Source of the DNA: Herpetosiphon aurantiacus DSM 785
Lineage (GTDB): Bacteria > Chloroflexota > Chloroflexia > Chloroflexales > Herpetosiphonaceae
Reading direction: 5' to 3'
Assembly: GCA_000018565.1 (NCBI GenBank)
Contig: CP000875.1
Coordinates: 4,913,199 to 4,977,198, forward strand
DNA length: 64,000 nucleotides
Position numbers and translations under genes: made by a program. The notes under the pieces are model-generated. The model had not been told where the DNA came from and searched no databases. It saw nothing but the letters and a program-made list of their open reading frames with translations. This document shows positions 1-64,000 of the stretch, piece by piece. Each line of letters begins with the position of its first letter. Position 1 is the first letter of the stretch.

Positions 1-27
1 CGTGGCAACCACATACAGTACAGCCAT
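1..27 (-). CDS. rsmI: Start of rsmI, 16S rRNA 2'-O-ribose methyltransferase (partial)
   Basis: Only the first nine codons (MAVLYVVAT) lie in the window; the gene runs off the left edge. An AAGGAAGG ribosome binding site sits four bases before the ATG at 27. The known RsmI family begins with xLYVVATPIGNL, where the SAM-binding domain starts, and these nine residues fit that opening. The gene follows the J-domain-like gene on the same strand, 15 bases after its stop. RsmI methylates C1402 of 16S rRNA. The call rests on very few residues. Confidence 0.6.
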
Positions 28-42
28 AACCTTCCTTCGTCG

Positions 43-462
43 CTAGTTTCCTTGCTCAATCTGATCCAACAGGCTATTCCACAATTGCATGCGTTCGATG
101 CTACCGCCGATGTCGGGGTGATGCAACCGCGCCATGGCCTTGCGAATCGCTCGCGCTTCATCGGGGCTAAGTTTGGGCAATTGTTTAGTTTCAACACGAA
201 TGTGTTCGCTATCGTAGCGCCCAGTGTACCAACGTAAACGTTCGCACTCAACGGTTAATTCATTATTCTCACGAATCATATCGAGCATATTTTTAACAGT
301 TTTATTATAGGCGTTCGACGTTTCGTTGAGCTGTTGCTGCACCTTCTCAAGCCGACGGCGCAACTCGCGATTAGCCAACTTGGCTTCATGCAATTCACGC
401 TCCATACGCTGACGATCACGTTCGACTTGATATGCTTCTTCTGACTGCCGCAGGTCGGTCAT
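43..462 (-). CDS. Coiled-coil protein with C-terminal J-domain-like segment
   Basis: A 139-residue cytoplasmic protein. I chose the ATG at 462 because GAGGAG lies 8 bases upstream; the longer open frame to 600 has no such site. Residues 7-75 are rich in Glu, Arg, Lys and Gln and read as a continuous coiled coil. Residues 98-136 resemble the second half of a DnaJ domain, with the HPD tripeptide at 115-117 followed by GG and an LW-SLLDQI helix. The first J-domain helix is not obvious, so it may be a degenerate or J-like domain. It precedes rsmI on the same strand. A role in chaperone recruitment is possible but unproven. Confidence 0.65.
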   Translation of the reverse strand: MTDLRQSEEAYQVERDRQRMERELHEAKLANRELRRRLEKVQQQLNETSNAYNKTVKNMLDMIRENNELTVECERLRWYTGRYDSEHIRVETKQLPKLSPDEARAIRKAMARLHHPDIGGSIERMQLWNSLLDQIEQGN

Positions 463-607
463 AGCATACACTCCTCTTTGATGGCTTGAACGGCTATCGT
501 AGGCCAGCCACATAGGTTTGTCTACTGATCGAATTGCCGATTGACTCGGGGTTGTCGCGCATGGTATCATGAAATCAGATAAGCCCCCCAACATTCCCAC
601 ATAAACC

Positions 608-638
608 TAAAATAAATAAGCGGAGCCAACGCCCCGCT
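608..638 (-). terminator. Rho-independent terminator after the BrkB-family gene
   Basis: On the minus strand AGCGG-G-GC pairs with GC-T-CCGCT around a four-base loop (619-638), followed by a T-rich run TTATTTATTTT. It lies 24 bases beyond the stop codon at 662. Confidence 0.6.
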
Positions 639-661
639 GTTTTGTGCCGATCTCGCTCATA

Positions 662-1744
662 TTAAGATGGCGATTTATCGTTGCGTAAACTCTTGAATGC
701 CCCTGCGACCACTGCCAGCAGAAAGCCCAAAACTGCTGCTAGATAGCGTTGTTTTTCCAATGATTTAAAGCGTTCAGTGACAATAATTTGTGGTTTGCTG
801 GCGGCCAATTTCGGTCGCGGCGTGCGCTGATCACGCGGCGAATGAGGATTACTCAGGCCTTGTTCAGCCCGAGCAGCGGCAGTCACGGCTACAGCATCAT
901 CATCGGGTTGCACGTGTGAGCCATACATATTGGCATAGACTTGGGTCAATTCAGCTCCAAAAAAGAGAATTTGGCTCGAATAATAGACCCACAACAGCAC
1001 AATAATCAATGAGCCAGCCGCGCCAAACGTCGAGGCGGTGCTGCTGGTACTCAGATATTGACCAATCGCAAATTTACCGATGGTGAAGAGCAATGCCGTG
1101 AGTGCTGCACCAATCCAAACATCACGCCAAGCCATCTTAACATCAGGCAAAAATTTGAACAACAGGGCAAAAACGACGGTGATAATGCCAAATGAAACGA
1201 TTAAATTGATAATCTGAAACACAATGCCAATCTCTGCGCCAAACAGCCAATTTTTGCCAGCCTCAAGCAATGTGCTGATAATCAGCGAAACTAAGAGCAA
1301 AAAGCCCACGCCCAGCACCATCGTAAACGAGAAAAAGCGCTCCTGGACGATGCCCCAAATCCCGCGCCTAGGCTTTGGTTGCACCCCCCAAATCGTGTTC
1401 ATGGCATCTTTGAGCTGACCAAAAACGCCGGAAGCACCAAAGAGCAAGGTTGCCACACCAATTAATGTGCCGATAATGCCTGAGCGCTGGTTACTCGATT
1501 GCTGAATAATTTCGTTGATCGCTTGGGCCGCATCGTCATTAATTAACGTGGCTAATTGACGGGTAACCTCACCGCGAGCGGCCTCTTGATCAAACACCAA
1601 GCCAGCAATGCTAATTGCAATAATTAACAGTGGCGCAAGCGAAAATACCGTGTAATAGGCCAAGGCAGCCCCAAGCCGTGGCACTTTGTCATCGCCCCAC
1701 TCTTTAAATGTTTGTTTAAATAAATTAATAATACTTGGCTGCAT
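662..1744 (-). CDS. YihY/BrkB family inner membrane protein
   Basis: 360 residues, preceded by AGGGGGCAGCT and ATG at 1744. The opening 'LFKQTFKEWGDDKVPRLGAA', then LAYYTVFSLAPLL, is the family signature at the first membrane segment. About six hydrophobic segments follow between residues 25 and 260, including a GTLIGVATLLFGASGVFGQL stretch and FAIGQYL before the last segment. The cytoplasmic tail (about 270-330) is charged and Pro-rich, and there is one more hydrophobic segment near the C-terminus (about 335-350). The family was once called ribonuclease BN, which is incorrect; its transport role is still uncertain. It is transcribed alone and has its own terminator. Confidence 0.85.
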   Translation of the reverse strand: MQPSIINLFKQTFKEWGDDKVPRLGAALAYYTVFSLAPLLIIAISIAGLVFDQEAARGEVTRQLATLINDDAAQAINEIIQQSSNQRSGIIGTLIGVATLLFGASGVFGQLKDAMNTIWGVQPKPRRGIWGIVQERFFSFTMVLGVGFLLLVSLIISTLLEAGKNWLFGAEIGIVFQIINLIVSFGIITVVFALLFKFLPDVKMAWRDVWIGAALTALLFTIGKFAIGQYLSTSSTASTFGAAGSLIIVLLWVYYSSQILFFGAELTQVYANMYGSHVQPDDDAVAVTAAARAEQGLSNPHSPRDQRTPRPKLAASKPQIIVTERFKSLEKQRYLAAVLGFLLAVVAGAFKSLRNDKSPS

Positions 1745-2126
1745 AGCTGCCCCCTGCTGATGGATTGGTTAATTCGTGCTCAACCAAGCAATTGCAACTC
1801 GTATACCACGAATGGGGCTAGAGGAAAAGGGGCAGCTTACAAGATTTTAACGTTCCCTCACCCCAACCCCTCTCCCACTGCGGCGGGCGAGGGGTGTTTG
1901 GTTTGGTGATTCCTCATCATCACATTTGCAACCTTGGTATCTTCATACTGCGGCAGGCGAGGGGCGTTTGGTTTAGTGGTTCCTCCTCGCCTGTTGAGTG
2001 GGCGAGGAGGTGAAGGCATGTAATTCATTGCCAACCCAATCAACCATTCTCCTTTGCGCTATCTTCTATGTTCTTATTTGCCTTCATAATTCATCCCTCA
2101 TCCTTCATCGTTCATATTGGTGAGCA
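1745..2126. repeat. Intergenic region with two copies of a GC-rich repeat
   Basis: This gap between two divergent genes holds no credible gene. Positions 1857-1913 and 1946-2020 each contain a unit of the type ACTGCGGCRGGCGAGGGG followed by YGTTTGGTTTRGTG. The block begins with CCCTCACCCCAACCCCTC and ends with a G-rich complement near 2018, followed by GCATGTAATTC. The same unit recurs at 21,204-21,288, where it is interrupted by an insertion sequence. It behaves like a small non-coding dispersed repeat (MITE-like). Confidence 0.6.
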
Positions 2127-2135
2127 TGCTATAAT
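2127..2135 (+). promoter_or_regulatory. Extended -10 promoter for dnaX
   Basis: TGCTATAAT is a perfect TGnTATAAT extended -10 element 32 bases before the dnaX ATG. No good -35 box is visible at 16-18 bases, which is usual for extended -10 promoters. Confidence 0.45.
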
Positions 2136-2167
2136 TGAGACTGATGTTTCAAAAGGGTTGAGTATAG

Positions 2168-3895
2168 ATGTCGTCGCAAGCGTTATATCGAAAATGGCGG
2201 TCGCAGACCTTCGATGATTTGGTGGGCCAAAGCCATATTGTGCAAGCCTTGCGCAATGCTATTGCCGCCAATCGCATTGGCCATGCCTATTTATTTACTG
2301 GGCCGCGTGGGGTTGGCAAAACCAGTGCTGCACGGATTCTCTCCAAGGCGGTCAATTGCGAGCAAAGCGATCCGCGTTTGCGGCCTTGTGGCGAGTGCAG
2401 CACCTGCCGCGCAATTGCCGAAGGTCGGGCCGTCGATGTGATTGAGATGGACGCTGCCTCGCATACCAGCGTTGATGATGCCCGCGAAATTATCGAAAAA
2501 GTGCAATTTCGCCCAACCCAATTTCGCAAAAAAGTCTATGTGATCGACGAAGTGCATATGCTGAGCACCGCTGCCTTCAATGCGTTGCTCAAAACCCTCG
2601 AAGAACCACCTGACCATGCCATGTTTATTTTGGCGACGACTGAATTTCACAAAGTGCCAGCGACGATTCTTTCGCGCTGTCAGCGCTTTGTGTTCAATCG
2701 CCATACGATTGCTAACACAATTGCCCACCTCGAATGGGTCGCTGGCGAAGAAGGCGTTTTCCTTGAGCCTGGCGTGGCTGAGGCGGTGGCACGCGCAGCA
2801 ACTGGCTCGATGCGCGATGCCATGAGCATCCTTGACCAGTTAATGGGCTATGGCGAACCGCAAATTCCATTGACTCGGGTGCAAAGTTTGCTGGGGGCAA
2901 CCGCCTCGCGCGAGGTCGAAACCTTAGTCGCCGCCTTTGCCGCCGAAGATGTGGCCGCGGCATTAAGCGTGATCAACACGATTGCCGACCAAGGCGCTGA
3001 TTTACGTCAATTCACCCGCGATGTGGTGAGCTACTTACGCGGCCTGATGTTGCTTAAATCGGGCGGAGCCGCCGATTTGCTTGATGTTGGGCACGACGTG
3101 TTGGCTACCATGCAAAGCCATAGCCAACAACTGGCCTTGGCAGCGATTTTGGCGTGGCTCAAAATTTTCAGCGGACTCGATCATCAACTACGCACTACGC
3201 CCTATGGTCAATTGCCCTTAGAAATGGCGGTTGTTGAAGCCTTGGTTGTGCCAGTGCCAGCTGCGGTGGCTGCACCAAGCCCAGTTCGCGGCACGGTGGC
3301 TCCGATAACGCGCCCGAATCCGGCGGTTGCACGCCCAGCTGAGCCAGCACCTGTCCAACGCCAAACCCCAACGCCAAGTGTGGTTACGCCACGCCCAGTC
3401 GAGCAACCAGTCGTTGAGCAACCACCACAGGCCGAACCAACGCCAGTGCCAGTTGCTGCTGTAGCAGCTCAACCAATGCCCGAAGCCGAGCAACATATCG
3501 TTTTGGCTGAATCGGAAATTTTGTTGGCCGAGGTCGAGGCGGTTTGGCTGCAAGTGATCGAAGATCTCAAGCCCTACAATCCGCGCTTGCAAGCGGTGCT
3601 CAAAAGCTGCGAACCATTGGCGCTTGAAGACAACACCTTGGTGATCGGCACACCCTCGCCATTCCATACCAAACAACTCGACGACCAAACCCAACGCCGG
3701 TTGATCGAAGATTTACTGGCCAAAGCGGTGAATCGGCAGATGTTTGTGCGCGGCGAAGAAGCCAACCGCGATCAGCAAAATCGTGCCCGTGATGCTCGTC
3801 GCCAGCGCGAAGAGATCATGAAAGATCATGTGGTCAAGGCTGCCCGTAATATTTTCGATGCCCGCATTGTCGGCGTGCAAGAGGATGGCAGCTAA
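2168..3895 (+). CDS. dnaX: DNA polymerase III subunits gamma and tau
   Basis: 575 residues; the clamp-loader ATPase that assembles the replicative polymerase on DNA. The Walker A motif GPRGVGKT is at 45-52. Zinc-binding cysteines are at C64, C74, C77 and C80, the Walker B DEVH is at 127-130, and an SRC sensor-1 motif follows (LSRCQRF). Domain III runs to about residue 365. Then comes an Ala/Pro/Val-rich linker (about 365-450), and a C-terminal domain (about 455-575) equivalent to tau domain V or its Gram-positive counterpart. No slippery heptamer typical of programmed gamma production was evident by eye. It begins the plus-strand dnaX, ebfC, recR neighbourhood, an order common in bacteria, though ebfC has its own promoter here. 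Confidence 0.95.
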   Translation: MSSQALYRKWRSQTFDDLVGQSHIVQALRNAIAANRIGHAYLFTGPRGVGKTSAARILSKAVNCEQSDPRLRPCGECSTCRAIAEGRAVDVIEMDAASHTSVDDAREIIEKVQFRPTQFRKKVYVIDEVHMLSTAAFNALLKTLEEPPDHAMFILATTEFHKVPATILSRCQRFVFNRHTIANTIAHLEWVAGEEGVFLEPGVAEAVARAATGSMRDAMSILDQLMGYGEPQIPLTRVQSLLGATASREVETLVAAFAAEDVAAALSVINTIADQGADLRQFTRDVVSYLRGLMLLKSGGAADLLDVGHDVLATMQSHSQQLALAAILAWLKIFSGLDHQLRTTPYGQLPLEMAVVEALVVPVPAAVAAPSPVRGTVAPITRPNPAVARPAEPAPVQRQTPTPSVVTPRPVEQPVVEQPPQAEPTPVPVAAVAAQPMPEAEQHIVLAESEILLAEVEAVWLQVIEDLKPYNPRLQAVLKSCEPLALEDNTLVIGTPSPFHTKQLDDQTQRRLIEDLLAKAVNRQMFVRGEEANRDQQNRARDARRQREEIMKDHVVKAARNIFDARIVGVQEDGS

Positions 3896-4046
3896 ATTTT
3901 AGGGCTTTATTTTGAATCGAGTTCGATGCGTATCCACTAATCGAACTTTTCTAGGGTACAGGGGGAAACCCAAGATCATAGGTTTTCCGCTGTGAACCAC
4001 GGATCGAATGGTTCATCAAAGGCTGGTTGCCTATCACCAGTTGTAC

Positions 4047-4118
4047 TTGAGGGGGTGCCGGGGGATTAAAGCCCCCTGCGTCTCCCGCCTTGAGGCGGGA
4101 CGGAAGGGTGGTGATCAC
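4047..4118 (+). repeat. 72-bp dispersed repeat, copy A
   Basis: This unit begins with GAGGGGGTGCCGGGGGAT and contains the hairpin CCCGCCTTGAGGCGGG, followed by GGTGGTGATCA. Near-identical copies are at 8884-8955 (reverse) and 16,576-16,648 (forward), all intergenic. The rest of the 3896-4230 gap shows no gene. Confidence 0.75.
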
Positions 4119-4230
4119 TGATGATTGTTTTGAAAGGGAATGCAAACCTCCTGTATTTCTCGGCAACGGAGAAATAGAAAGGCGATGCACAATCAGAAGT
4201 CAGAGCGCGTTCATCAACAATAAACCTACT

Positions 4231-4258
4231 TTGACATTTAGATTGAATTTCTTATACT
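4231..4258 (+). promoter_or_regulatory. Sigma-70-type promoter for ebfC-recR
   Basis: TTGACA at 4231-4236 and TATACT at 4253-4258 are separated by 16 bases. They lie 44 bases upstream of the ebfC start codon. Confidence 0.7.
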
Positions 4259-4301
4259 TGCACTGCTTTAGGCTAGCACTATTCAACAAAGGAGTTTCAT
4301 A

Positions 4302-4607
4302 ATGGATCGCAAAATGCTCAATCAATTGCAACAAATGCAAAAGAAGTTGATGCAAGCTCAAGAAGATTTGGGCAAAACCTTGGTCGAAGGCAGCGCTGGC
4401 GGTGGCGTAATCGAAGTTAAGATGAACGGCCACCGCGAAATTCTCAGCATCACAATCGCCCCAGAAGCAGTTGACCCCAACGAAATTGAAATGCTGCAAG
4501 ACTTGCTGATGCTGGCAATCAACGATGCCTCAAAGAAGGCCGAAGAACTTTCAAACGCCAAAATGGGGCCACTCACTGGCGGCTTGAATATTCCTGGCTT
4601 ATTCTAA
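4302..4607 (+). CDS. ebfC: Nucleoid-associated protein, YbaB/EbfC family
   Basis: 101 residues, at the family length. A Gln/Lys-rich N-terminal helix (LNQLQQMQKKLMQAQEDLG) precedes the beta-sheet core with GVIEVKMNGHREI, then LLMLAINDASKKAEEL, the conserved C-terminal helix, and a GGLNIPGLF tail. AAAGGAG lies 8 bases before the ATG. Family members are dimers that bind DNA like tweezers, and the gene is classically found between dnaX and recR, exactly as here. A hairpin terminator separates it from recR, so part of the transcription may stop before recR. Confidence 0.93.
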   Translation: MDRKMLNQLQQMQKKLMQAQEDLGKTLVEGSAGGGVIEVKMNGHREILSITIAPEAVDPNEIEMLQDLLMLAINDASKKAEELSNAKMGPLTGGLNIPGLF

Positions 4608-4626
4608 ACGGCGGCTTATCCCGACT

Positions 4627-4654
4627 CAGGGTGGTCGTGCGACCACCCTGTTTT
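4627..4654 (+). terminator. Terminator or attenuator between ebfC and recR
   Basis: An 11-bp perfect inverted repeat, CAGGGTGGTCG (4627-4637) and CGACCACCCTG (4640-4650), is followed by TTTT. The short T-run suggests partial termination, which could set the recR to ebfC ratio. Confidence 0.65.
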
Positions 4655-4677
4655 AACTTAACTGTGGAGCGTGTATT

Positions 4678-5292
4678 GTGGCATTTGGGTACGATACGAT
4701 TACACCAGAACCAGTCGCAAAATTAATTGATGAATTTAATCGCTTGCCTGGCATTGGGCCAAAATCGGCCTCGCGCTTGGTTTTTTACCTGCTCCGCGCC
4801 AAACGTGAGCAATCTGAGCGCTTGGCCAACGCGATTATGGCCATGAAAGATAGCACGATCTTTTGTAATCGCTGCTTTAACATTACGGTCGAAGACCCTT
4901 GCACAATTTGCACAAATGCCAATCGCAATGAGCGCCAAGTGTGCGTGGTCGAGGAGCCGCTCGATGTGGTGGCCTTAGAACGCACGGGCGAATTCAAAGG
5001 CCTGTATCATGTGCTGCACGGGGCAATCTCACCAGTCGAAGGCATCAATCCCGAAGATTTGCGGATTCGTGAGTTGTTGGCTCGCTTGCGGGTCGAGCCA
5101 ATTGAAGAAGTGATTCTTTCGACCAATCCCAATCTTGAGGGCGATGCCACTGCGGCCTATCTGGCCCGCGAGATTATCCCTTTGGGTATTCGGGTAACGC
5201 GCTTGGCGCGGGGCTTGCCAATGGGTAGCGATCTTGAATATGCCGATGAAGTAACCTTGGGGCGAGCATTGCAGGGCCGTCGCGAAATGTAA
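4678..5292 (+). CDS. recR: Recombination protein RecR
   Basis: 204 residues; the start is GTG, with GGAGCG upstream. The helix-hairpin-helix segment RLPGIGPKSASRLVFYLL is at about 22-39. The zinc finger uses C63, C66, C75 and C78. The Toprim domain follows with VCVVEEPLDVVALERTGEF and YHVLHGAISP. RecR works with RecO (and RecF) to load RecA on single-stranded gaps. All expected motifs and the normal length of about 200 residues are present. It lies downstream of ebfC as usual. Confidence 0.95.
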   Translation: MAFGYDTITPEPVAKLIDEFNRLPGIGPKSASRLVFYLLRAKREQSERLANAIMAMKDSTIFCNRCFNITVEDPCTICTNANRNERQVCVVEEPLDVVALERTGEFKGLYHVLHGAISPVEGINPEDLRIRELLARLRVEPIEEVILSTNPNLEGDATAAYLAREIIPLGIRVTRLARGLPMGSDLEYADEVTLGRALQGRREM

Positions 5293-5299
5293 GCCTGCC

Positions 5300-5327
5300 T
5301 TGCAGAGCGGGCGCGGTGTGGTATGAT
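5300..5327 (+). promoter_or_regulatory. Probable promoter for the roadblock gene
   Basis: TTGCAG (5300-5305) and TATGAT (5322-5327) are spaced by 16 bases and lie just after the recR stop, about 49 bases before the roadblock start codon. Confidence 0.55.
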
Positions 5328-5375
5328 AGCTCAAACATCAGAACTCACTGCACAGTTTGTTGATAAGGAGCCACT

Positions 5376-5738
5376 ATGGGGATGAAAGACATTTTGGCCA
5401 GCGCGATTGAAACCGTACCCGGCGTGAAATTGGCCGGAGTCGTGGGCACAGACGGGCTGGGCGTTGAAATGCTCCTCAACGATGTTGATGCAAACTTTAG
5501 CAAAGATATTGCTGAAGTGGAGCTGGGTGGCCTTGCTGCCGCCGCTGCGGGAGCCGCCTCGCGCTTAAAGGCTGGCCACGTCCGTGATGTCGCGGTTGAG
5601 ACCGACAATGCCACCTACTTGGCATCGCAAATCATCCCCGGCTACTTTGCTGTGTTGGCAGTCAATGGCGGCGGTAATCTTGGCCGCGCCCGTTTTGCCC
5701 TCAAACAATTGGTTGTTAAGCTCCAAGATACCCTATAG
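5376..5738 (+). CDS. Roadblock/LC7 domain protein
   Basis: 120 residues. An AAGGAG site lies 7 bases before the ATG. The protein is one roadblock/LC7 fold: an N-terminal helix (KDILASAIETVPGVKLAGVV), a strand pair with GTDGLGVEML, a long Ala-rich helix (LGGLAAAAAGAASRL), and a final strand and helix with FAVLAVNGGGNLGRARFALK. Proteins of this fold are small-GTPase partners. MglB, the GTPase-activating protein of the MglA motility GTPase, is the best-known bacterial one. No Ras-like GTPase gene is adjacent here, so the partner is unknown. Confidence 0.85.
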   Translation: MGMKDILASAIETVPGVKLAGVVGTDGLGVEMLLNDVDANFSKDIAEVELGGLAAAAAGAASRLKAGHVRDVAVETDNATYLASQIIPGYFAVLAVNGGGNLGRARFALKQLVVKLQDTL

Positions 5739-5754
5739 AAACCACCTCACCATA

Positions 5755-5798
5755 AACCTCTGGCAGCCAACGCTTGGATTTCAGCCAGAGGTTTTTTT
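5755..5798 (+). terminator. Terminator after the roadblock gene
   Basis: AACCTCTGGC (5755-5764) pairs with GCCAGAGGTT (5784-5793), followed by seven T residues. It lies between convergent genes. Confidence 0.8.
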
Positions 5799-5816
5799 GG
5801 TTATCAAAAATAAAAT

Positions 5817-8753
5817 CTATTGCCGTCGGGCACGGTTTTTGGCTGCACGTAATCGTTCTAAGGGGTCAGTAATCTCATCAAGATTAACGGCTTTGGGTGG
5901 TGGCCCTTGGGTTGGGGTCGGTGCTGGCATACTCGGCTTGGGCGCTGGGTCAACCTTTGTAGAAGCTGAAGGCGCTGCTTCGGGCTTGGGCTGAGCTACT
6001 GGCGGGGTATAATTGGCCCCAGGTTGATAGACTGGAGTATTTTTCGGGGTAATCGGGGCAGGCTCAGCCGCTGTTTGAGTTTGGCCCATTTTATTACGGG
6101 CACGTTGCTTGGCGGCGGCTAAATCGCCCATCGTTGGCGAAGGTGTCGCTTGACGACGACGCACTCCGGCCAAAGCTTGGCCTAATTGACCAAAGCGCAA
6201 GCGTCGCGCCGCAATATCGAGCAACAAGAAAGCCAGCGCGGCCAATAGCAAACTAAAGTGAATCGGCGTAGCTCGCGTAACCAATTCAAGTGAATGCTCA
6301 AAAACTTTGGTCGCATCGGTTAAAACGCGGCCTTGGCTGCGTTGAGCGATCGTCGCCAGCAAATTGGGGTTGGCTTGGCCTTGGCGATATTCAGGCGAAT
6401 AGGGCACGATTACCCCTGCCGTTTCTTGAAACACCACTTGGCCATCGCGATTGCGTCCGCCCAATTGCAAAAAGTAGGTTCCCGCGCCAGGGCTGGCAAT
6501 TCGGCCTTGATAGATGCCAGCACTCACTTCAACCAAGGTCAAGCCTGATTGCACCCCGCCATCGTTGACCACGTTGCCATCGATCATCAACCCAGTTAAT
6601 GGAGCATCATTGGCATCGCGAGCATTTAAAATTATTTCCATCTCTGGGCCAACAAACGTTGTATTAATGCTAATTGTTTCATTGGAGATGACAGGTAGTG
6701 TCCAGCCAACAATTTGAGCCGCTAAGCGCTCGAATTGATCCCAGCGCACCAGATTTGCCCCCCATTTGCCTTTCATATCACTCATCCAAGCGACTGAACG
6801 ACCCAAGCCATATTGCCATTGAGCCAAGAGCGGCGCATCTTCATCGGCCCACAACACCATATTGGCATTTTGCTTGGGCATCGTGCCGTTATAGCCCAGC
6901 AGTTGCGGCCAATTGGCGGTATTCAACTCGGCCATAATCACACTATCGCTACCAAGCAAAGGCAAGAAGGCTTTTTCAACAATATAGGGGGCTAGCGAAA
7001 GTTGGGCATCTTGCAGCACAATATCGGGCAACGATAATGCATCTTCAACTAAAAAATGCCGTCCACCACCAGCCACCGCCACATTATTCAAAAAGCCCAC
7101 ATCGCCACCATTGCCAATCGCAATCGTGCTGGTGGTAATGCCTAAACGCCGATGTTCATCGGTTAGACGCACAGCATTTTCTTGTTGCTGCGAATCCGAG
7201 CCATCAGCCAGCAAAATAATGTGGCGAATCGGGGCATTGCGGCCTTTAAGTACATTGCCAGCCGCAACCAACGAATCATGAACATTAATCCCGCCGCCGC
7301 CAGTCACGCCACGGGCGATAATCTCGCCTTGGGCAACTTCACGCTCCGAGCCAGCAACTGGCCCATATTGGTTTTGCACAGCGCTATCAAACGGCAACAC
7401 GGTAATTTCATCAAAATCGCGCAGCAATTGTACTACTCGTGCCGCACCTTCAGAGGCCAAGGTTACTTTTTGGCGGCCACCAACGACTTCGCTCATACTG
7501 CCCGAGATATCAAAGATCACCGCGACGCTCACTGGCGGGTATTTTTCGCGATTGCGCAATTGCATTTCTACGGGCAGCAATTCTTCGATGGGGGTACTGG
7601 TATAGCCCCCAATGCCAAAGCTATTTTCACCGCCAAGCATCACAAAGCCACGCCCAAGATCGCGCACAAACGTTTGGAGTGCTTGCTGCGCTTCATCGGC
7701 AATCAGGCGTTCAGGCACATTCGCCAAGACAACTGCTTCGTAATCGGCTAAATCAGCGAGAGTTGTCGGAAGCCCAGTTGGACCAACCACAGTTACCTGT
7801 AATTTGGCAGCCTCTAGTGCTGGCGCAATATTTTCAGCATCGGCAGGATCGTTGGCAACGATCAGCACTTTGGGCGGGCCTTGCAAATTAACCAAAGCCG
7901 TGGCTTCATTATTTTGTTTGCGAATATCATTAGTTGGAATAATCTGGGCTGAAACTTTGTGAAAGCCCTGATCGTTCAAAACCACAGTTGAGGTATATTC
8001 CAAGGTGCCTTTGGGCAAGCTAAGGCTTGATTCGGCATATAATTGACGATCAACCAAAATCCGAATGGTAGCATCCTGAGCTTCGTTACTATCAATTTGG
8101 GCTACAATTTGTAATTCTTGGCCGATGCGGGCTTGGCCGGGCATGCGCAAAGCAGTAATTGCCACCTCAGCTCCGCCAATTTGGGCAATTTCCACCACAT
8201 CGACGACAATCTGACGATCGTTGGCCAACTCAAGGGCTTTGAGCGATTGGCCGCTATTCTCGCCACCATCAGAGAGCAAAACTACCCGTTTTTGAGTATC
8301 AGCCGGAAACAGCGCAAAGCTCAGGGTCATAGCTTGTTCTAAATCTGTTCGTGCGGCGATTGGTACCGATTGAATGCGACTGAGCGTGCGTACTTCCGAG
8401 GGCAAGCGCTCGATCAAGGCATTTTGGCCAAACACAATAATCGCTGCTTGATCATCTTTGGGCATAGTTTGCAGCGCATCAGCAATAAATTGATCTTGCA
8501 AACTACGCTGATTGGGAGTGATCGAATCTGAGGTATCCACCAAAAAAATCGTGGTGAGTTGCTGCACGGGAGAGATGATTTGTGCGCCTGCCAGTGAGCC
8601 AATCAGGCTGATTAACAACAAACTGCGCAACAGCAATGAGCCAATTAACCGGCTACGTTGGAAACGCCGCCCGTTCATCCAGCCTAAGGCAATAACGGGT
8701 ATAAGTAGTAATAAAAACCATAAATAGCTTGGCGCAACAAACGAAATCCCCAT
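5817..8753 (-). CDS. Large membrane-anchored protein with two vWA domains
   Basis: 978 residues; AAAGGTG precedes the ATG at 8753. Two hydrophobic segments at about 10-25 and 37-57 form an N-terminal anchor typical of BatA-like proteins. A first vWA domain follows with the metal-ion site DTSDS. Then come Ig-like strands, a segment resembling a class I glutamine amidotransferase fold without obvious catalytic residues (DYEAVVLANVPERL to GFVMLGGENSFGIGGY), and a second vWA domain with VIFDISGSMS. Another membrane segment near residue 840 (LLLAALAFLLLDIAARRL) precedes a Pro/Ala-rich cytoplasmic tail that ends in DPLERLRAAKNRARR. The fold order is that of uncharacterised bacterial vWA proteins that may assemble surface or cell-wall complexes. 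The substrate is unknown. Confidence 0.8.
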   Translation of the reverse strand: MGISFVAPSYLWFLLLLIPVIALGWMNGRRFQRSRLIGSLLLRSLLLISLIGSLAGAQIISPVQQLTTIFLVDTSDSITPNQRSLQDQFIADALQTMPKDDQAAIIVFGQNALIERLPSEVRTLSRIQSVPIAARTDLEQAMTLSFALFPADTQKRVVLLSDGGENSGQSLKALELANDRQIVVDVVEIAQIGGAEVAITALRMPGQARIGQELQIVAQIDSNEAQDATIRILVDRQLYAESSLSLPKGTLEYTSTVVLNDQGFHKVSAQIIPTNDIRKQNNEATALVNLQGPPKVLIVANDPADAENIAPALEAAKLQVTVVGPTGLPTTLADLADYEAVVLANVPERLIADEAQQALQTFVRDLGRGFVMLGGENSFGIGGYTSTPIEELLPVEMQLRNREKYPPVSVAVIFDISGSMSEVVGGRQKVTLASEGAARVVQLLRDFDEITVLPFDSAVQNQYGPVAGSEREVAQGEIIARGVTGGGGINVHDSLVAAGNVLKGRNAPIRHIILLADGSDSQQQENAVRLTDEHRRLGITTSTIAIGNGGDVGFLNNVAVAGGGRHFLVEDALSLPDIVLQDAQLSLAPYIVEKAFLPLLGSDSVIMAELNTANWPQLLGYNGTMPKQNANMVLWADEDAPLLAQWQYGLGRSVAWMSDMKGKWGANLVRWDQFERLAAQIVGWTLPVISNETISINTTFVGPEMEIILNARDANDAPLTGLMIDGNVVNDGGVQSGLTLVEVSAGIYQGRIASPGAGTYFLQLGGRNRDGQVVFQETAGVIVPYSPEYRQGQANPNLLATIAQRSQGRVLTDATKVFEHSLELVTRATPIHFSLLLAALAFLLLDIAARRLRFGQLGQALAGVRRRQATPSPTMGDLAAAKQRARNKMGQTQTAAEPAPITPKNTPVYQPGANYTPPVAQPKPEAAPSASTKVDPAPKPSMPAPTPTQGPPPKAVNLDEITDPLERLRAAKNRARRQ

Positions 8754-8883
8754 AGCAACACCTTTTAATCAAACTTCTCGATCAATCAATGTTGCTATGG
8801 TATCACGTTTGGCAAGCCTTGGCATTTTAGGCCTGTGCCAATTTAAGGCTTCTATATCATTGAAAGATTCATGCATTTTTTAA

Positions 8884-8955
8884 GGTCACCACCCATCCGC
8901 CCCGCCTCAAGGCGGGGAACGCAGGGTGTTTTCATCCCCCTGCACCCCCTAAAGC
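8884..8955 (-). repeat. 72-bp dispersed repeat, copy B
   Basis: Reverse-oriented copy of the repeat at 4047-4118, closest to the copy at 16,576. It contains the hairpin CCCCGCCTCAAGGCGGGG. The remainder of the gap 8754-9023 shows no gene. Confidence 0.75.
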
Positions 8956-9023
8956 ACAATCGGCGGCTCGAAGTGGAATATCGAAGCATCTCAAACTCTG
9001 GGTTTAGGAGCAATGCATAAATT

Positions 9024-9986
9024 TTATGATAATACAGGCACGCTTGGCAAGGGCTTGTTGCGGCGGGTAATCAGGATGCGATAGATCGTCATAAATACAA
9101 CGCTCGCACCGGTGGCCCAATACCACAAACTCACCAATGGAGTGCTGGTATCAGTGCCGCTGAAAATGCCATGAGCCAAAACCATTAAAAATAGGCCAAA
9201 ACTGGCGTAGTGAATCGCCCGCCAAGCGCCACGGCCAATCCAACGTTTGAGCCAAAAACTCACCGTCACCAGTGCCAAACCATACAACCCAAGCTGGCCT
9301 AAGCCAATCCACAATGGTTTATATTGGCTGCTAGCAAATGGCACAAGCAATTGTTTTAATGTGTAATTGCTATAGCCATCGCCTAGCAAAATCACCGTAT
9401 GAAATAGACCAAAGCCAATCCCCAAGATACTAGCGTGCTGATGCAGATCGAGCATGGTTGGGCCGCCATTCCACAAACGCGCAACTTTACCCGTCAGCGA
9501 AAGCCCAAATAACATCGAAAGCCAGACCAAACTATAGGCCACCAAGCCACTTGAGCGCGAAAGATACCAAAAAGCTTTGGGTTGGTCACCAATCAACGAG
9601 CTGCTCAGGCCAGGAATCCAGCGCGGCATAACCAAAACTGCCGCCACAATCCCAATAATCAAGGCAATCATCAAGCTCATCAGGTTGGCGCTAACATCCT
9701 CAAGCATTTCTTCGGCGCTAGGAGTTGGCGCGTTTGGGGTAGCTTTGGCAATTGGCGTTGGTGCAGTGCTAGGCTGAGTTGTGCCAAGTGGTAAGGTTGC
9801 CACAACTTGACTTGTAACCACTGATTCGTTTTTTTGGGCGGCATTTTGGGCGCGAATCGCCGCCAACCGCGCGGCTTTGTCTTGAACCACAGGCTCGGTT
9901 GGCTCAATAGCTTGGGCTTTTTGGGCAGCATTTTTGGCGCGAATCGCCGCCAGGCGGGCGGCTTTATCAGTTTCTGAAGCACTCAT
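9024..9986 (-). CDS. Ferric reductase-like transmembrane protein
   Basis: 320 residues. I chose the ATG at 9986 because GGGAG lies 8 bases upstream; the start is only five bases after the apbE stop. The N-terminal 110 residues are soluble and contain the near-identical units DKAARLAAIRAKNAAQK and DKAARLAAIRAQNAAQK (about 7-23 and 37-53). Then about six membrane segments form a ferric-reductase-like heme-binding domain. Candidate heme ligands include the histidines in LHQHASILGIGFGLFHTV and in AIHYASFGLFLMVLAHGIF. It probably passes electrons across the membrane. It is last in the PepSY, Pro-rich, apbE operon. No FAD/NAD-binding C-terminal domain is present, so it needs an electron partner. 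Confidence 0.8.
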   Translation of the reverse strand: MSASETDKAARLAAIRAKNAAQKAQAIEPTEPVVQDKAARLAAIRAQNAAQKNESVVTSQVVATLPLGTTQPSTAPTPIAKATPNAPTPSAEEMLEDVSANLMSLMIALIIGIVAAVLVMPRWIPGLSSSLIGDQPKAFWYLSRSSGLVAYSLVWLSMLFGLSLTGKVARLWNGGPTMLDLHQHASILGIGFGLFHTVILLGDGYSNYTLKQLLVPFASSQYKPLWIGLGQLGLYGLALVTVSFWLKRWIGRGAWRAIHYASFGLFLMVLAHGIFSGTDTSTPLVSLWYWATGASVVFMTIYRILITRRNKPLPSVPVLS

Positions 9987-9991
9987 CGAAT

Positions 9992-10891
9992 TTACTCCCA
10001 ACGATAACTATTAAAACGTTCGCTGCTATAGCTTTTGCCAGCGTGATCAAAGGCCAGTGCCGCAAAAGCAGGATGCTGATTAATCCAAGCCAAGCCATGT
10101 TCGATGCCCAGCAACACCACAATTTTGGCGGCAACTTCGGCTTGCACTGCGTTGGGCGCAATCACCGTGGCACTCAAAACATTGCTCGTGCTTGGTTCGC
10201 CAGTGCGTGGGTCGATGAGGTGATGTTGCCAGCGATCGCCTTTGCGCCAGCGCCGATAATCAACACCTGAGGTTGCTACACCACCAGTTGCAAACCAGAT
10301 CATGGCTTCACGCTGCTGGGTGCGTGGGTTTGGCACACCGATCGCCCAAGCCAAACCATCTTGGCGCTGGCCTGCGGTTGCCAAATCGCCACCGACATCA
10401 ACCAAGCAGGCCGCTTGAGTTGCCAATTGCTGAGCAGTTCGATCGGCGGCCCAACCCTTGGCAATACCACCCAAATCAAGGGCGGTATCACGGGCTAGTT
10501 GCACCAAACGACCTTGATCGCGGCGAGAAATTGCCAGCCATGCTTGTGGCTGATAGTGCCAAGCCTGTGGTTGGTTGACCGCGTTGCTCAACAATTCAAA
10601 TGGGCGATCGTAGCCAGCGTGCACAAGCGCGGGCAGCAGAGTTGGCACAACTAAGCCTTTGCTCCAAGCGGCAGCATCGAGCGCCAAACCTAGCACTTCC
10701 CACAGGGTTTCGCTGACTGCCAGTGGCCGACCAGCCCGCTGATTGAGCCGCATCAATTCGCTATTTGGGCGAAAACGGCTTAGCGTTTGCTCCCAAGCCT
10801 CAAACCATTGTGGCACTGCCTCAAAATCGATTGACTGATCGCTAAGCACTGCCACTTCACAACCCATTGCCCGAAAGATCAATTCGCGCAT
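9992..10891 (-). CDS. apbE: FAD:protein FMN transferase (ApbE family)
   Basis: 299 residues; AAAGGTG precedes the ATG. The ApbE core is clear: FRAMGCEVAVLS at the N-terminus, then LDLGGIAKGWAADRT (FAD-binding), VDVGGDLATAGQ, ATGGVATSGVDYRRW and HHLIDPRTGEPS with the metal-binding region. ApbE attaches FMN covalently to Thr or Ser of flavoproteins in the extracytoplasmic space. No lipobox or clear signal peptide is visible, so a cytoplasmic form or an N-terminal variation is possible. The substrate flavoprotein is not obvious nearby: none of the adjacent proteins shows a clear FMN-binding (S/T)GA(S/T)xT motif. Confidence 0.9.
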   Translation of the reverse strand: MRELIFRAMGCEVAVLSDQSIDFEAVPQWFEAWEQTLSRFRPNSELMRLNQRAGRPLAVSETLWEVLGLALDAAAWSKGLVVPTLLPALVHAGYDRPFELLSNAVNQPQAWHYQPQAWLAISRRDQGRLVQLARDTALDLGGIAKGWAADRTAQQLATQAACLVDVGGDLATAGQRQDGLAWAIGVPNPRTQQREAMIWFATGGVATSGVDYRRWRKGDRWQHHLIDPRTGEPSTSNVLSATVIAPNAVQAEVAAKIVVLLGIEHGLAWINQHPAFAALAFDHAGKSYSSERFNSYRWE

Positions 10892-10900
10892 ACAGCACCT

Positions 10901-11356
10901 TTAACGTGATGAACGAGTGTTGCGTGATGGTGCAGCGGGAGCGGCTGGCGCTGGCGCTGGCACGGCGGTCGGTACGGGTGCAACTTGACGCGGTGCGGCT
11001 GGCTGCGGCGCTGCTTGACTGGGCACATTGCTGCTACCACCACCCGTTGCTGGCGCACTTGGCACACTTTGGTTGGGTGCACTTGGCTGGGTGCTACCGC
11101 CAGCACTATCATTGGGAATTCGAATAATTCGATGGCCATTGCGGGTCAGTGGTGCAACCGTTGGCAGCACAGGTAACTCAACTTGAGGCACTTCGGCTAC
11201 CGCTACAATTGGCTCAGGCGTGGCAAGTTCGGCACTGAAATCGACCGCCTGTTGGTTGGAAAGCACTGCCCAGCCAGTGAGGGTCGCCGCAATTGCGGCA
11301 ACACTCATGCTGGTATTGAGCATCAAACTGCTACGACGTTTTGGTGAATTGCTCAT
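10901..11356 (-). CDS. Small membrane-anchored Pro/Ala-rich protein
   Basis: 151 residues; AAGGAAAC lies 7 bases before the ATG. A short basic N-terminus (SNSPKRRSS) is followed by one hydrophobic segment (about 11-32), then an extracellular Pro/Ala/Val-rich chain (about 90-145) with a basic RNTRSSR end. It has no recognisable domain and reads as a spacer or surface protein. It sits between the PepSY and apbE genes with 9- and 12-base gaps, so it is probably co-transcribed with them. Confidence 0.65.
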   Translation of the reverse strand: MSNSPKRRSSLMLNTSMSVAAIAATLTGWAVLSNQQAVDFSAELATPEPIVAVAEVPQVELPVLPTVAPLTRNGHRIIRIPNDSAGGSTQPSAPNQSVPSAPATGGGSSNVPSQAAPQPAAPRQVAPVPTAVPAPAPAAPAAPSRNTRSSR

Positions 11357-11368
11357 CGTGTTGTTTCC

Positions 11369-12340
11369 TTAGTTATCATCATCTTTTTTATCGTCGTCGT
11401 CTTTTTTATCATCGTCTTTGTGGTCGTCATTGTTGCCATTGTCATCGTTGCCGTTATCATCGCCACCACTATTGCTGTCACCACCATGGTCATCATTGGC
11501 ATCATCGTTGCCATTGTCATCGTTGCTGCTACCAGACTCAACCTTGGCATAGACCACGCTGCCACTATAGGCATCGACATAGACCCGACTATCGTTGGCA
11601 AAACGCACTTCATAGACCAACGCGCCATGTTCTTCTTCCAGCTCGACTTTGACCACCGTGCCGCCGCCAAGGTAGGCCACTGCCGCACTCGCAGCAGTAT
11701 CGGGCGAGATTGTGCTTGGAGCTGGCGCATTGGTTGGGGCTGGTACTTGAGTTGGCGGTGCAACCGCAGTATTGGCCAAAACCGCGCCAGTGTTGGCATC
11801 GATATAGACCACGCCGCGATCCAGCCGTGCTTCGTAAGCAGGTGTACCAGCATAATTAACTAACTCTGGCGTGGCCAATAAGCTGGCCCCAGGAGCAGCG
11901 GCCAAAGCCAATTGGCCAGCTCGATCGGGCGAAATGGCATATTGCGGCGCATTCGAGCGTTCAACCGGAGCTTGGGTTGGCTGAGCTGGAGCTTGCGCAA
12001 CTGGTTGGGCTGCTGGCACTTGAGCAACTGGCTGTTGCGCCGGAGCAGGCTCACGCACGACAATTGGCTCTTGCAACCGGGCATTAGCTTCGTCGATCGT
12101 GCGGTTGGCTTCTTCGATCCGCTGGCTGGCTTCCAATAATTGTTGTTGATAGGCTTGATCGCTGGCCGTTGCAGTGGCCTGCGCATCACCATCGCTGATT
12201 ACATTTGGTACAGTGTTATCCATCCCTGCGGCCAATTCAATTGGGCTAGGCTGAGCTAACGAACGAACCACGCCAACCACAATCGCCAAAACAAAGGTTG
12301 TCAGTACGGCGGCAAGTAAAAGTGCAAACTTGGGTTTCAT
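11369..12340 (-). CDS. PepSY-domain exported protein with acidic tail
   Basis: 323 residues. AGGAGG lies 5 bases before the ATG at 12,340, so the longer open frame upstream is not used. A signal anchor (KFALLLAAVLTTFVLAIVVGVV) is followed by a Gln/Glu-rich helix. Then come two PepSY-like repeats, ISPDRAGQLALAAAPG to VYIDANTGAVL and ISPDTAASAAVAYLGGG to VYVDAYSGSVVYA. The last 50 residues are almost only Asp, Asn, Gly and Lys, likely a metal-binding or disordered tail. PepSY domains occur in protease inhibitors and in redox/metal proteins. As first gene of an operon with ApbE and a ferric-reductase-like protein, a redox or metal role is the more likely one. Confidence 0.8.
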   Translation of the reverse strand: MKPKFALLLAAVLTTFVLAIVVGVVRSLAQPSPIELAAGMDNTVPNVISDGDAQATATASDQAYQQQLLEASQRIEEANRTIDEANARLQEPIVVREPAPAQQPVAQVPAAQPVAQAPAQPTQAPVERSNAPQYAISPDRAGQLALAAAPGASLLATPELVNYAGTPAYEARLDRGVVYIDANTGAVLANTAVAPPTQVPAPTNAPAPSTISPDTAASAAVAYLGGGTVVKVELEEEHGALVYEVRFANDSRVYVDAYSGSVVYAKVESGSSNDDNGNDDANDDHGGDSNSGGDDNGNDDNGNNDDHKDDDKKDDDDKKDDDN

Positions 12341-12386
12341 CAGAGCCTCCTGTTGTTTGAATAACTGACCCAAGCATAGCAACTGT

Positions 12387-12441
12387 TTCTTGGAATATTC
12401 TTGACGAAGCTTGTGAATTTTCCAAGAATCTTCCAAGAATT
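12387..12441. promoter_or_regulatory. Paired 11-bp direct repeats, likely OmpR-type operator
   Basis: TTCTTGGAATA (12,387-12,397) is followed directly by TTCTTGACGAA (12,398-12,408). Eleven bases later, TTCCAAGAATC (12,420-12,430) is followed directly by TTCCAAGAATT (12,431-12,441). The second pair is the inverse complement of the first. Tandem sites one helical turn apart are the usual target of OmpR/PhoB-type regulators, and one is encoded 600 bases downstream. The array sits between the divergent PepSY and DUF2231-like genes. Confidence 0.6.
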
Positions 12442-12489
12442 AATTATTAGAGTAAGAGCATCACTTTTATGGTTTATCGGAGGTTGCTC

Positions 12490-13032
12490 ATGACCGATCT
12501 AGCCCAATATCACCCATTGTTGGTTCATGCTCCATTGATGCTGTTGCCCACTGCGATTTTATTGCGCGTGTTACACTTGATTTGGCCCAAAGCTGGCTTT
12601 CGCTTAACGGCGATCGTATTGTTAGTTGCAGGCATTGGGCTGGGGATTTTATCCGAGGAAAGTGGCGAGGCAGCTGAGCATGTCGCCGAAGCACGATCGG
12701 CCAATGTTGAAGATATTCAAGCAACTGGCACAATTCCGGAAATGTTTGGCGAAGGCTCACTTTTAGAAACCCATGCCTCCTTGGCCGAAACAACCGTCAT
12801 CGTCTTTATGTTGTTGCTGATTAGCGAAGCGATGTTGCTATTCCTAAGTCAACCATTGTTCGCCCGCTGGCGCGGATCTTTCAGCTTGCCAAGCGGCTTG
12901 CACAAACCCTTGGAAATTGGCTGGGTGGTCGTTGGGGTTGCCGCAATTGCCTTGGTGGTTTTAACAGGCCATTATGGTGGTAAGCTGGTCTATGAGCATG
13001 GGATTGGCGTTTCATTGAGTGCAATGCAATAA
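12490..13032 (+). CDS. DUF2231-like integral membrane protein
   Basis: 180 residues. I chose the ATG at 12,490 because CGGAGG lies 6 bases upstream. The N-terminal HPLLVHAPLMLLPTAILLRVLH, with its conserved histidines in the first membrane segment, is the signature of the DUF2231 group. Four hydrophobic segments are visible (about 13-30, 40-57, 102-122, 145-165). The family is uncharacterised; members are often found with cytochromes and redox proteins. It is the first gene of the operon with the response regulator and kinase. Confidence 0.7.
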   Translation: MTDLAQYHPLLVHAPLMLLPTAILLRVLHLIWPKAGFRLTAIVLLVAGIGLGILSEESGEAAEHVAEARSANVEDIQATGTIPEMFGEGSLLETHASLAETTVIVFMLLLISEAMLLFLSQPLFARWRGSFSLPSGLHKPLEIGWVVVGVAAIALVVLTGHYGGKLVYEHGIGVSLSAMQ

Positions 13033-13041
13033 GGAACGAGC

Positions 13042-13722
13042 ATGCGGGTGTTGCTAATTGAAGATGATCGCAAATTGGCCCGCTTGATCGAGCGAGCACT
13101 ACGCGACGAACATCATCAGGTCGATGTGGCTTACGAGGGCGATAGTGGCTTGGATATGGCGCTGCATGGCATGTATGATGTAGCGGTGATCGATTGGATG
13201 CTGCCTGAGCGCGATGGCCCCAGCATTTGTCGGGCAATTCGCGCCGCCAAACTTACTACCAGCTTACTCTTATTGACCGCACGGAGCCAAATTGAAGATC
13301 GGGTTGCAGGCTTGGATAGCGGAGCCGACGATTATTTGAGCAAGCCGTTTGCCTTTGAGGAATTGTTGGCGCGAGTACGGGCTTTGGGGCGGCGCTTCAA
13401 TAGCAATCTGAGCAGCGAAGAATTACGCTCAGGCGAGATTGTGCTTGATCTGCGGGCGCACACGGCGCGGCGAGCCAATCAGCAACTCGATTTAACCGCC
13501 ACCGAATGGAATTTGCTCGAATGTTTGATCCGCAATAGCAACCAAGCCCTAAGTCGCCAACAATTGCTCGATTATGTCTGGTCGTATGAGCGCGATGTTC
13601 AACCGTCAATGGTTGATGTCTATATCTCGTATTTGCGGCGCAAACTTGAGCAACCAACCAAACGTGACCCAATTCAAACCGTGCGCGGGGTTGGCTATCG
13701 TTGGGTGAGCGACCATGCTTAA
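13042..13722 (+). CDS. OmpR-family DNA-binding response regulator
   Basis: 226 residues; AAGGAAC precedes the ATG. The receiver domain (1-118) has acidic residues at 8-9 (EDD), the phosphoacceptor D51 in VIDWMLP, and K101 in LSKPFAF. The C-terminal winged helix (about 128-224) shows LTATEWNLLECLI and the recognition region VDVYISYLRRKLE, ending VRGVGYRW. The stop overlaps the kinase start by 8 bases, so the two are translationally coupled. The paired repeats at 12,387-12,441 are its likely binding sites. Confidence 0.93.
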   Translation: MRVLLIEDDRKLARLIERALRDEHHQVDVAYEGDSGLDMALHGMYDVAVIDWMLPERDGPSICRAIRAAKLTTSLLLLTARSQIEDRVAGLDSGADDYLSKPFAFEELLARVRALGRRFNSNLSSEELRSGEIVLDLRAHTARRANQQLDLTATEWNLLECLIRNSNQALSRQQLLDYVWSYERDVQPSMVDVYISYLRRKLEQPTKRDPIQTVRGVGYRWVSDHA

Positions 13723-14983
13723 TCGATTGCGTTGGCGCTTAACCTTAATTTATGCTTGCACAGCCTTGCTGCTGTTGGCGGCAGTTGGCGGTAGCGTTTA
13801 TTGGATGACCGTGCGCTATTTTCGCTTTGCTACCGAACGGGCCTTGCTTGAACGCATGACCTTGGAATTTGAGCAATTGGCAGCGCCCTTGCCGCCCGCC
13901 CTGCAAGCCTATCGCCCCCAGCAATTGCCCGATGAACGGCCCGTTGATAATGGAACACTGGCTAGCACGTTCGTTTTTACCATCGACCAAAACGGCCAAG
14001 TCTTCAACCCAAACCCGTGGAACCCGCCAATTCAGCCTGATCAAGCGGCGATTGAGGCCGCCAAGGCTGGCAAACTTGATCTGCGCACCATCAACTTGGC
14101 TGATGGAACTCAAGTCGCTTTGTTGACTGAAAAATTGACTCGCAGCGATGGCCCAGCTTTTTTGCAAGTTGGGCGGGTGCTCAACGAGCAAGAAGCCGCC
14201 TTGAGCACCTTGTTAAAAGGCTTGGTGGCTTTATGGGCTGGAAGTGTAGTGGTTTTGGGCTGGTTTGGTTGGTGGTTGGCCGGGCGATCGTTGCGGCCAG
14301 CCCAACAAGCTTGGGAACGCCAACAAGCGTTTATCGCCAATGCCAGCCATGAACTGCGTGCTCCTCTGACCTTGATGCGAGCCAGCAGCGAAATTGCCCT
14401 GCGCGAATCGACCGACCCTGCCGAGCAACAAGAATTGCTTGAAGATATTTTGGCCGAAACCTATCACATGGCACGTTTGGTTGAAGATTTGCTGTTGCTC
14501 TCGCGGCTTGATGCTGCCAAAACCCATCTTCAGCGCGAAACGATCGATCTGGCTGAGTTATGCCAGGATGTGGCTAAGGATGCTGGACGCTTGGCACACG
14601 ATGCTGGGGTGGAGGTTCGTGTGGCGCATGCCGAGGGTCAGATCAAAGTTGATCGCACCCGTTTGCGCCAAGTGTTATTAATTTTGCTGGATAACGCAAT
14701 TGCCCATACGCCGCGTGGTGGGAGCGTAGTGATCCATGCTGAACGCAAGCAAACTAGCTATCAAATTAGCGTAATCGACACGGGCAAAGGCATTGAGCCT
14801 AAACATCTCAAGCATATTTTCGAGCGTTTTTATCGGGTTGATAGCGCTCGGATCGCTGGCGGACGTGGTAATGGGCTTGGTTTATCAATTGCTCAAGCGC
14901 TGATTCAAGCCCACAATGGCACGATTGAGGCCCAAAGCAACGTGGGCACTGGCACAACAATGTTGATCAACTTGCCAAAATAA
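13715..14983 (+). CDS. Sensor histidine kinase, two membrane segments
   Basis: 422 residues. Membrane segments at about 10-30 and 168-190 frame a periplasmic sensor of about 135 residues with no recognisable fold. The dimerisation and phosphoacceptor motif NASHELRAPL carries H212. The ATPase domain shows the N-box LLDNAIAHTPRGG, then VIDTGKGI and GLGLSIAQALIQAH. It pairs with the overlapping response regulator. With the neighbouring PepSY and ferric-reductase-like operon, a metal or redox signal is plausible. Confidence 0.93.
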   Translation: MLNRLRWRLTLIYACTALLLLAAVGGSVYWMTVRYFRFATERALLERMTLEFEQLAAPLPPALQAYRPQQLPDERPVDNGTLASTFVFTIDQNGQVFNPNPWNPPIQPDQAAIEAAKAGKLDLRTINLADGTQVALLTEKLTRSDGPAFLQVGRVLNEQEAALSTLLKGLVALWAGSVVVLGWFGWWLAGRSLRPAQQAWERQQAFIANASHELRAPLTLMRASSEIALRESTDPAEQQELLEDILAETYHMARLVEDLLLLSRLDAAKTHLQRETIDLAELCQDVAKDAGRLAHDAGVEVRVAHAEGQIKVDRTRLRQVLLILLDNAIAHTPRGGSVVIHAERKQTSYQISVIDTGKGIEPKHLKHIFERFYRVDSARIAGGRGNGLGLSIAQALIQAHNGTIEAQSNVGTGTTMLINLPK

Positions 14984-14990
14984 GCTATCA

Positions 14991-15023
14991 CAAAATCAAA
15001 GCCCACGCTCATAGAGCGCGGGC
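14991..15023 (-). terminator. Terminator after cdsA
   Basis: GCCC-a-CGCTC (15,001-15,010) pairs with GAGCG-c-GGGC (15,014-15,023) around a three-base loop. On the minus strand it is followed by TTTGATTTTG. It also separates the convergent histidine kinase. Confidence 0.65.
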
Positions 15024-15055
15024 CAATAGGCTGATGCTGATTCATTGATCATCAA

Positions 15056-15898
15056 CTACAGCCAAGCCACCAACACATAGTAAACCAAGGGTGCAGTGAA
15101 CAGCAGCGAATCAACCCGATCGAGCAAGCCGCCATGGCCAGGAATCAGGTTGCCTGAATCTTTGACTCCGGCTTGGCGTTTTAACAACGATTCGGCCAAA
15201 TCGCCCAGCGTACCACCGCCCGCCCCAATCACGCCCAAAATAATTGCTTGAACCAAGGTCAATGGCATGCCTAAAAGCGCGACAATCCCAATTCCGGCGG
15301 CAATTGAAGCAATTGTACCGCCAACAAAGCCTTCCCAGGTTTTTTTGGGGCTAAGCACTGGAGCCAATTTGTGTTTACCAAAGGTGCGGCCAGCAAAATA
15401 GGCTCCAGTATCCGAAGCCCAGGTAACGGCGAAGGTAGCGTAGATCCAAGCAGCCCCCGTTTCAATATTGAGCGAACTGAGCGGGCCGCCGTTGAGGGCT
15501 GGGCTAGTTGCGGCGCGGAGTAAGACAAAATGGCTGAGCATTGCACCAGCATAAATTGCGCTACCCAAACTAGCTGCCCAAGCGTCAAGTGCGCCCGTGC
15601 GTTCACGCCGACTAATTTCATAGATCAAACTAGCCATTGCGCCCAAGGCCACGACGGCTCCAGTTAAGTTAACCTTAGTTTGTGGTTGAGCTACAGCCGC
15701 AGCCACAAAGGCCAAACCAAGGCCAATCGCTAATGGCAAACGCGGATGATAGCCACCAGCTCGCAAAATCCGCTGAATTTCATAGATGCCGATCACGACT
15801 GCGGCGGCAATTAGGCCAGTTGTCCACCAACCGCCCAACCACACAATGATCAATACGACTGGAGCTAATACCAAAGCGCTTGCAATTCGCGTGCCCAA
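15056..15898 (-). CDS. cdsA: Phosphatidate cytidylyltransferase
   Basis: 280 residues from a TTG start at 15,898. The TTG is favoured because GAGGAGG lies 5 bases upstream; the longer in-frame ATG would add about 54 unrelated residues and overlap the dinB gene. The enzyme makes CDP-diacylglycerol from phosphatidate and CTP, the branch point of phospholipid synthesis. The family signature is complete: SLLKRQAGVKDSGNLIPGHG followed by GLLDRVDS. Eight or so membrane segments are visible. SPKKTWEGFVGG is also typical. It is transcribed from the same strand as dinB. Confidence 0.93.
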   Translation of the reverse strand: MGTRIASALVLAPVVLIIVWLGGWWTTGLIAAAVVIGIYEIQRILRAGGYHPRLPLAIGLGLAFVAAAVAQPQTKVNLTGAVVALGAMASLIYEISRRERTGALDAWAASLGSAIYAGAMLSHFVLLRAATSPALNGGPLSSLNIETGAAWIYATFAVTWASDTGAYFAGRTFGKHKLAPVLSPKKTWEGFVGGTIASIAAGIGIVALLGMPLTLVQAIILGVIGAGGGTLGDLAESLLKRQAGVKDSGNLIPGHGGLLDRVDSLLFTAPLVYYVLVAWL

Positions 15899-15953
15899 CG
15901 TGGCCTCCTCTATGGGTTTTATAGGCTGAGAACGTTGGTTAGCATACCACGAA

Positions 15954-16427
15954 TTAACGTCCCCAAAAATGCAACACAATATCTTGATCGAAGGTTTTTT
16001 GGCCATAATCGTGCAATATTCGCAAGATTTGTGCCCGATGATCGGTTGCATGGTTGGCAATCTGGACTAAAACCTGCCAGCGGGCCAAATTCATACCTGG
16101 CAATACATCGTCCAATTGCTCATCGCTCAATTGCTCAATATAGCTGGTTACTTGGCCGCGCATCTGATTAAATACGTCGCGCACGCTGGCAATCGTCGGA
16201 TATTCCAAGGGATCAAGATGTTTTGGCCGCTCACCCGTTTGCAACCCTGTGAGCCATGCCCGTTCGACGCTGGCAATATGCACCAAATGATTGCGCAACG
16301 AGCCCTGTGAGTAGGGGTAATCGGCGCAAAATTGTTCGTCGCTCAAGCCCTCAATGCTACCCCATATCCGTTGATCAAAATCGGCATTGTAGGCAAATAA
16401 ACTTTTGATAATCGTCAGTGCTTGCAT
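15954..16427 (-). CDS. DinB-family protein
   Basis: 157 residues. GAGGTG lies 7 bases before the ATG at 16,427. It is a four-helix bundle of the DinB/YfiT type. The metal-ligand histidines are probably in LRNHLVHIASVERAWL (helix 2) and IANHATDHRAQI (last helix), the usual HxxxH positions. Members are metal-dependent transferases, for example bacillithiol or mycothiol S-transferases, or damage-induced proteins of unknown role. It is 55 bases upstream of cdsA on the same strand, but no functional link is known. Confidence 0.8.
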   Translation of the reverse strand: MQALTIIKSLFAYNADFDQRIWGSIEGLSDEQFCADYPYSQGSLRNHLVHIASVERAWLTGLQTGERPKHLDPLEYPTIASVRDVFNQMRGQVTSYIEQLSDEQLDDVLPGMNLARWQVLVQIANHATDHRAQILRILHDYGQKTFDQDIVLHFWGR

Positions 16428-16575
16428 TACACACCTCAACCTAAAATAATTCAGCTTCATCTTAGCATAGTTGCCCTTTTTGTGAACATATGTACGCAAT
16501 TAATTTATTTTTCAGGCTCTGCTTAAAATGGAATTCGCAAAAGATCTCGCATATGGCTGCTTACCCAAAATCGTC

Positions 16576-16648
16576 CTTTAGGGGGTGCAGGGGGATGAAA
16601 ACACCCTGCGTTCCCCGCCTTGAGGCGGGGCGGAGGGGTGGTGATCAT
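16576..16648 (+). repeat. 72-bp dispersed repeat, copy C
   Basis: Forward copy of the repeat at 4047 and 8884, with CCCCGCCTTGAGGCGGGG as a perfect hairpin and the GGTGGTGATCAT end. The 16,428-16,784 gap holds no other feature that I can support. Confidence 0.75.
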
Positions 16649-16784
16649 CAAAACCTAGAAAGGCGTTAACGTTGGCCTATGCCCTAAGAAAGCATCATTC
16701 ATTGGACTGATGGAAACGTTCTCGGAACGATTATAATGCGCATATTGGCATATCATGGTTTTTGCAAGCAAAGCTAGGCAGGTT

Positions 16785-18071
16785 ATGGAGCAGCAGGACA
16801 TCAACGCCAACGTGCGGCATAATGTGGTCGTGAATGTGGCCGATGGAGCATTTTTTGGGGCAGCCACGGGCATCGCCTCGTTTGTGACGGTTATTCCGCT
16901 ATTTATGCATACCTTGACCGATTCGGCCACCTTGATTGGCTTGGTTTCGGCAATTCACTCGGTTGGTTGGCAGTTGCCCCAATTATTAACGGCGCGGCGG
17001 GTTGCCTCGCTACGTCGCTACAAACCCATGGTGCTGCTGATGACAATCAACGAGCGCTTGCCATTTTTTGGCTTGGCCCTGATTGCCTGGTTTGCTGCTG
17101 ATTTGGGCCGCGAATTAGCCTTGTGGCTAGCATATATGTTGTTGATTTGGCAGGGCTTGGGTGGTGGCTTAACTGCGACTGCTTGGCAAACCATGATCGG
17201 CAAAATTATGCCACATCGCTGGCGTGGCACATTCTTTGGGGTCCAATCCGCCGCCGCCAATTTACTCGCCAGCATTGGCGCGGTTGCGGCGGGCGTAATT
17301 TTGGATAAACTGCCCTCGCCGATTGATTTTGTGGTCTGTTTTGGGGTTTCAGGTGTGGCGATGTTTATTTCGTGGTCGTTTTTAGCTTGGACTAAAGAAC
17401 CAAGCCGCGAGCCAGAACATACTCATGGCAGCCAACGCGATTTTTGGGCCAGCATTGCCAATATTCTCAAGCGCGATCGTAATTTTCGCTGGTTTTTGGC
17501 TTCGCGCATTATCTCGCAGCTTGGCTTGATGGCAACCGCTTTTTTTACAGTGTATGCGGTGCAACGCTTTGGGCTTGATGATCAGACCGCTGGAATTATG
17601 ACCGCACTCTATTTAATCATCCAAACTGTCGCCAACCCAATCATGGGCTGGCTCGGCGATCGGATTGGCTATCGGCGGGTGATGGAAGTAGGCGCACTGT
17701 TGGCCTTAGGTGCTGGCCTAGGTGCGTGGCTCGCGCCAGCTTTGGGTTGGTTTTATCTGATTTTCGCGATTGCGGGAGTTGCCAACGTCGCCTTTTGGAC
17801 GATGGCTATGGCTATGACCTTGGAATTTGGCAGCCTTGCTGAACGCCCCAGCTACATTGGTTTAGCCAATACTTTGACCGCTCCAGCAACTTTAGTCGCA
17901 CCGTTGATTGGCGGTTGGTTAGCCGATTCAGCAGGCTATAATTATACGTTTGCGGTGGCGGCGGCTGGTGGTTTGCTAACGTGGCTAATTCTACGCTTCG
18001 CTGTACGCGATCCACAATCTGTCACGTATAGCGAAGCTCATGCCGAGCCACAAGTAGTTGTGGTTTCGTAA
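16785..18071 (+). CDS. Major facilitator superfamily transporter
   Basis: 428 residues with about twelve hydrophobic segments in two halves. I chose the ATG at 16,785 (AGGCAGG just upstream) over the one at 16,755, but this is a weak preference. The loop between segments 2 and 3 reads RRVASLRRYKPMVLL, and the equivalent loop of the second half reads GWLGDRIGYRRVMEVG, a clear MFS signature. An acidic/basic cytoplasmic loop near residue 210 joins the halves. The substrate cannot be told. It is transcribed alone and ends in a strong inverted repeat. Confidence 0.85.
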   Translation: MEQQDINANVRHNVVVNVADGAFFGAATGIASFVTVIPLFMHTLTDSATLIGLVSAIHSVGWQLPQLLTARRVASLRRYKPMVLLMTINERLPFFGLALIAWFAADLGRELALWLAYMLLIWQGLGGGLTATAWQTMIGKIMPHRWRGTFFGVQSAAANLLASIGAVAAGVILDKLPSPIDFVVCFGVSGVAMFISWSFLAWTKEPSREPEHTHGSQRDFWASIANILKRDRNFRWFLASRIISQLGLMATAFFTVYAVQRFGLDDQTAGIMTALYLIIQTVANPIMGWLGDRIGYRRVMEVGALLALGAGLGAWLAPALGWFYLIFAIAGVANVAFWTMAMAMTLEFGSLAERPSYIGLANTLTAPATLVAPLIGGWLADSAGYNYTFAVAAAGGLLTWLILRFAVRDPQSVTYSEAHAEPQVVVVS

Positions 18072-18084
18072 GGAATTATTTTTT

Positions 18085-18146
18085 ATCCACGAAGGACACG
18101 AAGCGCACGAAGTTTGGTTTCGTGGTTCTTCGTGTCCTTCGTGGAT
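18085..18146. terminator. 19-bp perfect inverted repeat between convergent genes
   Basis: ATCCACGAAGGACACGAAG (18,085-18,103) and its exact complement (18,128-18,146) enclose a 24-base loop. It is flanked by T-rich sequence on the left and could stop both converging transcripts. A diverged half-copy, CTTCGTGCCCTTCGTGGATCA, occurs at about 22,682-22,702, so this is also a dispersed repeat. Confidence 0.6.
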
Positions 18147-18150
18147 CAAC

Positions 18151-20256
18151 TCATCCTCGGCGGGCTAACTCAGTGGCAATTGGCAAGGTTACCCAGAAGG
18201 TTGTGCCACGGCCAAGCGTGCTGGTGGCCCAAATTCGCCCGCCATGCAACTCGATCAAGGCCTTGGTGATTGATAAGCCTAAGCCTGTGCCGCCAATTTT
18301 GCGAGTCGTCGAGTTATCGACGCGGAAAAAACGCGTAAACAGCTTGGGCAAATCTTCTTCGGAAATACCCATACCTTGGTCGCGCACCGCAATAATCACC
18401 GAGCGCTCGTTGGGCAAGGGCGGCGCACCAGGCGGAACTTTACGCAATTCACGTACAATCAAGGCTACTTGGCCGCCATTGGGCGAATATTTGATCGCAT
18501 TCGAGAGCAGGTTGGTCAAAATCTGACGCACTTTATCTTTATCGGCAAAGATTGGCGGAATGCCTTCGGGAATATCAATTAACAAACGATGCTTTTCAGA
18601 CAATGTTTCGTTAAGTTGCTTGGTAATTTCACGAATAATTTGGTGCAGCGACACCACCCAACGATTCAGCTTGATCTGGCCTGCATCCAAACGCGAAAGA
18701 TTCAGCAGATCATCGACCATCTTCGAGAGTTGGTTGGCCTGATCATAGACGGTTTGGACGAACTCTTGACGTTCAACTGGCTTGAATTCACGCGCTAACA
18801 GCAACTCGGTATAGCCCAAAATCGAGGTTAGCGGGGTACGCAATTCATGCGATACCACCGACACAAACTCGTTTTTCATCTTGTCGATTTCACGCTCGCG
18901 GGTCACATCTTCAATCACCACCAAGCGCCCAGTAATTTGGTGCTGAGCATCTTTAACTGGGGTTGAACGCAATTTTAAATCTTGAAGTGGTTCGCTCAAA
19001 CGCAGCGCTAATTCGAGGGTTTCGTCAGGTTGAGCTTGGCATTCAGCAAAAAAATCGGTCAATTCCAAGGGATGCGACAGCCGTTTGAGCAGCAAGGGCA
19101 AAATATCCCACGGCAAATAGAGCGCAGTTTCATCGGCGGGCTGCTCAATTTGCCAAAGTTGATACCAGGCGGGATTGGTGCGTAAAATTCGGCCTTCGCC
19201 ATCAGTCAAGGCCAAGCCCAGCGGCAAACTAGCCAAGGTTTGTTGCAATTGCATGCGGGCTTCGAGCAATTCGCTATAACTGGTTGCCCGTTGTAATGGC
19301 CGCGCCGCCACATCAGCCAAAGCCTGAATAAAATAAAGATCGCGGGTTGTAAAGATTGGCTCACGATTGGTCGAAAGCACCAGCACCGCCCATGCCTCGC
19401 CCTCGACCCGCACGGGCACGACGATTTCGGCTCGCACATCGGGGGTAGAAAGTTGCCATTCGCTATCGTGGGCAATATCGGTCAACAAGGCGGCCTTGCC
19501 AGTGCGTGCCACCCGCCCGACCACCCCAACATTCCAAGGCCACGATGTTCGCTCACTAATTCCAGCGGTTGGCGGGTAGCCTTGCGAGGCAATCAAACGA
19601 TATTCGCCATGCTCACGATCAACCAAGTTAATCGCGCCAGCGCTGGCTTTGACGCTGTGGATGGCCCGTTGCAAGAGCGTTGTCAACAACGTTGTCACAT
19701 CAGGCGCAATTTCTAAATCGTGGGTTAATGCCCGTACATCAAGCTGCTGTTCGCTGCTGGTATGATGAATCGGTCGCCCCCAGTGGGCTTCGCCGATCGC
19801 GGTGGCCAGTAAGGGCAGCAAATTGCTCAATAAGGTGCGTTCGCTGGCGCTAAATGTACCATTACGGCGGGCTTCCAACACGCCCCACAAGCGGCCTTCC
19901 CACTGAATCGGCAGCCCCAAATAACATTGCATATCGGCTTGCCATTCGCTAGCAACAATTGCGCTGGTGGTAAACGGGCTGGGTGGCAAGGCTGGAGCTG
20001 TGTGTTGATCGATCACGACTGGTTGTCGCCGCCGCACCACCTGCATCATGCGAGTGTTATCCCAAACGGCGCTGGTACGATGCAACGGCAAAACCACTTG
20101 CGGACGAGCATCAGGCTCGTTTAATAAGGTTAAGCGTAAATCAAGCTGAGGATAGCTATCCGCCAACAGCCCAAAACAATGCTGCATGCGCTGCTCAAAA
20201 GGTGTGGTTGCAAGCAAGGTTTGGGCTAGGCTACTAAATAAAGCAAGCGTTGACAT
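18151..20256 (-). CDS. GAF/PAS sensor histidine kinase
   Basis: 701 residues without membrane segments, so probably cytoplasmic. GAGGATTCT precedes the ATG. A first GAF-like region covers about 15-160. A second clear GAF domain covers about 175-320 (LTTLLQRAIHSVKASAGAINLVDREHGEYRLIA). A PAS domain lies at about 335-455 (ALTDGEGRILRTNPAWYQLW). The phosphoacceptor is in VSVVSHELRTPLTSILGYTE. The ATPase domain has NLLSNAIKYSPNGG, DQGMGISEEDLPKLF and GTGLGLSITKALI. No response regulator is adjacent. It follows ppgK by 32 bases on the same strand. Confidence 0.92.
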   Translation of the reverse strand: MSTLALFSSLAQTLLATTPFEQRMQHCFGLLADSYPQLDLRLTLLNEPDARPQVVLPLHRTSAVWDNTRMMQVVRRRQPVVIDQHTAPALPPSPFTTSAIVASEWQADMQCYLGLPIQWEGRLWGVLEARRNGTFSASERTLLSNLLPLLATAIGEAHWGRPIHHTSSEQQLDVRALTHDLEIAPDVTTLLTTLLQRAIHSVKASAGAINLVDREHGEYRLIASQGYPPTAGISERTSWPWNVGVVGRVARTGKAALLTDIAHDSEWQLSTPDVRAEIVVPVRVEGEAWAVLVLSTNREPIFTTRDLYFIQALADVAARPLQRATSYSELLEARMQLQQTLASLPLGLALTDGEGRILRTNPAWYQLWQIEQPADETALYLPWDILPLLLKRLSHPLELTDFFAECQAQPDETLELALRLSEPLQDLKLRSTPVKDAQHQITGRLVVIEDVTREREIDKMKNEFVSVVSHELRTPLTSILGYTELLLAREFKPVERQEFVQTVYDQANQLSKMVDDLLNLSRLDAGQIKLNRWVVSLHQIIREITKQLNETLSEKHRLLIDIPEGIPPIFADKDKVRQILTNLLSNAIKYSPNGGQVALIVRELRKVPPGAPPLPNERSVIIAVRDQGMGISEEDLPKLFTRFFRVDNSTTRKIGGTGLGLSITKALIELHGGRIWATSTLGRGTTFWVTLPIATELARRG

Positions 20257-20288
20257 AGAATCCTCAAGGCTGTAAGTTGACTCACATT

Positions 20289-21056
20289 TTAGTGGGCATT
20301 CGGAATTTGGTGACCCTGCTCGAACAATTCGCTAGCCGCCAAGGCCGCGCCGATAATTCCAGCGTTATTTTGCAGTGTGGCTGGAACGAGTGGCGCTTTG
20401 GTTTGCAAATACTGGCCAAATTTATCGAAGCGTTTACTGACCCCACCACCCATAATCAACAAATCGGGTGAAAAGAGTGCTTCGATGCGAGCTAAAACCT
20501 CGTTAACTTTCTCGGCCCATTTCGGCCAATCCCAGCCTTTTTCCTCGCGCACGCGATCCGAAGCGCGATGTTCAGCATCTTTGCCGCGAATTTCTAAGTG
20601 GCCCAGCTCAGTATTTGGCACCAACAAACCTTGGACGAACAAAGCGCTGCCAATGCCTGTGCCAAAGGTCAACATCATCACCACGCCGTTATGTTCTTTG
20701 CCCGCGCCATATTTCATTTCGGCCAAACCCGCCGCATCGGCATCGTTGAGCATATGAAACGGGCAACCAGTCGCTTGCTCAAACAATTGATCAGCATTTG
20801 CGCCAATCCAAGTTTGATCGACGTTGGCAGCGCTGAGGGTATAGCCATTTTTGACGATTGCCGGAAAGGTGCAACCAATCGGGCCATGCCAATTTAATTG
20901 TTGAACTAATTGCTGAACCGTTTGTGCAACTGCCTCGGGGGTTGCTGGTTGGGGCGTGCTAATGCGCAGGCGCTCGCCAATCATCGTGCCTTGGGCGACA
21001 TCGACCAGCGCCCCTTTGATGCCTGAACCACCAATATCAATGCCCAAAATTGCCAT
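20289..21056 (-). CDS. ppgK: Polyphosphate glucokinase (ROK family)
   Basis: 255 residues; GAGGTAGGG precedes the ATG. The enzyme phosphorylates glucose using inorganic polyphosphate (and usually ATP). Seen: the phosphate loop GIDIGGSGIKGALVD, the sugar-binding LNDADAAGLAEM with the catalytic Asp, LTFGTGIGSALF, and NTELGHLEIRGKDAEHR. The RGKDAEHRASDRVRE stretch with basic residues matches the polyphosphate-dependent branch rather than ordinary ROK kinases, which have a CxCGxxGC zinc site that is absent here. It is the first gene of a pair with the GAF kinase. Confidence 0.9.
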   Translation of the reverse strand: MAILGIDIGGSGIKGALVDVAQGTMIGERLRISTPQPATPEAVAQTVQQLVQQLNWHGPIGCTFPAIVKNGYTLSAANVDQTWIGANADQLFEQATGCPFHMLNDADAAGLAEMKYGAGKEHNGVVMMLTFGTGIGSALFVQGLLVPNTELGHLEIRGKDAEHRASDRVREEKGWDWPKWAEKVNEVLARIEALFSPDLLIMGGGVSKRFDKFGQYLQTKAPLVPATLQNNAGIIGAALAASELFEQGHQIPNAH

Positions 21057-21203
21057 TGCCCTACCTCACTACTAGCCATGAATTGCTCTATTGTACTACG
21101 CTTGCAGCGCAATACCTGCCATGGTGGATTACCAAATGCCAACAATTGGGGCGAGGATGAAAATCAAAAGGCAAAAGGCAAAGGTCAGAAGGAGGCTATT
21201 GAT

Positions 21204-21288
21204 GCCCTCACCCCAACCCCTCTAATCCCTCTCCCACTGCGGCGAGCGAGGGGCGTTTGGTTTGGTGGTTCCCCCTCGCCTGCTGGGA
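21204..21288 (+). repeat. GC-rich dispersed repeat, left part, split by the IS
   Basis: The block starts GCCCTCACCCCAACCCCTCT and carries the ACTGCGGCGAGCGAGGGG unit also found at 1857-2020. Its other terminus, AGGGGGCTAGGGGGTGAGGG, lies at 22,611-22,630 beyond the insertion sequence. Both this element and the one at 1857 are followed by GCATRTAATTC, which supports the two halves belonging together. Confidence 0.6.
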
Positions 21289-21328
21289 GTTTAAGGGCGG
21301 ACAGGTGTGCCGCATGAGGGTCCACAGA

Positions 21329-21386
21329 ACGACCTCGGGTGGTATACTGGATGGTGCAACCCTATCCGTTAACCAACCGAGGTCGT
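21329..21386 (+). promoter_or_regulatory. Inverted repeat masking the transposase start
   Basis: ACGACCTCGG (21,329-21,338) is the exact complement of CCGAGGTCGT (21,377-21,386), which contains the GAGG ribosome binding site directly before the ATG at 21,387. A second pair, GGTATAC (21,341-21,347) and GTATACC (21,394-21,400), interlocks with it. Transcripts entering from outside the IS would fold and hide the start codon. Confidence 0.5.
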
Positions 21387-22556
21387 ATGCCGAGTATACC
21401 AGCCCTTGCCCAGTGGATCAACACCATCCTGCTGACCGCCGTGCCTACCCTCTCGCCCTGGACGGCCCGGCGGCTCACCGATTGGCTGCTCAGCATCCTG
21501 CTCATGCCGTCCATCACCACCCGCGTCGTGGCCTGGGGCTGTGCCCTTGGACTGTCCACCGCTGCCCGCGCCGCCAGTCACGAACGGCGATTGCGCCGCA
21601 CCTATCGGGATTCCCAGCTGTCGTGGTCGCTCCATCGGGCCATCCTGACCACCACCCTGCGCTTCGCCCCTGCCGAAGCGGTCACCGTCATCATTGATGA
21701 GACCACGCATACTGACCACTGGACGCTCCTCACCGCCGCCCTCTGGTATCACGGGCGTGCCATTCCGCTTGCTTGGGTGCTCCATCCCGGCAATACCCGC
21801 CGTACCACCGCCTTCTGGATGGATACCGCCACCCTACTCGATCGCGTGCAGCAGGTATTGCCAGCCACCACGGACGTGGTTGTGGTGGCCGACCGTGCCT
21901 TTGGTTGTCCCGCCTTTACCGATCAGGTGGCGGCCCACGGCTGGGGCTGGGTCGTGCGCGTCCAAGGCCACACCCGTATGCTCCTACGGGGCCATACCGA
22001 AGTCCCGATTCGCACGCTGGTGGGTCGGGGCCAGCGGGTGGTGCGGCGGGGGCAGGCCTTCAAGAAGGCGGGCTGGCGGACGGTGACGGTGGTCGCGGAG
22101 TGGACAGCGGTGGCGCAGGAACCGTTGCTGCTGGTCAGCACTCTCGCGGGGATTGGGGCGATCCGCCACGCCTATGGGCGGCGCTCTGCGATCGAAGCGC
22201 TGTTTCGCGATTGGAAAACGGGCGGCTGGCAATGGGAGGCGAGCCAGTCGCGGAGCCAGACGACGCAGGAGGCCTTGGTGCTGGGCATGGCGATCGCGAC
22301 GGTGCTGGTGCTGCTGGTCGGGACGGCGGAGGCGCAGGCGGTGCTGGCCGAACGCGGGGATCGCCCCAGCCCGCGCCGCCCATGGGCGGCACGAGAAAGT
22401 CTGTTTCGGTTGGGGCGGTATGGGGTGCTGCGCTGGCTGTGGACGGGAACGCAGCCAGCGCTGGGAGCGCGACTGTCGTTGGCGGAAACGGCGCTGCACG
22501 AACGGTGGGCCACGACGGTGACGCGGGGTGGTCGGCTCGGGACGGCCATCCCCTAA
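21387..22556 (+). CDS. DDE transposase, IS4-like
   Basis: 389 residues from the ATG at 21,387, chosen for GAGG just upstream; in-frame GTG at 21,339 and ATG at 21,351 are alternatives. The RNase H-fold catalytic residues are recognisable: D in VTVIIDETTHTDH, D in VVVVADRAFGCPAF, and E in RRSAIEALFRDWKTGG, within the Y/R-x-x-x-E-x-x-F/R-x-x-K pattern of IS4 relatives. The gene appears intact and fills the IS. Its codon use is GC-rich compared with neighbours. Confidence 0.85.
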   Translation: MPSIPALAQWINTILLTAVPTLSPWTARRLTDWLLSILLMPSITTRVVAWGCALGLSTAARAASHERRLRRTYRDSQLSWSLHRAILTTTLRFAPAEAVTVIIDETTHTDHWTLLTAALWYHGRAIPLAWVLHPGNTRRTTAFWMDTATLLDRVQQVLPATTDVVVVADRAFGCPAFTDQVAAHGWGWVVRVQGHTRMLLRGHTEVPIRTLVGRGQRVVRRGQAFKKAGWRTVTVVAEWTAVAQEPLLLVSTLAGIGAIRHAYGRRSAIEALFRDWKTGGWQWEASQSRSQTTQEALVLGMAIATVLVLLVGTAEAQAVLAERGDRPSPRRPWAARESLFRLGRYGVLRWLWTGTQPALGARLSLAETALHERWATTVTRGGRLGTAIP

Positions 22557-22597
22557 CACTGATGAATATCCATTCCCCAACCTGTCCGCCCTTAAAC

Positions 22598-22979
22598 ACT
22601 GCGGCGGGAGAGGGGGCTAGGGGGTGAGGGCATATAATTCTTGTCAGCCAAAAGCCTATAGACTATAGCCACATTAGTGTTCTTCGTGCCCTTCGTGGAT
22701 CAAATTTCAGCTCAATGCCCAAACTGATACCAACCTGATAAATTGCTGATTTACATCTGAAAAAGCTATGATATAATCCTCACGCTGTGTTAAATGCTGG
22801 AAAATCAGCTTTTAGCGCTGTCCTCACGCCACGAAGGCGGGTTGTATCAAGAGAGTCGGTGTGGAATGCCGATGCCGCCGTTGTGGCATCTCTCCCTGAA
22901 TCGTAGCAGCGTTGCTACCACCAAGCTGCATTCCCAGATGCCCAGTTTTGCATCCACCGCGTACCTCCGGAGGTTTCTG
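22598..22979 (+). other. Structured leader region upstream of the secreted protein gene
   Basis: After the remnant of the split repeat (to 22,631) and a half-copy of the CTTCGTG repeat (22,682-22,702), the stretch 22,785-22,945 can form consecutive hairpins: GCTG/CAGC, CGCC-acgaa-GGCG, GATGCC/GGCATC and GTAGCA-gcgt-TGCTAC. It is then followed by the SD sequence GGAGG at 22,969-22,973. I do not recognise it as a known riboswitch. The reading frame continues through it from an ATG at 22,794, so it might instead be coding. Confidence 0.35.
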
Positions 22980-24410
22980 TTGCGACACATTGCCCGTTTC
23001 TTGGCGCTTGGTTGTCTGCTCGCCGTGAGCATGACCCCCATCCGAGCGCAGGCGAACCCAACCTTGTGGGCTGCTGCTGCATCAACCGACACCCTCGTTC
23101 TTGCTTCTGGTCAACTGACCCTCGCCCCGAATGCGGCCCAAGCGGCTGCGGTCTATGGCTCATACGCTCGTTTTGGAATGTTCGATAGTGCTCCGCAAAA
23201 CATCGCTCCCGCCAATCAAGTGCTGGTTACATGGGGCGCAACTGTGCCCGCTGCCGCTAGCGTGCGCGTCGATGTGCGTGGCTTCAATGGCCAACGCTGG
23301 AGCGATTGGACGCTTGATGTGCAATCGGGCCAAACGGTAGCTTTTGCCACCATCGCCCGCCAAATTCAATATCGTTTGGTGCTATTGGCCAACGAGGCTG
23401 CGCCAGTCGTTGATTTTGTGCAACTTGCGCCCAACACGCTTGCCGAAAGCGATGCCATCAGCATTATGGAAGATGAGCCGATTGCTCCAACCTACCATAT
23501 TCGGGCTACCCGGATGGGCTTGGTTGGCGATCGCACGGCCAACGGCCATATCATTCAGCCAAACGATTGGTTTGTTTCATTGCCATCGTTCCGCTCACTC
23601 TCATCGCGTGGCGGCGGCGAATACATGGCGCGGCTTTCCTATCGTGGCAAATCGATTGTTGTGCCAGTTTGGGAAGTTGGGCCATGGAACATTCACGATG
23701 ATTATTGGAATGTTGAGCGCGAGAAATTTGGCGATTTGCCTGTCGGCTGGCCCCAAGATCACGCTGCCTATTTCGATGGCTACAATGGTGGCTGGGCTGA
23801 AAAAGGCCGCGTGCGATTCCCCACCGCTGCTGATGTCGGCGATGGCGCATGGGTCGCCTTGGGCATTCCATTTAACGATGAACAAGAAGAACTTGATATT
23901 ACCTTCTTGTGGCTAGGCCGTGATCCTGGCGATAACCCCGACCCAATGCCAGTTGGCAGTGTTACGCCTGAGCCAGCCCCAATTGAAGAATTACCAGCGG
24001 GCACGATTCAGGTCGATAATCAAGGCGAACAATTCAGCCGCTCCGATGTGGCATGGTTTGAATTTTCGTGTGGTAAAAATCGCCATTCGTTCTGGACCTT
24101 CTCAACCAACAAGCCTGAAGAAGCAGTCAATAATGCGCGTTGGACAACTCCGCTTGAGGCTGGTGACTATAGCGTGACCGTGTTTGTGCCCTACTGCCCC
24201 AATGGCAAGAGCGATACAACTTCAGCACGTTATGTTGTGCAACATGCCGATGGCGAAACTCAAGTTGTCGTCAATCAAGCGGAACATGCTGGCAACTGGG
24301 TTGAGCTAGGCCGCTATCGCTTTGATGGTACTGGCACAGTTAGCCTCAGCGATTTGGCCGACGACCGCATGAAAGCCATTTGGTTTGATAGCGTGCGCTG
24401 GACAAAATAA
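22980..24410 (+). CDS. Secreted protein with golvesin-like C-terminal domain
   Basis: 476 residues if the TTG at 22,980 is the start. That TTG has GGAGG six bases upstream, and gives a textbook signal peptide (RHIARFLALGCLLAVSMTP, cleavage after RAQA). The open frame extends to an ATG at 22,794, which would place about 60 residues before the signal. The middle of the protein (roughly 170-300 of the mature chain) has RTANGHIIQPNDWFVSLPS and VPVWEVGPWNIHDDYWN, resembling double-psi beta-barrel cell-wall proteins. The last 130 residues (IQVDNQGEQFSRSDVAWFEF to AIWFDSVRWTK) match the golvesin/xanthan-lyase C-terminal type of beta-sandwich. It is probably cell-surface; the activity is unknown. Confidence 0.7.
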   Translation: MRHIARFLALGCLLAVSMTPIRAQANPTLWAAAASTDTLVLASGQLTLAPNAAQAAAVYGSYARFGMFDSAPQNIAPANQVLVTWGATVPAAASVRVDVRGFNGQRWSDWTLDVQSGQTVAFATIARQIQYRLVLLANEAAPVVDFVQLAPNTLAESDAISIMEDEPIAPTYHIRATRMGLVGDRTANGHIIQPNDWFVSLPSFRSLSSRGGGEYMARLSYRGKSIVVPVWEVGPWNIHDDYWNVEREKFGDLPVGWPQDHAAYFDGYNGGWAEKGRVRFPTAADVGDGAWVALGIPFNDEQEELDITFLWLGRDPGDNPDPMPVGSVTPEPAPIEELPAGTIQVDNQGEQFSRSDVAWFEFSCGKNRHSFWTFSTNKPEEAVNNARWTTPLEAGDYSVTVFVPYCPNGKSDTTSARYVVQHADGETQVVVNQAEHAGNWVELGRYRFDGTGTVSLSDLADDRMKAIWFDSVRWTK

Positions 24411-24435
24411 GTTCAATTCAATTATTTAGCGATCA

Positions 24436-24473
24436 AAGAAGCAGGGCTTGGAATTATCCAAGCCCTGCTTCTT
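24436..24473. terminator. Bidirectional terminator, 16-bp stem
   Basis: AAGAAGCAGGGCTTGG (24,436-24,451) and its exact complement (24,458-24,473) enclose a six-base loop between two convergent genes. The A/T-rich stem base supplies a T-run in both directions. Confidence 0.85.
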
Positions 24474-24491
24474 AGTTATCCATTATTCAGC

Positions 24492-26837
24492 TTATGGTTG
24501 CGGTGGCGTAGCCAAGAAGTTAATCCCGACCACCGGCATGTGAATTGTGCTCCCAACAACCGTTGAGTTAACATTGAACGAATAAACGTTATCCAACTCA
24601 CGTTGCCCGGCTGGTGTTTCAGCCTCGGTTACATAATTACCACTATCAATCACCAAATAGACCTTCCATGTCCCCGTTTTATTGAAGAGTGCCTGCCAGA
24701 CGACTAACGGACAATCGACAGTGGCTGCGGGACATGTTCTGCGCCAAATGGTATTATCCGAAATTGCATCAAGCGTAAATTCACCATCTTGGGGCAAATT
24801 CAAGCGATTAATCTCGGTAAAGACCATCCCTAGTGGGTAGGCACCGCTATCAGGATCACGAGCTGGTGGCACATCGGCAGAGCCAGGTGGCAAGAGATAC
24901 ATGTCCACAAAGAAGGTGCCTTGGCTTTCAATATCGGCATCGAGCACATTTTCGGTGTCATTTGAGCCAGGTTTGATCCCATTTTTAAAGGTTGCCGTAA
25001 AGGCTGTAATGCCAGTTGTGCTTACAGTTGACATCGTAGCCGAATCAACGTATAAGCTTGGGTGACCATCAACCTTATACTTAATCCGCACATTGCGTAA
25101 AATGGGAGTTGCCCCAACTTCAGTCGGACTTTGGGTGGTCATCAATGCTTGATACTGGAACCACTGGCCTTGGACGGCGGGAGTCCCATTAGCAACATTC
25201 GGCCCTTGCACCGAGTAGTTATCATTCCCAGGCGAGGCATCAACAGTTTGCCATTGGGCAGTTTCCAGTGCACCGCGGGTTGCCGCTAGCTTATATTGCA
25301 TTTGAATATCAGTGTTGATAGGTGGATTTGGCAGCGTCGCATCCCACAGCATTTGCTCAATGATGGCTGGAGCACGGAGTTGGAGTGGTGATGAGCGATA
25401 AACCCCTGGTGAAGGATAACCCCCAACCGTCAAGTCGATATCGGCATCTGTCCCAACAAAGCCAAACAACACATCTTGTTGATAGGTATTCCCAACCCGA
25501 ATCCCACCATACATGTAGGCAACTGGTCGGAAGTTGATATAGATTAACTCAAGACCGTGACCTGAGCGTGCTTGCGAGGTCAAAAGCGCATTTTCCGAAA
25601 CGCGGAAGTTGCTTTGGCCGAACACAGGTAAGGTAAAGTTATCGATATTGATATAGGAAGTATAAATCCGATGGGTGGGATCACCAGCACTGCCTTGGCG
25701 GCCCCCAACCACATAGATCTTTTGGTTGACCCCAATCACGCGGGGGCTAGAAAGCGGTTCAGGCAAGATATAGCGCTGGGTTTCCCAAGTCAGCATCCCA
25801 TTCGTATCGAGTTTGCCCAACATCGCTTGAGCAGAACCTTCGACCGTGCGGGTACAACCAACAGCGACATGGCCTGTGCCCAACTCGAAAGTGCCACCAA
25901 CCACTAAAAAGGCCCGATAGGTGCTGGTAAGCGTAATTGCATCAAAGTTGGCAACATCCATACTATGCAAACCAACGTTCTCATCACAGCCATTGGTTGG
26001 GGTAAACATATCGGGGGTAATTGGCAAATCGGGCATTGACTGCCATGGCCCCAAAACCCCATTTGGCCCTACCAAGGTTCGTCGAACTGATCGGCGCACA
26101 TAAATTGGCGAGAAGAGTGCCGATGTATCGCGCGTTTTACCACCAATTAGGTAGATATAGGTTTGACCATTGGGTGTGGTGTAGGCGGTTGCTGTGGTAT
26201 TGATCAGTTTTTCGCCAGTGGTCAACGCCTGAGTTTGCCAAGTGTTCAATGAACCATCAGCATTGATCACATTCGAATAAATCTTATCGGTATACTCAAT
26301 ATCGCCGGTTGAGGCGCTTTGGCCACCAAAGGTATACATAATCCCCTTAGTAGGATCACTGGTGTTCGTCACCACCACCGTACTCATCCGCGTCAGGGGA
26401 ACTGGTAAGGTTTGAGGAAGTTCAGTCCACTCGGTCGTTTCACCCCCAGTATCAGTGACGGTTGCTCGACAGACCTCAGACACAACCGCTACATTCCCGC
26501 TTGATGCGGTCGAGCCACCAATCGCATAGAGGTGCTGCTTGAAACTAACAGTCCCCATATCGGCCAAAGTCCGACAAAGTTGATTACTGGCATCACTCCA
26601 TTGCGCCAACGCACCCTGAGGGATCAACTGCACCCCGCCATAGGTAACATCACCGATCACCTGATCTTGTTGGGTTAGGCCGGTTAGACCAAAATAGCCG
26701 CTGGCAAAATCACCGGAGCTGAGTGAAACGGTAGCATTGAGTGAGATTGCCGAAACCGAAGAGATAAAGGTGACCAAAAGTGTAAGAGTAATAAGAAACG
26801 AGGATAGTACTCGTCTGCGCTTCCTATTGCGAACCAT
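24492..26837 (-). CDS. Secreted Kelch-like repeat protein
   Basis: 781 residues; AAGGAG lies 6 bases before the ATG at 26,837. A basic start (VRNRKRRR) and hydrophobic stretch (LSSFLITLTLLVTFISSVSA) form a signal peptide. The first 400 or so residues have several Kelch-type blades: repeats of GxxMYTFGGQSAS, YIYLIGGKTRD, KIYVVGGRQGS and AYMYGGIRVG. The C-terminal part (about 430-780) is beta-rich, with CARDB-like elements (LYVDSATMSTVSTTGITAF) and ends with DSGNYVTEAE. It is likely an exported adhesin or matrix protein. It follows the TadG-like gene on the same strand, after a palindromic hairpin. Confidence 0.7.
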   Translation of the reverse strand: MVRNRKRRRVLSSFLITLTLLVTFISSVSAISLNATVSLSSGDFASGYFGLTGLTQQDQVIGDVTYGGVQLIPQGALAQWSDASNQLCRTLADMGTVSFKQHLYAIGGSTASSGNVAVVSEVCRATVTDTGGETTEWTELPQTLPVPLTRMSTVVVTNTSDPTKGIMYTFGGQSASTGDIEYTDKIYSNVINADGSLNTWQTQALTTGEKLINTTATAYTTPNGQTYIYLIGGKTRDTSALFSPIYVRRSVRRTLVGPNGVLGPWQSMPDLPITPDMFTPTNGCDENVGLHSMDVANFDAITLTSTYRAFLVVGGTFELGTGHVAVGCTRTVEGSAQAMLGKLDTNGMLTWETQRYILPEPLSSPRVIGVNQKIYVVGGRQGSAGDPTHRIYTSYINIDNFTLPVFGQSNFRVSENALLTSQARSGHGLELIYINFRPVAYMYGGIRVGNTYQQDVLFGFVGTDADIDLTVGGYPSPGVYRSSPLQLRAPAIIEQMLWDATLPNPPINTDIQMQYKLAATRGALETAQWQTVDASPGNDNYSVQGPNVANGTPAVQGQWFQYQALMTTQSPTEVGATPILRNVRIKYKVDGHPSLYVDSATMSTVSTTGITAFTATFKNGIKPGSNDTENVLDADIESQGTFFVDMYLLPPGSADVPPARDPDSGAYPLGMVFTEINRLNLPQDGEFTLDAISDNTIWRRTCPAATVDCPLVVWQALFNKTGTWKVYLVIDSGNYVTEAETPAGQRELDNVYSFNVNSTVVGSTIHMPVVGINFLATPPQP

Positions 26838-26855
26838 AGTAAACTCCTTACTATT

Positions 26856-26886
26856 GAATACGCACAGCCAATGGCTGTGCGTATTC
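26856..26886 (-). terminator. 15-bp palindromic hairpin between two surface-protein genes
   Basis: GAATACGCACAGCCA (26,856-26,870) is followed by one base and its exact complement (26,872-26,886). It lies just before the ribosome binding site of the Kelch-like gene, so it may attenuate read-through from the upstream TadG-like gene or stabilise an mRNA end. Confidence 0.55.
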
Positions 26887-26919
26887 CATGACCCCTCAAG
26901 AATTGTACTAGAACTTAGC

Positions 26920-29415
26920 CTATTCTGGACAGAGTGCTTTGTTTTGTTGGGCTTCGGCAATGATCATGGTGTACTTACCAAGATCAATCAAGCTATCAGC
27001 CTCTGCGGGGATATTGAATTGGATGCGATTTTGAACAATCGTATCTTCAGCACCGCGTAACCGATTATACAGTTGTGGCAAGTAGTTGGCAGGGTACAAG
27101 CTTGGATTAATCGTTTCACCACTACCTAATGGGAATTCGCTCCAGCTTGTTACACTACGGGTTGCCCCAAAACTATAGTTGCCTGCCTCGGGTACGGTAA
27201 AGAGTAAGGTACCATTCGTGTCTGCCGACATGTTGCTCATCCCAGCAACTGGGTTATTCGAGCTATCGTAGACCGTAACTTTAGCACCTGCCGCAATGAT
27301 CGTGGCATCGCGCTCGTAACATGGCTGGGCTAGGTCATCCAGAATCGCATCGAGTGCATAGTCCAAGGCATTTGGGTTTTGCGCATAGAACGCGCCACCA
27401 GGTGAAGCAATTTGGTCAATCCGCAAGTCTTGTAAATCGTATCGACCTTGATCACCTACCAAGATTGCATAGATGTTGACTGGTCGCTGCGGCGAGACCC
27501 GATTACGGGCTTGGGTCGCAACCTCAACCAGCGATACAATTGGAGCCTTGGCATAACCATTACCTGCCCCTTGACCATTCCATGGACAGTTGGCTTGAAC
27601 TTCAGGCAAGTCGGTGATCGGATAATTATCGCCACCTACGGTCAAAACGTTATTAGCCGTTGGATCAGCAGGATCTTTACAATATTTATAGCCACCAGAA
27701 CGGGTATGTTTCAATTTTTGGCTATTTTGTGAGTTAACTTGAGGTCCTTCGTACATCACGTTGGTCAAACCGTCGGTCAACATCACCATTACCAATTTGA
27801 TTGGGCGACCAAAACGATCAACCCGGGTATGAGCGCTAACATTATCAAAGTAGCGAATGCCTTCGCGTAAACCGCGACCACCTGAGGTACTACCGCTCAT
27901 ATTGGCTTTAGTAATCCAGCTGATCAAGGAATTCATGTTAGAGCGCATCGTGGTGGTACGAGCACTCACGCTGGCTTGGTCGCTACCAGCTGGGCTGGTT
28001 ACAAAACCAAACGATGGGCTGCTAGTAACTGCATTACCACTGAAGCGCACGGCAGCAATCCGGTTATCGCCACCTTTACCAACCAATGCTTCTCCAGGGA
28101 ACAAGCTAGCGTTGTTCATATTTTGGCCAGCAGGAGCATTCCAAACATCAAGCATCTTATATGAGAACTTGGCTAAGAAGTCCTTAACCCGATACCAGCG
28201 GGCATTGGCATCGACGCTACAAGTCCGTTGACTATCGTAGCACCATTGCATCGAGCCTGAAATGTCAACCACTAACGAAATATCGTAGCTCGTGGTATTG
28301 ATACTTGGCAAATACCAAACCAACTTTTGGTCAAGGGCAAGCTTGACTTCTGGTGGTGGTGGTGGTTGTGGTACATCAACACATGGGCAGGTATAGTTGC
28401 TGTTGAGATATTGGATGGTAATCCCAGTACTGTCAAAATTGGTCACCATGACCTTGACAAAGCCACCTGAGCGGAAACTGGTATATTTTTCGTTGCCAGT
28501 TGTACCCGAATAGCTCAACTTGGTAAAGGTTGGAATCAGGATTGGCTTGTTCTTCAAGGCCGTCAAGGCAGTAGCCAAACTTGCTGCATTTGGGCGCAAC
28601 GTACTATCAGAAACCTTGATCCAGTCGTCGATGTTGATCACGCCGTTATTGCTAGCGTTGGCATAGCCTGGAGGTGCGGTAGCCTCGGTGACCCCTTTAA
28701 TCACATCACCAGTACCACCCAACGATTCCTTCAAACGATTATCGGCGTTGAAGCCCGACAAGGTTTGCCATTCGGCCCAGACGAAGTAGTCTTTTTCGAC
28801 CGATGAGCCAACTTTATTTTTCGTCCAAGCAATCGGTTTGCTTTCACCTGGCAACATTCCCGTCATTTTTTGGGTCGCAACCGCCAGCGGGAAGATGTTG
28901 GTAGCACATTGACACAAGGTTGCTTTATTTTCAGCCGAAACCTCGAGCGTATCGATACCTAAGGCTTGGCCAAAGATGGTGTTCCGTGCTGAACGAACTT
29001 CAACCCGCAAGCCATTGAACTCGGTCGAAACTTGACCACCGCTGCCAACCGGATATTCAACCCGTGAGCCACGTTGGGTATAGAAAGCCCGATAGTAGTT
29101 TTGGCTTGGGTCAAGGTTGCCCCAATCGCCGTTGATATAAACGGCATTGGTAATGCCGTTGGCAGCCAAAGCATCGCGGATAGCCTGTTGAACAGCGCCA
29201 TCAGTTCCGTCGATTTCGCTATTCATGGATTCCAAACCGGCAATTGAAGCAGCAGTTGAAGCTGCTTGTTGCTGGCGTTGGCGGCTAAACGCCTCGCCTG
29301 TATCAATGGCTAGTGCAGCAAACGCAATCATGACGAAGAACAAAATAGCAGAGAATACTAATGATTGTCCTGCGACTGGTTGGGCTACACGTCGCGTCAT
29401 GCGACTTAAGTTCAT
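26920..29415 (-). CDS. TadG-like protein with vWA domain
   Basis: 831 residues. The ATG at 29,415 has GGAGG 7 bases upstream. A single N-terminal membrane segment (QSLVFSAILFFVMIAFAALA, then IDTGEAF) is the Flp-pilus TadE/TadG type, leaving a long extracytoplasmic chain. A vWA domain starts near residue 380 with the metal site VVDISGSM and a later LTDGLTNVMYEGPQ. Cysteines in it (LCQCATN, CPCVDV, CCYDSQRTCS-like) may pair outside the cell. It follows two small TadE-like genes, so it is the last of a three-gene set. No Tad secretion ATPase or pilin is in view. Confidence 0.8.
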   Translation of the reverse strand: MNLSRMTRRVAQPVAGQSLVFSAILFFVMIAFAALAIDTGEAFSRQRQQQAASTAASIAGLESMNSEIDGTDGAVQQAIRDALAANGITNAVYINGDWGNLDPSQNYYRAFYTQRGSRVEYPVGSGGQVSTEFNGLRVEVRSARNTIFGQALGIDTLEVSAENKATLCQCATNIFPLAVATQKMTGMLPGESKPIAWTKNKVGSSVEKDYFVWAEWQTLSGFNADNRLKESLGGTGDVIKGVTEATAPPGYANASNNGVINIDDWIKVSDSTLRPNAASLATALTALKNKPILIPTFTKLSYSGTTGNEKYTSFRSGGFVKVMVTNFDSTGITIQYLNSNYTCPCVDVPQPPPPPEVKLALDQKLVWYLPSINTTSYDISLVVDISGSMQWCYDSQRTCSVDANARWYRVKDFLAKFSYKMLDVWNAPAGQNMNNASLFPGEALVGKGGDNRIAAVRFSGNAVTSSPSFGFVTSPAGSDQASVSARTTTMRSNMNSLISWITKANMSGSTSGGRGLREGIRYFDNVSAHTRVDRFGRPIKLVMVMLTDGLTNVMYEGPQVNSQNSQKLKHTRSGGYKYCKDPADPTANNVLTVGGDNYPITDLPEVQANCPWNGQGAGNGYAKAPIVSLVEVATQARNRVSPQRPVNIYAILVGDQGRYDLQDLRIDQIASPGGAFYAQNPNALDYALDAILDDLAQPCYERDATIIAAGAKVTVYDSSNNPVAGMSNMSADTNGTLLFTVPEAGNYSFGATRSVTSWSEFPLGSGETINPSLYPANYLPQLYNRLRGAEDTIVQNRIQFNIPAEADSLIDLGKYTMIIAEAQQNKALCPE

Positions 29416-29469
29416 AGCCAATCCTCCGTAAAAGTAAAAATCAATACCACGGATCGTGATAAGTATTAA

Positions 29470-30003
29470 CTAGGGTATGGTTTGTTGTTGGGTTGCGGTT
29501 AGGTCGATCGTGTCAGCTCCAAAGATTGAAGCCGCGAAAAAAAATGATCGGTAGGTGTAGCGTACACTCACCCGAATATCGCAAAACTGCCGTGCTAGAG
29601 TTGCTGGGTTCGCACAATTGAGTGGGCTTGTTCCAGCTACAGCCCCATCAACAAAGCTAATTTGAATCCGCTGGTTTAGGACACCCTCAGGATCGGGGCC
29701 TCCACTATTATCAAGATCAAATAAATTAACGTAGCGTAAACCGGAATTATTGTTTGGCGCACCACTCTCATAGCGCAATCGGTCGCGGATTTCTTGAGTA
29801 TTGATCGTTCCATCGCTGCGCAGTGGGAACAACGAGCCATATGAAACCGCTTCATAGGCAGCGCCCTTCAGCCCTTGGTAGGCAAAAAAGGCCAGAGCAC
29901 CATCAATAATGCCTGAAAGAAACGTGAATAACACTGTTATCGTGAGCGCAAATTCAACCAAGGCTTGGCCTGCTTGTTTACGCTTTTTTTGTAGCTTGAG
30001 CAT
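29470..30003 (-). CDS. TadE-like pseudopilin
   Basis: 177 residues; GAGGGT precedes the ATG. A basic N-terminus with KRKQAGQALVEFALTITVLF has the TadE motif: the Glu inside the hydrophobic segment (GQALVEFAL) with one membrane segment at about 13-38. The rest is extracytoplasmic with two cysteines (NCANPATLARQFCDI) that could pair. It lies between the other TadE-like gene and the TadG-like gene with short gaps, so they likely form an operon. Confidence 0.85.
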   Translation of the reverse strand: MLKLQKKRKQAGQALVEFALTITVLFTFLSGIIDGALAFFAYQGLKGAAYEAVSYGSLFPLRSDGTINTQEIRDRLRYESGAPNNNSGLRYVNLFDLDNSGGPDPEGVLNQRIQISFVDGAVAGTSPLNCANPATLARQFCDIRVSVRYTYRSFFFAASIFGADTIDLTATQQQTIP

Positions 30004-30022
30004 GGTCAGATACCCTCATTGA

Positions 30023-30535
30023 TTAACGGCAAACAGACAGCGGATCAATACTCGAAAAATCATAGCGGACAATCGTGCGGCGTGAGGTTGCATCAATTTC
30101 AACATTATCTAAGAATACATCCCCAACCGGTGTCAGTGGCTCATAAAAATATCGAATTTGTACTTGAATAATAAAGCCAGCTCGGCGGTAAATTGTTGGC
30201 CAAGCATTATCTTGGCGAATAGTCGTATCATTAGCCGATAGATGATACGAAATCTTCACATAGCCAGGTTGGAGACCAACTGTCGTGCGTAGTGCTGCCC
30301 CACGAATAGCTTTCACACAATCATCATCATTATCAGTAATATACTGCTCGGGAGTTCGTGCTCTAATGGGTGGGCCTGACGAAGCTTGCTCAGCCCCACG
30401 TCGAGCTGCATAGTTGGCCTGTGACCATGAATACGTTAAAAAGCCAAACTCAATTGTACCGAATAAGAACGACATAATAAGGGGAAAAACTAGGGCAAAT
30501 TCAACAAGGGCTTGCCCTCGTGACTTTCGTTTCAT
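30023..30535 (-). CDS. TadE-like pseudopilin
   Basis: 170 residues; GGGAGG lies 5 bases before the ATG. The start KRKSRGQALVEFALVFPLIM is a strong TadE signature with the conserved Glu in the membrane segment (about 7-30). The remaining chain is extracytoplasmic, includes a pair of distant cysteines, and ends in FSSIDPLSVCR. It is first in the TadE-TadE-TadG set. It shares about the first 20 residues of pattern with its neighbour but little else. Confidence 0.85.
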   Translation of the reverse strand: MKRKSRGQALVEFALVFPLIMSFLFGTIEFGFLTYSWSQANYAARRGAEQASSGPPIRARTPEQYITDNDDDCVKAIRGAALRTTVGLQPGYVKISYHLSANDTTIRQDNAWPTIYRRAGFIIQVQIRYFYEPLTPVGDVFLDNVEIDATSRRTIVRYDFSSIDPLSVCR

Positions 30536-30663
30536 ACGTACCTCCCGTGTTGGTTATGCGCATACGTTCCACGTTTGGAGCTCAAGGTCAGTATACACAA
30601 GTCAATGTCGATTAGCCTATAGTGCGATAGTACCAATTTTTGTTTAAGAATTAGCCTACGCTA

Positions 30664-33480
30664 TTATTGATCAATCTGCCAGACTATGCCACTCCATTGA
30701 ATTCCAAGGCTGCGGGCATCGTTAGGTGGGCTGGGGTATTCGGTGGCATAATCATTGGGTGTCCACGTTCGACTGAGGCTCAATTGCAAGAGCCAATCGT
30801 GCTCTGGCAAGGCTGGTAGTTGCCAGGTTAATGTGGTTGGCTCGCTGCTGCTCAGTTGTTGACAACCCAATGACTGACGAATCGGCTGTTTGATCAGATA
30901 GCTAGCACTTAAACAAAGCTCAACTGGCTGGTTTACGAGCGATGGTGGTACTAACCCTAATCCTACACTAAAGGTCAAGTTTGAGCTAGTACCAACTGCT
31001 GGCATAACCCAATTGGCGTTTCCAGCAGTCCAAGCATAACGTTGGCCAGTCTTGGGGTTGGTTTCAACCGGATTTATGCCACTATGCTGCCAACGATAAT
31101 CATCAATCGCAATGATTTGCTGGCCAACGATCGGCGCACTATCAGGCACAAGCCGATAGATGCGATAGGTAAAACGAATGTCGCCCGCCGTAAAGGGCTT
31201 TTGCAATTGCAGTTGTTGCCATTCTTTTAATGGTAGGTCAAATAGCGCAACATTTTCGTAGCGAAAGCCAGGTAAATTAAGCATGCCACCACGTGAACCA
31301 AGCATCACATAGACTGGGCGGCCTTGGGCTTGCCAATTGCGCACTTGCTGAGCCAATAAATCGCGATAGGGCGTGGGATCGTCGCTGTAGGCCACCAAAT
31401 AATCACGATCAAACAAATAGTGCATTGGCGTAGCAATATTGGTCGAGGAATCACGGTCGCCACCACGCATGAGCACAATCGCATTTGGCTCAGTTTGGTT
31501 GGCTAGCTCGGTCAGAGCAGCTAGCGCACCTTGATATTCAACATGGGCAATCGTGCGCCAGCCAGTTGCTGCAAAAAACAGCAGCATCGCGGTTGCCGCC
31601 CCGCCACTTGCTGCCCGCCAAAGCCAGCGCGATTGAATCATGCCCTTGGATAAGAGCCATGCCATGCCCAAGGTAAGCATTGGCACCGCCCCTGGAATAA
31701 AGCGCCGCGCAATATAAATGTAGGTTTGGTCGGCAGTGCCATACGAATCATTGACGCTAAACGCACCATACAAAATACCCAACAGCAAAATCAGCCACGA
31801 ACTGCGATTCATGTCGCGCCAAATCCACAGCGCCAAACCTGCGATGCCCAAGCCAATGCCCAAGGGCGAAAAATACCAACCCAGCCGCACCATATTGCCA
31901 TAGGCGATTGCTGTTTGGCGTGGCTTAACATCAGGAATCGGCAAAATCCCACCGATATAGCTATTCCAGGTGCTGGCATGCTCAATTGGATGCAGAAGTG
32001 CCGCGCTTGAAAGATGCTGTGGCCGAATAAAATAGGCATAAGCTGCCAGCAAGACCAAGCCCACAGCTACGCCGCCTAACAACCAGCGTTGCCAATGTTG
32101 GGTTTGCGCTTCAACCCAATTCAGCAAACGCGGAAAACGACACAAGGCCCAAAGTGCGAATAAACCAAGCAGAACTATACCCAATTCAAGTGCTAAACGA
32201 CTGGTGCTCTCTAAAATCCAAGCTTTGGAGTTGTTGCCGCGAATATCTTGCAACAATGGTGGATAGAAGGGGTGCACCAAGCGCGAGATAATCGCAAAAT
32301 CTTGGAATTTGCCCCAAGTATTATTCATAAAGTAGAGCCAGCCAATGGTGCTGATGTGGATGGCGGCATGGACCATCATCAGGCCAAAACCGAGCAGCAT
32401 AGCGGTTTCGCCCATACGCCAGCGGCGGCGAATCAGGGCCGCGCCCAAATACAAGACAATTGGAAAGACCCCAAAGTAAAATTCAAGCCGCATGAGCGCC
32501 AGTTGACCAATCGCCAAGCCACACAACGCGGCATACCACAAGTTCCGGCGGGTGCTGCGCTGATCAGGCGCGGTTTGGCTATAGGCGGCCCACATGGCCA
32601 AGCCGCCCCACACAGTCCACTGCGCTCCTGCTTCGGCAGTCGAGTAGCGGCTAAACCAAATTTGCAGGCTGTTCAGGCTAAGCAAGCCTAAAGCTAAAAC
32701 GCCCATCCAAGCGCTAGCCTTACCACTGACGACTCGCCGCCCAACCATGGCTACGCTCCACGCACCTAGCCAACCCAAATAGCCCGTGGCCAGCAAACCG
32801 CCATACAAACCAAACAAGCTCGTCCAGATGGCGATCCAAGTTGGGTAAAGGTGAAAGTTATTGGGGTATGATTTGCCCGCCGCCGCCGATTGCTCGGTCA
32901 TAAAAAAGCTGGGCTGATGAAAACGCGTGCTCAAAAAACGCTCAGGATCTTGTTTGCCAAGCAAATTGCTATAGGCTTGTTTGGCTGGCTCAGAGAGATT
33001 GCGGTCGTTGTAATTCATTGCTCGCACAATCTCGGCAACCAAAGCTTCATCTTGCACAATGCTGCCTGTGCGCTCAATCGCAAAGCCTGTAACTGTGTAA
33101 ACCCCAGCATCACGCCCACCAAGCACTGTCTCAAACGGGCGAGCCACGATTGCCGCAAAAATGAGCAAGCCAAGAATAAACAGCCAACGCTCCCAAACAG
33201 GGCGAGCCTCGCTGGTTTCGAGTGGCGCTAGGCCAAATTTGTGGCTCAGCCACCAGCCTACACCACAAAAAAGCGCCGTGCCAAGCACCAAATGCAGCAA
33301 ACTAAACCAGCCAAGGCTTGCTAATACCAAGCCCCACCAACCTGTCCACAGCGCACTCACCGTCATGCGTTCAAACTGACGATCAAGCCAATCGCTGCTG
33401 CGATGACCAAAGCGCCCCCACACGAGGCCAGGCAGATAAAGCAGAACTGGGGCTAAGAGCAAACCAAGAATCAACTGCAT
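30664..33480 (-). CDS. Large polytopic membrane protein, possible GT-C glycosyltransferase
   Basis: 938 residues; AAGGAAG lies 4 bases before the ATG. There are about fifteen hydrophobic segments in the first 620 residues, then a soluble extracytoplasmic domain (about 640-938) with a beta-rich end. A conserved-looking acidic motif, GGRDAGVYT, follows the third or fourth segment, where GT-C enzymes carry catalytic Asp residues. I do not recognise a named family with certainty. A role in transferring a lipid-linked sugar is a guess based on topology only. The gene is followed by the TadE genes on the same strand but 130 bases away. Confidence 0.65.
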   Translation of the reverse strand: MQLILGLLLAPVLLYLPGLVWGRFGHRSSDWLDRQFERMTVSALWTGWWGLVLASLGWFSLLHLVLGTALFCGVGWWLSHKFGLAPLETSEARPVWERWLFILGLLIFAAIVARPFETVLGGRDAGVYTVTGFAIERTGSIVQDEALVAEIVRAMNYNDRNLSEPAKQAYSNLLGKQDPERFLSTRFHQPSFFMTEQSAAAGKSYPNNFHLYPTWIAIWTSLFGLYGGLLATGYLGWLGAWSVAMVGRRVVSGKASAWMGVLALGLLSLNSLQIWFSRYSTAEAGAQWTVWGGLAMWAAYSQTAPDQRSTRRNLWYAALCGLAIGQLALMRLEFYFGVFPIVLYLGAALIRRRWRMGETAMLLGFGLMMVHAAIHISTIGWLYFMNNTWGKFQDFAIISRLVHPFYPPLLQDIRGNNSKAWILESTSRLALELGIVLLGLFALWALCRFPRLLNWVEAQTQHWQRWLLGGVAVGLVLLAAYAYFIRPQHLSSAALLHPIEHASTWNSYIGGILPIPDVKPRQTAIAYGNMVRLGWYFSPLGIGLGIAGLALWIWRDMNRSSWLILLLGILYGAFSVNDSYGTADQTYIYIARRFIPGAVPMLTLGMAWLLSKGMIQSRWLWRAASGGAATAMLLFFAATGWRTIAHVEYQGALAALTELANQTEPNAIVLMRGGDRDSSTNIATPMHYLFDRDYLVAYSDDPTPYRDLLAQQVRNWQAQGRPVYVMLGSRGGMLNLPGFRYENVALFDLPLKEWQQLQLQKPFTAGDIRFTYRIYRLVPDSAPIVGQQIIAIDDYRWQHSGINPVETNPKTGQRYAWTAGNANWVMPAVGTSSNLTFSVGLGLVPPSLVNQPVELCLSASYLIKQPIRQSLGCQQLSSSEPTTLTWQLPALPEHDWLLQLSLSRTWTPNDYATEYPSPPNDARSLGIQWSGIVWQIDQ

Positions 33481-33561
33481 AACGCTTCCTTCACAACGCT
33501 CGGGCTAAATAGTTGAGCAAACAGCAGCGATTATACTTGATTCTCTTCGTTGAACGAACCA

Positions 33562-33593
33562 AAAGCCTCGCTATAACGAAATAGCGAGGCTTT
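33562..33593 (-). terminator. Terminator after the first kinase gene
   Basis: AAAGCCTCGCTAT (33,562-33,574) pairs with ATAGCGAGGCTTT (33,581-33,593) around six bases. On the minus strand the stem ends in CTTTT, 70 bases beyond the kinase stop codon. Confidence 0.8.
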
Positions 33594-33662
33594 GCTGATA
33601 AGCAGCCATCGATGATTAAAATGCACATGGCTCCTTGCCGATTTGTGTATTCTGCCGACAGT

Positions 33663-35426
33663 TTAAGGCACTACTGGCGGCTTGGCGGTTGGTTTATCGG
33701 TTGGACGCTCGGTTGGTTGCACTGGCCTATCAGTTGGTCGATCAGTTGGTCGATCAGTTGGCGTATTAGCTGGCTTGGGGCAACCATTACGCGATGGGTC
33801 GCCAGGCTCGCGTGGGCAAGCATCGCGATCATCGGGAATCGTATCGCCATCGCTATCAGCAACTGCTGGTGGATTGGTCGGCTCAACTGGGGCAGGGCAA
33901 CCATTATTTGGGCCAGCCACATCAGGACAACCATCAACATCATCAGTCACACCATCACCATCACGATCGATAGGAGGAGCAGGTGGATTGGTTGGCTGAA
34001 CTGCTGGTGGATTAGTCGGCTGCACCACAGGCGGGTTGGTTGCCGCAGGCCGTGCAGTGGCTGGTCTTGCGGTTGCAGGGCGAGGGGTTGCAGCGGGCTG
34101 AGCAGTTGGCTGGGTCGCTGTCGTTGGTTGGGCTGGCTCGCTAGTTGCTGTAGCCTGCTCGACGGCGACACTCGTTGGCTCATTGGTTGCAACACCCAAG
34201 GTAATCGTTGGTTGTCCCGCCACGCCCATCAAGGTATTCGTTGGTGCGGACTGGCTTGGCTGAGCTACTACCACTGTTTTCGTGTTTTGCTCAAGCGTGA
34301 CCACTGGCGTTTGCTGATCGCGGTTAAGCCACCAACCACCACCAGCCCCGCCGAGCAACACAATCAGCAATAATGGCCAATAGCGTTTATAGTTTGGGGT
34401 TGGCTGCGCCTGCGGCCCAGCTTCTGGCAACGGTTGCCCAGGATAGCTGCTTCGCGGTTTGCTGATGATTGGGCTTGGTTGGCTATGCTCGCGGGTGGTT
34501 AGTTGTTTGGGCGGCCCAGTAATCGCCCGTGAGCTAATTGTCGATGGCAAAATTTTGGTTTGGGCATTATTGACTGGCGCATAGGGTTGGGCCAAGGCGA
34601 GTCGAAATTCCTCAGCCGACGCAAAACGCTCATCAGCATCAATCTCCAACGAACGCATAATCGCTTGATCGACATGCTCAGGGATTGATGGATTGAAGTT
34701 TTTGGGGGCAATAATTGGGTCGGGCTTGCGTTTAGCCATCGCCAAGGTTCGGGCTAAAGCATCGGCGGTTTTGCCATCACCATCAGCTGGAGTGCGCCCA
34801 GTTAATAAATGATAGAGCGTCGCCCCCAACGAATACAAATCACTCCGTGGATCAGTGCCTTCTTGATTAATCTGCTCAGGTGGTGCATAGGTCAAGGTAT
34901 AGCCATGAACACTATGCATTGCACTGCGCATATTGGTAAAAATCTCGGCCTTTGCCAAGCCAAAATCCAACAATTTCAATTCGCCACGGCTAGTAATTTT
35001 GATATTGGCAGGTTTAATATCGCGGTGAATAATCGGCTGGCGATAAAATGTATGCAGATAGGTCAAAACGCTCAATAATTGATCGGCCCAAGCCAACACT
35101 TGCTCAACCGGCAACGGCCCACCTTGACGATCAAGCATCGTGCTCAAATCGTCACCATCGATCAAATCCATCACCAAAAATTGGCCAGCATCATTATTGA
35201 AGTTAAAATAGACTTTGGGCAGGCTTGGGTGTTCTAAGTTCGCCAACAGGCTAGCTTCATGGCCAAAGGCTTTGATCGCATGGTCACCCTCAAGGTGCAA
35301 ATGTTTGAGCGCCACCATTTTGCGCAACTTAATATCGTAAGCAGCATAGACCGCGCCCCCGCCGCCATGGCCAATCCGCTCACGAATTTCATAGGTTTCA
35401 TTCAAGATCATGCCATTTGGAAACAT
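33663..35426 (-). CDS. Membrane Ser/Thr kinase with extracellular TSP3 repeats
   Basis: 587 residues. I chose the ATG at 35,426 because GAGG lies six bases upstream and the kinase domain begins at residue 12. The N-terminal kinase domain (about 12-280) has the glycine loop GHGGGGAVYAAYD, K41 in VALKH, HRD at 134-136 ([13 protein letters not shown]) and DFG at 154-156. A membrane segment (about 349-366) separates it from an extracellular Pro/Thr/Ala-rich stalk and two calcium-binding thrombospondin type 3 repeats, DRDGDGVTDDVDGCPD and [19 protein letters not shown]. The tail is a Pro/Thr repeat. Signal and targets are unknown. It is a paralogue of the neighbour upstream. Confidence 0.9.
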   Translation of the reverse strand: MFPNGMILNETYEIRERIGHGGGGAVYAAYDIKLRKMVALKHLHLEGDHAIKAFGHEASLLANLEHPSLPKVYFNFNNDAGQFLVMDLIDGDDLSTMLDRQGGPLPVEQVLAWADQLLSVLTYLHTFYRQPIIHRDIKPANIKITSRGELKLLDFGLAKAEIFTNMRSAMHSVHGYTLTYAPPEQINQEGTDPRSDLYSLGATLYHLLTGRTPADGDGKTADALARTLAMAKRKPDPIIAPKNFNPSIPEHVDQAIMRSLEIDADERFASAEEFRLALAQPYAPVNNAQTKILPSTISSRAITGPPKQLTTREHSQPSPIISKPRSSYPGQPLPEAGPQAQPTPNYKRYWPLLLIVLLGGAGGGWWLNRDQQTPVVTLEQNTKTVVVAQPSQSAPTNTLMGVAGQPTITLGVATNEPTSVAVEQATATSEPAQPTTATQPTAQPAATPRPATARPATARPAATNPPVVQPTNPPAVQPTNPPAPPIDRDGDGVTDDVDGCPDVAGPNNGCPAPVEPTNPPAVADSDGDTIPDDRDACPREPGDPSRNGCPKPANTPTDRPTDRPTDRPVQPTERPTDKPTAKPPVVP

Positions 35427-35637
35427 AGCCTGCCTCATCATTTCAATCAGTTTTAATCTGGGTTGTTCTTTGCTTGTCAAAGCAAGCCACTATTTCATTC
35501 AATGGTTCCCCATCGCTCGCCTGCGGGTTCGGGGGCTAGGGGGCGAGGGAACTCATTATTATTTGGGCAAGTAGCAGATGGGTTGATTGAAGGAATGAGC
35601 TGCTACTTGCCCGATTATACCCTAATTTGCCTAGAGA

Positions 35638-37446
35638 TTATGGAGTCATTGGTGGTGATGTTGGTGGTGACGGTGGATTATTTGGATTAATATTTGGTGT
35701 TGGCGTATTGGTTGGCCGTGGCGTTGCCCGATCGGTTGATAGATTCGGCGTTTCGGTTGGCCGCGGTGTATTAGTAGCCTGCTCTACTGGCTTCGGGCAG
35801 CCATTGCGCGAAGGATCGCCTGGCTCACGTGGGCAAGCATCGCGATCATCGGGAATCGTATCGCCATCAGTATCAGCAACTGCTGGTGGCGCGGTTGGCT
35901 CGACCACAGGGCAGCCATTATTTGGCCCAGCCACATCGGGGCAGGCATCAACATCATCGATAAAACCATCGCCATCGCGGTCACTTGGAGGTGGCGGTGG
36001 ATTGGTTGGCTGGACAACTGGTGGATTGGTTGGTTGTAGCGCAGGTCGCGCGGTTGGTTGCACCACAGGCCGCGCCGTTGCAGGCCGTGCAGTTGGTTGA
36101 ACTACCACAGCAGTTGCAGGCTCAACAGTTGCCGTCGCACTTGGCTCAACGAGGGTTGCCGTGGCTAAGCCCAGCGTGATTGTCGGTTGCCCAACAGTGC
36201 TCCCAGTATCGGTTGGTGTGGTTGATGGCAGAGCCGGAACTTGATTAACAACCAAATTAGCTGCTTGGGTTTGGGTCGCACCATTCGCTGAAGCTCCGGT
36301 TGGATTAGCCTTAACCCACCACCACCCACCACCAATCAAACCAACCAAGATCAACATTAACCATGGCGCAACGCGTTTGAGTGGCTTTGCTTGAGCGTTT
36401 GGGTTTTGTACCAATGGCGTTGGCAAGGTCGATTGCGCCTGATCAGCAATCGACGTACTAGGGATTGAACGAAGTGGTTGGCTGATTTTAGCCGGCGCTG
36501 GTTGACTCGATAGCCCGCCAACAGGTTGGGTTGGGCGGCGTTGCGAACCAAGCAAACTTGAGATCCCCGAGCTTAGTTTTACTGCGACAGAAGGATTCAA
36601 GGCTTGGCGAAATTCGGCTGCCGAGCCAAACCGATCAAGCTTATTAATCGCCATTGCCTTCATAATCGCAGCATCAACATAGTCAGGAATCGTCGGATTC
36701 AACAGCTTTGGTCGAACGATAGGGTCGGGTTTCGCTTGAATGACCATGGCATGACGATTGGTCGCATCAATCGGCTTCTGCTGAGCATTCACTGGAACCT
36801 TGCCAGTCAGCAAGTGGTAGAGTGTCACACCAAAGGCAAAAATATCGCTGCGCTCATCGGTGTGTTCATTATCGTTAGGCACAAGCTGCTCTAAGGGCGC
36901 GTAGGTCGAAGTATAGCCACGCACACTTTGGTAGACATTATTAATTTGGGTTGATAGAGCACTTTTGGCTAAGCCAAAATCGATCAATTTCAACTGGCCC
37001 GATGCGCTTAATTTAATATTTGCTGGCTTAATATCGCGGTGAATAATTGGTAGTTCGTGCGCCGTATGCAAATACTCAAGCAGCTTCAACAATTGATCAG
37101 CCCATGGCAAGACCTGTTGAAGCGCTAAGGGGCCAGCTTGCTGATTGAGGTATTCGGCGAGGTCAGTGCCATCAATATATTCCATCACCAGAAACTGGCT
37201 TGGGCCTTCATCAAATTGGTTATAGACCCGTGGCAAACATTGATGTTCGAGGCGAGCTAATAAACGTGCTTCCTTCTTAAAATGCTTGACTGCATCATCA
37301 CTTGGCAAAATCAAGTGTTTGATCGCGACTGAGCGGCCTAAATTAAGATCAAGTGCCTCATACACATTGCCGCCACCACCACCACCAACCTTTTTAATAA
37401 TTTCATATTGTTGGTTCAGCACAACGCCTGGTTGAAGAACCGTCAT
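35638..37446 (-). CDS. Membrane Ser/Thr kinase with extracellular TSP3 repeats (paralogue)
   Basis: 602 residues; GCGAGGG precedes the ATG. It has the same plan as the gene downstream: kinase domain about 14-275 with glycine loop [14 protein letters not shown]43, HRD at 136-138 and DFG at 156-158; one membrane segment near 362-380; then a Pro/Thr stalk with [16 protein letters not shown] and [19 protein letters not shown] type 3 repeats. The TSP3 blocks of the two proteins are nearly identical while the kinase domains have diverged, so the tails may be under gene conversion or strong selection. It has a separate transcription start in a 150-base gap before the tRNA. Confidence 0.9.
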
Positions 37447-37553
37447 AGTTGCCCTCGCAACAAAAATAGCATAATGGCGCTAGTTTACCATATTTAGTTA
37501 GCTATTTCGCTAGCAGGCGCTGTGAGGCAACGAAATTTTAATAATTAACTGAG

Positions 37554-37582
37554 TTGACAGCCTTAACGCTTTTGAGTATACT
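37554..37582 (+). promoter_or_regulatory. Promoter of the tRNA-Gly gene
   Basis: TTGACA (37,554-37,559) and TATACT (37,577-37,582) are separated by 17 bases and lie 17 bases before the tRNA. Confidence 0.8.
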
Positions 37583-37598
37583 CAAGGAGCTTAAATAA

Positions 37599-37674
37599 GC
37601 GGGAATGGCGCAATTGGCAGCGCATCTGTTTCCCAAACAGAAGGTTGCGGGTTCGAACCCCGTTTCCCGCTCCA
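37599..37674 (+). tRNA. tRNA-Gly(CCC)
   Basis: The acceptor stem GCGGGAA (37,599-37,605) pairs with TTCCCGC (37,664-37,670). The anticodon loop TTCCCAA gives anticodon CCC between TCTGT and ACAGA. The T arm has GCGGG-TTCGAAC-CCCGT. The discriminator is T and CCA is encoded. 76 bases including CCA. GCGGGAA is typical of glycine tRNA. Confidence 0.95.
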
Positions 37675-37680
37675 CCATCA

Positions 37681-37709
37681 AACACTCCACCACTATGGGG
37701 TGTTTTTTT
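37681..37709 (+). terminator. Terminator after the tRNA
   Basis: AACACTCC pairs with GGGGTGTT (one G-T pair) around an eight-base loop, followed by seven T residues. The rest of the gap to 37,870 shows no feature. Confidence 0.75.
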
Positions 37710-37870
37710 GTTTAACCACGAATCAAAGGCAATTCAACGTTAACCCAGAGGCGCAGAGCAGTGAGAGCTATGAGCTGAAGGCTTTGAGCTAGCGGAACAT
37801 TATTCGTGGAATTCGGGCAATTCGTGGCTAAAAAACTGAACCTTCGTATGCTTCGTAGATCACAAACACT

Positions 37871-37897
37871 TTGCAAAATACCAATATGCAGTATAAT
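37871..37897 (+). promoter_or_regulatory. Promoter of the glmS transcript
   Basis: TTGCAA (37,871-37,876) and a consensus TATAAT (37,892-37,897) spaced by 15 bases. The predicted start is 50 bases before the ribozyme cleavage site. Confidence 0.6.
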
Positions 37898-37956
37898 GCC
37901 CCAATCGTGGCGATTTTGTCACCAATTACAAGGAGTAACCAACGCTACCCAATTTA

Positions 37957-38215
37957 AGCGCAACGGTCTGAATCAACTTGATTCAGAAAACGAGGTAGAG
38001 GTTCCTCGCCGCAGGGCGAGTGCTAACCTACAAACTCCAAGTTGGTGCGTGCGACGAGCGGCTCGAATAGCCTTCCCGCTGCTGCCCACGGAAACAGGCT
38101 TGGCTCAGTTCGTAGGGAAAAGCGAATAATCAGCGGATGCCTCTTGGGTACACCACAGCCCAAAAGGGTGTTGCAAAACTTGTTGGCAACAGCAAGCACA
38201 ATCAACACCTTGTGG
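37957..38215 (+). ncRNA. glmS ribozyme with a 118-base internal insertion
   Basis: A glucosamine-6-phosphate-activated self-cleaving leader. Seen: AAGCGC at 37,956-37,961 (cleavage expected 5' of the first G, at 37,957/37,958); a P1-type 9-bp stem TCTGAATCA/TGATTCAGA; then AACGAGG and AGAGGTT. Later come GCGAATAATCAGCGGATGCC (38,122-38,141) with CTCTT pairing back to AGAGG, GGGT/GCCC, AAAAGGGTGTTG and AAAC...GCACAA...CAACACC. These line up in order with my memory of the Bacillus subtilis ribozyme (ACGAGGAUGGAGGUU, CGAAUUUUCGGCGGAUGCCU, then AAACC and GAACAAAG). The segment 38,004-38,121 is extra and lies between GGTT and CGAA. The glmS start is 110 bases downstream. Confidence 0.8.
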
Positions 38216-38325
38216 CCAGTTACATAGCAGCATGCCCCGCCCCCGTTCAGCGACGATACGGGTTGGTGCGGTGTGGTGCTATGTTGTGTTTTAGCGAGCT
38301 TTTATCAACGTGGAGTATAGATTTT

Positions 38326-40170
38326 ATGTGCGGAATTGTTGGATATGTTGGCCCACGCGAAGCAACCGATGTGATTGTGCGGGGCTTAGAGTTATTAGAA
38401 TATCGCGGCTACGATTCAGCGGGCATCGCCATTTTAGAGGATGCCGAATTTCAAATGCGCCGCTCGGTTGGCAAGCTGGTTAATTTGCGCCGCCGTTTGC
38501 ATGCCGAGCCAACCGCTGGTCATCAAGGCATCGGCCACACCCGTTGGGCCACGCACGGCGCAGTCACCGAAGCCAATGCCCACCCCCATCGCGATAATAG
38601 TGGCCGCATCGTGGTGATTCAAAATGGGATTGTTGAGAATTATCTCGAAATTAAAGGTCGGTTGATTGAACAAGGTGTTCGCTTTCATTCGCAAACCGAT
38701 ACCGAAGTCATTGCCCAAATGCTTGGGTTATATACCGCCGAATATGGCGATTTTCAACGCGCTTTCGGCCAAGTGATGAGTGAATTACGTGGTGGTAATG
38801 CAGTTGTAGCTATGGATCAAACCCAGCCTGATTTGATTTTAGCGGCCCGAATTGGCAATGCTGGGGCAGTGGTAATTGGCCATGGTGATACTGAAAATTT
38901 CGTCGCCTCCGATTTGCCAGCAATTGTCGATTACACCCAACATATGGTCTTCCTCGAAGATGGCGAGATGGCGATCGTGCGATCAACCGGCGTGGAATAT
39001 GTCAAGCTCGATGGCACGCCAATCAGCAAAACGCCTACCACCGTTGCATGGGACCCCGTATCGGCGGCCAAAGGTGGTTACAAACACTTTATGCATAAAG
39101 AGATTTTCGAGCAACCACGCACAACAACCGACACATTGCGCGGACGAGTCGATCTCGAAGCCGGACGAATCGAGCTTGATGGACTGACGTTGAGCGATGC
39201 CGAAATGCAAAAGCTCGATTGCATCTATGCAGTAGCCTGTGGTACTGCTTGGCATGCCTGTTTGATCAATAAATATTTTATCGAAACCTTGGCCCGTGTA
39301 CGAGTTGAAGTCGATTATGGCTCCGAATTCCGCTATCGTAATCCTGTGATGAACGAACGCAGTTTATTGCTGGCCTTGACCCAATCGGGTGAAACCGTCG
39401 ATACCTTGGCAGCAATGGCTGAAGCCCGCGAACAAGGCGTAAAAAGTGTGGCAATTTTGAATGCGATTGGTTCGCAAGCAGGCCGCTTGGCTGATGGTGG
39501 CGCAATCTACATTCACTCAGGCCCAGAAATTTCAGTGGCTTCAACCAAAGTCTTCACTGGTATGTTGATGGCAGGCTATCTGTTTGCGCTGCGCTTGGCA
39601 CAAGCTCGTGGCACGCTCACCAGCGCCGAAATTCGCGAACACATCCAAGCGTTAATCGAAATTCCCGCCAAAATCGACACTATGCTCAAAGATACCGCCA
39701 TTTATGATCAACTGGCGGATCTGTATCATCACTCAACCGATATGCTCTACCTTGGGCGCTGGGTCAATGCCCCGATTGCGCTCGAAGGTGCGCTCAAGAT
39801 GAAGGAAATTAGCTATATTCACGCCGAGGGCTACCCCGCAGGCGAAATGAAGCATGGCCCGATTGCCTTGATCGATGAACGAATGCCAGTGATTTGTATT
39901 GCGACCAAAGATCATGTCTATGAAAAGATGCTCTCGAATGTTGAGCAAGTCATCGCACGAGGTGGTAAAGTGATTGCCTTGGTCAATCCCAGCGATGAAC
40001 TTGTGCGCTCCAAGGCTGATCATGTGATCGAAGTGCCTGAAACTACACCGTTATTGGCAGCAGTGTTGAATGTTGTGCCGATGCAACTCTTCTCGTATGC
40101 CATGGCCGTGCGGCGTGGTGCTGATGTTGATCAGCCGCGTAACTTGGCCAAATCAGTCACTGTCGAATAG
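38326..40170 (+). CDS. glmS: Glutamine--fructose-6-phosphate aminotransferase
   Basis: 614 residues. The ATG at 38,326 is chosen because Cys2 must be the N-terminal nucleophile after Met removal (MCGIVGYVG); TGGAG lies upstream. The enzyme makes glucosamine-6-phosphate for peptidoglycan. The N-terminal glutaminase domain has HTRWATHGAVTEANAHPH and GGNAVVAMD. Two SIS isomerase domains follow with CGTAWHACL, TQSGETVDTLAAM, and the end DVDQPRNLAKSVTVE, which is strongly conserved and part of the sequence read by Tn7 TnsD. A ribozyme leader is upstream and a Tn7-like transposon end lies 27 bases downstream. Confidence 0.97.
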   Translation: MCGIVGYVGPREATDVIVRGLELLEYRGYDSAGIAILEDAEFQMRRSVGKLVNLRRRLHAEPTAGHQGIGHTRWATHGAVTEANAHPHRDNSGRIVVIQNGIVENYLEIKGRLIEQGVRFHSQTDTEVIAQMLGLYTAEYGDFQRAFGQVMSELRGGNAVVAMDQTQPDLILAARIGNAGAVVIGHGDTENFVASDLPAIVDYTQHMVFLEDGEMAIVRSTGVEYVKLDGTPISKTPTTVAWDPVSAAKGGYKHFMHKEIFEQPRTTTDTLRGRVDLEAGRIELDGLTLSDAEMQKLDCIYAVACGTAWHACLINKYFIETLARVRVEVDYGSEFRYRNPVMNERSLLLALTQSGETVDTLAAMAEAREQGVKSVAILNAIGSQAGRLADGGAIYIHSGPEISVASTKVFTGMLMAGYLFALRLAQARGTLTSAEIREHIQALIEIPAKIDTMLKDTAIYDQLADLYHHSTDMLYLGRWVNAPIALEGALKMKEISYIHAEGYPAGEMKHGPIALIDERMPVICIATKDHVYEKMLSNVEQVIARGGKVIALVNPSDELVRSKADHVIEVPETTPLLAAVLNVVPMQLFSYAMAVRRGADVDQPRNLAKSVTVE

Positions 40171-40197
40171 TGTCCTTCAGCAAACCTCCGCTCTTCT

Positions 40198-40285
40198 TGT
40201 GGAATGGGAATAAAGTTGGGAACTCGAAAATAAAGTTGGATACTACGAAAATAAAGTTGGAAACTCGAAAATAAAGTTGGATACT
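40198..40285 (+). repeat. Transposon right end with four TnsB-binding-type repeats
   Basis: ATAAAGTTGGGAACT (40,210), ATAAAGTTGGATACT (40,230), ATAAAGTTGGAAACT (40,251) and ATAAAGTTGGATACT (40,271) repeat with 20, 21 and 20 bases between starts. The Tn7 sites, as I recall them, contain AAAATAGTTGGGAACT, so both the sequence and the tight four-site array agree with the Tn7 right end. Confidence 0.85.
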
Positions 40286-40327
40286 AGTATACCTCATTGA
40301 TCCAACTATTCCAGTGTTCCAACCATA

Positions 40328-40367
40328 AACATCCTGACCATGACTGATCATGGTCAGGATGTTTTAT
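40328..40367. terminator. Bidirectional terminator inside the transposon end
   Basis: AACATCCTGACCATG (40,328-40,342) and its exact complement (40,349-40,363) enclose six bases, with TTTT after and AAA before. It separates glmS from the convergent Xre gene and would insulate the transposon from glmS transcription. The 150 bases beyond it show nothing else. Confidence 0.8.
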
Positions 40368-40517
40368 GATCAAGGATTGAACTTTTAGCCGACCTTCGCT
40401 GGCTATCTATAAAGATGATGTTCGGAAGTATGTTCTTTAGTCTATATTTAAAATAGTGATATAACAATTATCTTGTATCCGCCTATACTTTCATGTTCAT
40501 TCAGGGATTCCAGTTAC

Positions 40518-40832
40518 TTAAGAACTCGTCATTGGTACTACCCCATCCACAGAGAGAATACATTCTACAAGATCTCCAGAGTGAATAAATACTCTGTGAA
40601 CTCTGCGAGCTTCACACTGAGGAAATATAGATAATACTGAAATCTCTAGTAGCTTGCATAATAACTCTAGTTCGACGACGGATAACTTGCTCTTTCCTGC
40701 CTCGATCTCCACATACCGACGACGCGTCGTCATCAGTAAAGCCGCACATTTTGATATCGATATCCGACGCTCAACACGAGCTGCATTCAAAAGCTTACCG
40801 ATTTCTTTACTCCGTTCATCTTCGTAATTCAT
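40518..40832 (-). CDS. Xre-type helix-turn-helix regulator
   Basis: 104 residues; AAGGGGG precedes the ATG. An N-terminal cI/Xre domain (about 8-66) shows IGKLLNAARVERRISISKCA and the recognition helix TTRRRYVEIEAGKSKLS, then VVELELLCKLLEIS. The last 35 residues are not a known domain. It is divergent from tnsA across a 239-base AT-rich gap, so it is a good candidate repressor of the transposition genes. Tn7 itself has no such gene at this place. Confidence 0.8.
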   Translation of the reverse strand: MNYEDERSKEIGKLLNAARVERRISISKCAALLMTTRRRYVEIEAGKSKLSVVELELLCKLLEISVLSIFPQCEARRVHRVFIHSGDLVECILSVDGVVPMTSS

Positions 40833-41071
40833 AGATACCCCCTTTATTTAGCTTTCATTATACATGAAATGTTGAAACACTCATATTTATCTTTTTTGTA
40901 ACTATTAAATCATAGAATTGTTGTATATCTTGTCAACTGTAAAATTTTTTCTAAATTAATATTTATAAAAACTATAAAACAAGCCATAAAATTTCGTATT
41001 GACTCATATAGGATCATGGTGTATTTTTTAGGCGCAATAATTCACATTTATTAAAAAATGAAAGGAAATCT

Positions 41072-41902
41072 ATGGCAAAAAGGCGAAGAGCCACAACACA
41101 TGAATCCATCCAGAAGCTCATTGCAGCAGGCCGTGGGCAAAACGAAGGACGGAAATATAAGCCTTGGTTGACTATTCAGGATGTACCGTCTAATGGTCTA
41201 GTCCATCGAATTAAAGGAAGTAAACATGGACGTGTGCATCATTTAATGAGCAATTTGGAGCGTGACTACTTTTACTTACTTGATTGGGCTGACGATGTTA
41301 TTGATATTCGCGAACAGTATCCCCTTCTGCCTATCGAGGAAACACAGAATATTGCAAAATCATGCAGCATAAAGCATCCACGCGATCCTGCAACGAAACA
41401 TGACATTGTGATGACTACCGACTTTGTTATTACCATGGAGAGAGATGGAAAACGCTGGATTCAAGCCCGAACCGTAAAACCATCAGAGAAGCTACGTTCC
41501 CAGCGAGTTCTCGAGAAGTTTGAGATCGAACGGAAATATTGGGAAACACGAGGAATTAACTGGGGAATTGTCACCGAGTTGGATATTCCATCCGTCACAG
41601 TTCGCAATATCGATGTGTTGCGACTTTATCGGACGATAACAGATCGTGGCCTTTCAGGCACGGAAATTCAGTCTATTGCCGATTACTTACGCCGCAATTT
41701 GCGGAATGCATTGTTTACATTGGCGCAAATTACTACTGAATGTGATGCTGCGATGAGAGTTCGTCCAGGTAGTAGCCTCGTCGTTGCGTATCATTTGATT
41801 GCAACGCGTAAATGGATAATTGATCTCCACCGTCCGTTTAATCCCACAGAACTTTTTATACTCCAAGAACGAAAGGACTCCTATGGATCTCTGCCTAAAT
41901 AG
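41072..41902 (+). CDS. tnsA: Transposon Tn7-like endonuclease TnsA
   Basis: 276 residues (Tn7 TnsA is 273); GAAAGGAAAT precedes the ATG. TnsA cuts the 5' strand at each transposon end, letting the element move without copying. Similarity to Tn7 TnsA is extensive in the N-terminal half: GRGQ, Y-PWLTIQDVPS-G, HRI, GRVHHLMSNLE, DIREQYPLLP, IKHP. Likely catalytic residues are E63, D117 and K136. The residue matching Q130 of Tn7 appears to be T134, so one active-site position differs. The C-terminal winged-helix half binds TnsC in Tn7. It overlaps the tnsB start by 20 bases. Confidence 0.93.
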   Translation: MAKRRRATTHESIQKLIAAGRGQNEGRKYKPWLTIQDVPSNGLVHRIKGSKHGRVHHLMSNLERDYFYLLDWADDVIDIREQYPLLPIEETQNIAKSCSIKHPRDPATKHDIVMTTDFVITMERDGKRWIQARTVKPSEKLRSQRVLEKFEIERKYWETRGINWGIVTELDIPSVTVRNIDVLRLYRTITDRGLSGTEIQSIADYLRRNLRNALFTLAQITTECDAAMRVRPGSSLVVAYHLIATRKWIIDLHRPFNPTELFILQERKDSYGSLPK

Positions 41903-42524
41903 TCTACTTTCTTGGCATGACGAAGATAAAAAACCAAGAATTGAACGGGTTCTCTATCTTAACCCTGTCTATGATCTTATCTATACAATTGATATACATA
42001 GTCATGAGGCGCTCCCGATAGTCCATCGCTATGCTGATATTGAAGCAGCCCTTCAACGTCATGATATTACAATAATTCAAGAAGAGGCTAACCACCATTC
42101 CCTTCTACCAGATCCTCCTACCTCTGATCAAAGCATTAGAGATTACCAAATATGGGAATTACGCACTAAAAAAGTGCTAGCTCGAAGAGATCAACGTTGG
42201 AATCTTATTGAGCCGCTTGTTCAATCCCTCGATATATATGATTATACAAAACGAGGAGAACTCATCCGAAAACGCGCAGAAGAAACCAAAACGACCAAAA
42301 AAACAATTTATCTCTACTTACGACGGTATTGGCAGGGTGGAATGGTTAAGAATTCCCTGCTTCCATCTTATGCGAATAGCGGAGGGAAAGGTAAACAACG
42401 TGAACCTGGTTCGGCAAAACGTGGAAGACCAAATAGCCTTACAGCGACCACAGGTATATCCTTGGGTGTCAATATCGATACGCAAACTGGAATTCTTTTC
42501 TTTAAAGGTATTTCGCAAAAATAA
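41883..42524 (+). CDS. tnsB: TnsB N-terminal fragment
   Basis: 213 residues; AAGGA lies 5 bases before the ATG. This is the DNA-binding part of the Tn7-like transposase: RGELIRKRAEETKTTKKTIY with the helix-turn-helix, LYLRRYWQGGMVKNSLLPSY, then NSGGKGKQREPGSAKRGRP, close to Tn7 TnsB (VYKLLRRYWQRGQTPNALIPDYKNSG). The frame stops at TAA (42,522) shortly after GVNIDTQTGILFFKG, whereas Tn7 TnsB continues into the catalytic domain. The rest is encoded in the -1 frame. See the finding on tnsB. Confidence 0.85.
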   Translation: MDLCLNSLLSWHDEDKKPRIERVLYLNPVYDLIYTIDIHSHEALPIVHRYADIEAALQRHDITIIQEEANHHSLLPDPPTSDQSIRDYQIWELRTKKVLARRDQRWNLIEPLVQSLDIYDYTKRGELIRKRAEETKTTKKTIYLYLRRYWQGGMVKNSLLPSYANSGGKGKQREPGSAKRGRPNSLTATTGISLGVNIDTQTGILFFKGISQK

Positions 42525-43897
42525 CAAGCGAGTATTTTAGTAAAGCCACAGGCAGTGGCGAATTAGGTAAAGTCGAACTTCTTGACCCTGCAAAGCGCCC
42601 CACCTTTGACCAATTTCGTTATTGGTACAACAAGTATGGCTATCCCCTTAAGGCATGGTCGAGGAGGGTTCGTCCTTCACGGTATGAGCGTATGCTCCAC
42701 CCCGCGATCCATGATGTGACCACAGTAGCATTTGGACCTGGCTCATGTTTTGAGGTTGATGCGACAATTGCCGATGTTTATCTTGTCAGTTCGCTTAACC
42801 CTCGGCGGATTGTAGGCCGGCCCGTTATTTATATTGTCAAAGATGTATTCAGTCGAATAATGGTTGTCGGATTCTCAATCCTACTTGAAGGACCGAGCTG
42901 GTTAGGCGCTATGTTTGCTCTCGAGAATGCAACCGCAAACAAAGTGGCCTTCTGCAAAGAATATGGCATAGAAATCAAGGAAGAAGATTGGCCTTGTCAG
43001 CACTTGTGCGATAAGTTACGTGCTGATCGGGGAGAATTCGAAGGCTATAATGCTGATAACCTCACCGAAGGACTGAAGATTGAGATAGAAAATACCGCTC
43101 CCTATCGTGCTGATTGGAAAGCAATTATCGAACGCGATTTTGGACTGTGTAATGAGCGGTTTATCCACTTTCTTCCAGGTGCAGTACGTCTGCGTGAACG
43201 TGGCGAGAAAGATTACCGACTTGATGCGCGCCTGACCCTCCGTGATATGCGGCAACTGATGATTTTTAGAATCTTAGAATACAACCATACACATCGCCTA
43301 ACGAACTATGAGTTTGATGAAGCTATGATGCATGCTGAAGTTGAGCCATATCCAATAGATTTATGGTATTGGGGCATTCAAAATCGGGTAGGGGCGTTGC
43401 GAGTTCTTCCACAGAACACTATCAGGCAAAATCTTCTCTACCGAACGGAAGGGTCGATTACCAGCAAAGGTATTCGATTTCAAGGGTTGCGATATACATG
43501 TTCAACCGTCCACAAAGAGTTTTGGTTTGCGACTGCAAATCGAAAGGGGAGTTGGAAAACAACGATCTTTTTTGACCCACGATGTTTAGATACGATCTTT
43601 ATCCGACATGCAAATGGTGAGATGGAGCCATGTATCTTACTTGAACGCAAAAAGGCGTTCAAACGACGAGACTTGTATGAAATTTTGGATTTTTCCATTA
43701 GCTGGCAGCAGTCTCAATATAAACGACGTGGGAGGGATGAACAGACAAGGGCTGATTTTGATCAGGAAATTGAGCGCATCAAATCAAGGGCGCAAAAACG
43801 ACAAGAAGCGATAGCGAAGAACCGAGATAATGAAAGTGATCGACGACGGATAAAAGGCATACGTACCGATCGGCAAGCCGAACGAGAATTGGATTGA
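42506..43897 (+). CDS. tnsB: TnsB catalytic fragment (DDE integrase domain)
   Basis: This frame is open from 42,506; the first ATG is at 42,692, which would give 401 residues, but coding similarity to TnsB begins earlier (EYFSKATGSGELGKVELLD, then PTFDQFRYWYNKYGYP). The retroviral-integrase-type core has the triad D23 (FEVDATIAD), D112 (LRADRGEF) and E147 (WKAIIERDFG), numbered from the ATG at 42,692, with 34 residues between the second D and the E (D-D-35-E). It catalyses 3'-strand cleavage and joining in Tn7. The fragment ends at a TGA (43,895) but the same frame reads on to 44,086 with TnsB-like tail sequence. All catalytic residues are intact. Confidence 0.88.
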   Translation, partial: RYFAKITSEYFSKATGSGELGKVELLDPAKRPTFDQFRYWYNKYGYPLKAWSRRVRPSRYERMLHPAIHDVTTVAFGPGSCFEVDATIADVYLVSSLNPRRIVGRPVIYIVKDVFSRIMVVGFSILLEGPSWLGAMFALENATANKVAFCKEYGIEIKEEDWPCQHLCDKLRADRGEFEGYNADNLTEGLKIEIENTAPYRADWKAIIERDFGLCNERFIHFLPGAVRLRERGEKDYRLDARLTLRDMRQLMIFRILEYNHTHRLTNYEFDEAMMHAEVEPYPIDLWYWGIQNRVGALRVLPQNTIRQNLLYRTEGSITSKGIRFQGLRYTCSTVHKEFWFATANRKGSWKTTIFFDPRCLDTIFIRHANGEMEPCILLERKKAFKRRDLYEILDFSISWQQSQYKRRGRDEQTRADFDQEIERIKSRAQKRQEAIAKNRDNESDRRRIKGIRTDRQAERELD

Positions 43898-44078
43898 CAA
43901 AATAATTTATGGACTTTTTCCGATCAATCTCCCGCCGAAATTACTGAGGCGATTCCATCATCCGATACGCCATTGACAGTTACCCCCATCCAAAAACCTC
44001 CACGAACAAGGTTTACAGAGTCCAGTAGCGATTATGCATTTATCCGCTCAGTCAGGGAAGATGTACGCGAGGCAAACA

Positions 44079-45581
44079 ATGAATAAGATCTATCATAATC
44101 CTTTTGGATGGAGTGGAGATGAAGAAGATGCTATTTATCATGAACAAATCCTGCCGATGTATCAGGATAATCCCTTGATCGAAGCCTTACCACCAATCCG
44201 GCCTTCAGTTGAAGTATTCCGTAATCTTACCAAATTTCCACCAATGAAGTCAGAATATCGGTTGTTCCCAGCGGAAGAACGTTTGCACTTGATCAGATGC
44301 ATCGATCAGTTTTTTCAGCCATTGCCACGACATGGACGCTTATTTAGCGATATATGTGGAATGATTTATAAAGGGTATATTGCTAGAAACCCTCTTTCAA
44401 AAGGATTTTGGAAAACACTAGATGGTAATGTTGATAAGCTCGTTGTCAACTTACGACAGAAAAATCATATCGCATATAGAAAAAGTGCGACAACGATGAG
44501 CCTCATTGGAATCAGTGGTATTGGTAAATCTCGTAGTCTAGAAGAAGTCCTTAGCTTGTTCCCTCAAATAATTAATCACCATACCTATCGCGGAGTACCA
44601 TTTCCTTGGAAACAGCTTGTGTGGTTAAAGTTGGAATGCCCCCATAATGGTTCAACTCGTTCCCTCGGACTAGCTTTTTTTGAACAAATAGACTGGATTC
44701 TTGGAACAAACTATATGCATGGTTATGCACGTAATGGCCGAGCTACAGAGATGGAGTTGTTGAAGAATATGGCCAGAGTTGGGGCGATTCATTCATTAGG
44801 TGTATTAGTGATTGATGAAATCCAAGCCCTTAGTCAAGCCAAAAGTGGTGGAGCTGAGGAGATGCTTAATTTTTTTGTAGAGTTAGTTAATACTCTCGGC
44901 CTGCCAATTATCTTAATAGGCACATATAAGGCACAAAAACTATTCAGTCAAGCCTTCCGCCAAGCTCGACGAGCCAATTCCTATGGTGGGGATTCGTGGG
45001 ATCGGATGAAAGTTGATGAAGATTGGAAACTATTTTTAGAAACCCTTTGGCAATTTCAATATACAAAACACCCAGTTAAGCTCACGGATCGGCTTGCCGA
45101 GACCTTGTACGATCTATCCCAAGGTATCACTGATATTGCAATCAAAGTATTCATTCTTGGGCAAACACTAGCCATTAGAACTGGTGAAGAAAGGCTGTCA
45201 CCAGAATTGCTTATCACAGCATCAGAAAGAGCGCTATCGATGGTACAACCATTCCTAACAGCGCTGAGAACAAATAATATGGATCAATTTATGCTGATGG
45301 AAGATATTCAACCAATTAATCTAGAAATAGCACTCAATGACCTCAATTCAATTTATACCAATCAACAATCCTTGGAGCCTCATCTTGATAGTAATGAATC
45401 CCTATCTAAGAGGGCATTAGGAATCGATTTAGCAATTGATAGCTCGTCAGTTGATGCCTATGATCAACTCAAGCAACAAAATCTTATTAGTGATATATCC
45501 AGCGATCTTAGCTTTCTCTCTAGAAATGGGAAGGAGGAGTCAAATGAGGCATCAACTGAAAAAGAGGAGTCAGAAAAATGA
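44079..45581 (+). CDS. tnsC: Tn7-like ATPase regulator TnsC
   Basis: 500 residues. The ATG at 44,079 overlaps the ancestral tnsB stop and has GCGAGG upstream. TnsC is the AAA+ switch that links target choice (TnsD) to the TnsAB transposase. The Walker A motif GISGIGKS is at 144-151 and Walker B LVIDEIQ at 243-249; AEEMLNFFVELVNTLGLPI, LIGTYKA, QARRANSYGG and LSQGITDIAIKVFILGQ all follow Tn7 TnsC in order. DNPLIEALPP near residue 35 matches Tn7 DNPFIEALPP. The stop overlaps the tnsD start (ATGA). It appears intact. Confidence 0.94.
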   Translation: MNKIYHNPFGWSGDEEDAIYHEQILPMYQDNPLIEALPPIRPSVEVFRNLTKFPPMKSEYRLFPAEERLHLIRCIDQFFQPLPRHGRLFSDICGMIYKGYIARNPLSKGFWKTLDGNVDKLVVNLRQKNHIAYRKSATTMSLIGISGIGKSRSLEEVLSLFPQIINHHTYRGVPFPWKQLVWLKLECPHNGSTRSLGLAFFEQIDWILGTNYMHGYARNGRATEMELLKNMARVGAIHSLGVLVIDEIQALSQAKSGGAEEMLNFFVELVNTLGLPIILIGTYKAQKLFSQAFRQARRANSYGGDSWDRMKVDEDWKLFLETLWQFQYTKHPVKLTDRLAETLYDLSQGITDIAIKVFILGQTLAIRTGEERLSPELLITASERALSMVQPFLTALRTNNMDQFMLMEDIQPINLEIALNDLNSIYTNQQSLEPHLDSNESLSKRALGIDLAIDSSSVDAYDQLKQQNLISDISSDLSFLSRNGKEESNEASTEKEESEK

Positions 45582-47523
45582 TGCTTACTCAATTTCCTAT
45601 ACCCTATCCGGATGAACTACTCTATAGCATTTTAGCGAGGTATACCGCACATATGCGCTTCGCCTCAGCTAACATTTACCCTATCCGGATGAACTACTCT
45701 ATAGCATTTTAGCGAGGTATACCACACATATGCGCTTCGCCTCAGCTAACATTGCTGTTGAAGAACTTTTTGGCACACGAAATATTGTAGCTGTTGTTGA
45801 TCTTCCTAGCCGACTAGATATTTTATCCAATCGGCTACCCAAGGCATTAGGTCTTAATTCGGAACTACTTATCAGCAATCACACGTCATTGCCTTTGTTT
45901 GCGCCTTTTTTATCTGGTGATGCTCTCCACAGAGTCCGACGTTCAATGCTCGGCAATAAAGGGGGAACAGTACATTCGCGCATTGGTATTATGGCTAGTG
46001 GAGTCAAGAGCCTCAGAAAGCTGCGTTTTTGTCCAGTGTGTGTCAATGAAGATCGGTCAAAATATGGAGAATGTTATTGGCATCGGGTTCATAATATCGC
46101 AGGAATCAATGTTTGTGCCCATCACGGATGCATTTTACAAGATAGCATTCTTTCATTTCAACGACAGAGCACCTATTACGCCTACAACGCAGCAGAAGAT
46201 TACATACCAGAGATAGAGTTTGCAGATCCGACTCCAGCAAATCTGCATCTCTATGCTCTTGCCAAGCAAGCCTATTGGCTCTTAAACAATATATCTAATG
46301 CAGATCTGAAGGATATGTATAATGTCTATCGAAGATGCCTTGATTTAAGAGGGCTTACGACGGCATCCAATAGCATTCGTCAGCAGCAACTTCAATCCAC
46401 ATTCATAGATTTCTACACGCCTGAATTGCTTGATACTATATCTTGCTCTTTAGAAGATGTTCATCAAACATGGTTATCCCGCCTAGTTGGCGGAGATTAC
46501 GTAGCACATCATCCTCTTCGTCATCTTCTGGTACTTCATTTCTTTGGCCACACGCCGGAGAGCGCATTGAAGAGTCTTGATGAACCTACGCCCGATCCAT
46601 TCGGTCACGGCCCTTGGCCATGTCTTAATCGAGTTTGTCCACATTCACACAAAGATGTTATTGAAACATGTAATGTAAGGCGTAGTCGGTATACCCGTGA
46701 TCGGCCAATTGGGACATTTGCTTGTCCATTTTGTGGATTCAGCTATATACGGACAGGGCCGGATCAATCTCAGAACTCGCGATATCATATTAGTAAAATC
46801 CAGGAATTTGGCTTCATATGGGAAAAGAGACTGGTTGAACTGTTCGCTCAACAAATCCTGAGCCTACGTGCTATAAGCAAGATCTTGGGCGTTGATCCCA
46901 ATACTGTCAAACGTCATGCACAACGACTTATGGATACTGGTGATAAAACCTTAAATAAAGACCTATCTAATACTAATGCTAGCTTAGATGCGACTGATCT
47001 TCTAATATCACATCGACACACATGGCTTAAAGCGATTAAAGTTTTTCCTCAATTTGGTGTATCCCAATTGAGAAAACGCTTTAGCACGGCCTATGCTTGG
47101 CTTTACCGAAATGACAAAGCTTGGCTTTTTCTCCATACCCCAGCCAGATCTAGTCGGATTTTCCGTACGAATCGAGTATCATGGCCAGCCCGGGACAAAT
47201 TGCTACTACAAGCGGTGCAAGAGGCAGCAACCAGAATTTTAAACCAGGAACAATGGCCTAAACAAATGACCTTAGGTGCTATTGGAAGAGAGGCAGCGTG
47301 TCTCCCGATCCTACAGCGACATTTAGATAAGCTGCCGAAAACGGCAGATCGTCTGAAAGATTTGGTGGAAACGAGAGAGGCGTGGGCTGTAAGGCGGCTC
47401 CAATGGACTATTAACCAAGCACAAAATCAAGGACTCATTCTCAAGGGCTGGGAAATTGTTCAACGCTCAGGCTTAGGACGTTTCCCCAAGAAATGGTTTG
47501 AACATCATGGTATACAGTTTTAA
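45578..47523 (+). pseudogene. tnsD: tnsD with a 77-bp tandem duplication at its 5' end
   Basis: The original start is the ATG at 45,578 (GAGGAG eight bases upstream, ATGA overlap with tnsC). It reads MMLTQFPIPYPDELLYSILARY, close to Tn7 TnsD FPVPYSNELIYSTIAR. The segment 45,600-45,676 is repeated at 45,677-45,753 with one G-to-A difference. As 77 is not a multiple of three, the first frame stops at 45,712. Removing one copy restores a frame of about 624 codons that runs to 47,523. Confidence 0.8.
45730..47523 (+). CDS. tnsD: TnsD/TniQ target-selection protein, N-terminally truncated frame
   Basis: 597 residues from the ATG at 45,730. TnsD-type proteins bind the 3' end of glmS and bring TnsC there, which explains the insertion site. 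The zinc finger of the TniQ domain is C101, C104, C129 and H132 (FCPVCVNEDRSKYGECYWH to CAHHG). A second cysteine cluster (FACPFCGFSYIR) and a helix-turn-helix (LSLRAISKILGVDPNTVKRH) lie in the DNA-binding half, and AYAWLYRNDKAWL plus WPARD match the Tn7 TnsD C-terminus. If translated from 45,730 it lacks about 25 N-terminal residues of the TniQ domain. Confidence 0.88.
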   Translation: MRFASANIAVEELFGTRNIVAVVDLPSRLDILSNRLPKALGLNSELLISNHTSLPLFAPFLSGDALHRVRRSMLGNKGGTVHSRIGIMASGVKSLRKLRFCPVCVNEDRSKYGECYWHRVHNIAGINVCAHHGCILQDSILSFQRQSTYYAYNAAEDYIPEIEFADPTPANLHLYALAKQAYWLLNNISNADLKDMYNVYRRCLDLRGLTTASNSIRQQQLQSTFIDFYTPELLDTISCSLEDVHQTWLSRLVGGDYVAHHPLRHLLVLHFFGHTPESALKSLDEPTPDPFGHGPWPCLNRVCPHSHKDVIETCNVRRSRYTRDRPIGTFACPFCGFSYIRTGPDQSQNSRYHISKIQEFGFIWEKRLVELFAQQILSLRAISKILGVDPNTVKRHAQRLMDTGDKTLNKDLSNTNASLDATDLLISHRHTWLKAIKVFPQFGVSQLRKRFSTAYAWLYRNDKAWLFLHTPARSSRIFRTNRVSWPARDKLLLQAVQEAATRILNQEQWPKQMTLGAIGREAACLPILQRHLDKLPKTADRLKDLVETREAWAVRRLQWTINQAQNQGLILKGWEIVQRSGLGRFPKKWFEHHGIQF

Positions 47524-47545
47524 ATCTTCAAAGTGCTAGACGGCA

Positions 47546-47604
47546 TGTTCAGGTAATCTTATTGGCAATGTCTATGTTCATCTGCTAGTAAGATTACCTG
47601 AACA
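47546..47604. repeat. 16-bp perfect inverted repeat downstream of tnsD
   Basis: TGTTCAGGTAATCTTA (47,546-47,561) and its exact complement (47,589-47,604) enclose 27 bases. There is no T-run, so it is not a classical terminator. It begins TGT and ends ACA. The remaining part of the gap to 47,751 shows nothing. Confidence 0.6.
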
Positions 47605-47751
47605 CATTAGTTCACCATCACGATCCTTTATGGATATAAGATTGAGGAATGAGAGAATGCAAGAACACACTGTGCAAATGTCAGGAGCTAAGACAACTGT
47701 GTCTCATGCTATACCATATCAACCCAATAATAAATGAGCCATTTTATTCAA

Positions 47752-48981
47752 TTAAATTGGTTGTGGAATACTGCTTCCATGAGGTTCCTGAGTTGTAGTT
47801 AAGGTTTGCAAATCTTTTGATTGCGAGATCATCCAATCTTTCTGGGCCTCGGGAGAAATATAAACGGTTCGCAGGGTTACTGCACGACCGTGAGCATCAA
47901 CCGCAGTAAATACACCTGGATACTCGTTGGGTAGTTGCGTTGGTGCAATAGCACTATTGTTGAATATAGTCCGTATAGGCATTCGCTTGCCATTCTGCTG
48001 AAAAATGGGATCTTTATCCATTGGACCAAGAAGTCGATCTGAGAAAAAATGGTGGTAACAGGGCGCAAGATCCGACATATTGCGACTTTCAATAATAATT
48101 CGAAACCCTAATGCAGGGCCATACATCATGAGCAGAGTAAGGGCCTTCTCAACAAGTTTCTTACCAATCGCGCTACTTATGGCAGTAGGGTCGGCAATAT
48201 AGACAACGATCAAAGGTAAATCGTCACCGTGATAGGTGTTCCATGTGAGAACATGATGCGCTGCCAGTACCTCAGCCCGACGTTTTGCTTCAGCATGTAA
48301 TTGTTTGATAGAGTCCAGTATTCCCTGAATACTCTGTGCGAACAACAGTGTATAGGCAGAGTTTTCCATTAAGTTAATATCCGCATCCTTAGTATTAAAA
48401 ATGACAAATTGAAGCTCACGAGGTGTTCGCTGGAGCATTAGTGCCATCATTCCAGACAAAACCCATGCTGTTTTCCCATAGCCTTCTGGACTAATAATAG
48501 CCACGTTATAGGTATCGGCACCAAGATCGGCATATGCCGCATCTGGCATTTGTCCTTGGTTAGACGGAATATACCATCCATAGGGCAAGAGATAACGTGC
48601 TTGTGGCTCAATCGATTGAAGATAGTCAAAAGTCGCGTTAAGTGTGGGTGGATTTAATAAGGCCATTCCCGTTTCGGGAATAGTTTTTAAATGCGTAAAT
48701 GTTGGTTTGATAAGGCATGCTTGTGTTGGTTGAGAATGAATGCTGAAATTATTTTCTTGAGGATTGTGAGTCTGAGGAGGCGTTTTCCATACTGTTTCGA
48801 TTTGAGGTGGTATGGTTCGAAGGAATTGGCATACGCGCAACACTTGTGTCCAGTGCCGATGCGCAAGCATACACCCAATCATGCTCCAGAGAAAGAGAAG
48901 CGGCGCAACATTATCCCAAATAAACCCAAGCACGAAGCCTCCTACACCGTGTTTGAACCTCATCGATTCTAGCATTATCAT
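47752..48981 (-). CDS. FtsK/SpoIIIE-like ATPase with N-terminal membrane segments
   Basis: About 409 residues if the ATG at 48,981 is used; no clear ribosome binding site decides among the ATGs at 48,981, 48,975 and 48,963, and the frame extends to 49,047. Hydrophobic stretches near the N-terminus (GVGGFVLGFIWDNVAPLLFLW) suggest one or two membrane segments. The P-loop is in YNVAIISPEGYGKTAWVLSG, and a Walker B-like LPLIVVYIAD follows; LEFVIFN/AYTLLFAQS patterns resemble the FtsK motor domain. It points opposite to the tns genes and is possible cargo. The function is unknown: DNA transport between cells or DNA segregation are options. Confidence 0.65.
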   Translation of the reverse strand: MIMLESMRFKHGVGGFVLGFIWDNVAPLLFLWSMIGCMLAHRHWTQVLRVCQFLRTIPPQIETVWKTPPQTHNPQENNFSIHSQPTQACLIKPTFTHLKTIPETGMALLNPPTLNATFDYLQSIEPQARYLLPYGWYIPSNQGQMPDAAYADLGADTYNVAIISPEGYGKTAWVLSGMMALMLQRTPRELQFVIFNTKDADINLMENSAYTLLFAQSIQGILDSIKQLHAEAKRRAEVLAAHHVLTWNTYHGDDLPLIVVYIADPTAISSAIGKKLVEKALTLLMMYGPALGFRIIIESRNMSDLAPCYHHFFSDRLLGPMDKDPIFQQNGKRMPIRTIFNNSAIAPTQLPNEYPGVFTAVDAHGRAVTLRTVYISPEAQKDWMISQSKDLQTLTTTQEPHGSSIPQPI

Positions 48982-48998
48982 AGCATAATTAATCCATT

Positions 48999-49027
48999 TT
49001 GGATTAAGAATATGGGCTGCATATGAT
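48999..49027 (+). promoter_or_regulatory. Promoter for a leaderless Xre mRNA
   Basis: TTGGAT (48,999-49,004) and TATGAT (49,022-49,027) are 17 bases apart. The start codon at 49,034 is seven bases past the -10, so transcription would begin at the ATG. No ribosome binding site is present. Confidence 0.5.
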
Positions 49028-49033
49028 AGCTTT

Positions 49034-49288
49034 ATGTCAGTCCTCAAACTCGACTATCAAGATGCCTATCAACTCCTCGCTCGTCGGCTCAAAGAGGCGC
49101 GTGAATTAGCTGGTTTAACCCAAATCCAAGTGGCAGCCATTATTCATAAGTCACAATCCTATGTAACCAAGTGCGAAACTGGTGAAAAGCGGGTTGATGT
49201 GATTGAGCTACTCATTTTCTCAAAGATCTATCATCGTGACCCCAGCTTTTTTACTGATGATATTTCCCCCTTGGTACAGCCTTTTTAG
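49034..49288 (+). CDS. Small Xre-family helix-turn-helix protein
   Basis: 84 residues, almost entirely one HTH domain: LLARRLKEARELAGLTQIQV (helices 1-2), AAIIHKSQSYVTKCETGEKR (recognition helix and turn), VDVIELLIFSKIYHRDPSFF. Divergent from the FtsK-like gene with overlapping 5' regions, which it may control. It is different from the Xre protein next to tnsA. Confidence 0.82.
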   Translation: MSVLKLDYQDAYQLLARRLKEARELAGLTQIQVAAIIHKSQSYVTKCETGEKRVDVIELLIFSKIYHRDPSFFTDDISPLVQPF

Positions 49289-49410
49289 ATAACAATCACC
49301 ACCATATATTCAAGAATCGGCTATCCCAAGCCGAGAAGAATGGGGAAAGCACAAGTTAACTAGGGGCATTCAGGAACTCAGGAGCTAGAGTATACGGCTT
49401 ACTTAGATGA

Positions 49411-49426
49411 TAAATCGCGCGATTTA
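49411..49426. promoter_or_regulatory. 16-bp perfect palindrome upstream of the second tniQ
   Basis: TAAATCGCGCGATTTA is a perfect palindrome 63 bases before the tniQ-like start codon, a good size for a dimeric HTH protein such as the Xre protein encoded just upstream. No other feature is seen in the 49,289-49,488 gap. Confidence 0.4.
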
Positions 49427-49488
49427 ACGACTTAATTTGCCAAGAAGCGTTTCACATAGAATGATCTTTCAGTTCAGGAGTACACATT

Positions 49489-50394
49489 ATGGGGCACTAC
49501 TTCCCATCTCTTTATCCTGGTGAAATATTCTATAGTGTCTGTGCACGATATTTAAGTCATCTGAGATATACCGATAAGAAATTTGCAAAATCAGAATTAC
49601 TCCAACCATATACTATTTCTATCTATTTTCCAAGAAATATTACAGCTTTATGTGATAAATATCAGATCGAGATACCATCGATAGAAGAAATAATCAATAA
49701 ACATACTATATTTCCACTATTAAGAATTTTCCTCAGTAAGGAACACGCCTATCTTAATAATTATAAAGATCCAAGCAAAATCTGGTCTATTCCGGCTTTA
49801 AAAAGCTATATCGATACCCATAAAAATTATCGATTAAGGTTTTGCAAAGATTGTGTTATAGATGACAGGAAGACTTATGGAGAAGGATATTGGCATATCT
49901 TACATCAGGTACCTTGGATAAATATATGTTATAAACATTCAATCTTTTTACATACCCCTATATACCCTCGGAAAAACCTCATCAATAATTTCATTTCACT
50001 AGAAGATACTCTCTCTAAATACAAAATAAAATATTTGTATAAAGTAAGGTCTATTCTCTATATGCTTTCAGATACTTTATTTATTTTCAATGAGCAACCA
50101 ACTATAAGCTTTGATAAAATCTCAAATTCAATAAGAAGTATTATCCTAGATAGAGGGTATACTCGAACAGGTATAAGTATCAGTCATAAAGCTTTATACA
50201 ATAAAATTATAGATTCTTATTCAAAACAAACGATAGATTTTTTATATTCTTCAAAAACCATATCCAAGAAAAATGTTTCTATCATGATTATCCAAGATAA
50301 TATCACCAGATCGCGTGCTGTTGCTTACCTTGTACTGTCCCACCTCCTTGGTTGTACACTACAAGATATCATCAAAAATTGTATGAATACATAA
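49489..50394 (+). CDS. Second TniQ/TnsD-like protein
   Basis: 301 residues; CAGGAG lies 8 bases before the ATG. The N-terminus YFPSLYPGEIFYSVCARYL parallels that of TnsD (FPIPYPDELLYSILARY). The TniQ zinc finger is RFCKDCVIDDRKTYGEGYWH to INICYKHSIF (C, C, C, H). There is no large C-terminal DNA-binding half as in TnsD. The gene is much AT-richer (roughly 30% GC) than its surroundings. It may direct the element to a second kind of target, or be a remnant. No TnsE and no Cas gene accompany it. Confidence 0.8.
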   Translation: MGHYFPSLYPGEIFYSVCARYLSHLRYTDKKFAKSELLQPYTISIYFPRNITALCDKYQIEIPSIEEIINKHTIFPLLRIFLSKEHAYLNNYKDPSKIWSIPALKSYIDTHKNYRLRFCKDCVIDDRKTYGEGYWHILHQVPWINICYKHSIFLHTPIYPRKNLINNFISLEDTLSKYKIKYLYKVRSILYMLSDTLFIFNEQPTISFDKISNSIRSIILDRGYTRTGISISHKALYNKIIDSYSKQTIDFLYSSKTISKKNVSIMIIQDNITRSRAVAYLVLSHLLGCTLQDIIKNCMNT

Positions 50395-50403
50395 CTAACC
50401 TTA

Positions 50404-50562
50404 TTAATTGCTTAAACTATCCTGCCATTTTTGTCGACTGCTTGCAAAATGAATCATAAAATCAAAGCTAGTAGAACATTTTGCATCAAATAATTCTTTA
50501 TCATAGCTCTGGAGAAAAGTGCAAGCTAGGCAGCAAGTACCGCTGGTCATATTACCTTTCAT
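50404..50562 (-). CDS. Small Cys-containing protein, unrecognised
   Basis: 52 residues: it contains MTSGTCCLACTFLQSYDKEL and ends KWQDSLSN. The ATG overlaps the stop of the upstream small frame in the ATGA arrangement typical of coupled genes, and AAAGAGAA lies upstream. Residue use is protein-like. I do not recognise a family. It converges with the second tniQ gene. Confidence 0.35.
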   Translation of the reverse strand: MKGNMTSGTCCLACTFLQSYDKELFDAKCSTSFDFMIHFASSRQKWQDSLSN

Positions 50563-50726
50563 AAGTAGCATTCTCTTTTTTGAATATCAAACAATTCTAA
50601 CTCATCCTCGGTCAACCTTTCGCGGATATGTCTTTGATCATCGACATATAAATCATGCACAAAATCGGTCAACTCCTCCAAGAAACACTCTATTGCAACA
50701 CCGATACTGTAAAAATCGATAATTGA
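50559..50726 (-). pseudogene. Short open frame, possible 3' remnant of a larger gene
   Basis: 55 codons open from a stop at 50,727-50,729 with no clear start (TTG and GTG codons only). It encodes protein-like sequence, IDFYSIGVAIECFLEELTDF, then VDDQRHIRERLTEDELELFD. The LTEDELxxFD pattern is reminiscent of the C-terminal end of type I restriction R subunits, but this is a weak resemblance. It overlaps the next frame by ATGA. Confidence 0.3.
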
Positions 50727-51139
50727 TTAAAAACACTCAGCAGAGCTAATTAGCTGTGACACTCTTAGATAAAAGCCTCTCTAATGTCTGCTCATTAAAC
50801 TATGAAATACTTACAATGATCATAACCTTCTGGAATCTATAAAAAAGCTTATCAATTAAATCGTGACCACATCAGATAGTACAGCGGTAGGGGTATGAAG
50901 GATGTCTTCCTAGCCTCCATACCCCTACCGTTGCCGAAAGTCGCGTATTCTCCGCTAGTTAGCAACTCTAACTATTCGTTGAGGTGGGCTATGACATACT
51001 GTGCATCCATGAGCAGGATTCGTGCTCCTCGGGCGGGATTCCAAGCGGCGGTGGTTCGTTCATGCGGCTATCGTATCATTCCTGGCAAGGGGTCTGAACG
51101 CTTACTTATTTTTGAGTTTTTGCCCCAATCAATACTATG
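50727..51139. other. Gap with a strong 13-bp hairpin, no supported gene
   Basis: CGGTAGGGGTATG (50,885-50,897) and its exact complement (50,918-50,930) enclose a 20-base loop with an inner GAAG/CTTC. AGCTAATTAGCT at 50,744-50,755 is a perfect palindrome. An open frame of 82 codons (50,895-51,143) overlaps the hairpin and resembles nothing I know. Composition changes from AT-rich to about 50% GC at 50,885, so a boundary between DNA segments may lie here. Confidence 0.4.
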
Positions 51140-51168
51140 TTGACACGTACTATCACCTATGGTAGGAT
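51140..51168 (+). promoter_or_regulatory. Probable promoter of the polyketide operon
   Basis: A consensus TTGACA (51,140-51,145) is followed after 17 bases by TAGGAT (51,163-51,168). It points at the biosynthetic genes. Confidence 0.55.
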
Positions 51169-51559
51169 AGCGCAGGTCAAAACTAGTTGGTTCTATTACC
51201 TAGATCACCACTACTCCACTATTTGGTACGTATTTCATCTCCTCACCACTCTACCTTTGCGATTGATAGCAAGCATTGAGCATTGATGTGCCTGCTACTT
51301 CACTCAAGTGATGTGAGATTTTGATTTAATGAGTGATTTCATCTTTGAGTAATATTTTGCAGCCTCTATTTTGACTCCAACGGTATGCTTAATCAAATCT
51401 TAATTGATATGTCATAAACCCAGAATACCATAACGATAATCTACAACTTAAGTGAATATTTGTTTTACTCGTTTGGGTATTCAACGCTTTTACTCAGCGC
51501 CTCTACGAGATAATCAACGACGATATGCTGATTTAGAATCTTAGTAGTAGAGATTTTTC
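51169..51559 (+). other. Long AT-rich leader before the biosynthetic genes
   Basis: 390 bases without a supported gene. A symmetrical TCACTCAAGTGA lies near 51,303-51,314 and could be an operator. I recognise no riboswitch. Confidence 0.3.
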
Positions 51560-52096
51560 ATGGAAAACGGGTTACAACAATCAATCGACATGGCCGTACT
51601 GAACCCTCTTGAACGCATCCTTCTCATCACCGACGGTACGGTTACTGAAATTTTGCAAGCTTACTACCGCGAACCTATCAACTTGATTAAGCTTTCCGAG
51701 AAGATATCCACGAACCGCGATATCGATCTTTTAGATGTTCGCGCCGGCGAGGAAGTCTTAGAGCGCCAGATCCTGTTGCAAGGACGCGACAGCGGCAGGA
51801 CGTATATCTATGCGGAGTCGCTCATTGCGATCGAAAAGTTCGACGATGAGCTGCGAGCGAGCATGCGCGATACATTGCTGAACTCAAATCTGCCGCTTGG
51901 ACGCCTCTGGTTGGATCATCGGCTAGAAACGTTCAAAGAAATGGTTTCCCAACGCCAGGAAAAAGCTCACAACCTTTGCTCGATCTTTGATATCTCCAAT
52001 GATCATCACGTTGTGTTGCGCACATACCGCGTTTTCTCACGGAAGAAAAAAATTATGCTTATCACGGAGATGTTCCCGCTGAACTACCTGGACTAA
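51560..52096 (+). CDS. Chorismate pyruvate-lyase family (4-hydroxybenzoate synthase)
   Basis: 178 residues; a weak GTAGAGA site precedes the ATG. It belongs to the family of Rv2949c of Mycobacterium (DUF98), which converts chorismate to 4-hydroxybenzoate and pyruvate. Matching segments are LERILLITDGTVTEILQAYY, VLERQILLQGRDSGRTYIYA followed by ESLIAIEKF, LPLGRLWLDHRLETFKEM, and RTYRVFSRKKKIMLITEMFP. It is not the E. coli UbiC type. Its place directly before an aryl-AMP ligase says that the product primes the polyketide. It is cytoplasmic. Confidence 0.88.
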   Translation: MENGLQQSIDMAVLNPLERILLITDGTVTEILQAYYREPINLIKLSEKISTNRDIDLLDVRAGEEVLERQILLQGRDSGRTYIYAESLIAIEKFDDELRASMRDTLLNSNLPLGRLWLDHRLETFKEMVSQRQEKAHNLCSIFDISNDHHVVLRTYRVFSRKKKIMLITEMFPLNYLD

Positions 52097-52176
52097 CCAG
52101 CGGCCTTCTATCGGCTTAATCGCTTCGCGTTGTTGAAGACGCGTTCTACGACGCTGTCTGTGTGCAAGGAAGATGT

Positions 52177-54300
52177 ATGTCTGAGGCTTTTATCCAAACG
52201 ACATCGACGAAATATCCCCAGAAAACCGCAGTTATTGATGGACCCAGACGTATAACCTACGAGCAACTTGCCGCTTCCATCGGTTCATTCGCCAATGAAC
52301 TGACTGCGGCCGGGGTTACTGAAGGCGAAAGCATCGCCTTGGTGCTACCAAATTGCGCGGAGTTTGTCATCGGCTTTTACTCCACCCTGCATATCGGCGC
52401 GGTTGTTTTGGCACTCAATCCTCTGTTGAAGCACAACGAGATCAACTACTATCTTGCCGATGCCCAGGCCAGGGTTATTCTCACTACCAAGCTGTACATG
52501 GGCATGTGCCGCGAGATCGTCGCCGCAGCTGGCCGCTCAATCGAAATCATTGCCCTGGATGGTGTGCTGGAGGGTTCCCGCGCTGCCGCATCGGAACGCG
52601 CCGCGCCCGCGGCTGCCGACCCGCATCGGCCAGCGTTGTTTCAGTATTCCTCTGGTTCGACCGGGCGCCCGAAAAAAGTGATGCGCACCTATGGCAATCT
52701 GTGTGCCGAGGGTGATAATTTTACCGCCACTGTCGGTATGACCCACGACGATGTGATTTTGTGCCTGGTTCCGCTTTTTCATGCCCACGGGCTGGGCAAT
52801 TGCTTGCTGGCTGCCACCATGGTCGGAGCAACCCTAGTGATTTTGGAGCAGCCGATGGACGGAAATGCTGTTGTCGACATGCCCTTTATCGCCCGTTGTG
52901 CCAGAGTCTTCGAGCTGATCGAAATCGAGCGGGTTAGCGTTTTGCCCGGCGTCCCCTATGTGTTTAGCGCACTCAGCAGTGCACAGGTGGGCTTCGAGCC
53001 TGCGCTGGGATCGCTGCGTTTGTGTTTTTCCGCCGGCAATTTCTTGACCAGGGATGTGTTCGACGCCTTCCTGGACCGCTTTGGCATTGCCATCAAGCAA
53101 CTCTACGGCTGTACCGAGGCGGGATCGGTCACCATCAACCTTGAGGATGATCCGAGCCTCGCCGCCAGCGTGGGGCTGCCGATACGCAATGTTGAACTCC
53201 ATATCTGCGATGAGCAAAAAAACCGGCTCGCGCCCGACGCCATCGGCGAAATAGCTTTCAAAAGCCCCATGCTGACCAGCGGCTATGTCGGCCTGGAAGA
53301 CATCAACCGGGACATGTTTCGCGATGGCTTTTTCTTCACCGGGGATCTCGGCAGGCTTGATGAGGCCGGGCGCTTGACCATCACCGGTCGCAAAAAAATT
53401 TTTATCGATGTCGGCGGCAGGAAGGTCGATCCCCTGGAGATCGAGGATGTCCTGCTAACGCATCCCCGGGTCAAGGAAGCGGTCGTCGTCGGCATCAAGG
53501 CGCCCTATGGCGGCGAGTTTGCCAAGGCTGTGGCCGTGCTGGACGGCGAATGCACCCAGACGGAGCTCCTCCAGTATTGCAAGGACCGCTTGGCCGACTT
53601 CAAAGTCCCGCGCATGATTGAATTCCGCAACGAGATTCCAAAAAGCCCCCTCGGCAAAATTTTACGCAAAAATCTGGTTGATGACTCAGCCGTGGCGGAG
53701 GTTGAAGCCCTTGGATCAACCCTGAGCCAGCACATGCGATCCACTTCGTCTAGGGAACAGCGCCTTTCGCTGGCCAAGCAATGCGTGCGCCAGCAGATTG
53801 CCCGCATCTCGGGTCTTGATGTCGCCCAGATCGGCCTTTCGAACGCCCTCAGCGACTTCGGGCTTGATTCGGCGCGGGCGATTGAATTGCAGATGTCCCT
53901 GGAGAATCTGATGGGTGCGGGTTTATCGGCCACGATGGTGTGGCAATATCCCGATCTGGACTCGTTGAGCGGGTATCTGGTGGATATTGTTGACGCGCAG
54001 ACGGCGGGCGCCGATCCCGCAGCCGTGCCGGATCGGGCGGCCGCGCCGCCGGCCGCTCGCCCCTCCGCTATCCAGGCGATCGACGACCTTTCAGATGATG
54101 CCATTGAGGCGCTTTTGCGTTCACAGGTCGATGGCATCCTCCAGCCGCAGAACACGACAAACGCCCATACCATCCCCGGTTTGAATGAGGGTGACTCGGC
54201 GGGTATTGATCGGCTTGCCCAACTTTCCGACGAGGATGTCACCGATCTGCTGCTCAAGGAATTCGCACGACTAAGCCGAACCGGCCAACCTGAAGCATAG
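52177..54300 (+). CDS. FadD22-like aryl-AMP ligase fused to an aroyl carrier protein
   Basis: 707 residues from the ATG at 52,177 (GGAAG five bases upstream). Mycobacterial FadD22, which activates 4-hydroxybenzoate and loads it on its own carrier domain, has about the same size and domain order. Adenylation domain about 1-510: phosphate loop FQYSSGSTGRPKK, YGCTEAGSV, FFTGDLGRLDEAGRLTITGR, and the lysine in SPLGKILRK. Carrier domain about 545-625 with the phosphopantetheine serine in DFGLDSARAI. The C-terminus holds two copies of a short helical motif, LSDDAIEALLRSQ and LSDEDVTDLLLKE. A 91-base gap separates it from the PKS gene. Confidence 0.88.
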   Translation: MSEAFIQTTSTKYPQKTAVIDGPRRITYEQLAASIGSFANELTAAGVTEGESIALVLPNCAEFVIGFYSTLHIGAVVLALNPLLKHNEINYYLADAQARVILTTKLYMGMCREIVAAAGRSIEIIALDGVLEGSRAAASERAAPAAADPHRPALFQYSSGSTGRPKKVMRTYGNLCAEGDNFTATVGMTHDDVILCLVPLFHAHGLGNCLLAATMVGATLVILEQPMDGNAVVDMPFIARCARVFELIEIERVSVLPGVPYVFSALSSAQVGFEPALGSLRLCFSAGNFLTRDVFDAFLDRFGIAIKQLYGCTEAGSVTINLEDDPSLAASVGLPIRNVELHICDEQKNRLAPDAIGEIAFKSPMLTSGYVGLEDINRDMFRDGFFFTGDLGRLDEAGRLTITGRKKIFIDVGGRKVDPLEIEDVLLTHPRVKEAVVVGIKAPYGGEFAKAVAVLDGECTQTELLQYCKDRLADFKVPRMIEFRNEIPKSPLGKILRKNLVDDSAVAEVEALGSTLSQHMRSTSSREQRLSLAKQCVRQQIARISGLDVAQIGLSNALSDFGLDSARAIELQMSLENLMGAGLSATMVWQYPDLDSLSGYLVDIVDAQTAGADPAAVPDRAAAPPAARPSAIQAIDDLSDDAIEALLRSQVDGILQPQNTTNAHTIPGLNEGDSAGIDRLAQLSDEDVTDLLLKEFARLSRTGQPEA

Positions 54301-54391
54301 CCAGCGGGGTCGCCCGAGCGACGATGCGGGCGTGCCTGGGGATCGTTGTGCTTCGGGGTGTAACTAATGAAGCAACAAAGGGGATAACGCG

Positions 54392-57300
54392 ATGGTCGAT
54401 GACCAGCAACCACTTGATAGCCTCTCGATTGAGAAACGTTCGCTGCTTGCGCTGCGCCAGATGCAGGCACGCATCGATGCCTTGGAAGAAGCGAAAAACG
54501 AACCGATCGCGATCATCGGGATGGGATGTCGCTTTCCGAGCGGCGCGAATGATCCCGAGGCATTCTGGGAGTTGCTTGTTTCCGGCACCGATGCGATTAG
54601 CGAGATCCCAGCCAGCCGCTGGGACGCCGATGCGCTGTATGACCCCAACCCCGAAACGCCGAACAAGGCCGCCAGCCGCTGGGGCGGTTTCCTCGATCAG
54701 GTCGACGGCTTTGACGCCGCCTTTTTCGGTATCTCGCCGCGCGAAGCGCTGAAGATGGATCCTCAGCAGCGGCTTTTGCTTGAAGTGGCTTGGGAAGCGC
54801 TCGAACGGGCCAACCAGCCGGTGGGGAAATTGGCCGGTAGCCGGTCGGGCATCTTTGTGGGAATCTCCAACAACGATTACTTTCACATGCAGCTCGATGG
54901 CGCCCCGATATCGGACGCCTACCTTGAGACCGGCAACCGCAATAGCTTTGCGGCCGGTCGACTGGCATACTTGCTGGATTTTCGCGGCCCGGCCCTATCA
55001 ATTGACACCGTCTGCTCGTCATCGCTGGTGGCCGTGCACATGGCCTGCCAAAGCCTGCGCACCGGCGATTGCACGCTGGCCCTGGCCGGCGCGGTCAACC
55101 TTGTCCTGTCGCCGCTGGTGACGATGATGGCCTCACGCTGGGGCATGATGGCCGCCGACGGGCGCTGCAAAACCTTTGACTCGCGGGCCAACGGCTTTGT
55201 ACGCAGCGAAGGCTGCGGAATTGTTGCCCTCAAACGCCTTTCCGATGCGCAAGCGGCGGGCGATCCTATTCTGGCGGTTATTCGCGGCTCTGCGGTCAAC
55301 CAGGATGGCCACTCGGCCGGCATGACCGCGCCCAATGGACAGGCGCAGAAGGCCCTGATCCGCCAGGCTCTCCAGAACGCGGGCATCTCGCCCGATGCGA
55401 TCAGCTATGTCGAGGCGCACGGCTCGGGGACGGCCCTGGGTGACCCGATCGAGGTCGAAGCGCTGGCTTCGGTGATTGGGCGTCCACGCCCCGACGGCAG
55501 ACCGTGCATCCTCGGAGCTGTCAAGACCAACATCGGTCACCTGGAAACGGCGGCGGGCATGGCCGGACTGATCAAGACCATCCTGGCCCTGCGCAACGAG
55601 CGGATTCCGGCGAACCTGCACTTCGAAGCCCTCAACCCGCGCATCTCCCTCGCCGGGACGCGGCTTGTGTTGGCGACCGAGGGCGCACAATGGCCGGCCG
55701 GCGATCAGCCCCGCTACGCCGGAGTCAGCGCCTTTGGGCTGAGCGGCACCAACGCCCATCTGATCCTTGAAGAAGCGCCCAGGCCGGCGCAAGCGCCGCA
55801 GAAACCGGCGGACGGAGAGGATGCGCTGTATCTGCTGCCGCTTTCGGGCCGGAGCCAGCGCGCGCTTAGCCAACTGGCCGAGCGCTATCGGCGCCTGCTG
55901 ACCGCCCAGGCCGGGCCGGCTTTGCCTGGAATCGCCTATACCGCAGCGACCCGGCGCGACCACCATTCGCACCGCCTGGCGGTCTTTGGCCGGGACAAGC
56001 GCGAAATTGCCGACCAGCTGTCCGCCTTTCTGGCCAACCAGAGCTGCGCCCAGGTAGCGGTCGGTGAGATCGAGCCGGATGTCCATGATCGCCTAGTATT
56101 TGTGTTTCCCGGGCAGGGCTCCCAATGGATCGGCATGGGCCGCGAGCTGTGGGAACGCGAACCGGCGTTTCGCGCCGCCATCGCTGCCTGCGACAGCGCC
56201 TTCCGCGACTACGCCGACTGGTCACTGATCGATGTCCTGACCAATCCCGATGCCAGGATCGAGGAAATCGACGTGTTGCAGCCGACCTTGTGCGCCATCC
56301 AGATCAGCATCGCGGCCCTGTGGGAGTCGTGGGGTGTCAAGCCAAAGGCGGTTGTGGGCCACAGTATGGGCGAGGTCGCGGCGGCCTATGTCGCCGGGAT
56401 CCTGAGCCTGTCCGACGCCGCCAGGATCATATGCCGGCGCAGCTGGCTGCTGCGGCGCATCCGTGGCAAAGGCGCGATGCTTATGGCCGAGATCACCCTG
56501 GATCAGGCGCGTGAGGCGATTGAGCCGCATGGCGGCGCAGTTTCGATCGCCGTCAACAATAGCTCGCGCTCGATCGTGCTGGCTGGCGAAACCGCCGCCT
56601 TGGAATATATCCGCGCCGATCTTGACAGCCAGCAGGTGTTCTGCCGCTGGGTGAAAGTTGACGTTGCCTCGCACAGCCCGCAGGTCGACTCGCTGCTCGA
56701 CGATTTGGCTGCCGAGCTGGTTCCGCTGGCGCCTGGGGCGGCGCACACGCCCTTTTACTCAACGGTCAGCGAGACAGTCTGTGCGGGTCCGGAGCTTGGC
56801 GCCGCGTATTGGGTGCGTAACCTGCGGGAGCCGGTGATGTTCGGACCCACGATCCAGCGGCTTGTTGATGCAAACCACAGTGTGTTCTTGGAGATCAGCC
56901 CGCACCCGATCCTGCTTCCGAGCATCACCCAGGGTCTCCAGGAGCGGGGTGGCGCTGGCAAGGCCCTCGCTTCCCTCCAGCGTGATACGTCGGAGCGGCA
57001 GGCGCTTTTTGAGACCCTGGCCAAGCTTCATGTGCTCGGCTTCCCGCTTGCCTGGGACGCCCGTCTGCCAGGACCTCGCTCCGAAGTGGCCCTGCCGACG
57101 TATCCCTGGCAACGTGAGCGCTTCTGGATCGACATGCCGCTCAGCGCGACTCCAGGCGGAGGGCGCGCCGGGTGGAGCCAAAGCAGCGCCAAGAGCCACG
57201 TCCTGCTAGGCACGCGGGTTCAGGTGGCGACGACTCCGGATACTTGGGTATGGGAGAACGTACTGGATCTGAAGCAGATGCCCTATCTGGCTGAGCATCA

Positions 57301-60300
57301 GGTGCAGGATATCGTGGTGCTGTCGGCGTCGGCATATATCGAGATTGCGTTTGCGGCTGCGCGGGCCGTGTTCGACGCGGGCAACCATATGATTGGTGAC
57401 ATGCGGCTGCTGCATATGCTGGTGCTCAGCGAAGACGAACCGGTGAGCACCCAGGTGGTGCTGACGGTTGACGGCCCGACGGCGGGCACGGTTCGCATCT
57501 TCAGCCATTCCAGGGCCGATGAAGAAGGCGACGGCGAGTGGACGCTCCACGCGGCGGCGCTGATCAAACGGGCGGTTGAAGAGCAGGAAGCCGGCCCGGA
57601 GGTCGCGCTTGCGCTTCACGCCATCAAAGCCCGTCTTCCGGAGACAATCAGCGGCGAGGCACACTATCGGGCCATGGCGGCGCACGGCCTGGTTTATGGC
57701 CCGCGATTCCGCGGACTACGCCAAATTTGGCGCAGTCCGCGCGAGGCGCTGGCCCAGGTTGAGATTGCCGACGAAGTGCTTGGCTCTACCGCCGCCTACG
57801 GCTTCCACCCTGGGCTGCTCGACTCATGTTTGCAAACGCTGAGCGCCATTCTTTACCAGGGCGCCGAGACGGCCGATGCTATGCCACACCTTCCGGTTGG
57901 GATCCACCATATCCGGCAGTTTCAGCCGCTTCCCAAGGGTCCAATCTGGGTACACACCCAGATTGGCAATGGCGACGATGCGGGCCTGAACTCGCCTTAC
58001 GGTTATATCGAGCTGCTTGATCTCCAAGGACAGCCGATCCTGCGGCTGGATAACCTACGCTTGCAACGGATCGAGCCGACTGGCACGGCCATGCCGCTGG
58101 ATAAAATCAGCCAGTGGTTCTACGGTGTTGAGTGGAAATCCCAGCCCCAGCCCCAGCCTCAGCCGCTGACGGAAACTGGCACATGGATTATTTTTGCCGA
58201 CCAGCAGGGCTTGGGCGCGGAATTGTACGACCGCTTGATCGCACAAGGGCAGTCGCCGATTCTAGTCGTCGACGCGGCTGCGCCGGTGGTGCGGCCAAAC
58301 ACCCACCGCATCGATCCGAGCGACCCCCAGTCCTACATTGATCTCTTTCGCCGCGCCGATAAGCCTGGCAACCCGCCGTGCCGGGGCGTGATCCACCTGT
58401 GGAGCCTTGACATGGAACCCGGCGGTGATCCGCTGACGGCGCCAGCCGAGCGTGGATGGGCCAGCTCCCTGTTGCTTATCCAGGCCCTGCTCCAAACCGG
58501 GCTGCGGCCCCGCCTGTGGCTGGTGACCAGAAACGGCCAGGCCCTGGGTAGCTACGACAATCCGATCAGCGTGGCGCAGACGCCGCTGTGGGGCCTTGGC
58601 CTGACGATCGCCCACGAGCATCCGGAACTGCGCTGTAGCCGCATCGACCTGGCTCTAGAGGTGCTGCCCGCCGAAGCCAACATGCTGCTGACTGAGCTGA
58701 CCGCTGCGGCCTTTGAGGAGCAAGTCGCCCTGCGCTCCCACGGGCGCTATGTCGCCCGCCTGGTCCCCTGGGCCGCGTCCGCCGAGCATAGCGAACCCGA
58801 GAGCTTGGCCGGTGAGCAGCCGTTTGAACTGGAAATGGCGAAAGCCGGTGTGTTCGATCTGATCAAGTTCCGGGCACTTGAGCGAGTGGCCCCCGGTCCG
58901 AGCGAGGTGGAGATCGAAGTAGAAGCCGCCGGCCTGAATTTCCACGACGTGTTGCTGGCGCTGGATGTCATCCGCGACTTGGAGGACGAAGATATCCCGC
59001 GGCTCGGCAGCGAGCACGCCGGTCGGATCGTCGCCGTTGGTTCCGACGTAACCGACCTGTATGTCGGGCAGGAAGTCATCGCCCTGGCCAACGGCCAGCT
59101 GGGCACCCATATCATCACCCGACAAGAATTGGTAGTTCCCAAGCCGGCCTGGCTCAGCTTTGCCGAGGCGGCGACCATCCCGGTGGTTTTTTTGACCGCC
59201 TATTACGGACTGTATCATCTGGCCAGGCTCGCGCCCGGCGAGCGGGTCTTGATCCATTCGGCGGCGGGTGGGGTTGGCCTGGCGGCTATCCAGCTCGCGC
59301 AGCTGCGCGGCGCTGAAATCTTCGCCACCGCAGGTAGCTTGGAGAAACGGTCCCACCTGCGCGCGCTCGGCATCCAGCACGTCTTTGACTCGCGCTCGCT
59401 GGCCTTCGTTGAGTCGATCCGGGCCATAACCCACGGCGAAGGCGTTGACGTGATCCTTAACTCGCTGGCCGGCGATTTTATCCCGGCCAGCCTTGGCCTG
59501 TTGCGCGACCACGGCCGTTTTATTGAGCTAGGCAAGCGCGATTACTACCAAAACCGCCAGTTTGGCCTTAAGCCCTTCCTTAAGAATCTCTCGTTCACCC
59601 TGCTTGACTTGCACGGCATCGTCGAGCAGCGGCCCGGCCAGATCAAGGGATTACTGGCGGAAGTGCTCGGCCTGCTAGAAGCAAAGAAAATCCACACGCG
59701 GCTGCATCAAGTCGTGCCGCCCCGCCGCATCGCCGACGCGTTGCACGCTATGGCCCAGGGCAAGCACATCGGCAAATTCGCGGTGTCCTTCGCCGAGCGT
59801 GCGCACACCCCGATTGTTTTCAAGTCGGCCACCTCCCTACCAATCTCTCCCAACGCCACGTATGTCGTGACCGGCGGGCTGGGCGGGGTCGGCCTGACTG
59901 TTGTCGAGTGGCTGGTCGATCAGGGTGCGCGGCATGTGGCGTTGATCGGCCGCAGCGCGCCCAGTGCGGCTGCCGCCAGAACCATCCGTGGGCTGGAGGA
60001 GTGCGGGGCGCAGATCGCGGTGCATCGCGCCGATGTCGCAGTCCGCGCCAACTTGGTCGATGTCTTCGCCGAGATCAGGACATCCATGCCGGAAGTGCGC
60101 GGCGTTATCCATGCGGCCGCGGTACTTGAGGATGCGGTGCTCGACTGCCTCGACCGCCAACGCTTCGAGACAGTCCTGGCCCCCAAGGTCGCGGGCGGTT
60201 GGCACCTCCACGAGATTTCGCTCAGCCTTCCGCTGGACTTCTTTGTTCTGTTCTCGTCGGCCGCCTCGCTGATTGGTTCGCCGGCGCAGGGCAACTACGC

Positions 60301-61084
60301 CGCCGCCAACGCTTTCCTAGACGGCCTGGCCCACTACCGGCGAGCGCTAGGGTTGCCCGCCCTGAGCATCAACTGGGGCGCCTGGGCCGAGGTCGGCCTG
60401 GCGGCGGCGCAAAGCAACCGCGGCGAGCGGCTGGCCCAGCAAGGCATCGAGAGCTTTAGCCCCGGCGATGCGCTTGATGCGTTTGGCACCCTGCTGCGTT
60501 ACAGGGCGACCCAGATTGGCGTGATCGACTTCAACCTCCAGCGCTGGCAGCATGCCAATCCGGGCGCGGTCGATCTGGCGCTGTTCGCCGAGCTGCGCGA
60601 CAACGGTTCCTACGCGGACACTTGGCGCGCCGACGCCAATACCGTCCGCGCCGATCTTTTCGCCGCTGAGCCGGCGTTTCGCAAGGGTTTGTTGGAAGCG
60701 CACCTGCGCGATCAAATCGCCAAGGTGCTGCATCTGGCCCCGGAGAAAATCGGCAATCGAACGCCACTGGGTAGCCTAGGCTTCGATTCATTGCTCGCCC
60801 TAGAGTTCCGTAACCGACTTGAGGCCAGCCTGTCGGTCGCCCTCTCCGGGACGCTGATCTGGGGCTTTCCGACGATCAACGTGCTGGTGCCCCACCTGGC
60901 GGAAAAGATGGGGCTGCCGTTGCAAGGACCCCATCCAGAAGCAGCACCGGTGCAGGGCGCGCCTTCAGACAGTCCAGCCCAGGCCGAGCAGGTCGAGGCC
61001 GACCTGATGATTGATTTCACCATGTTGGATGTCCTTGACCAGCTTTCCGATGACGACGTTCGGCGTATGCTTTCCGGAACATAG
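54392..61084 (+). CDS. Type I polyketide synthase, KS-AT-DH-ER-KR-ACP
   Basis: 2230 residues; AGGGG lies 9 bases before the ATG. A short N-terminal helix (LDSLSIEKRSLLALRQMQAR) acts as a docking segment. KS about 36-460 with C208 (DTVCSSSL) and the two catalytic His (EAHGSGT, NIGHLE). AT about 565-885 with S658 (GHSMGE). DH about 930-1225 with H969 and D1144 (HPGLLDS). ER about 1485-1805 (HSAAGGVGLAAIQLA). KR about 1820-2010 with GGLGGVG and SSAASLIGSPAQGNYAAANA; the LED motif suggests a B-type ketoreductase. ACP with S2133 (GFDSLLALE). It ends with LDQLSDDDVRRML. The fully reducing single module resembles Pks15/1, which works iteratively on 4-hydroxybenzoate. AT specificity (VASHS motif) was not assigned. 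Confidence 0.95.
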   Translation: MVDDQQPLDSLSIEKRSLLALRQMQARIDALEEAKNEPIAIIGMGCRFPSGANDPEAFWELLVSGTDAISEIPASRWDADALYDPNPETPNKAASRWGGFLDQVDGFDAAFFGISPREALKMDPQQRLLLEVAWEALERANQPVGKLAGSRSGIFVGISNNDYFHMQLDGAPISDAYLETGNRNSFAAGRLAYLLDFRGPALSIDTVCSSSLVAVHMACQSLRTGDCTLALAGAVNLVLSPLVTMMASRWGMMAADGRCKTFDSRANGFVRSEGCGIVALKRLSDAQAAGDPILAVIRGSAVNQDGHSAGMTAPNGQAQKALIRQALQNAGISPDAISYVEAHGSGTALGDPIEVEALASVIGRPRPDGRPCILGAVKTNIGHLETAAGMAGLIKTILALRNERIPANLHFEALNPRISLAGTRLVLATEGAQWPAGDQPRYAGVSAFGLSGTNAHLILEEAPRPAQAPQKPADGEDALYLLPLSGRSQRALSQLAERYRRLLTAQAGPALPGIAYTAATRRDHHSHRLAVFGRDKREIADQLSAFLANQSCAQVAVGEIEPDVHDRLVFVFPGQGSQWIGMGRELWEREPAFRAAIAACDSAFRDYADWSLIDVLTNPDARIEEIDVLQPTLCAIQISIAALWESWGVKPKAVVGHSMGEVAAAYVAGILSLSDAARIICRRSWLLRRIRGKGAMLMAEITLDQAREAIEPHGGAVSIAVNNSSRSIVLAGETAALEYIRADLDSQQVFCRWVKVDVASHSPQVDSLLDDLAAELVPLAPGAAHTPFYSTVSETVCAGPELGAAYWVRNLREPVMFGPTIQRLVDANHSVFLEISPHPILLPSITQGLQERGGAGKALASLQRDTSERQALFETLAKLHVLGFPLAWDARLPGPRSEVALPTYPWQRERFWIDMPLSATPGGGRAGWSQSSAKSHVLLGTRVQVATTPDTWVWENVLDLKQMPYLAEHQVQDIVVLSASAYIEIAFAAARAVFDAGNHMIGDMRLLHMLVLSEDEPVSTQVVLTVDGPTAGTVRIFSHSRADEEGDGEWTLHAAALIKRAVEEQEAGPEVALALHAIKARLPETISGEAHYRAMAAHGLVYGPRFRGLRQIWRSPREALAQVEIADEVLGSTAAYGFHPGLLDSCLQTLSAILYQGAETADAMPHLPVGIHHIRQFQPLPKGPIWVHTQIGNGDDAGLNSPYGYIELLDLQGQPILRLDNLRLQRIEPTGTAMPLDKISQWFYGVEWKSQPQPQPQPLTETGTWIIFADQQGLGAELYDRLIAQGQSPILVVDAAAPVVRPNTHRIDPSDPQSYIDLFRRADKPGNPPCRGVIHLWSLDMEPGGDPLTAPAERGWASSLLLIQALLQTGLRPRLWLVTRNGQALGSYDNPISVAQTPLWGLGLTIAHEHPELRCSRIDLALEVLPAEANMLLTELTAAAFEEQVALRSHGRYVARLVPWAASAEHSEPESLAGEQPFELEMAKAGVFDLIKFRALERVAPGPSEVEIEVEAAGLNFHDVLLALDVIRDLEDEDIPRLGSEHAGRIVAVGSDVTDLYVGQEVIALANGQLGTHIITRQELVVPKPAWLSFAEAATIPVVFLTAYYGLYHLARLAPGERVLIHSAAGGVGLAAIQLAQLRGAEIFATAGSLEKRSHLRALGIQHVFDSRSLAFVESIRAITHGEGVDVILNSLAGDFIPASLGLLRDHGRFIELGKRDYYQNRQFGLKPFLKNLSFTLLDLHGIVEQRPGQIKGLLAEVLGLLEAKKIHTRLHQVVPPRRIADALHAMAQGKHIGKFAVSFAERAHTPIVFKSATSLPISPNATYVVTGGLGGVGLTVVEWLVDQGARHVALIGRSAPSAAAARTIRGLEECGAQIAVHRADVAVRANLVDVFAEIRTSMPEVRGVIHAAAVLEDAVLDCLDRQRFETVLAPKVAGGWHLHEISLSLPLDFFVLFSSAASLIGSPAQGNYAAANAFLDGLAHYRRALGLPALSINWGAWAEVGLAAAQSNRGERLAQQGIESFSPGDALDAFGTLLRYRATQIGVIDFNLQRWQHANPGAVDLALFAELRDNGSYADTWRADANTVRADLFAAEPAFRKGLLEAHLRDQIAKVLHLAPEKIGNRTPLGSLGFDSLLALEFRNRLEASLSVALSGTLIWGFPTINVLVPHLAEKMGLPLQGPHPEAAPVQGAPSDSPAQAEQVEADLMIDFTMLDVLDQLSDDDVRRMLSGT

Positions 61085-61096
61085 ATACAAGGAGGA

Positions 61097-61132
61097 GTGG
61101 ACTCCGCTGTCGTTGCGCACGGTGTCCGCTGA
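61097..61132 (+). other. Possible short upstream frame before the second PKS
   Basis: A strong AAGGAGGA at 61,088-61,095 is directly followed by GTG at 61,097, giving 11 codons (MDSAVVAHGVR) and a TGA at 61,130-61,132. The PKS ATG lies eight bases beyond. The SD is very close to the GTG, so this may simply be the SD for an undetected start of the PKS (TTG at 61,113). Confidence 0.3.
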
Positions 61133-61139
61133 ATTGCGT

Positions 61140-64000
<2,861 letters not shown>

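Follow-up and report, generated by a model that had tools for sequence, protein, structure and literature searches.

A putatively phenol-primed PKS/NRPS cluster of Herpetosiphon aurantiacus as likely cargo of a decayed Tn7-like element at glmS

The window analysed here, a stretch of 64,000 nucleotides from the predatory bacterium Herpetosiphon aurantiacus, holds the beginning of a large PKS/NRPS cluster together with glmS and a set of Tn7-like genes (Table 1). The cluster was followed past position 64000 in extended coordinates, which continue those of the window and equal the genome position minus 4913198. It runs from 51560 to extended 164114 (112,555 bp) with unbroken genes, all on the plus strand, and has a GC content of about 65% compared with about 42% on its left and about 52% on its right. 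It comprises 16 PKS modules, 7 NRPS modules, a thioesterase, hydroxymalonyl-ACP genes, a DAHP synthase and an ABC exporter, and closes with a type II thioesterase, an ABC ATPase, an ABC-2 permease and the DAHP synthase. Because size and content match the published entry, the cluster is PKS/NRPS 5 of H. aurantiacus 114-95T (Haur_04184-04206; 112.6 kb, 16 PKS and 7 NRPS modules), which was catalogued by Kiss et al. (2011, PMC3368417) yet is uncharacterised. In that paper, the cluster appears as one table row, 'Macrolide'; its hydroxymalonyl-ACP genes, a suspected foreign origin and flanking transposon fragments were noted, while the paper is silent on the 4-hydroxybenzoate starter and the Tn7-like element that are read here.

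Table 1. Features of the glmS region, the element ends and the start of the cluster (window coordinates, or extended coordinates where marked; G044 is one of the relatives compared).
Feature	Coordinates	Strand	Evidence and remarks
glmS, attTn7 target gene	38137..40170	+	SIS x2, GATase_6
glmS-proximal element end	40198..40286	+	TGTGGAATG start, four abutting 20-bp repeats
tnsA	41072..41902	+	PF08722, PF08721
tnsB, broken	41820..44083	+	frame change near 42515; Mu-transpos_C
tnsC	44034..45581	+	AAA_22, TniB; 99% identical to G044 copy
tnsD	45578..47523	+	PF15978, E 1e-95
FtsK/SpoIIIE-like gene inside element	47752..49047	-	92% identical to G044 copy
TniQ-family gene	49489..50394	+	PF06527; 97% identical to G044 copy
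Chorismate lyase (predicted), 178 aa	51560..52096	+	PF01947 (Rv2949c-like), E 5e-18
Ligase with fused carrier, 712 aa	52162..54300	+	AMP-binding, AMP-binding_C, PP-binding
PKS module 1, KS-AT-DH-ER-KR-ACP, 2230 aa	54392..61084	+	domain profiles
PKS module 2	61011..64000 in window, to extended 67838	+	KS-AT in window, DH-ER-KR-ACP beyond
Far (inverse) element end	extended 166835-166986		three spaced repeat copies

An earlier note on this DNA had likened the first three genes to mycobacterial phenolic glycolipid synthesis. The row of lyase, ligase-carrier and fully reducing PKS is real according to the domain profiles (PF01947, AMP-binding/PP-binding, KS-AT-DH-ER-KR-ACP), and its placement at 51560-61084 is correct, though this span covers just the first 9.5 kb of the 112.6-kb cluster. 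The proposed chorismate lyase homology of the first gene holds in a profile search as well (65.9 bits for PF01947 against a curated cut-off of 22), and no other PF01947 gene was found when the H. aurantiacus genome was searched. Its product is predicted to form 4-hydroxybenzoate from chorismate. The second gene encodes a ligase region (aa 9-507) and a carrier domain (aa 542-606, motif FGLDS), an adenylation-carrier fusion that adjoins the lyase gene and is built like FadD22, and is predicted to act as the 4-hydroxybenzoate loader; a PDB search with the ligase gave no match at the strict cut-off. Given the lyase profile, the ligase-carrier fusion and the DAHP synthase with which the cluster closes, 4-hydroxybenzoate is a well-supported candidate for the starter unit. 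The ligase might instead load another acid (benzoate, a fatty acid or another aryl acid) while the lyase serves something else, as none of the aryl-specific ligase models scored above its own cut-off for the ligase and the family scores are generic only. We regard this as improbable, however, since lyase and ligase are adjacent here, in cyanobacteria and in a proteobacterial MAG, a DAHP synthase lies inside the cluster, and most relatives are without the lyase.

The lyase was found in only two of six Herpetosiphon genomes and the ligase in the same two, and the pair is therefore not part of core metabolism. Relatives of the lyase (44-48% identical) adjoin a ligase (50-51% identical) in Calothrix L074, Phormidium L083 and Pleurocapsales L078, with NRPS genes next downstream, and lyase and ligase are also neighbours in one proteobacterial MAG. 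The occurrence of a related pair before cyanobacterial NRPS genes argues for a general, widespread loading cassette rather than a mycobacterial signature. Unlike the H. aurantiacus ligase, the cyanobacterial ligases (513-520 aa) have no fused carrier, and a giant KS-AT-KR array as in H. aurantiacus was not seen in the DNA fetched for these loci. Within the order but at a greater distance, one genome has a lyase next to a DAHP synthase that is 58% identical to the copy in the H. aurantiacus cluster. In one same-order genome, a DAHP synthase gene adjoins one lyase gene and a type II thioesterase gene adjoins another (L018 500-1942; L017 148-1559). In two Chloroflexaceae MAGs (L025 1114-10766, L026 121-5696), a lyase of 43-44% identity has a radical-SAM (HemN-like) protein and an AMP ligase as neighbours, one of these MAGs adding a small PKS (KS-AT-ACP-TE) and an FAD halogenase-like gene. 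The Chloroflexaceae loci represent a different, small cluster of 4-hydroxybenzoate type.

PKS module 1 can be aligned over its full length with mycocerosic acid synthase. Both module 1 and module 2 are fully reducing and 48% identical to each other, and their best matches are Pks2 and MAS, of the iterative mycobacterial-type PKS group. Modules 3-16 are all of the KS-AT-KR-ACP type, and no dehydratase was found in any of them; a polyol is the expected output. Within modules 6-16, two types with about 53% identity to each other mostly alternate: modules 6, 8, 10, 13 and 15 belong to type one (69-82% identical) and modules 7, 9, 12, 14 and 16 to type two (82-88% identical), with module 11 intermediate between them. 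These near-identical, mostly alternating modules offer a natural case of assembly-line growth through repeat expansion. Motif reading of the PKS modules found the KS cysteines, the KR catalytic residues and the ACP serines in place. The NRPS part contains seven adenylation domains, a terminal thioesterase and one doubled condensation-type domain, which is probably an epimerase and a condensation domain. The second NRPS protein (6684 aa; L012 1-1800) opens with A-PCP and no C domain, following a protein of C-A-PCP layout, and simple colinearity is thus broken at this point. Three NRPS modules carry near-identical adenylation domains with the same motif segments (L012 1801-8100, L013 1-2280), which suggests recent duplication or conversion; substrate codes read by eye from the NRPS motifs were dropped as too uncertain.

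A biosynthetic scheme, in which substrates, colinearity, product and export are inferred, can be drawn from these genes. The in-cluster DAHP synthase would feed chorismate to the lyase for conversion to 4-hydroxybenzoate, which the ligase would adenylate and load onto the carrier domain fused to it. Modules 1 and 2 would each add and fully reduce one unit; with malonate and a single round per module, this would yield a 5-(4-hydroxyphenyl)pentanoyl chain. Modules 3-16 would add 14 further units, each left with a hydroxyl. The seven NRPS modules would then append amino acids, the thioesterase would free the product and the ABC transporter would export it. The affiliation of modules 1 and 2 with Pks2 and MAS leaves some room for iterative action of the kind known from Pks15/1 or MAS, by which a long 4-hydroxyphenylalkyl chain would precede the polyol and the product would be more lipid-like. 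This is conceivable, if rather unlikely, as the presence of two distinct fully reducing modules suits one step each.

In mycobacteria, Rv2949c provides p-hydroxybenzoate, which is activated by FadD22 and elongated by Pks15/1 before FadD29 and Pps take over (PMC7205293). H. aurantiacus shares with this phenolphthiocerol/phenolic glycolipid pathway the order of lyase, ligase-carrier and first fully reducing PKS, whereas a polyol PKS and NRPS follow downstream in place of the Pps set; the likeness to Rv2949c and FadD22 is one of family profile and layout, and no mycobacterial locus was returned by one genome scan. Of the phenolic glycolipid-like pathway envisaged in the earlier note, the 4-hydroxybenzoate priming (lyase, ligase-carrier, DAHP synthase) is retained, while everything after the first PKS departs from it. 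The second PKS, for which a Pps role had been considered possible, turned out to be another fully reducing module feeding 14 KS-AT-KR and 7 NRPS modules with a thioesterase. More PKS genes were indeed present in the rest of the cluster, as anticipated, but the PapA5, methyltransferase and glycosyltransferase genes that had been thought possible there were absent among the cluster genes scanned, as were Pps, FadD29, Mas and MmpL/MmpL7. Membership in the phenolic glycolipid pathway was rejected, as the downstream genes do not fit (no PpsA-E type set; KS-AT-KR and NRPS modules instead). A true pathway of that type, in which an iterative Pks15/1-like enzyme makes a 4-hydroxyphenylalkanoate and Pps-like extension leads on to a wax-like lipid, would share the gene order at the start and could be reconciled with the ABC-2 type exporter of the cluster, but is highly improbable in view of the second fully reducing PKS, the long KS-AT-KR and NRPS line with its TE, and the failure to find PapA5-, MmpL-, FadD29-, methyltransferase- and glycosyltransferase-like genes in the cluster. 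As the cluster genes scanned included no Pps, PapA5, methyltransferase or glycosyltransferase, the product is likely a 4-hydroxyphenyl-capped polyol acyl-peptide or macrolactone, and not a phenolic glycolipid. A phenol-capped polyhydroxy acyl-peptide is accordingly the chemical prediction to look for.

Genes for a 3-hydroxyacyl-CoA dehydrogenase, a free ACP, an acyl-CoA dehydrogenase and an FkbH-like HAD protein stand side by side between the PKS and NRPS genes, the FkbH assignment combining a HAD match with the published annotation (PMC3368417). As these supply genes are present, some use of hydroxymalonyl-ACP by the cluster ATs is likely, in modules that we leave unspecified. The ATs of modules 3-16 display GYS[LV]G, an HAFH lid and an A[SC]R triplet ending in Arg, and those of modules 1-2 display GHSMG and VASH; the ACP-type motif set used for comparison consists of GYSxG, an altered lid and a hydrophobic MXW triplet. 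Genome-wide, GYSxG was confined to the 14 ATs of modules 3-16, the other readable ATs having GHS or GQS and three ATs being unreadable by pattern. For zwittermicin, GYSxG was described in two ACP-dependent ATs and HAFH in the malonyl-CoA AT (PMC4207774). The hydroxymalonyl-ACP supply genes and the GYSxG motif resemble the zwittermicin A pathway (ZmaA, ZmaF; hydroxymalonyl-/aminomalonyl-ACP), whereas the HAFH lid and A[SC]R triplet are unlike ZmaA, the starter differs and the PKS is far longer. We can only speculate, with considerable doubt, that hydroxymalonyl-ACP is the extender in many, or even all, of modules 3-16, giving a sugar-like, phenol-capped and peptide-tailed chain made by a pathway that once moved as a 127-kb Tn7-like unit; if true, hydroxymalonyl-ACP in place of malonyl-CoA would leave a hydroxyl on nearly every chain carbon. 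A literature search returned nothing relevant that joins 4-hydroxybenzoate with hydroxymalonyl, or on FadD22 starter units.

The gene glmS is present in all nine relatives (9/9). In H. aurantiacus, the glmS-proximal element end starts with TGT, 27 bp after the glmS stop codon. The end pattern has exactly two matches genome-wide, in opposite orientations and bracketing the tns genes and the cluster, compared with none for the reversed control, and the element thus delimited measures 126,789 bp, with the whole 112.6-kb cluster between its two ends. The end repeats, inverted between the two ends, are candidate TnsB-type sites. Tn7 itself has four packed sites in Tn7R and three spaced sites in Tn7L. 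Like Tn7 and Tn7-like transposons, the element has tnsABCD and TniQ, insertion just after glmS and end repeats, and the 5-bp duplication is seen in the related G044 element; it differs in its 112.6-kb PKS/NRPS cargo, an extra FtsK-like gene and damage to tnsB and tnsD. For Tn7, transposition substrates containing 90 bp from the right end and 166 bp from the left, insertion about 20 bp after glmS and a 5-bp duplication have been described (PMC2918618). An element end at about 50.5 kb, taken from a first comparison with G047, was ruled out, since the end repeats and the G044 element place the far end at 166986.

In G044, a complete Tn7-like element of 22,965 bp follows glmS (G044:C1:232471-255435; L048, L070), with one end-pattern match per orientation and an exact TTTAC 5-bp duplication on both sides. 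Its tns genes are 92-99% identical to the H. aurantiacus copies and its cargo is DISARM-like (DrmA, DrmB, cytosine methyltransferase). Compared with the single 769-aa tnsB ORF of G044, the H. aurantiacus gene is split into two frames, and its tnsD carries a 77-bp tandem duplication near the start (45600-45753) that is absent from G044. On account of these two lesions, the H. aurantiacus element is decayed and probably immobile by itself today.

G045 represents the empty site, where the next gene, for a YihY-like membrane protein (by eye), lies within about 130 bp of glmS. In G047, glmS is followed by a remnant of the same element end and then by the PKS cluster (96.5% identical in a comparison of its outer parts, the cluster being split over contigs), beyond which lies the native downstream gene; tns genes are absent from the stretch that links glmS to the cluster, and the far end is missing. 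Together with the empty site in G045, this layout indicates that attTn7 was the entry point of the cluster, which now separates glmS from its native neighbour there. The right flank in H. aurantiacus is not this neighbour and abuts sequence located elsewhere in relatives, and a 5-bp target duplication is absent (CTTCT versus TTAGC), so this genome does not show the insertion in intact form. The gene that natively follows glmS in G045 and G047 was noticed in inverted orientation at window 1-1816, about 36 kb before glmS. The inverted neighbour, the non-native right flank and the lost duplication point to rearrangement of the right flank after insertion; simple inversion was discarded as the cause, as a search of the window did not turn up the partner junction that it should have left.

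These irregularities bear on whether the cluster is transposon cargo at all, or reached the glmS region by another route with a Tn7-like element landing beside it. The latter would agree with the G044 element, which sits at glmS without the cluster, with the missing duplication and rearranged right flank in H. aurantiacus, and with the IS fragments that separate the cluster from the far end. It is nevertheless unlikely, because the two element ends that enclose the cluster are the only ones in the genome and are correctly inverted, the far end aligns with that of the G044 element, and the G047 cluster begins after the end remnant next to glmS and extends no further than the native downstream gene. 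Considering gene order, domain content, catalytic motifs, transposon ends and the occupied and empty sites in relatives, we hold it to be likely, inferred chemistry included, that the three genes at 51560-61084 are the loading end of a 112.6-kb line carried into attTn7 by a 126.8-kb Tn7-like transposon.

The more interesting result is that a known but uncharacterised, putatively phenol-primed PKS/NRPS cluster is probably carried by a decayed Tn7-like element. Transport of an entire 112-kb assembly line in this way would show by what vehicle giant natural-product pathways can spread horizontally; the foreign origin of the cluster was suspected in 2011, then without a vehicle. NRPS genes have been mentioned earlier as Tn7-like cargo, and elements of up to 117 kb were reported by 2021 (PMC8649781), compared with 126.8 kb in H. 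aurantiacus. No paper on a Tn7-like element in Herpetosiphon was found in the open-access literature, and the cluster as Tn7-like cargo was not found in the open-access papers searched, which falls short of proving novelty.

Some minor features of the element were also recorded. The FtsK/SpoIIIE-like gene and the second TniQ-type gene (47752-50394) belong to this Tn7-like family and also occur in G044. The stretch from the cluster to the far end contains fragments of ISL3-like and DDE transposases (L010 1174-2830 = extended 164976-166632). Just inside the glmS-proximal end, at 40327-40364, a perfect 17-bp inverted repeat, AAACATCCTGACCATGA, is conserved in G047 and almost fully conserved in G044.
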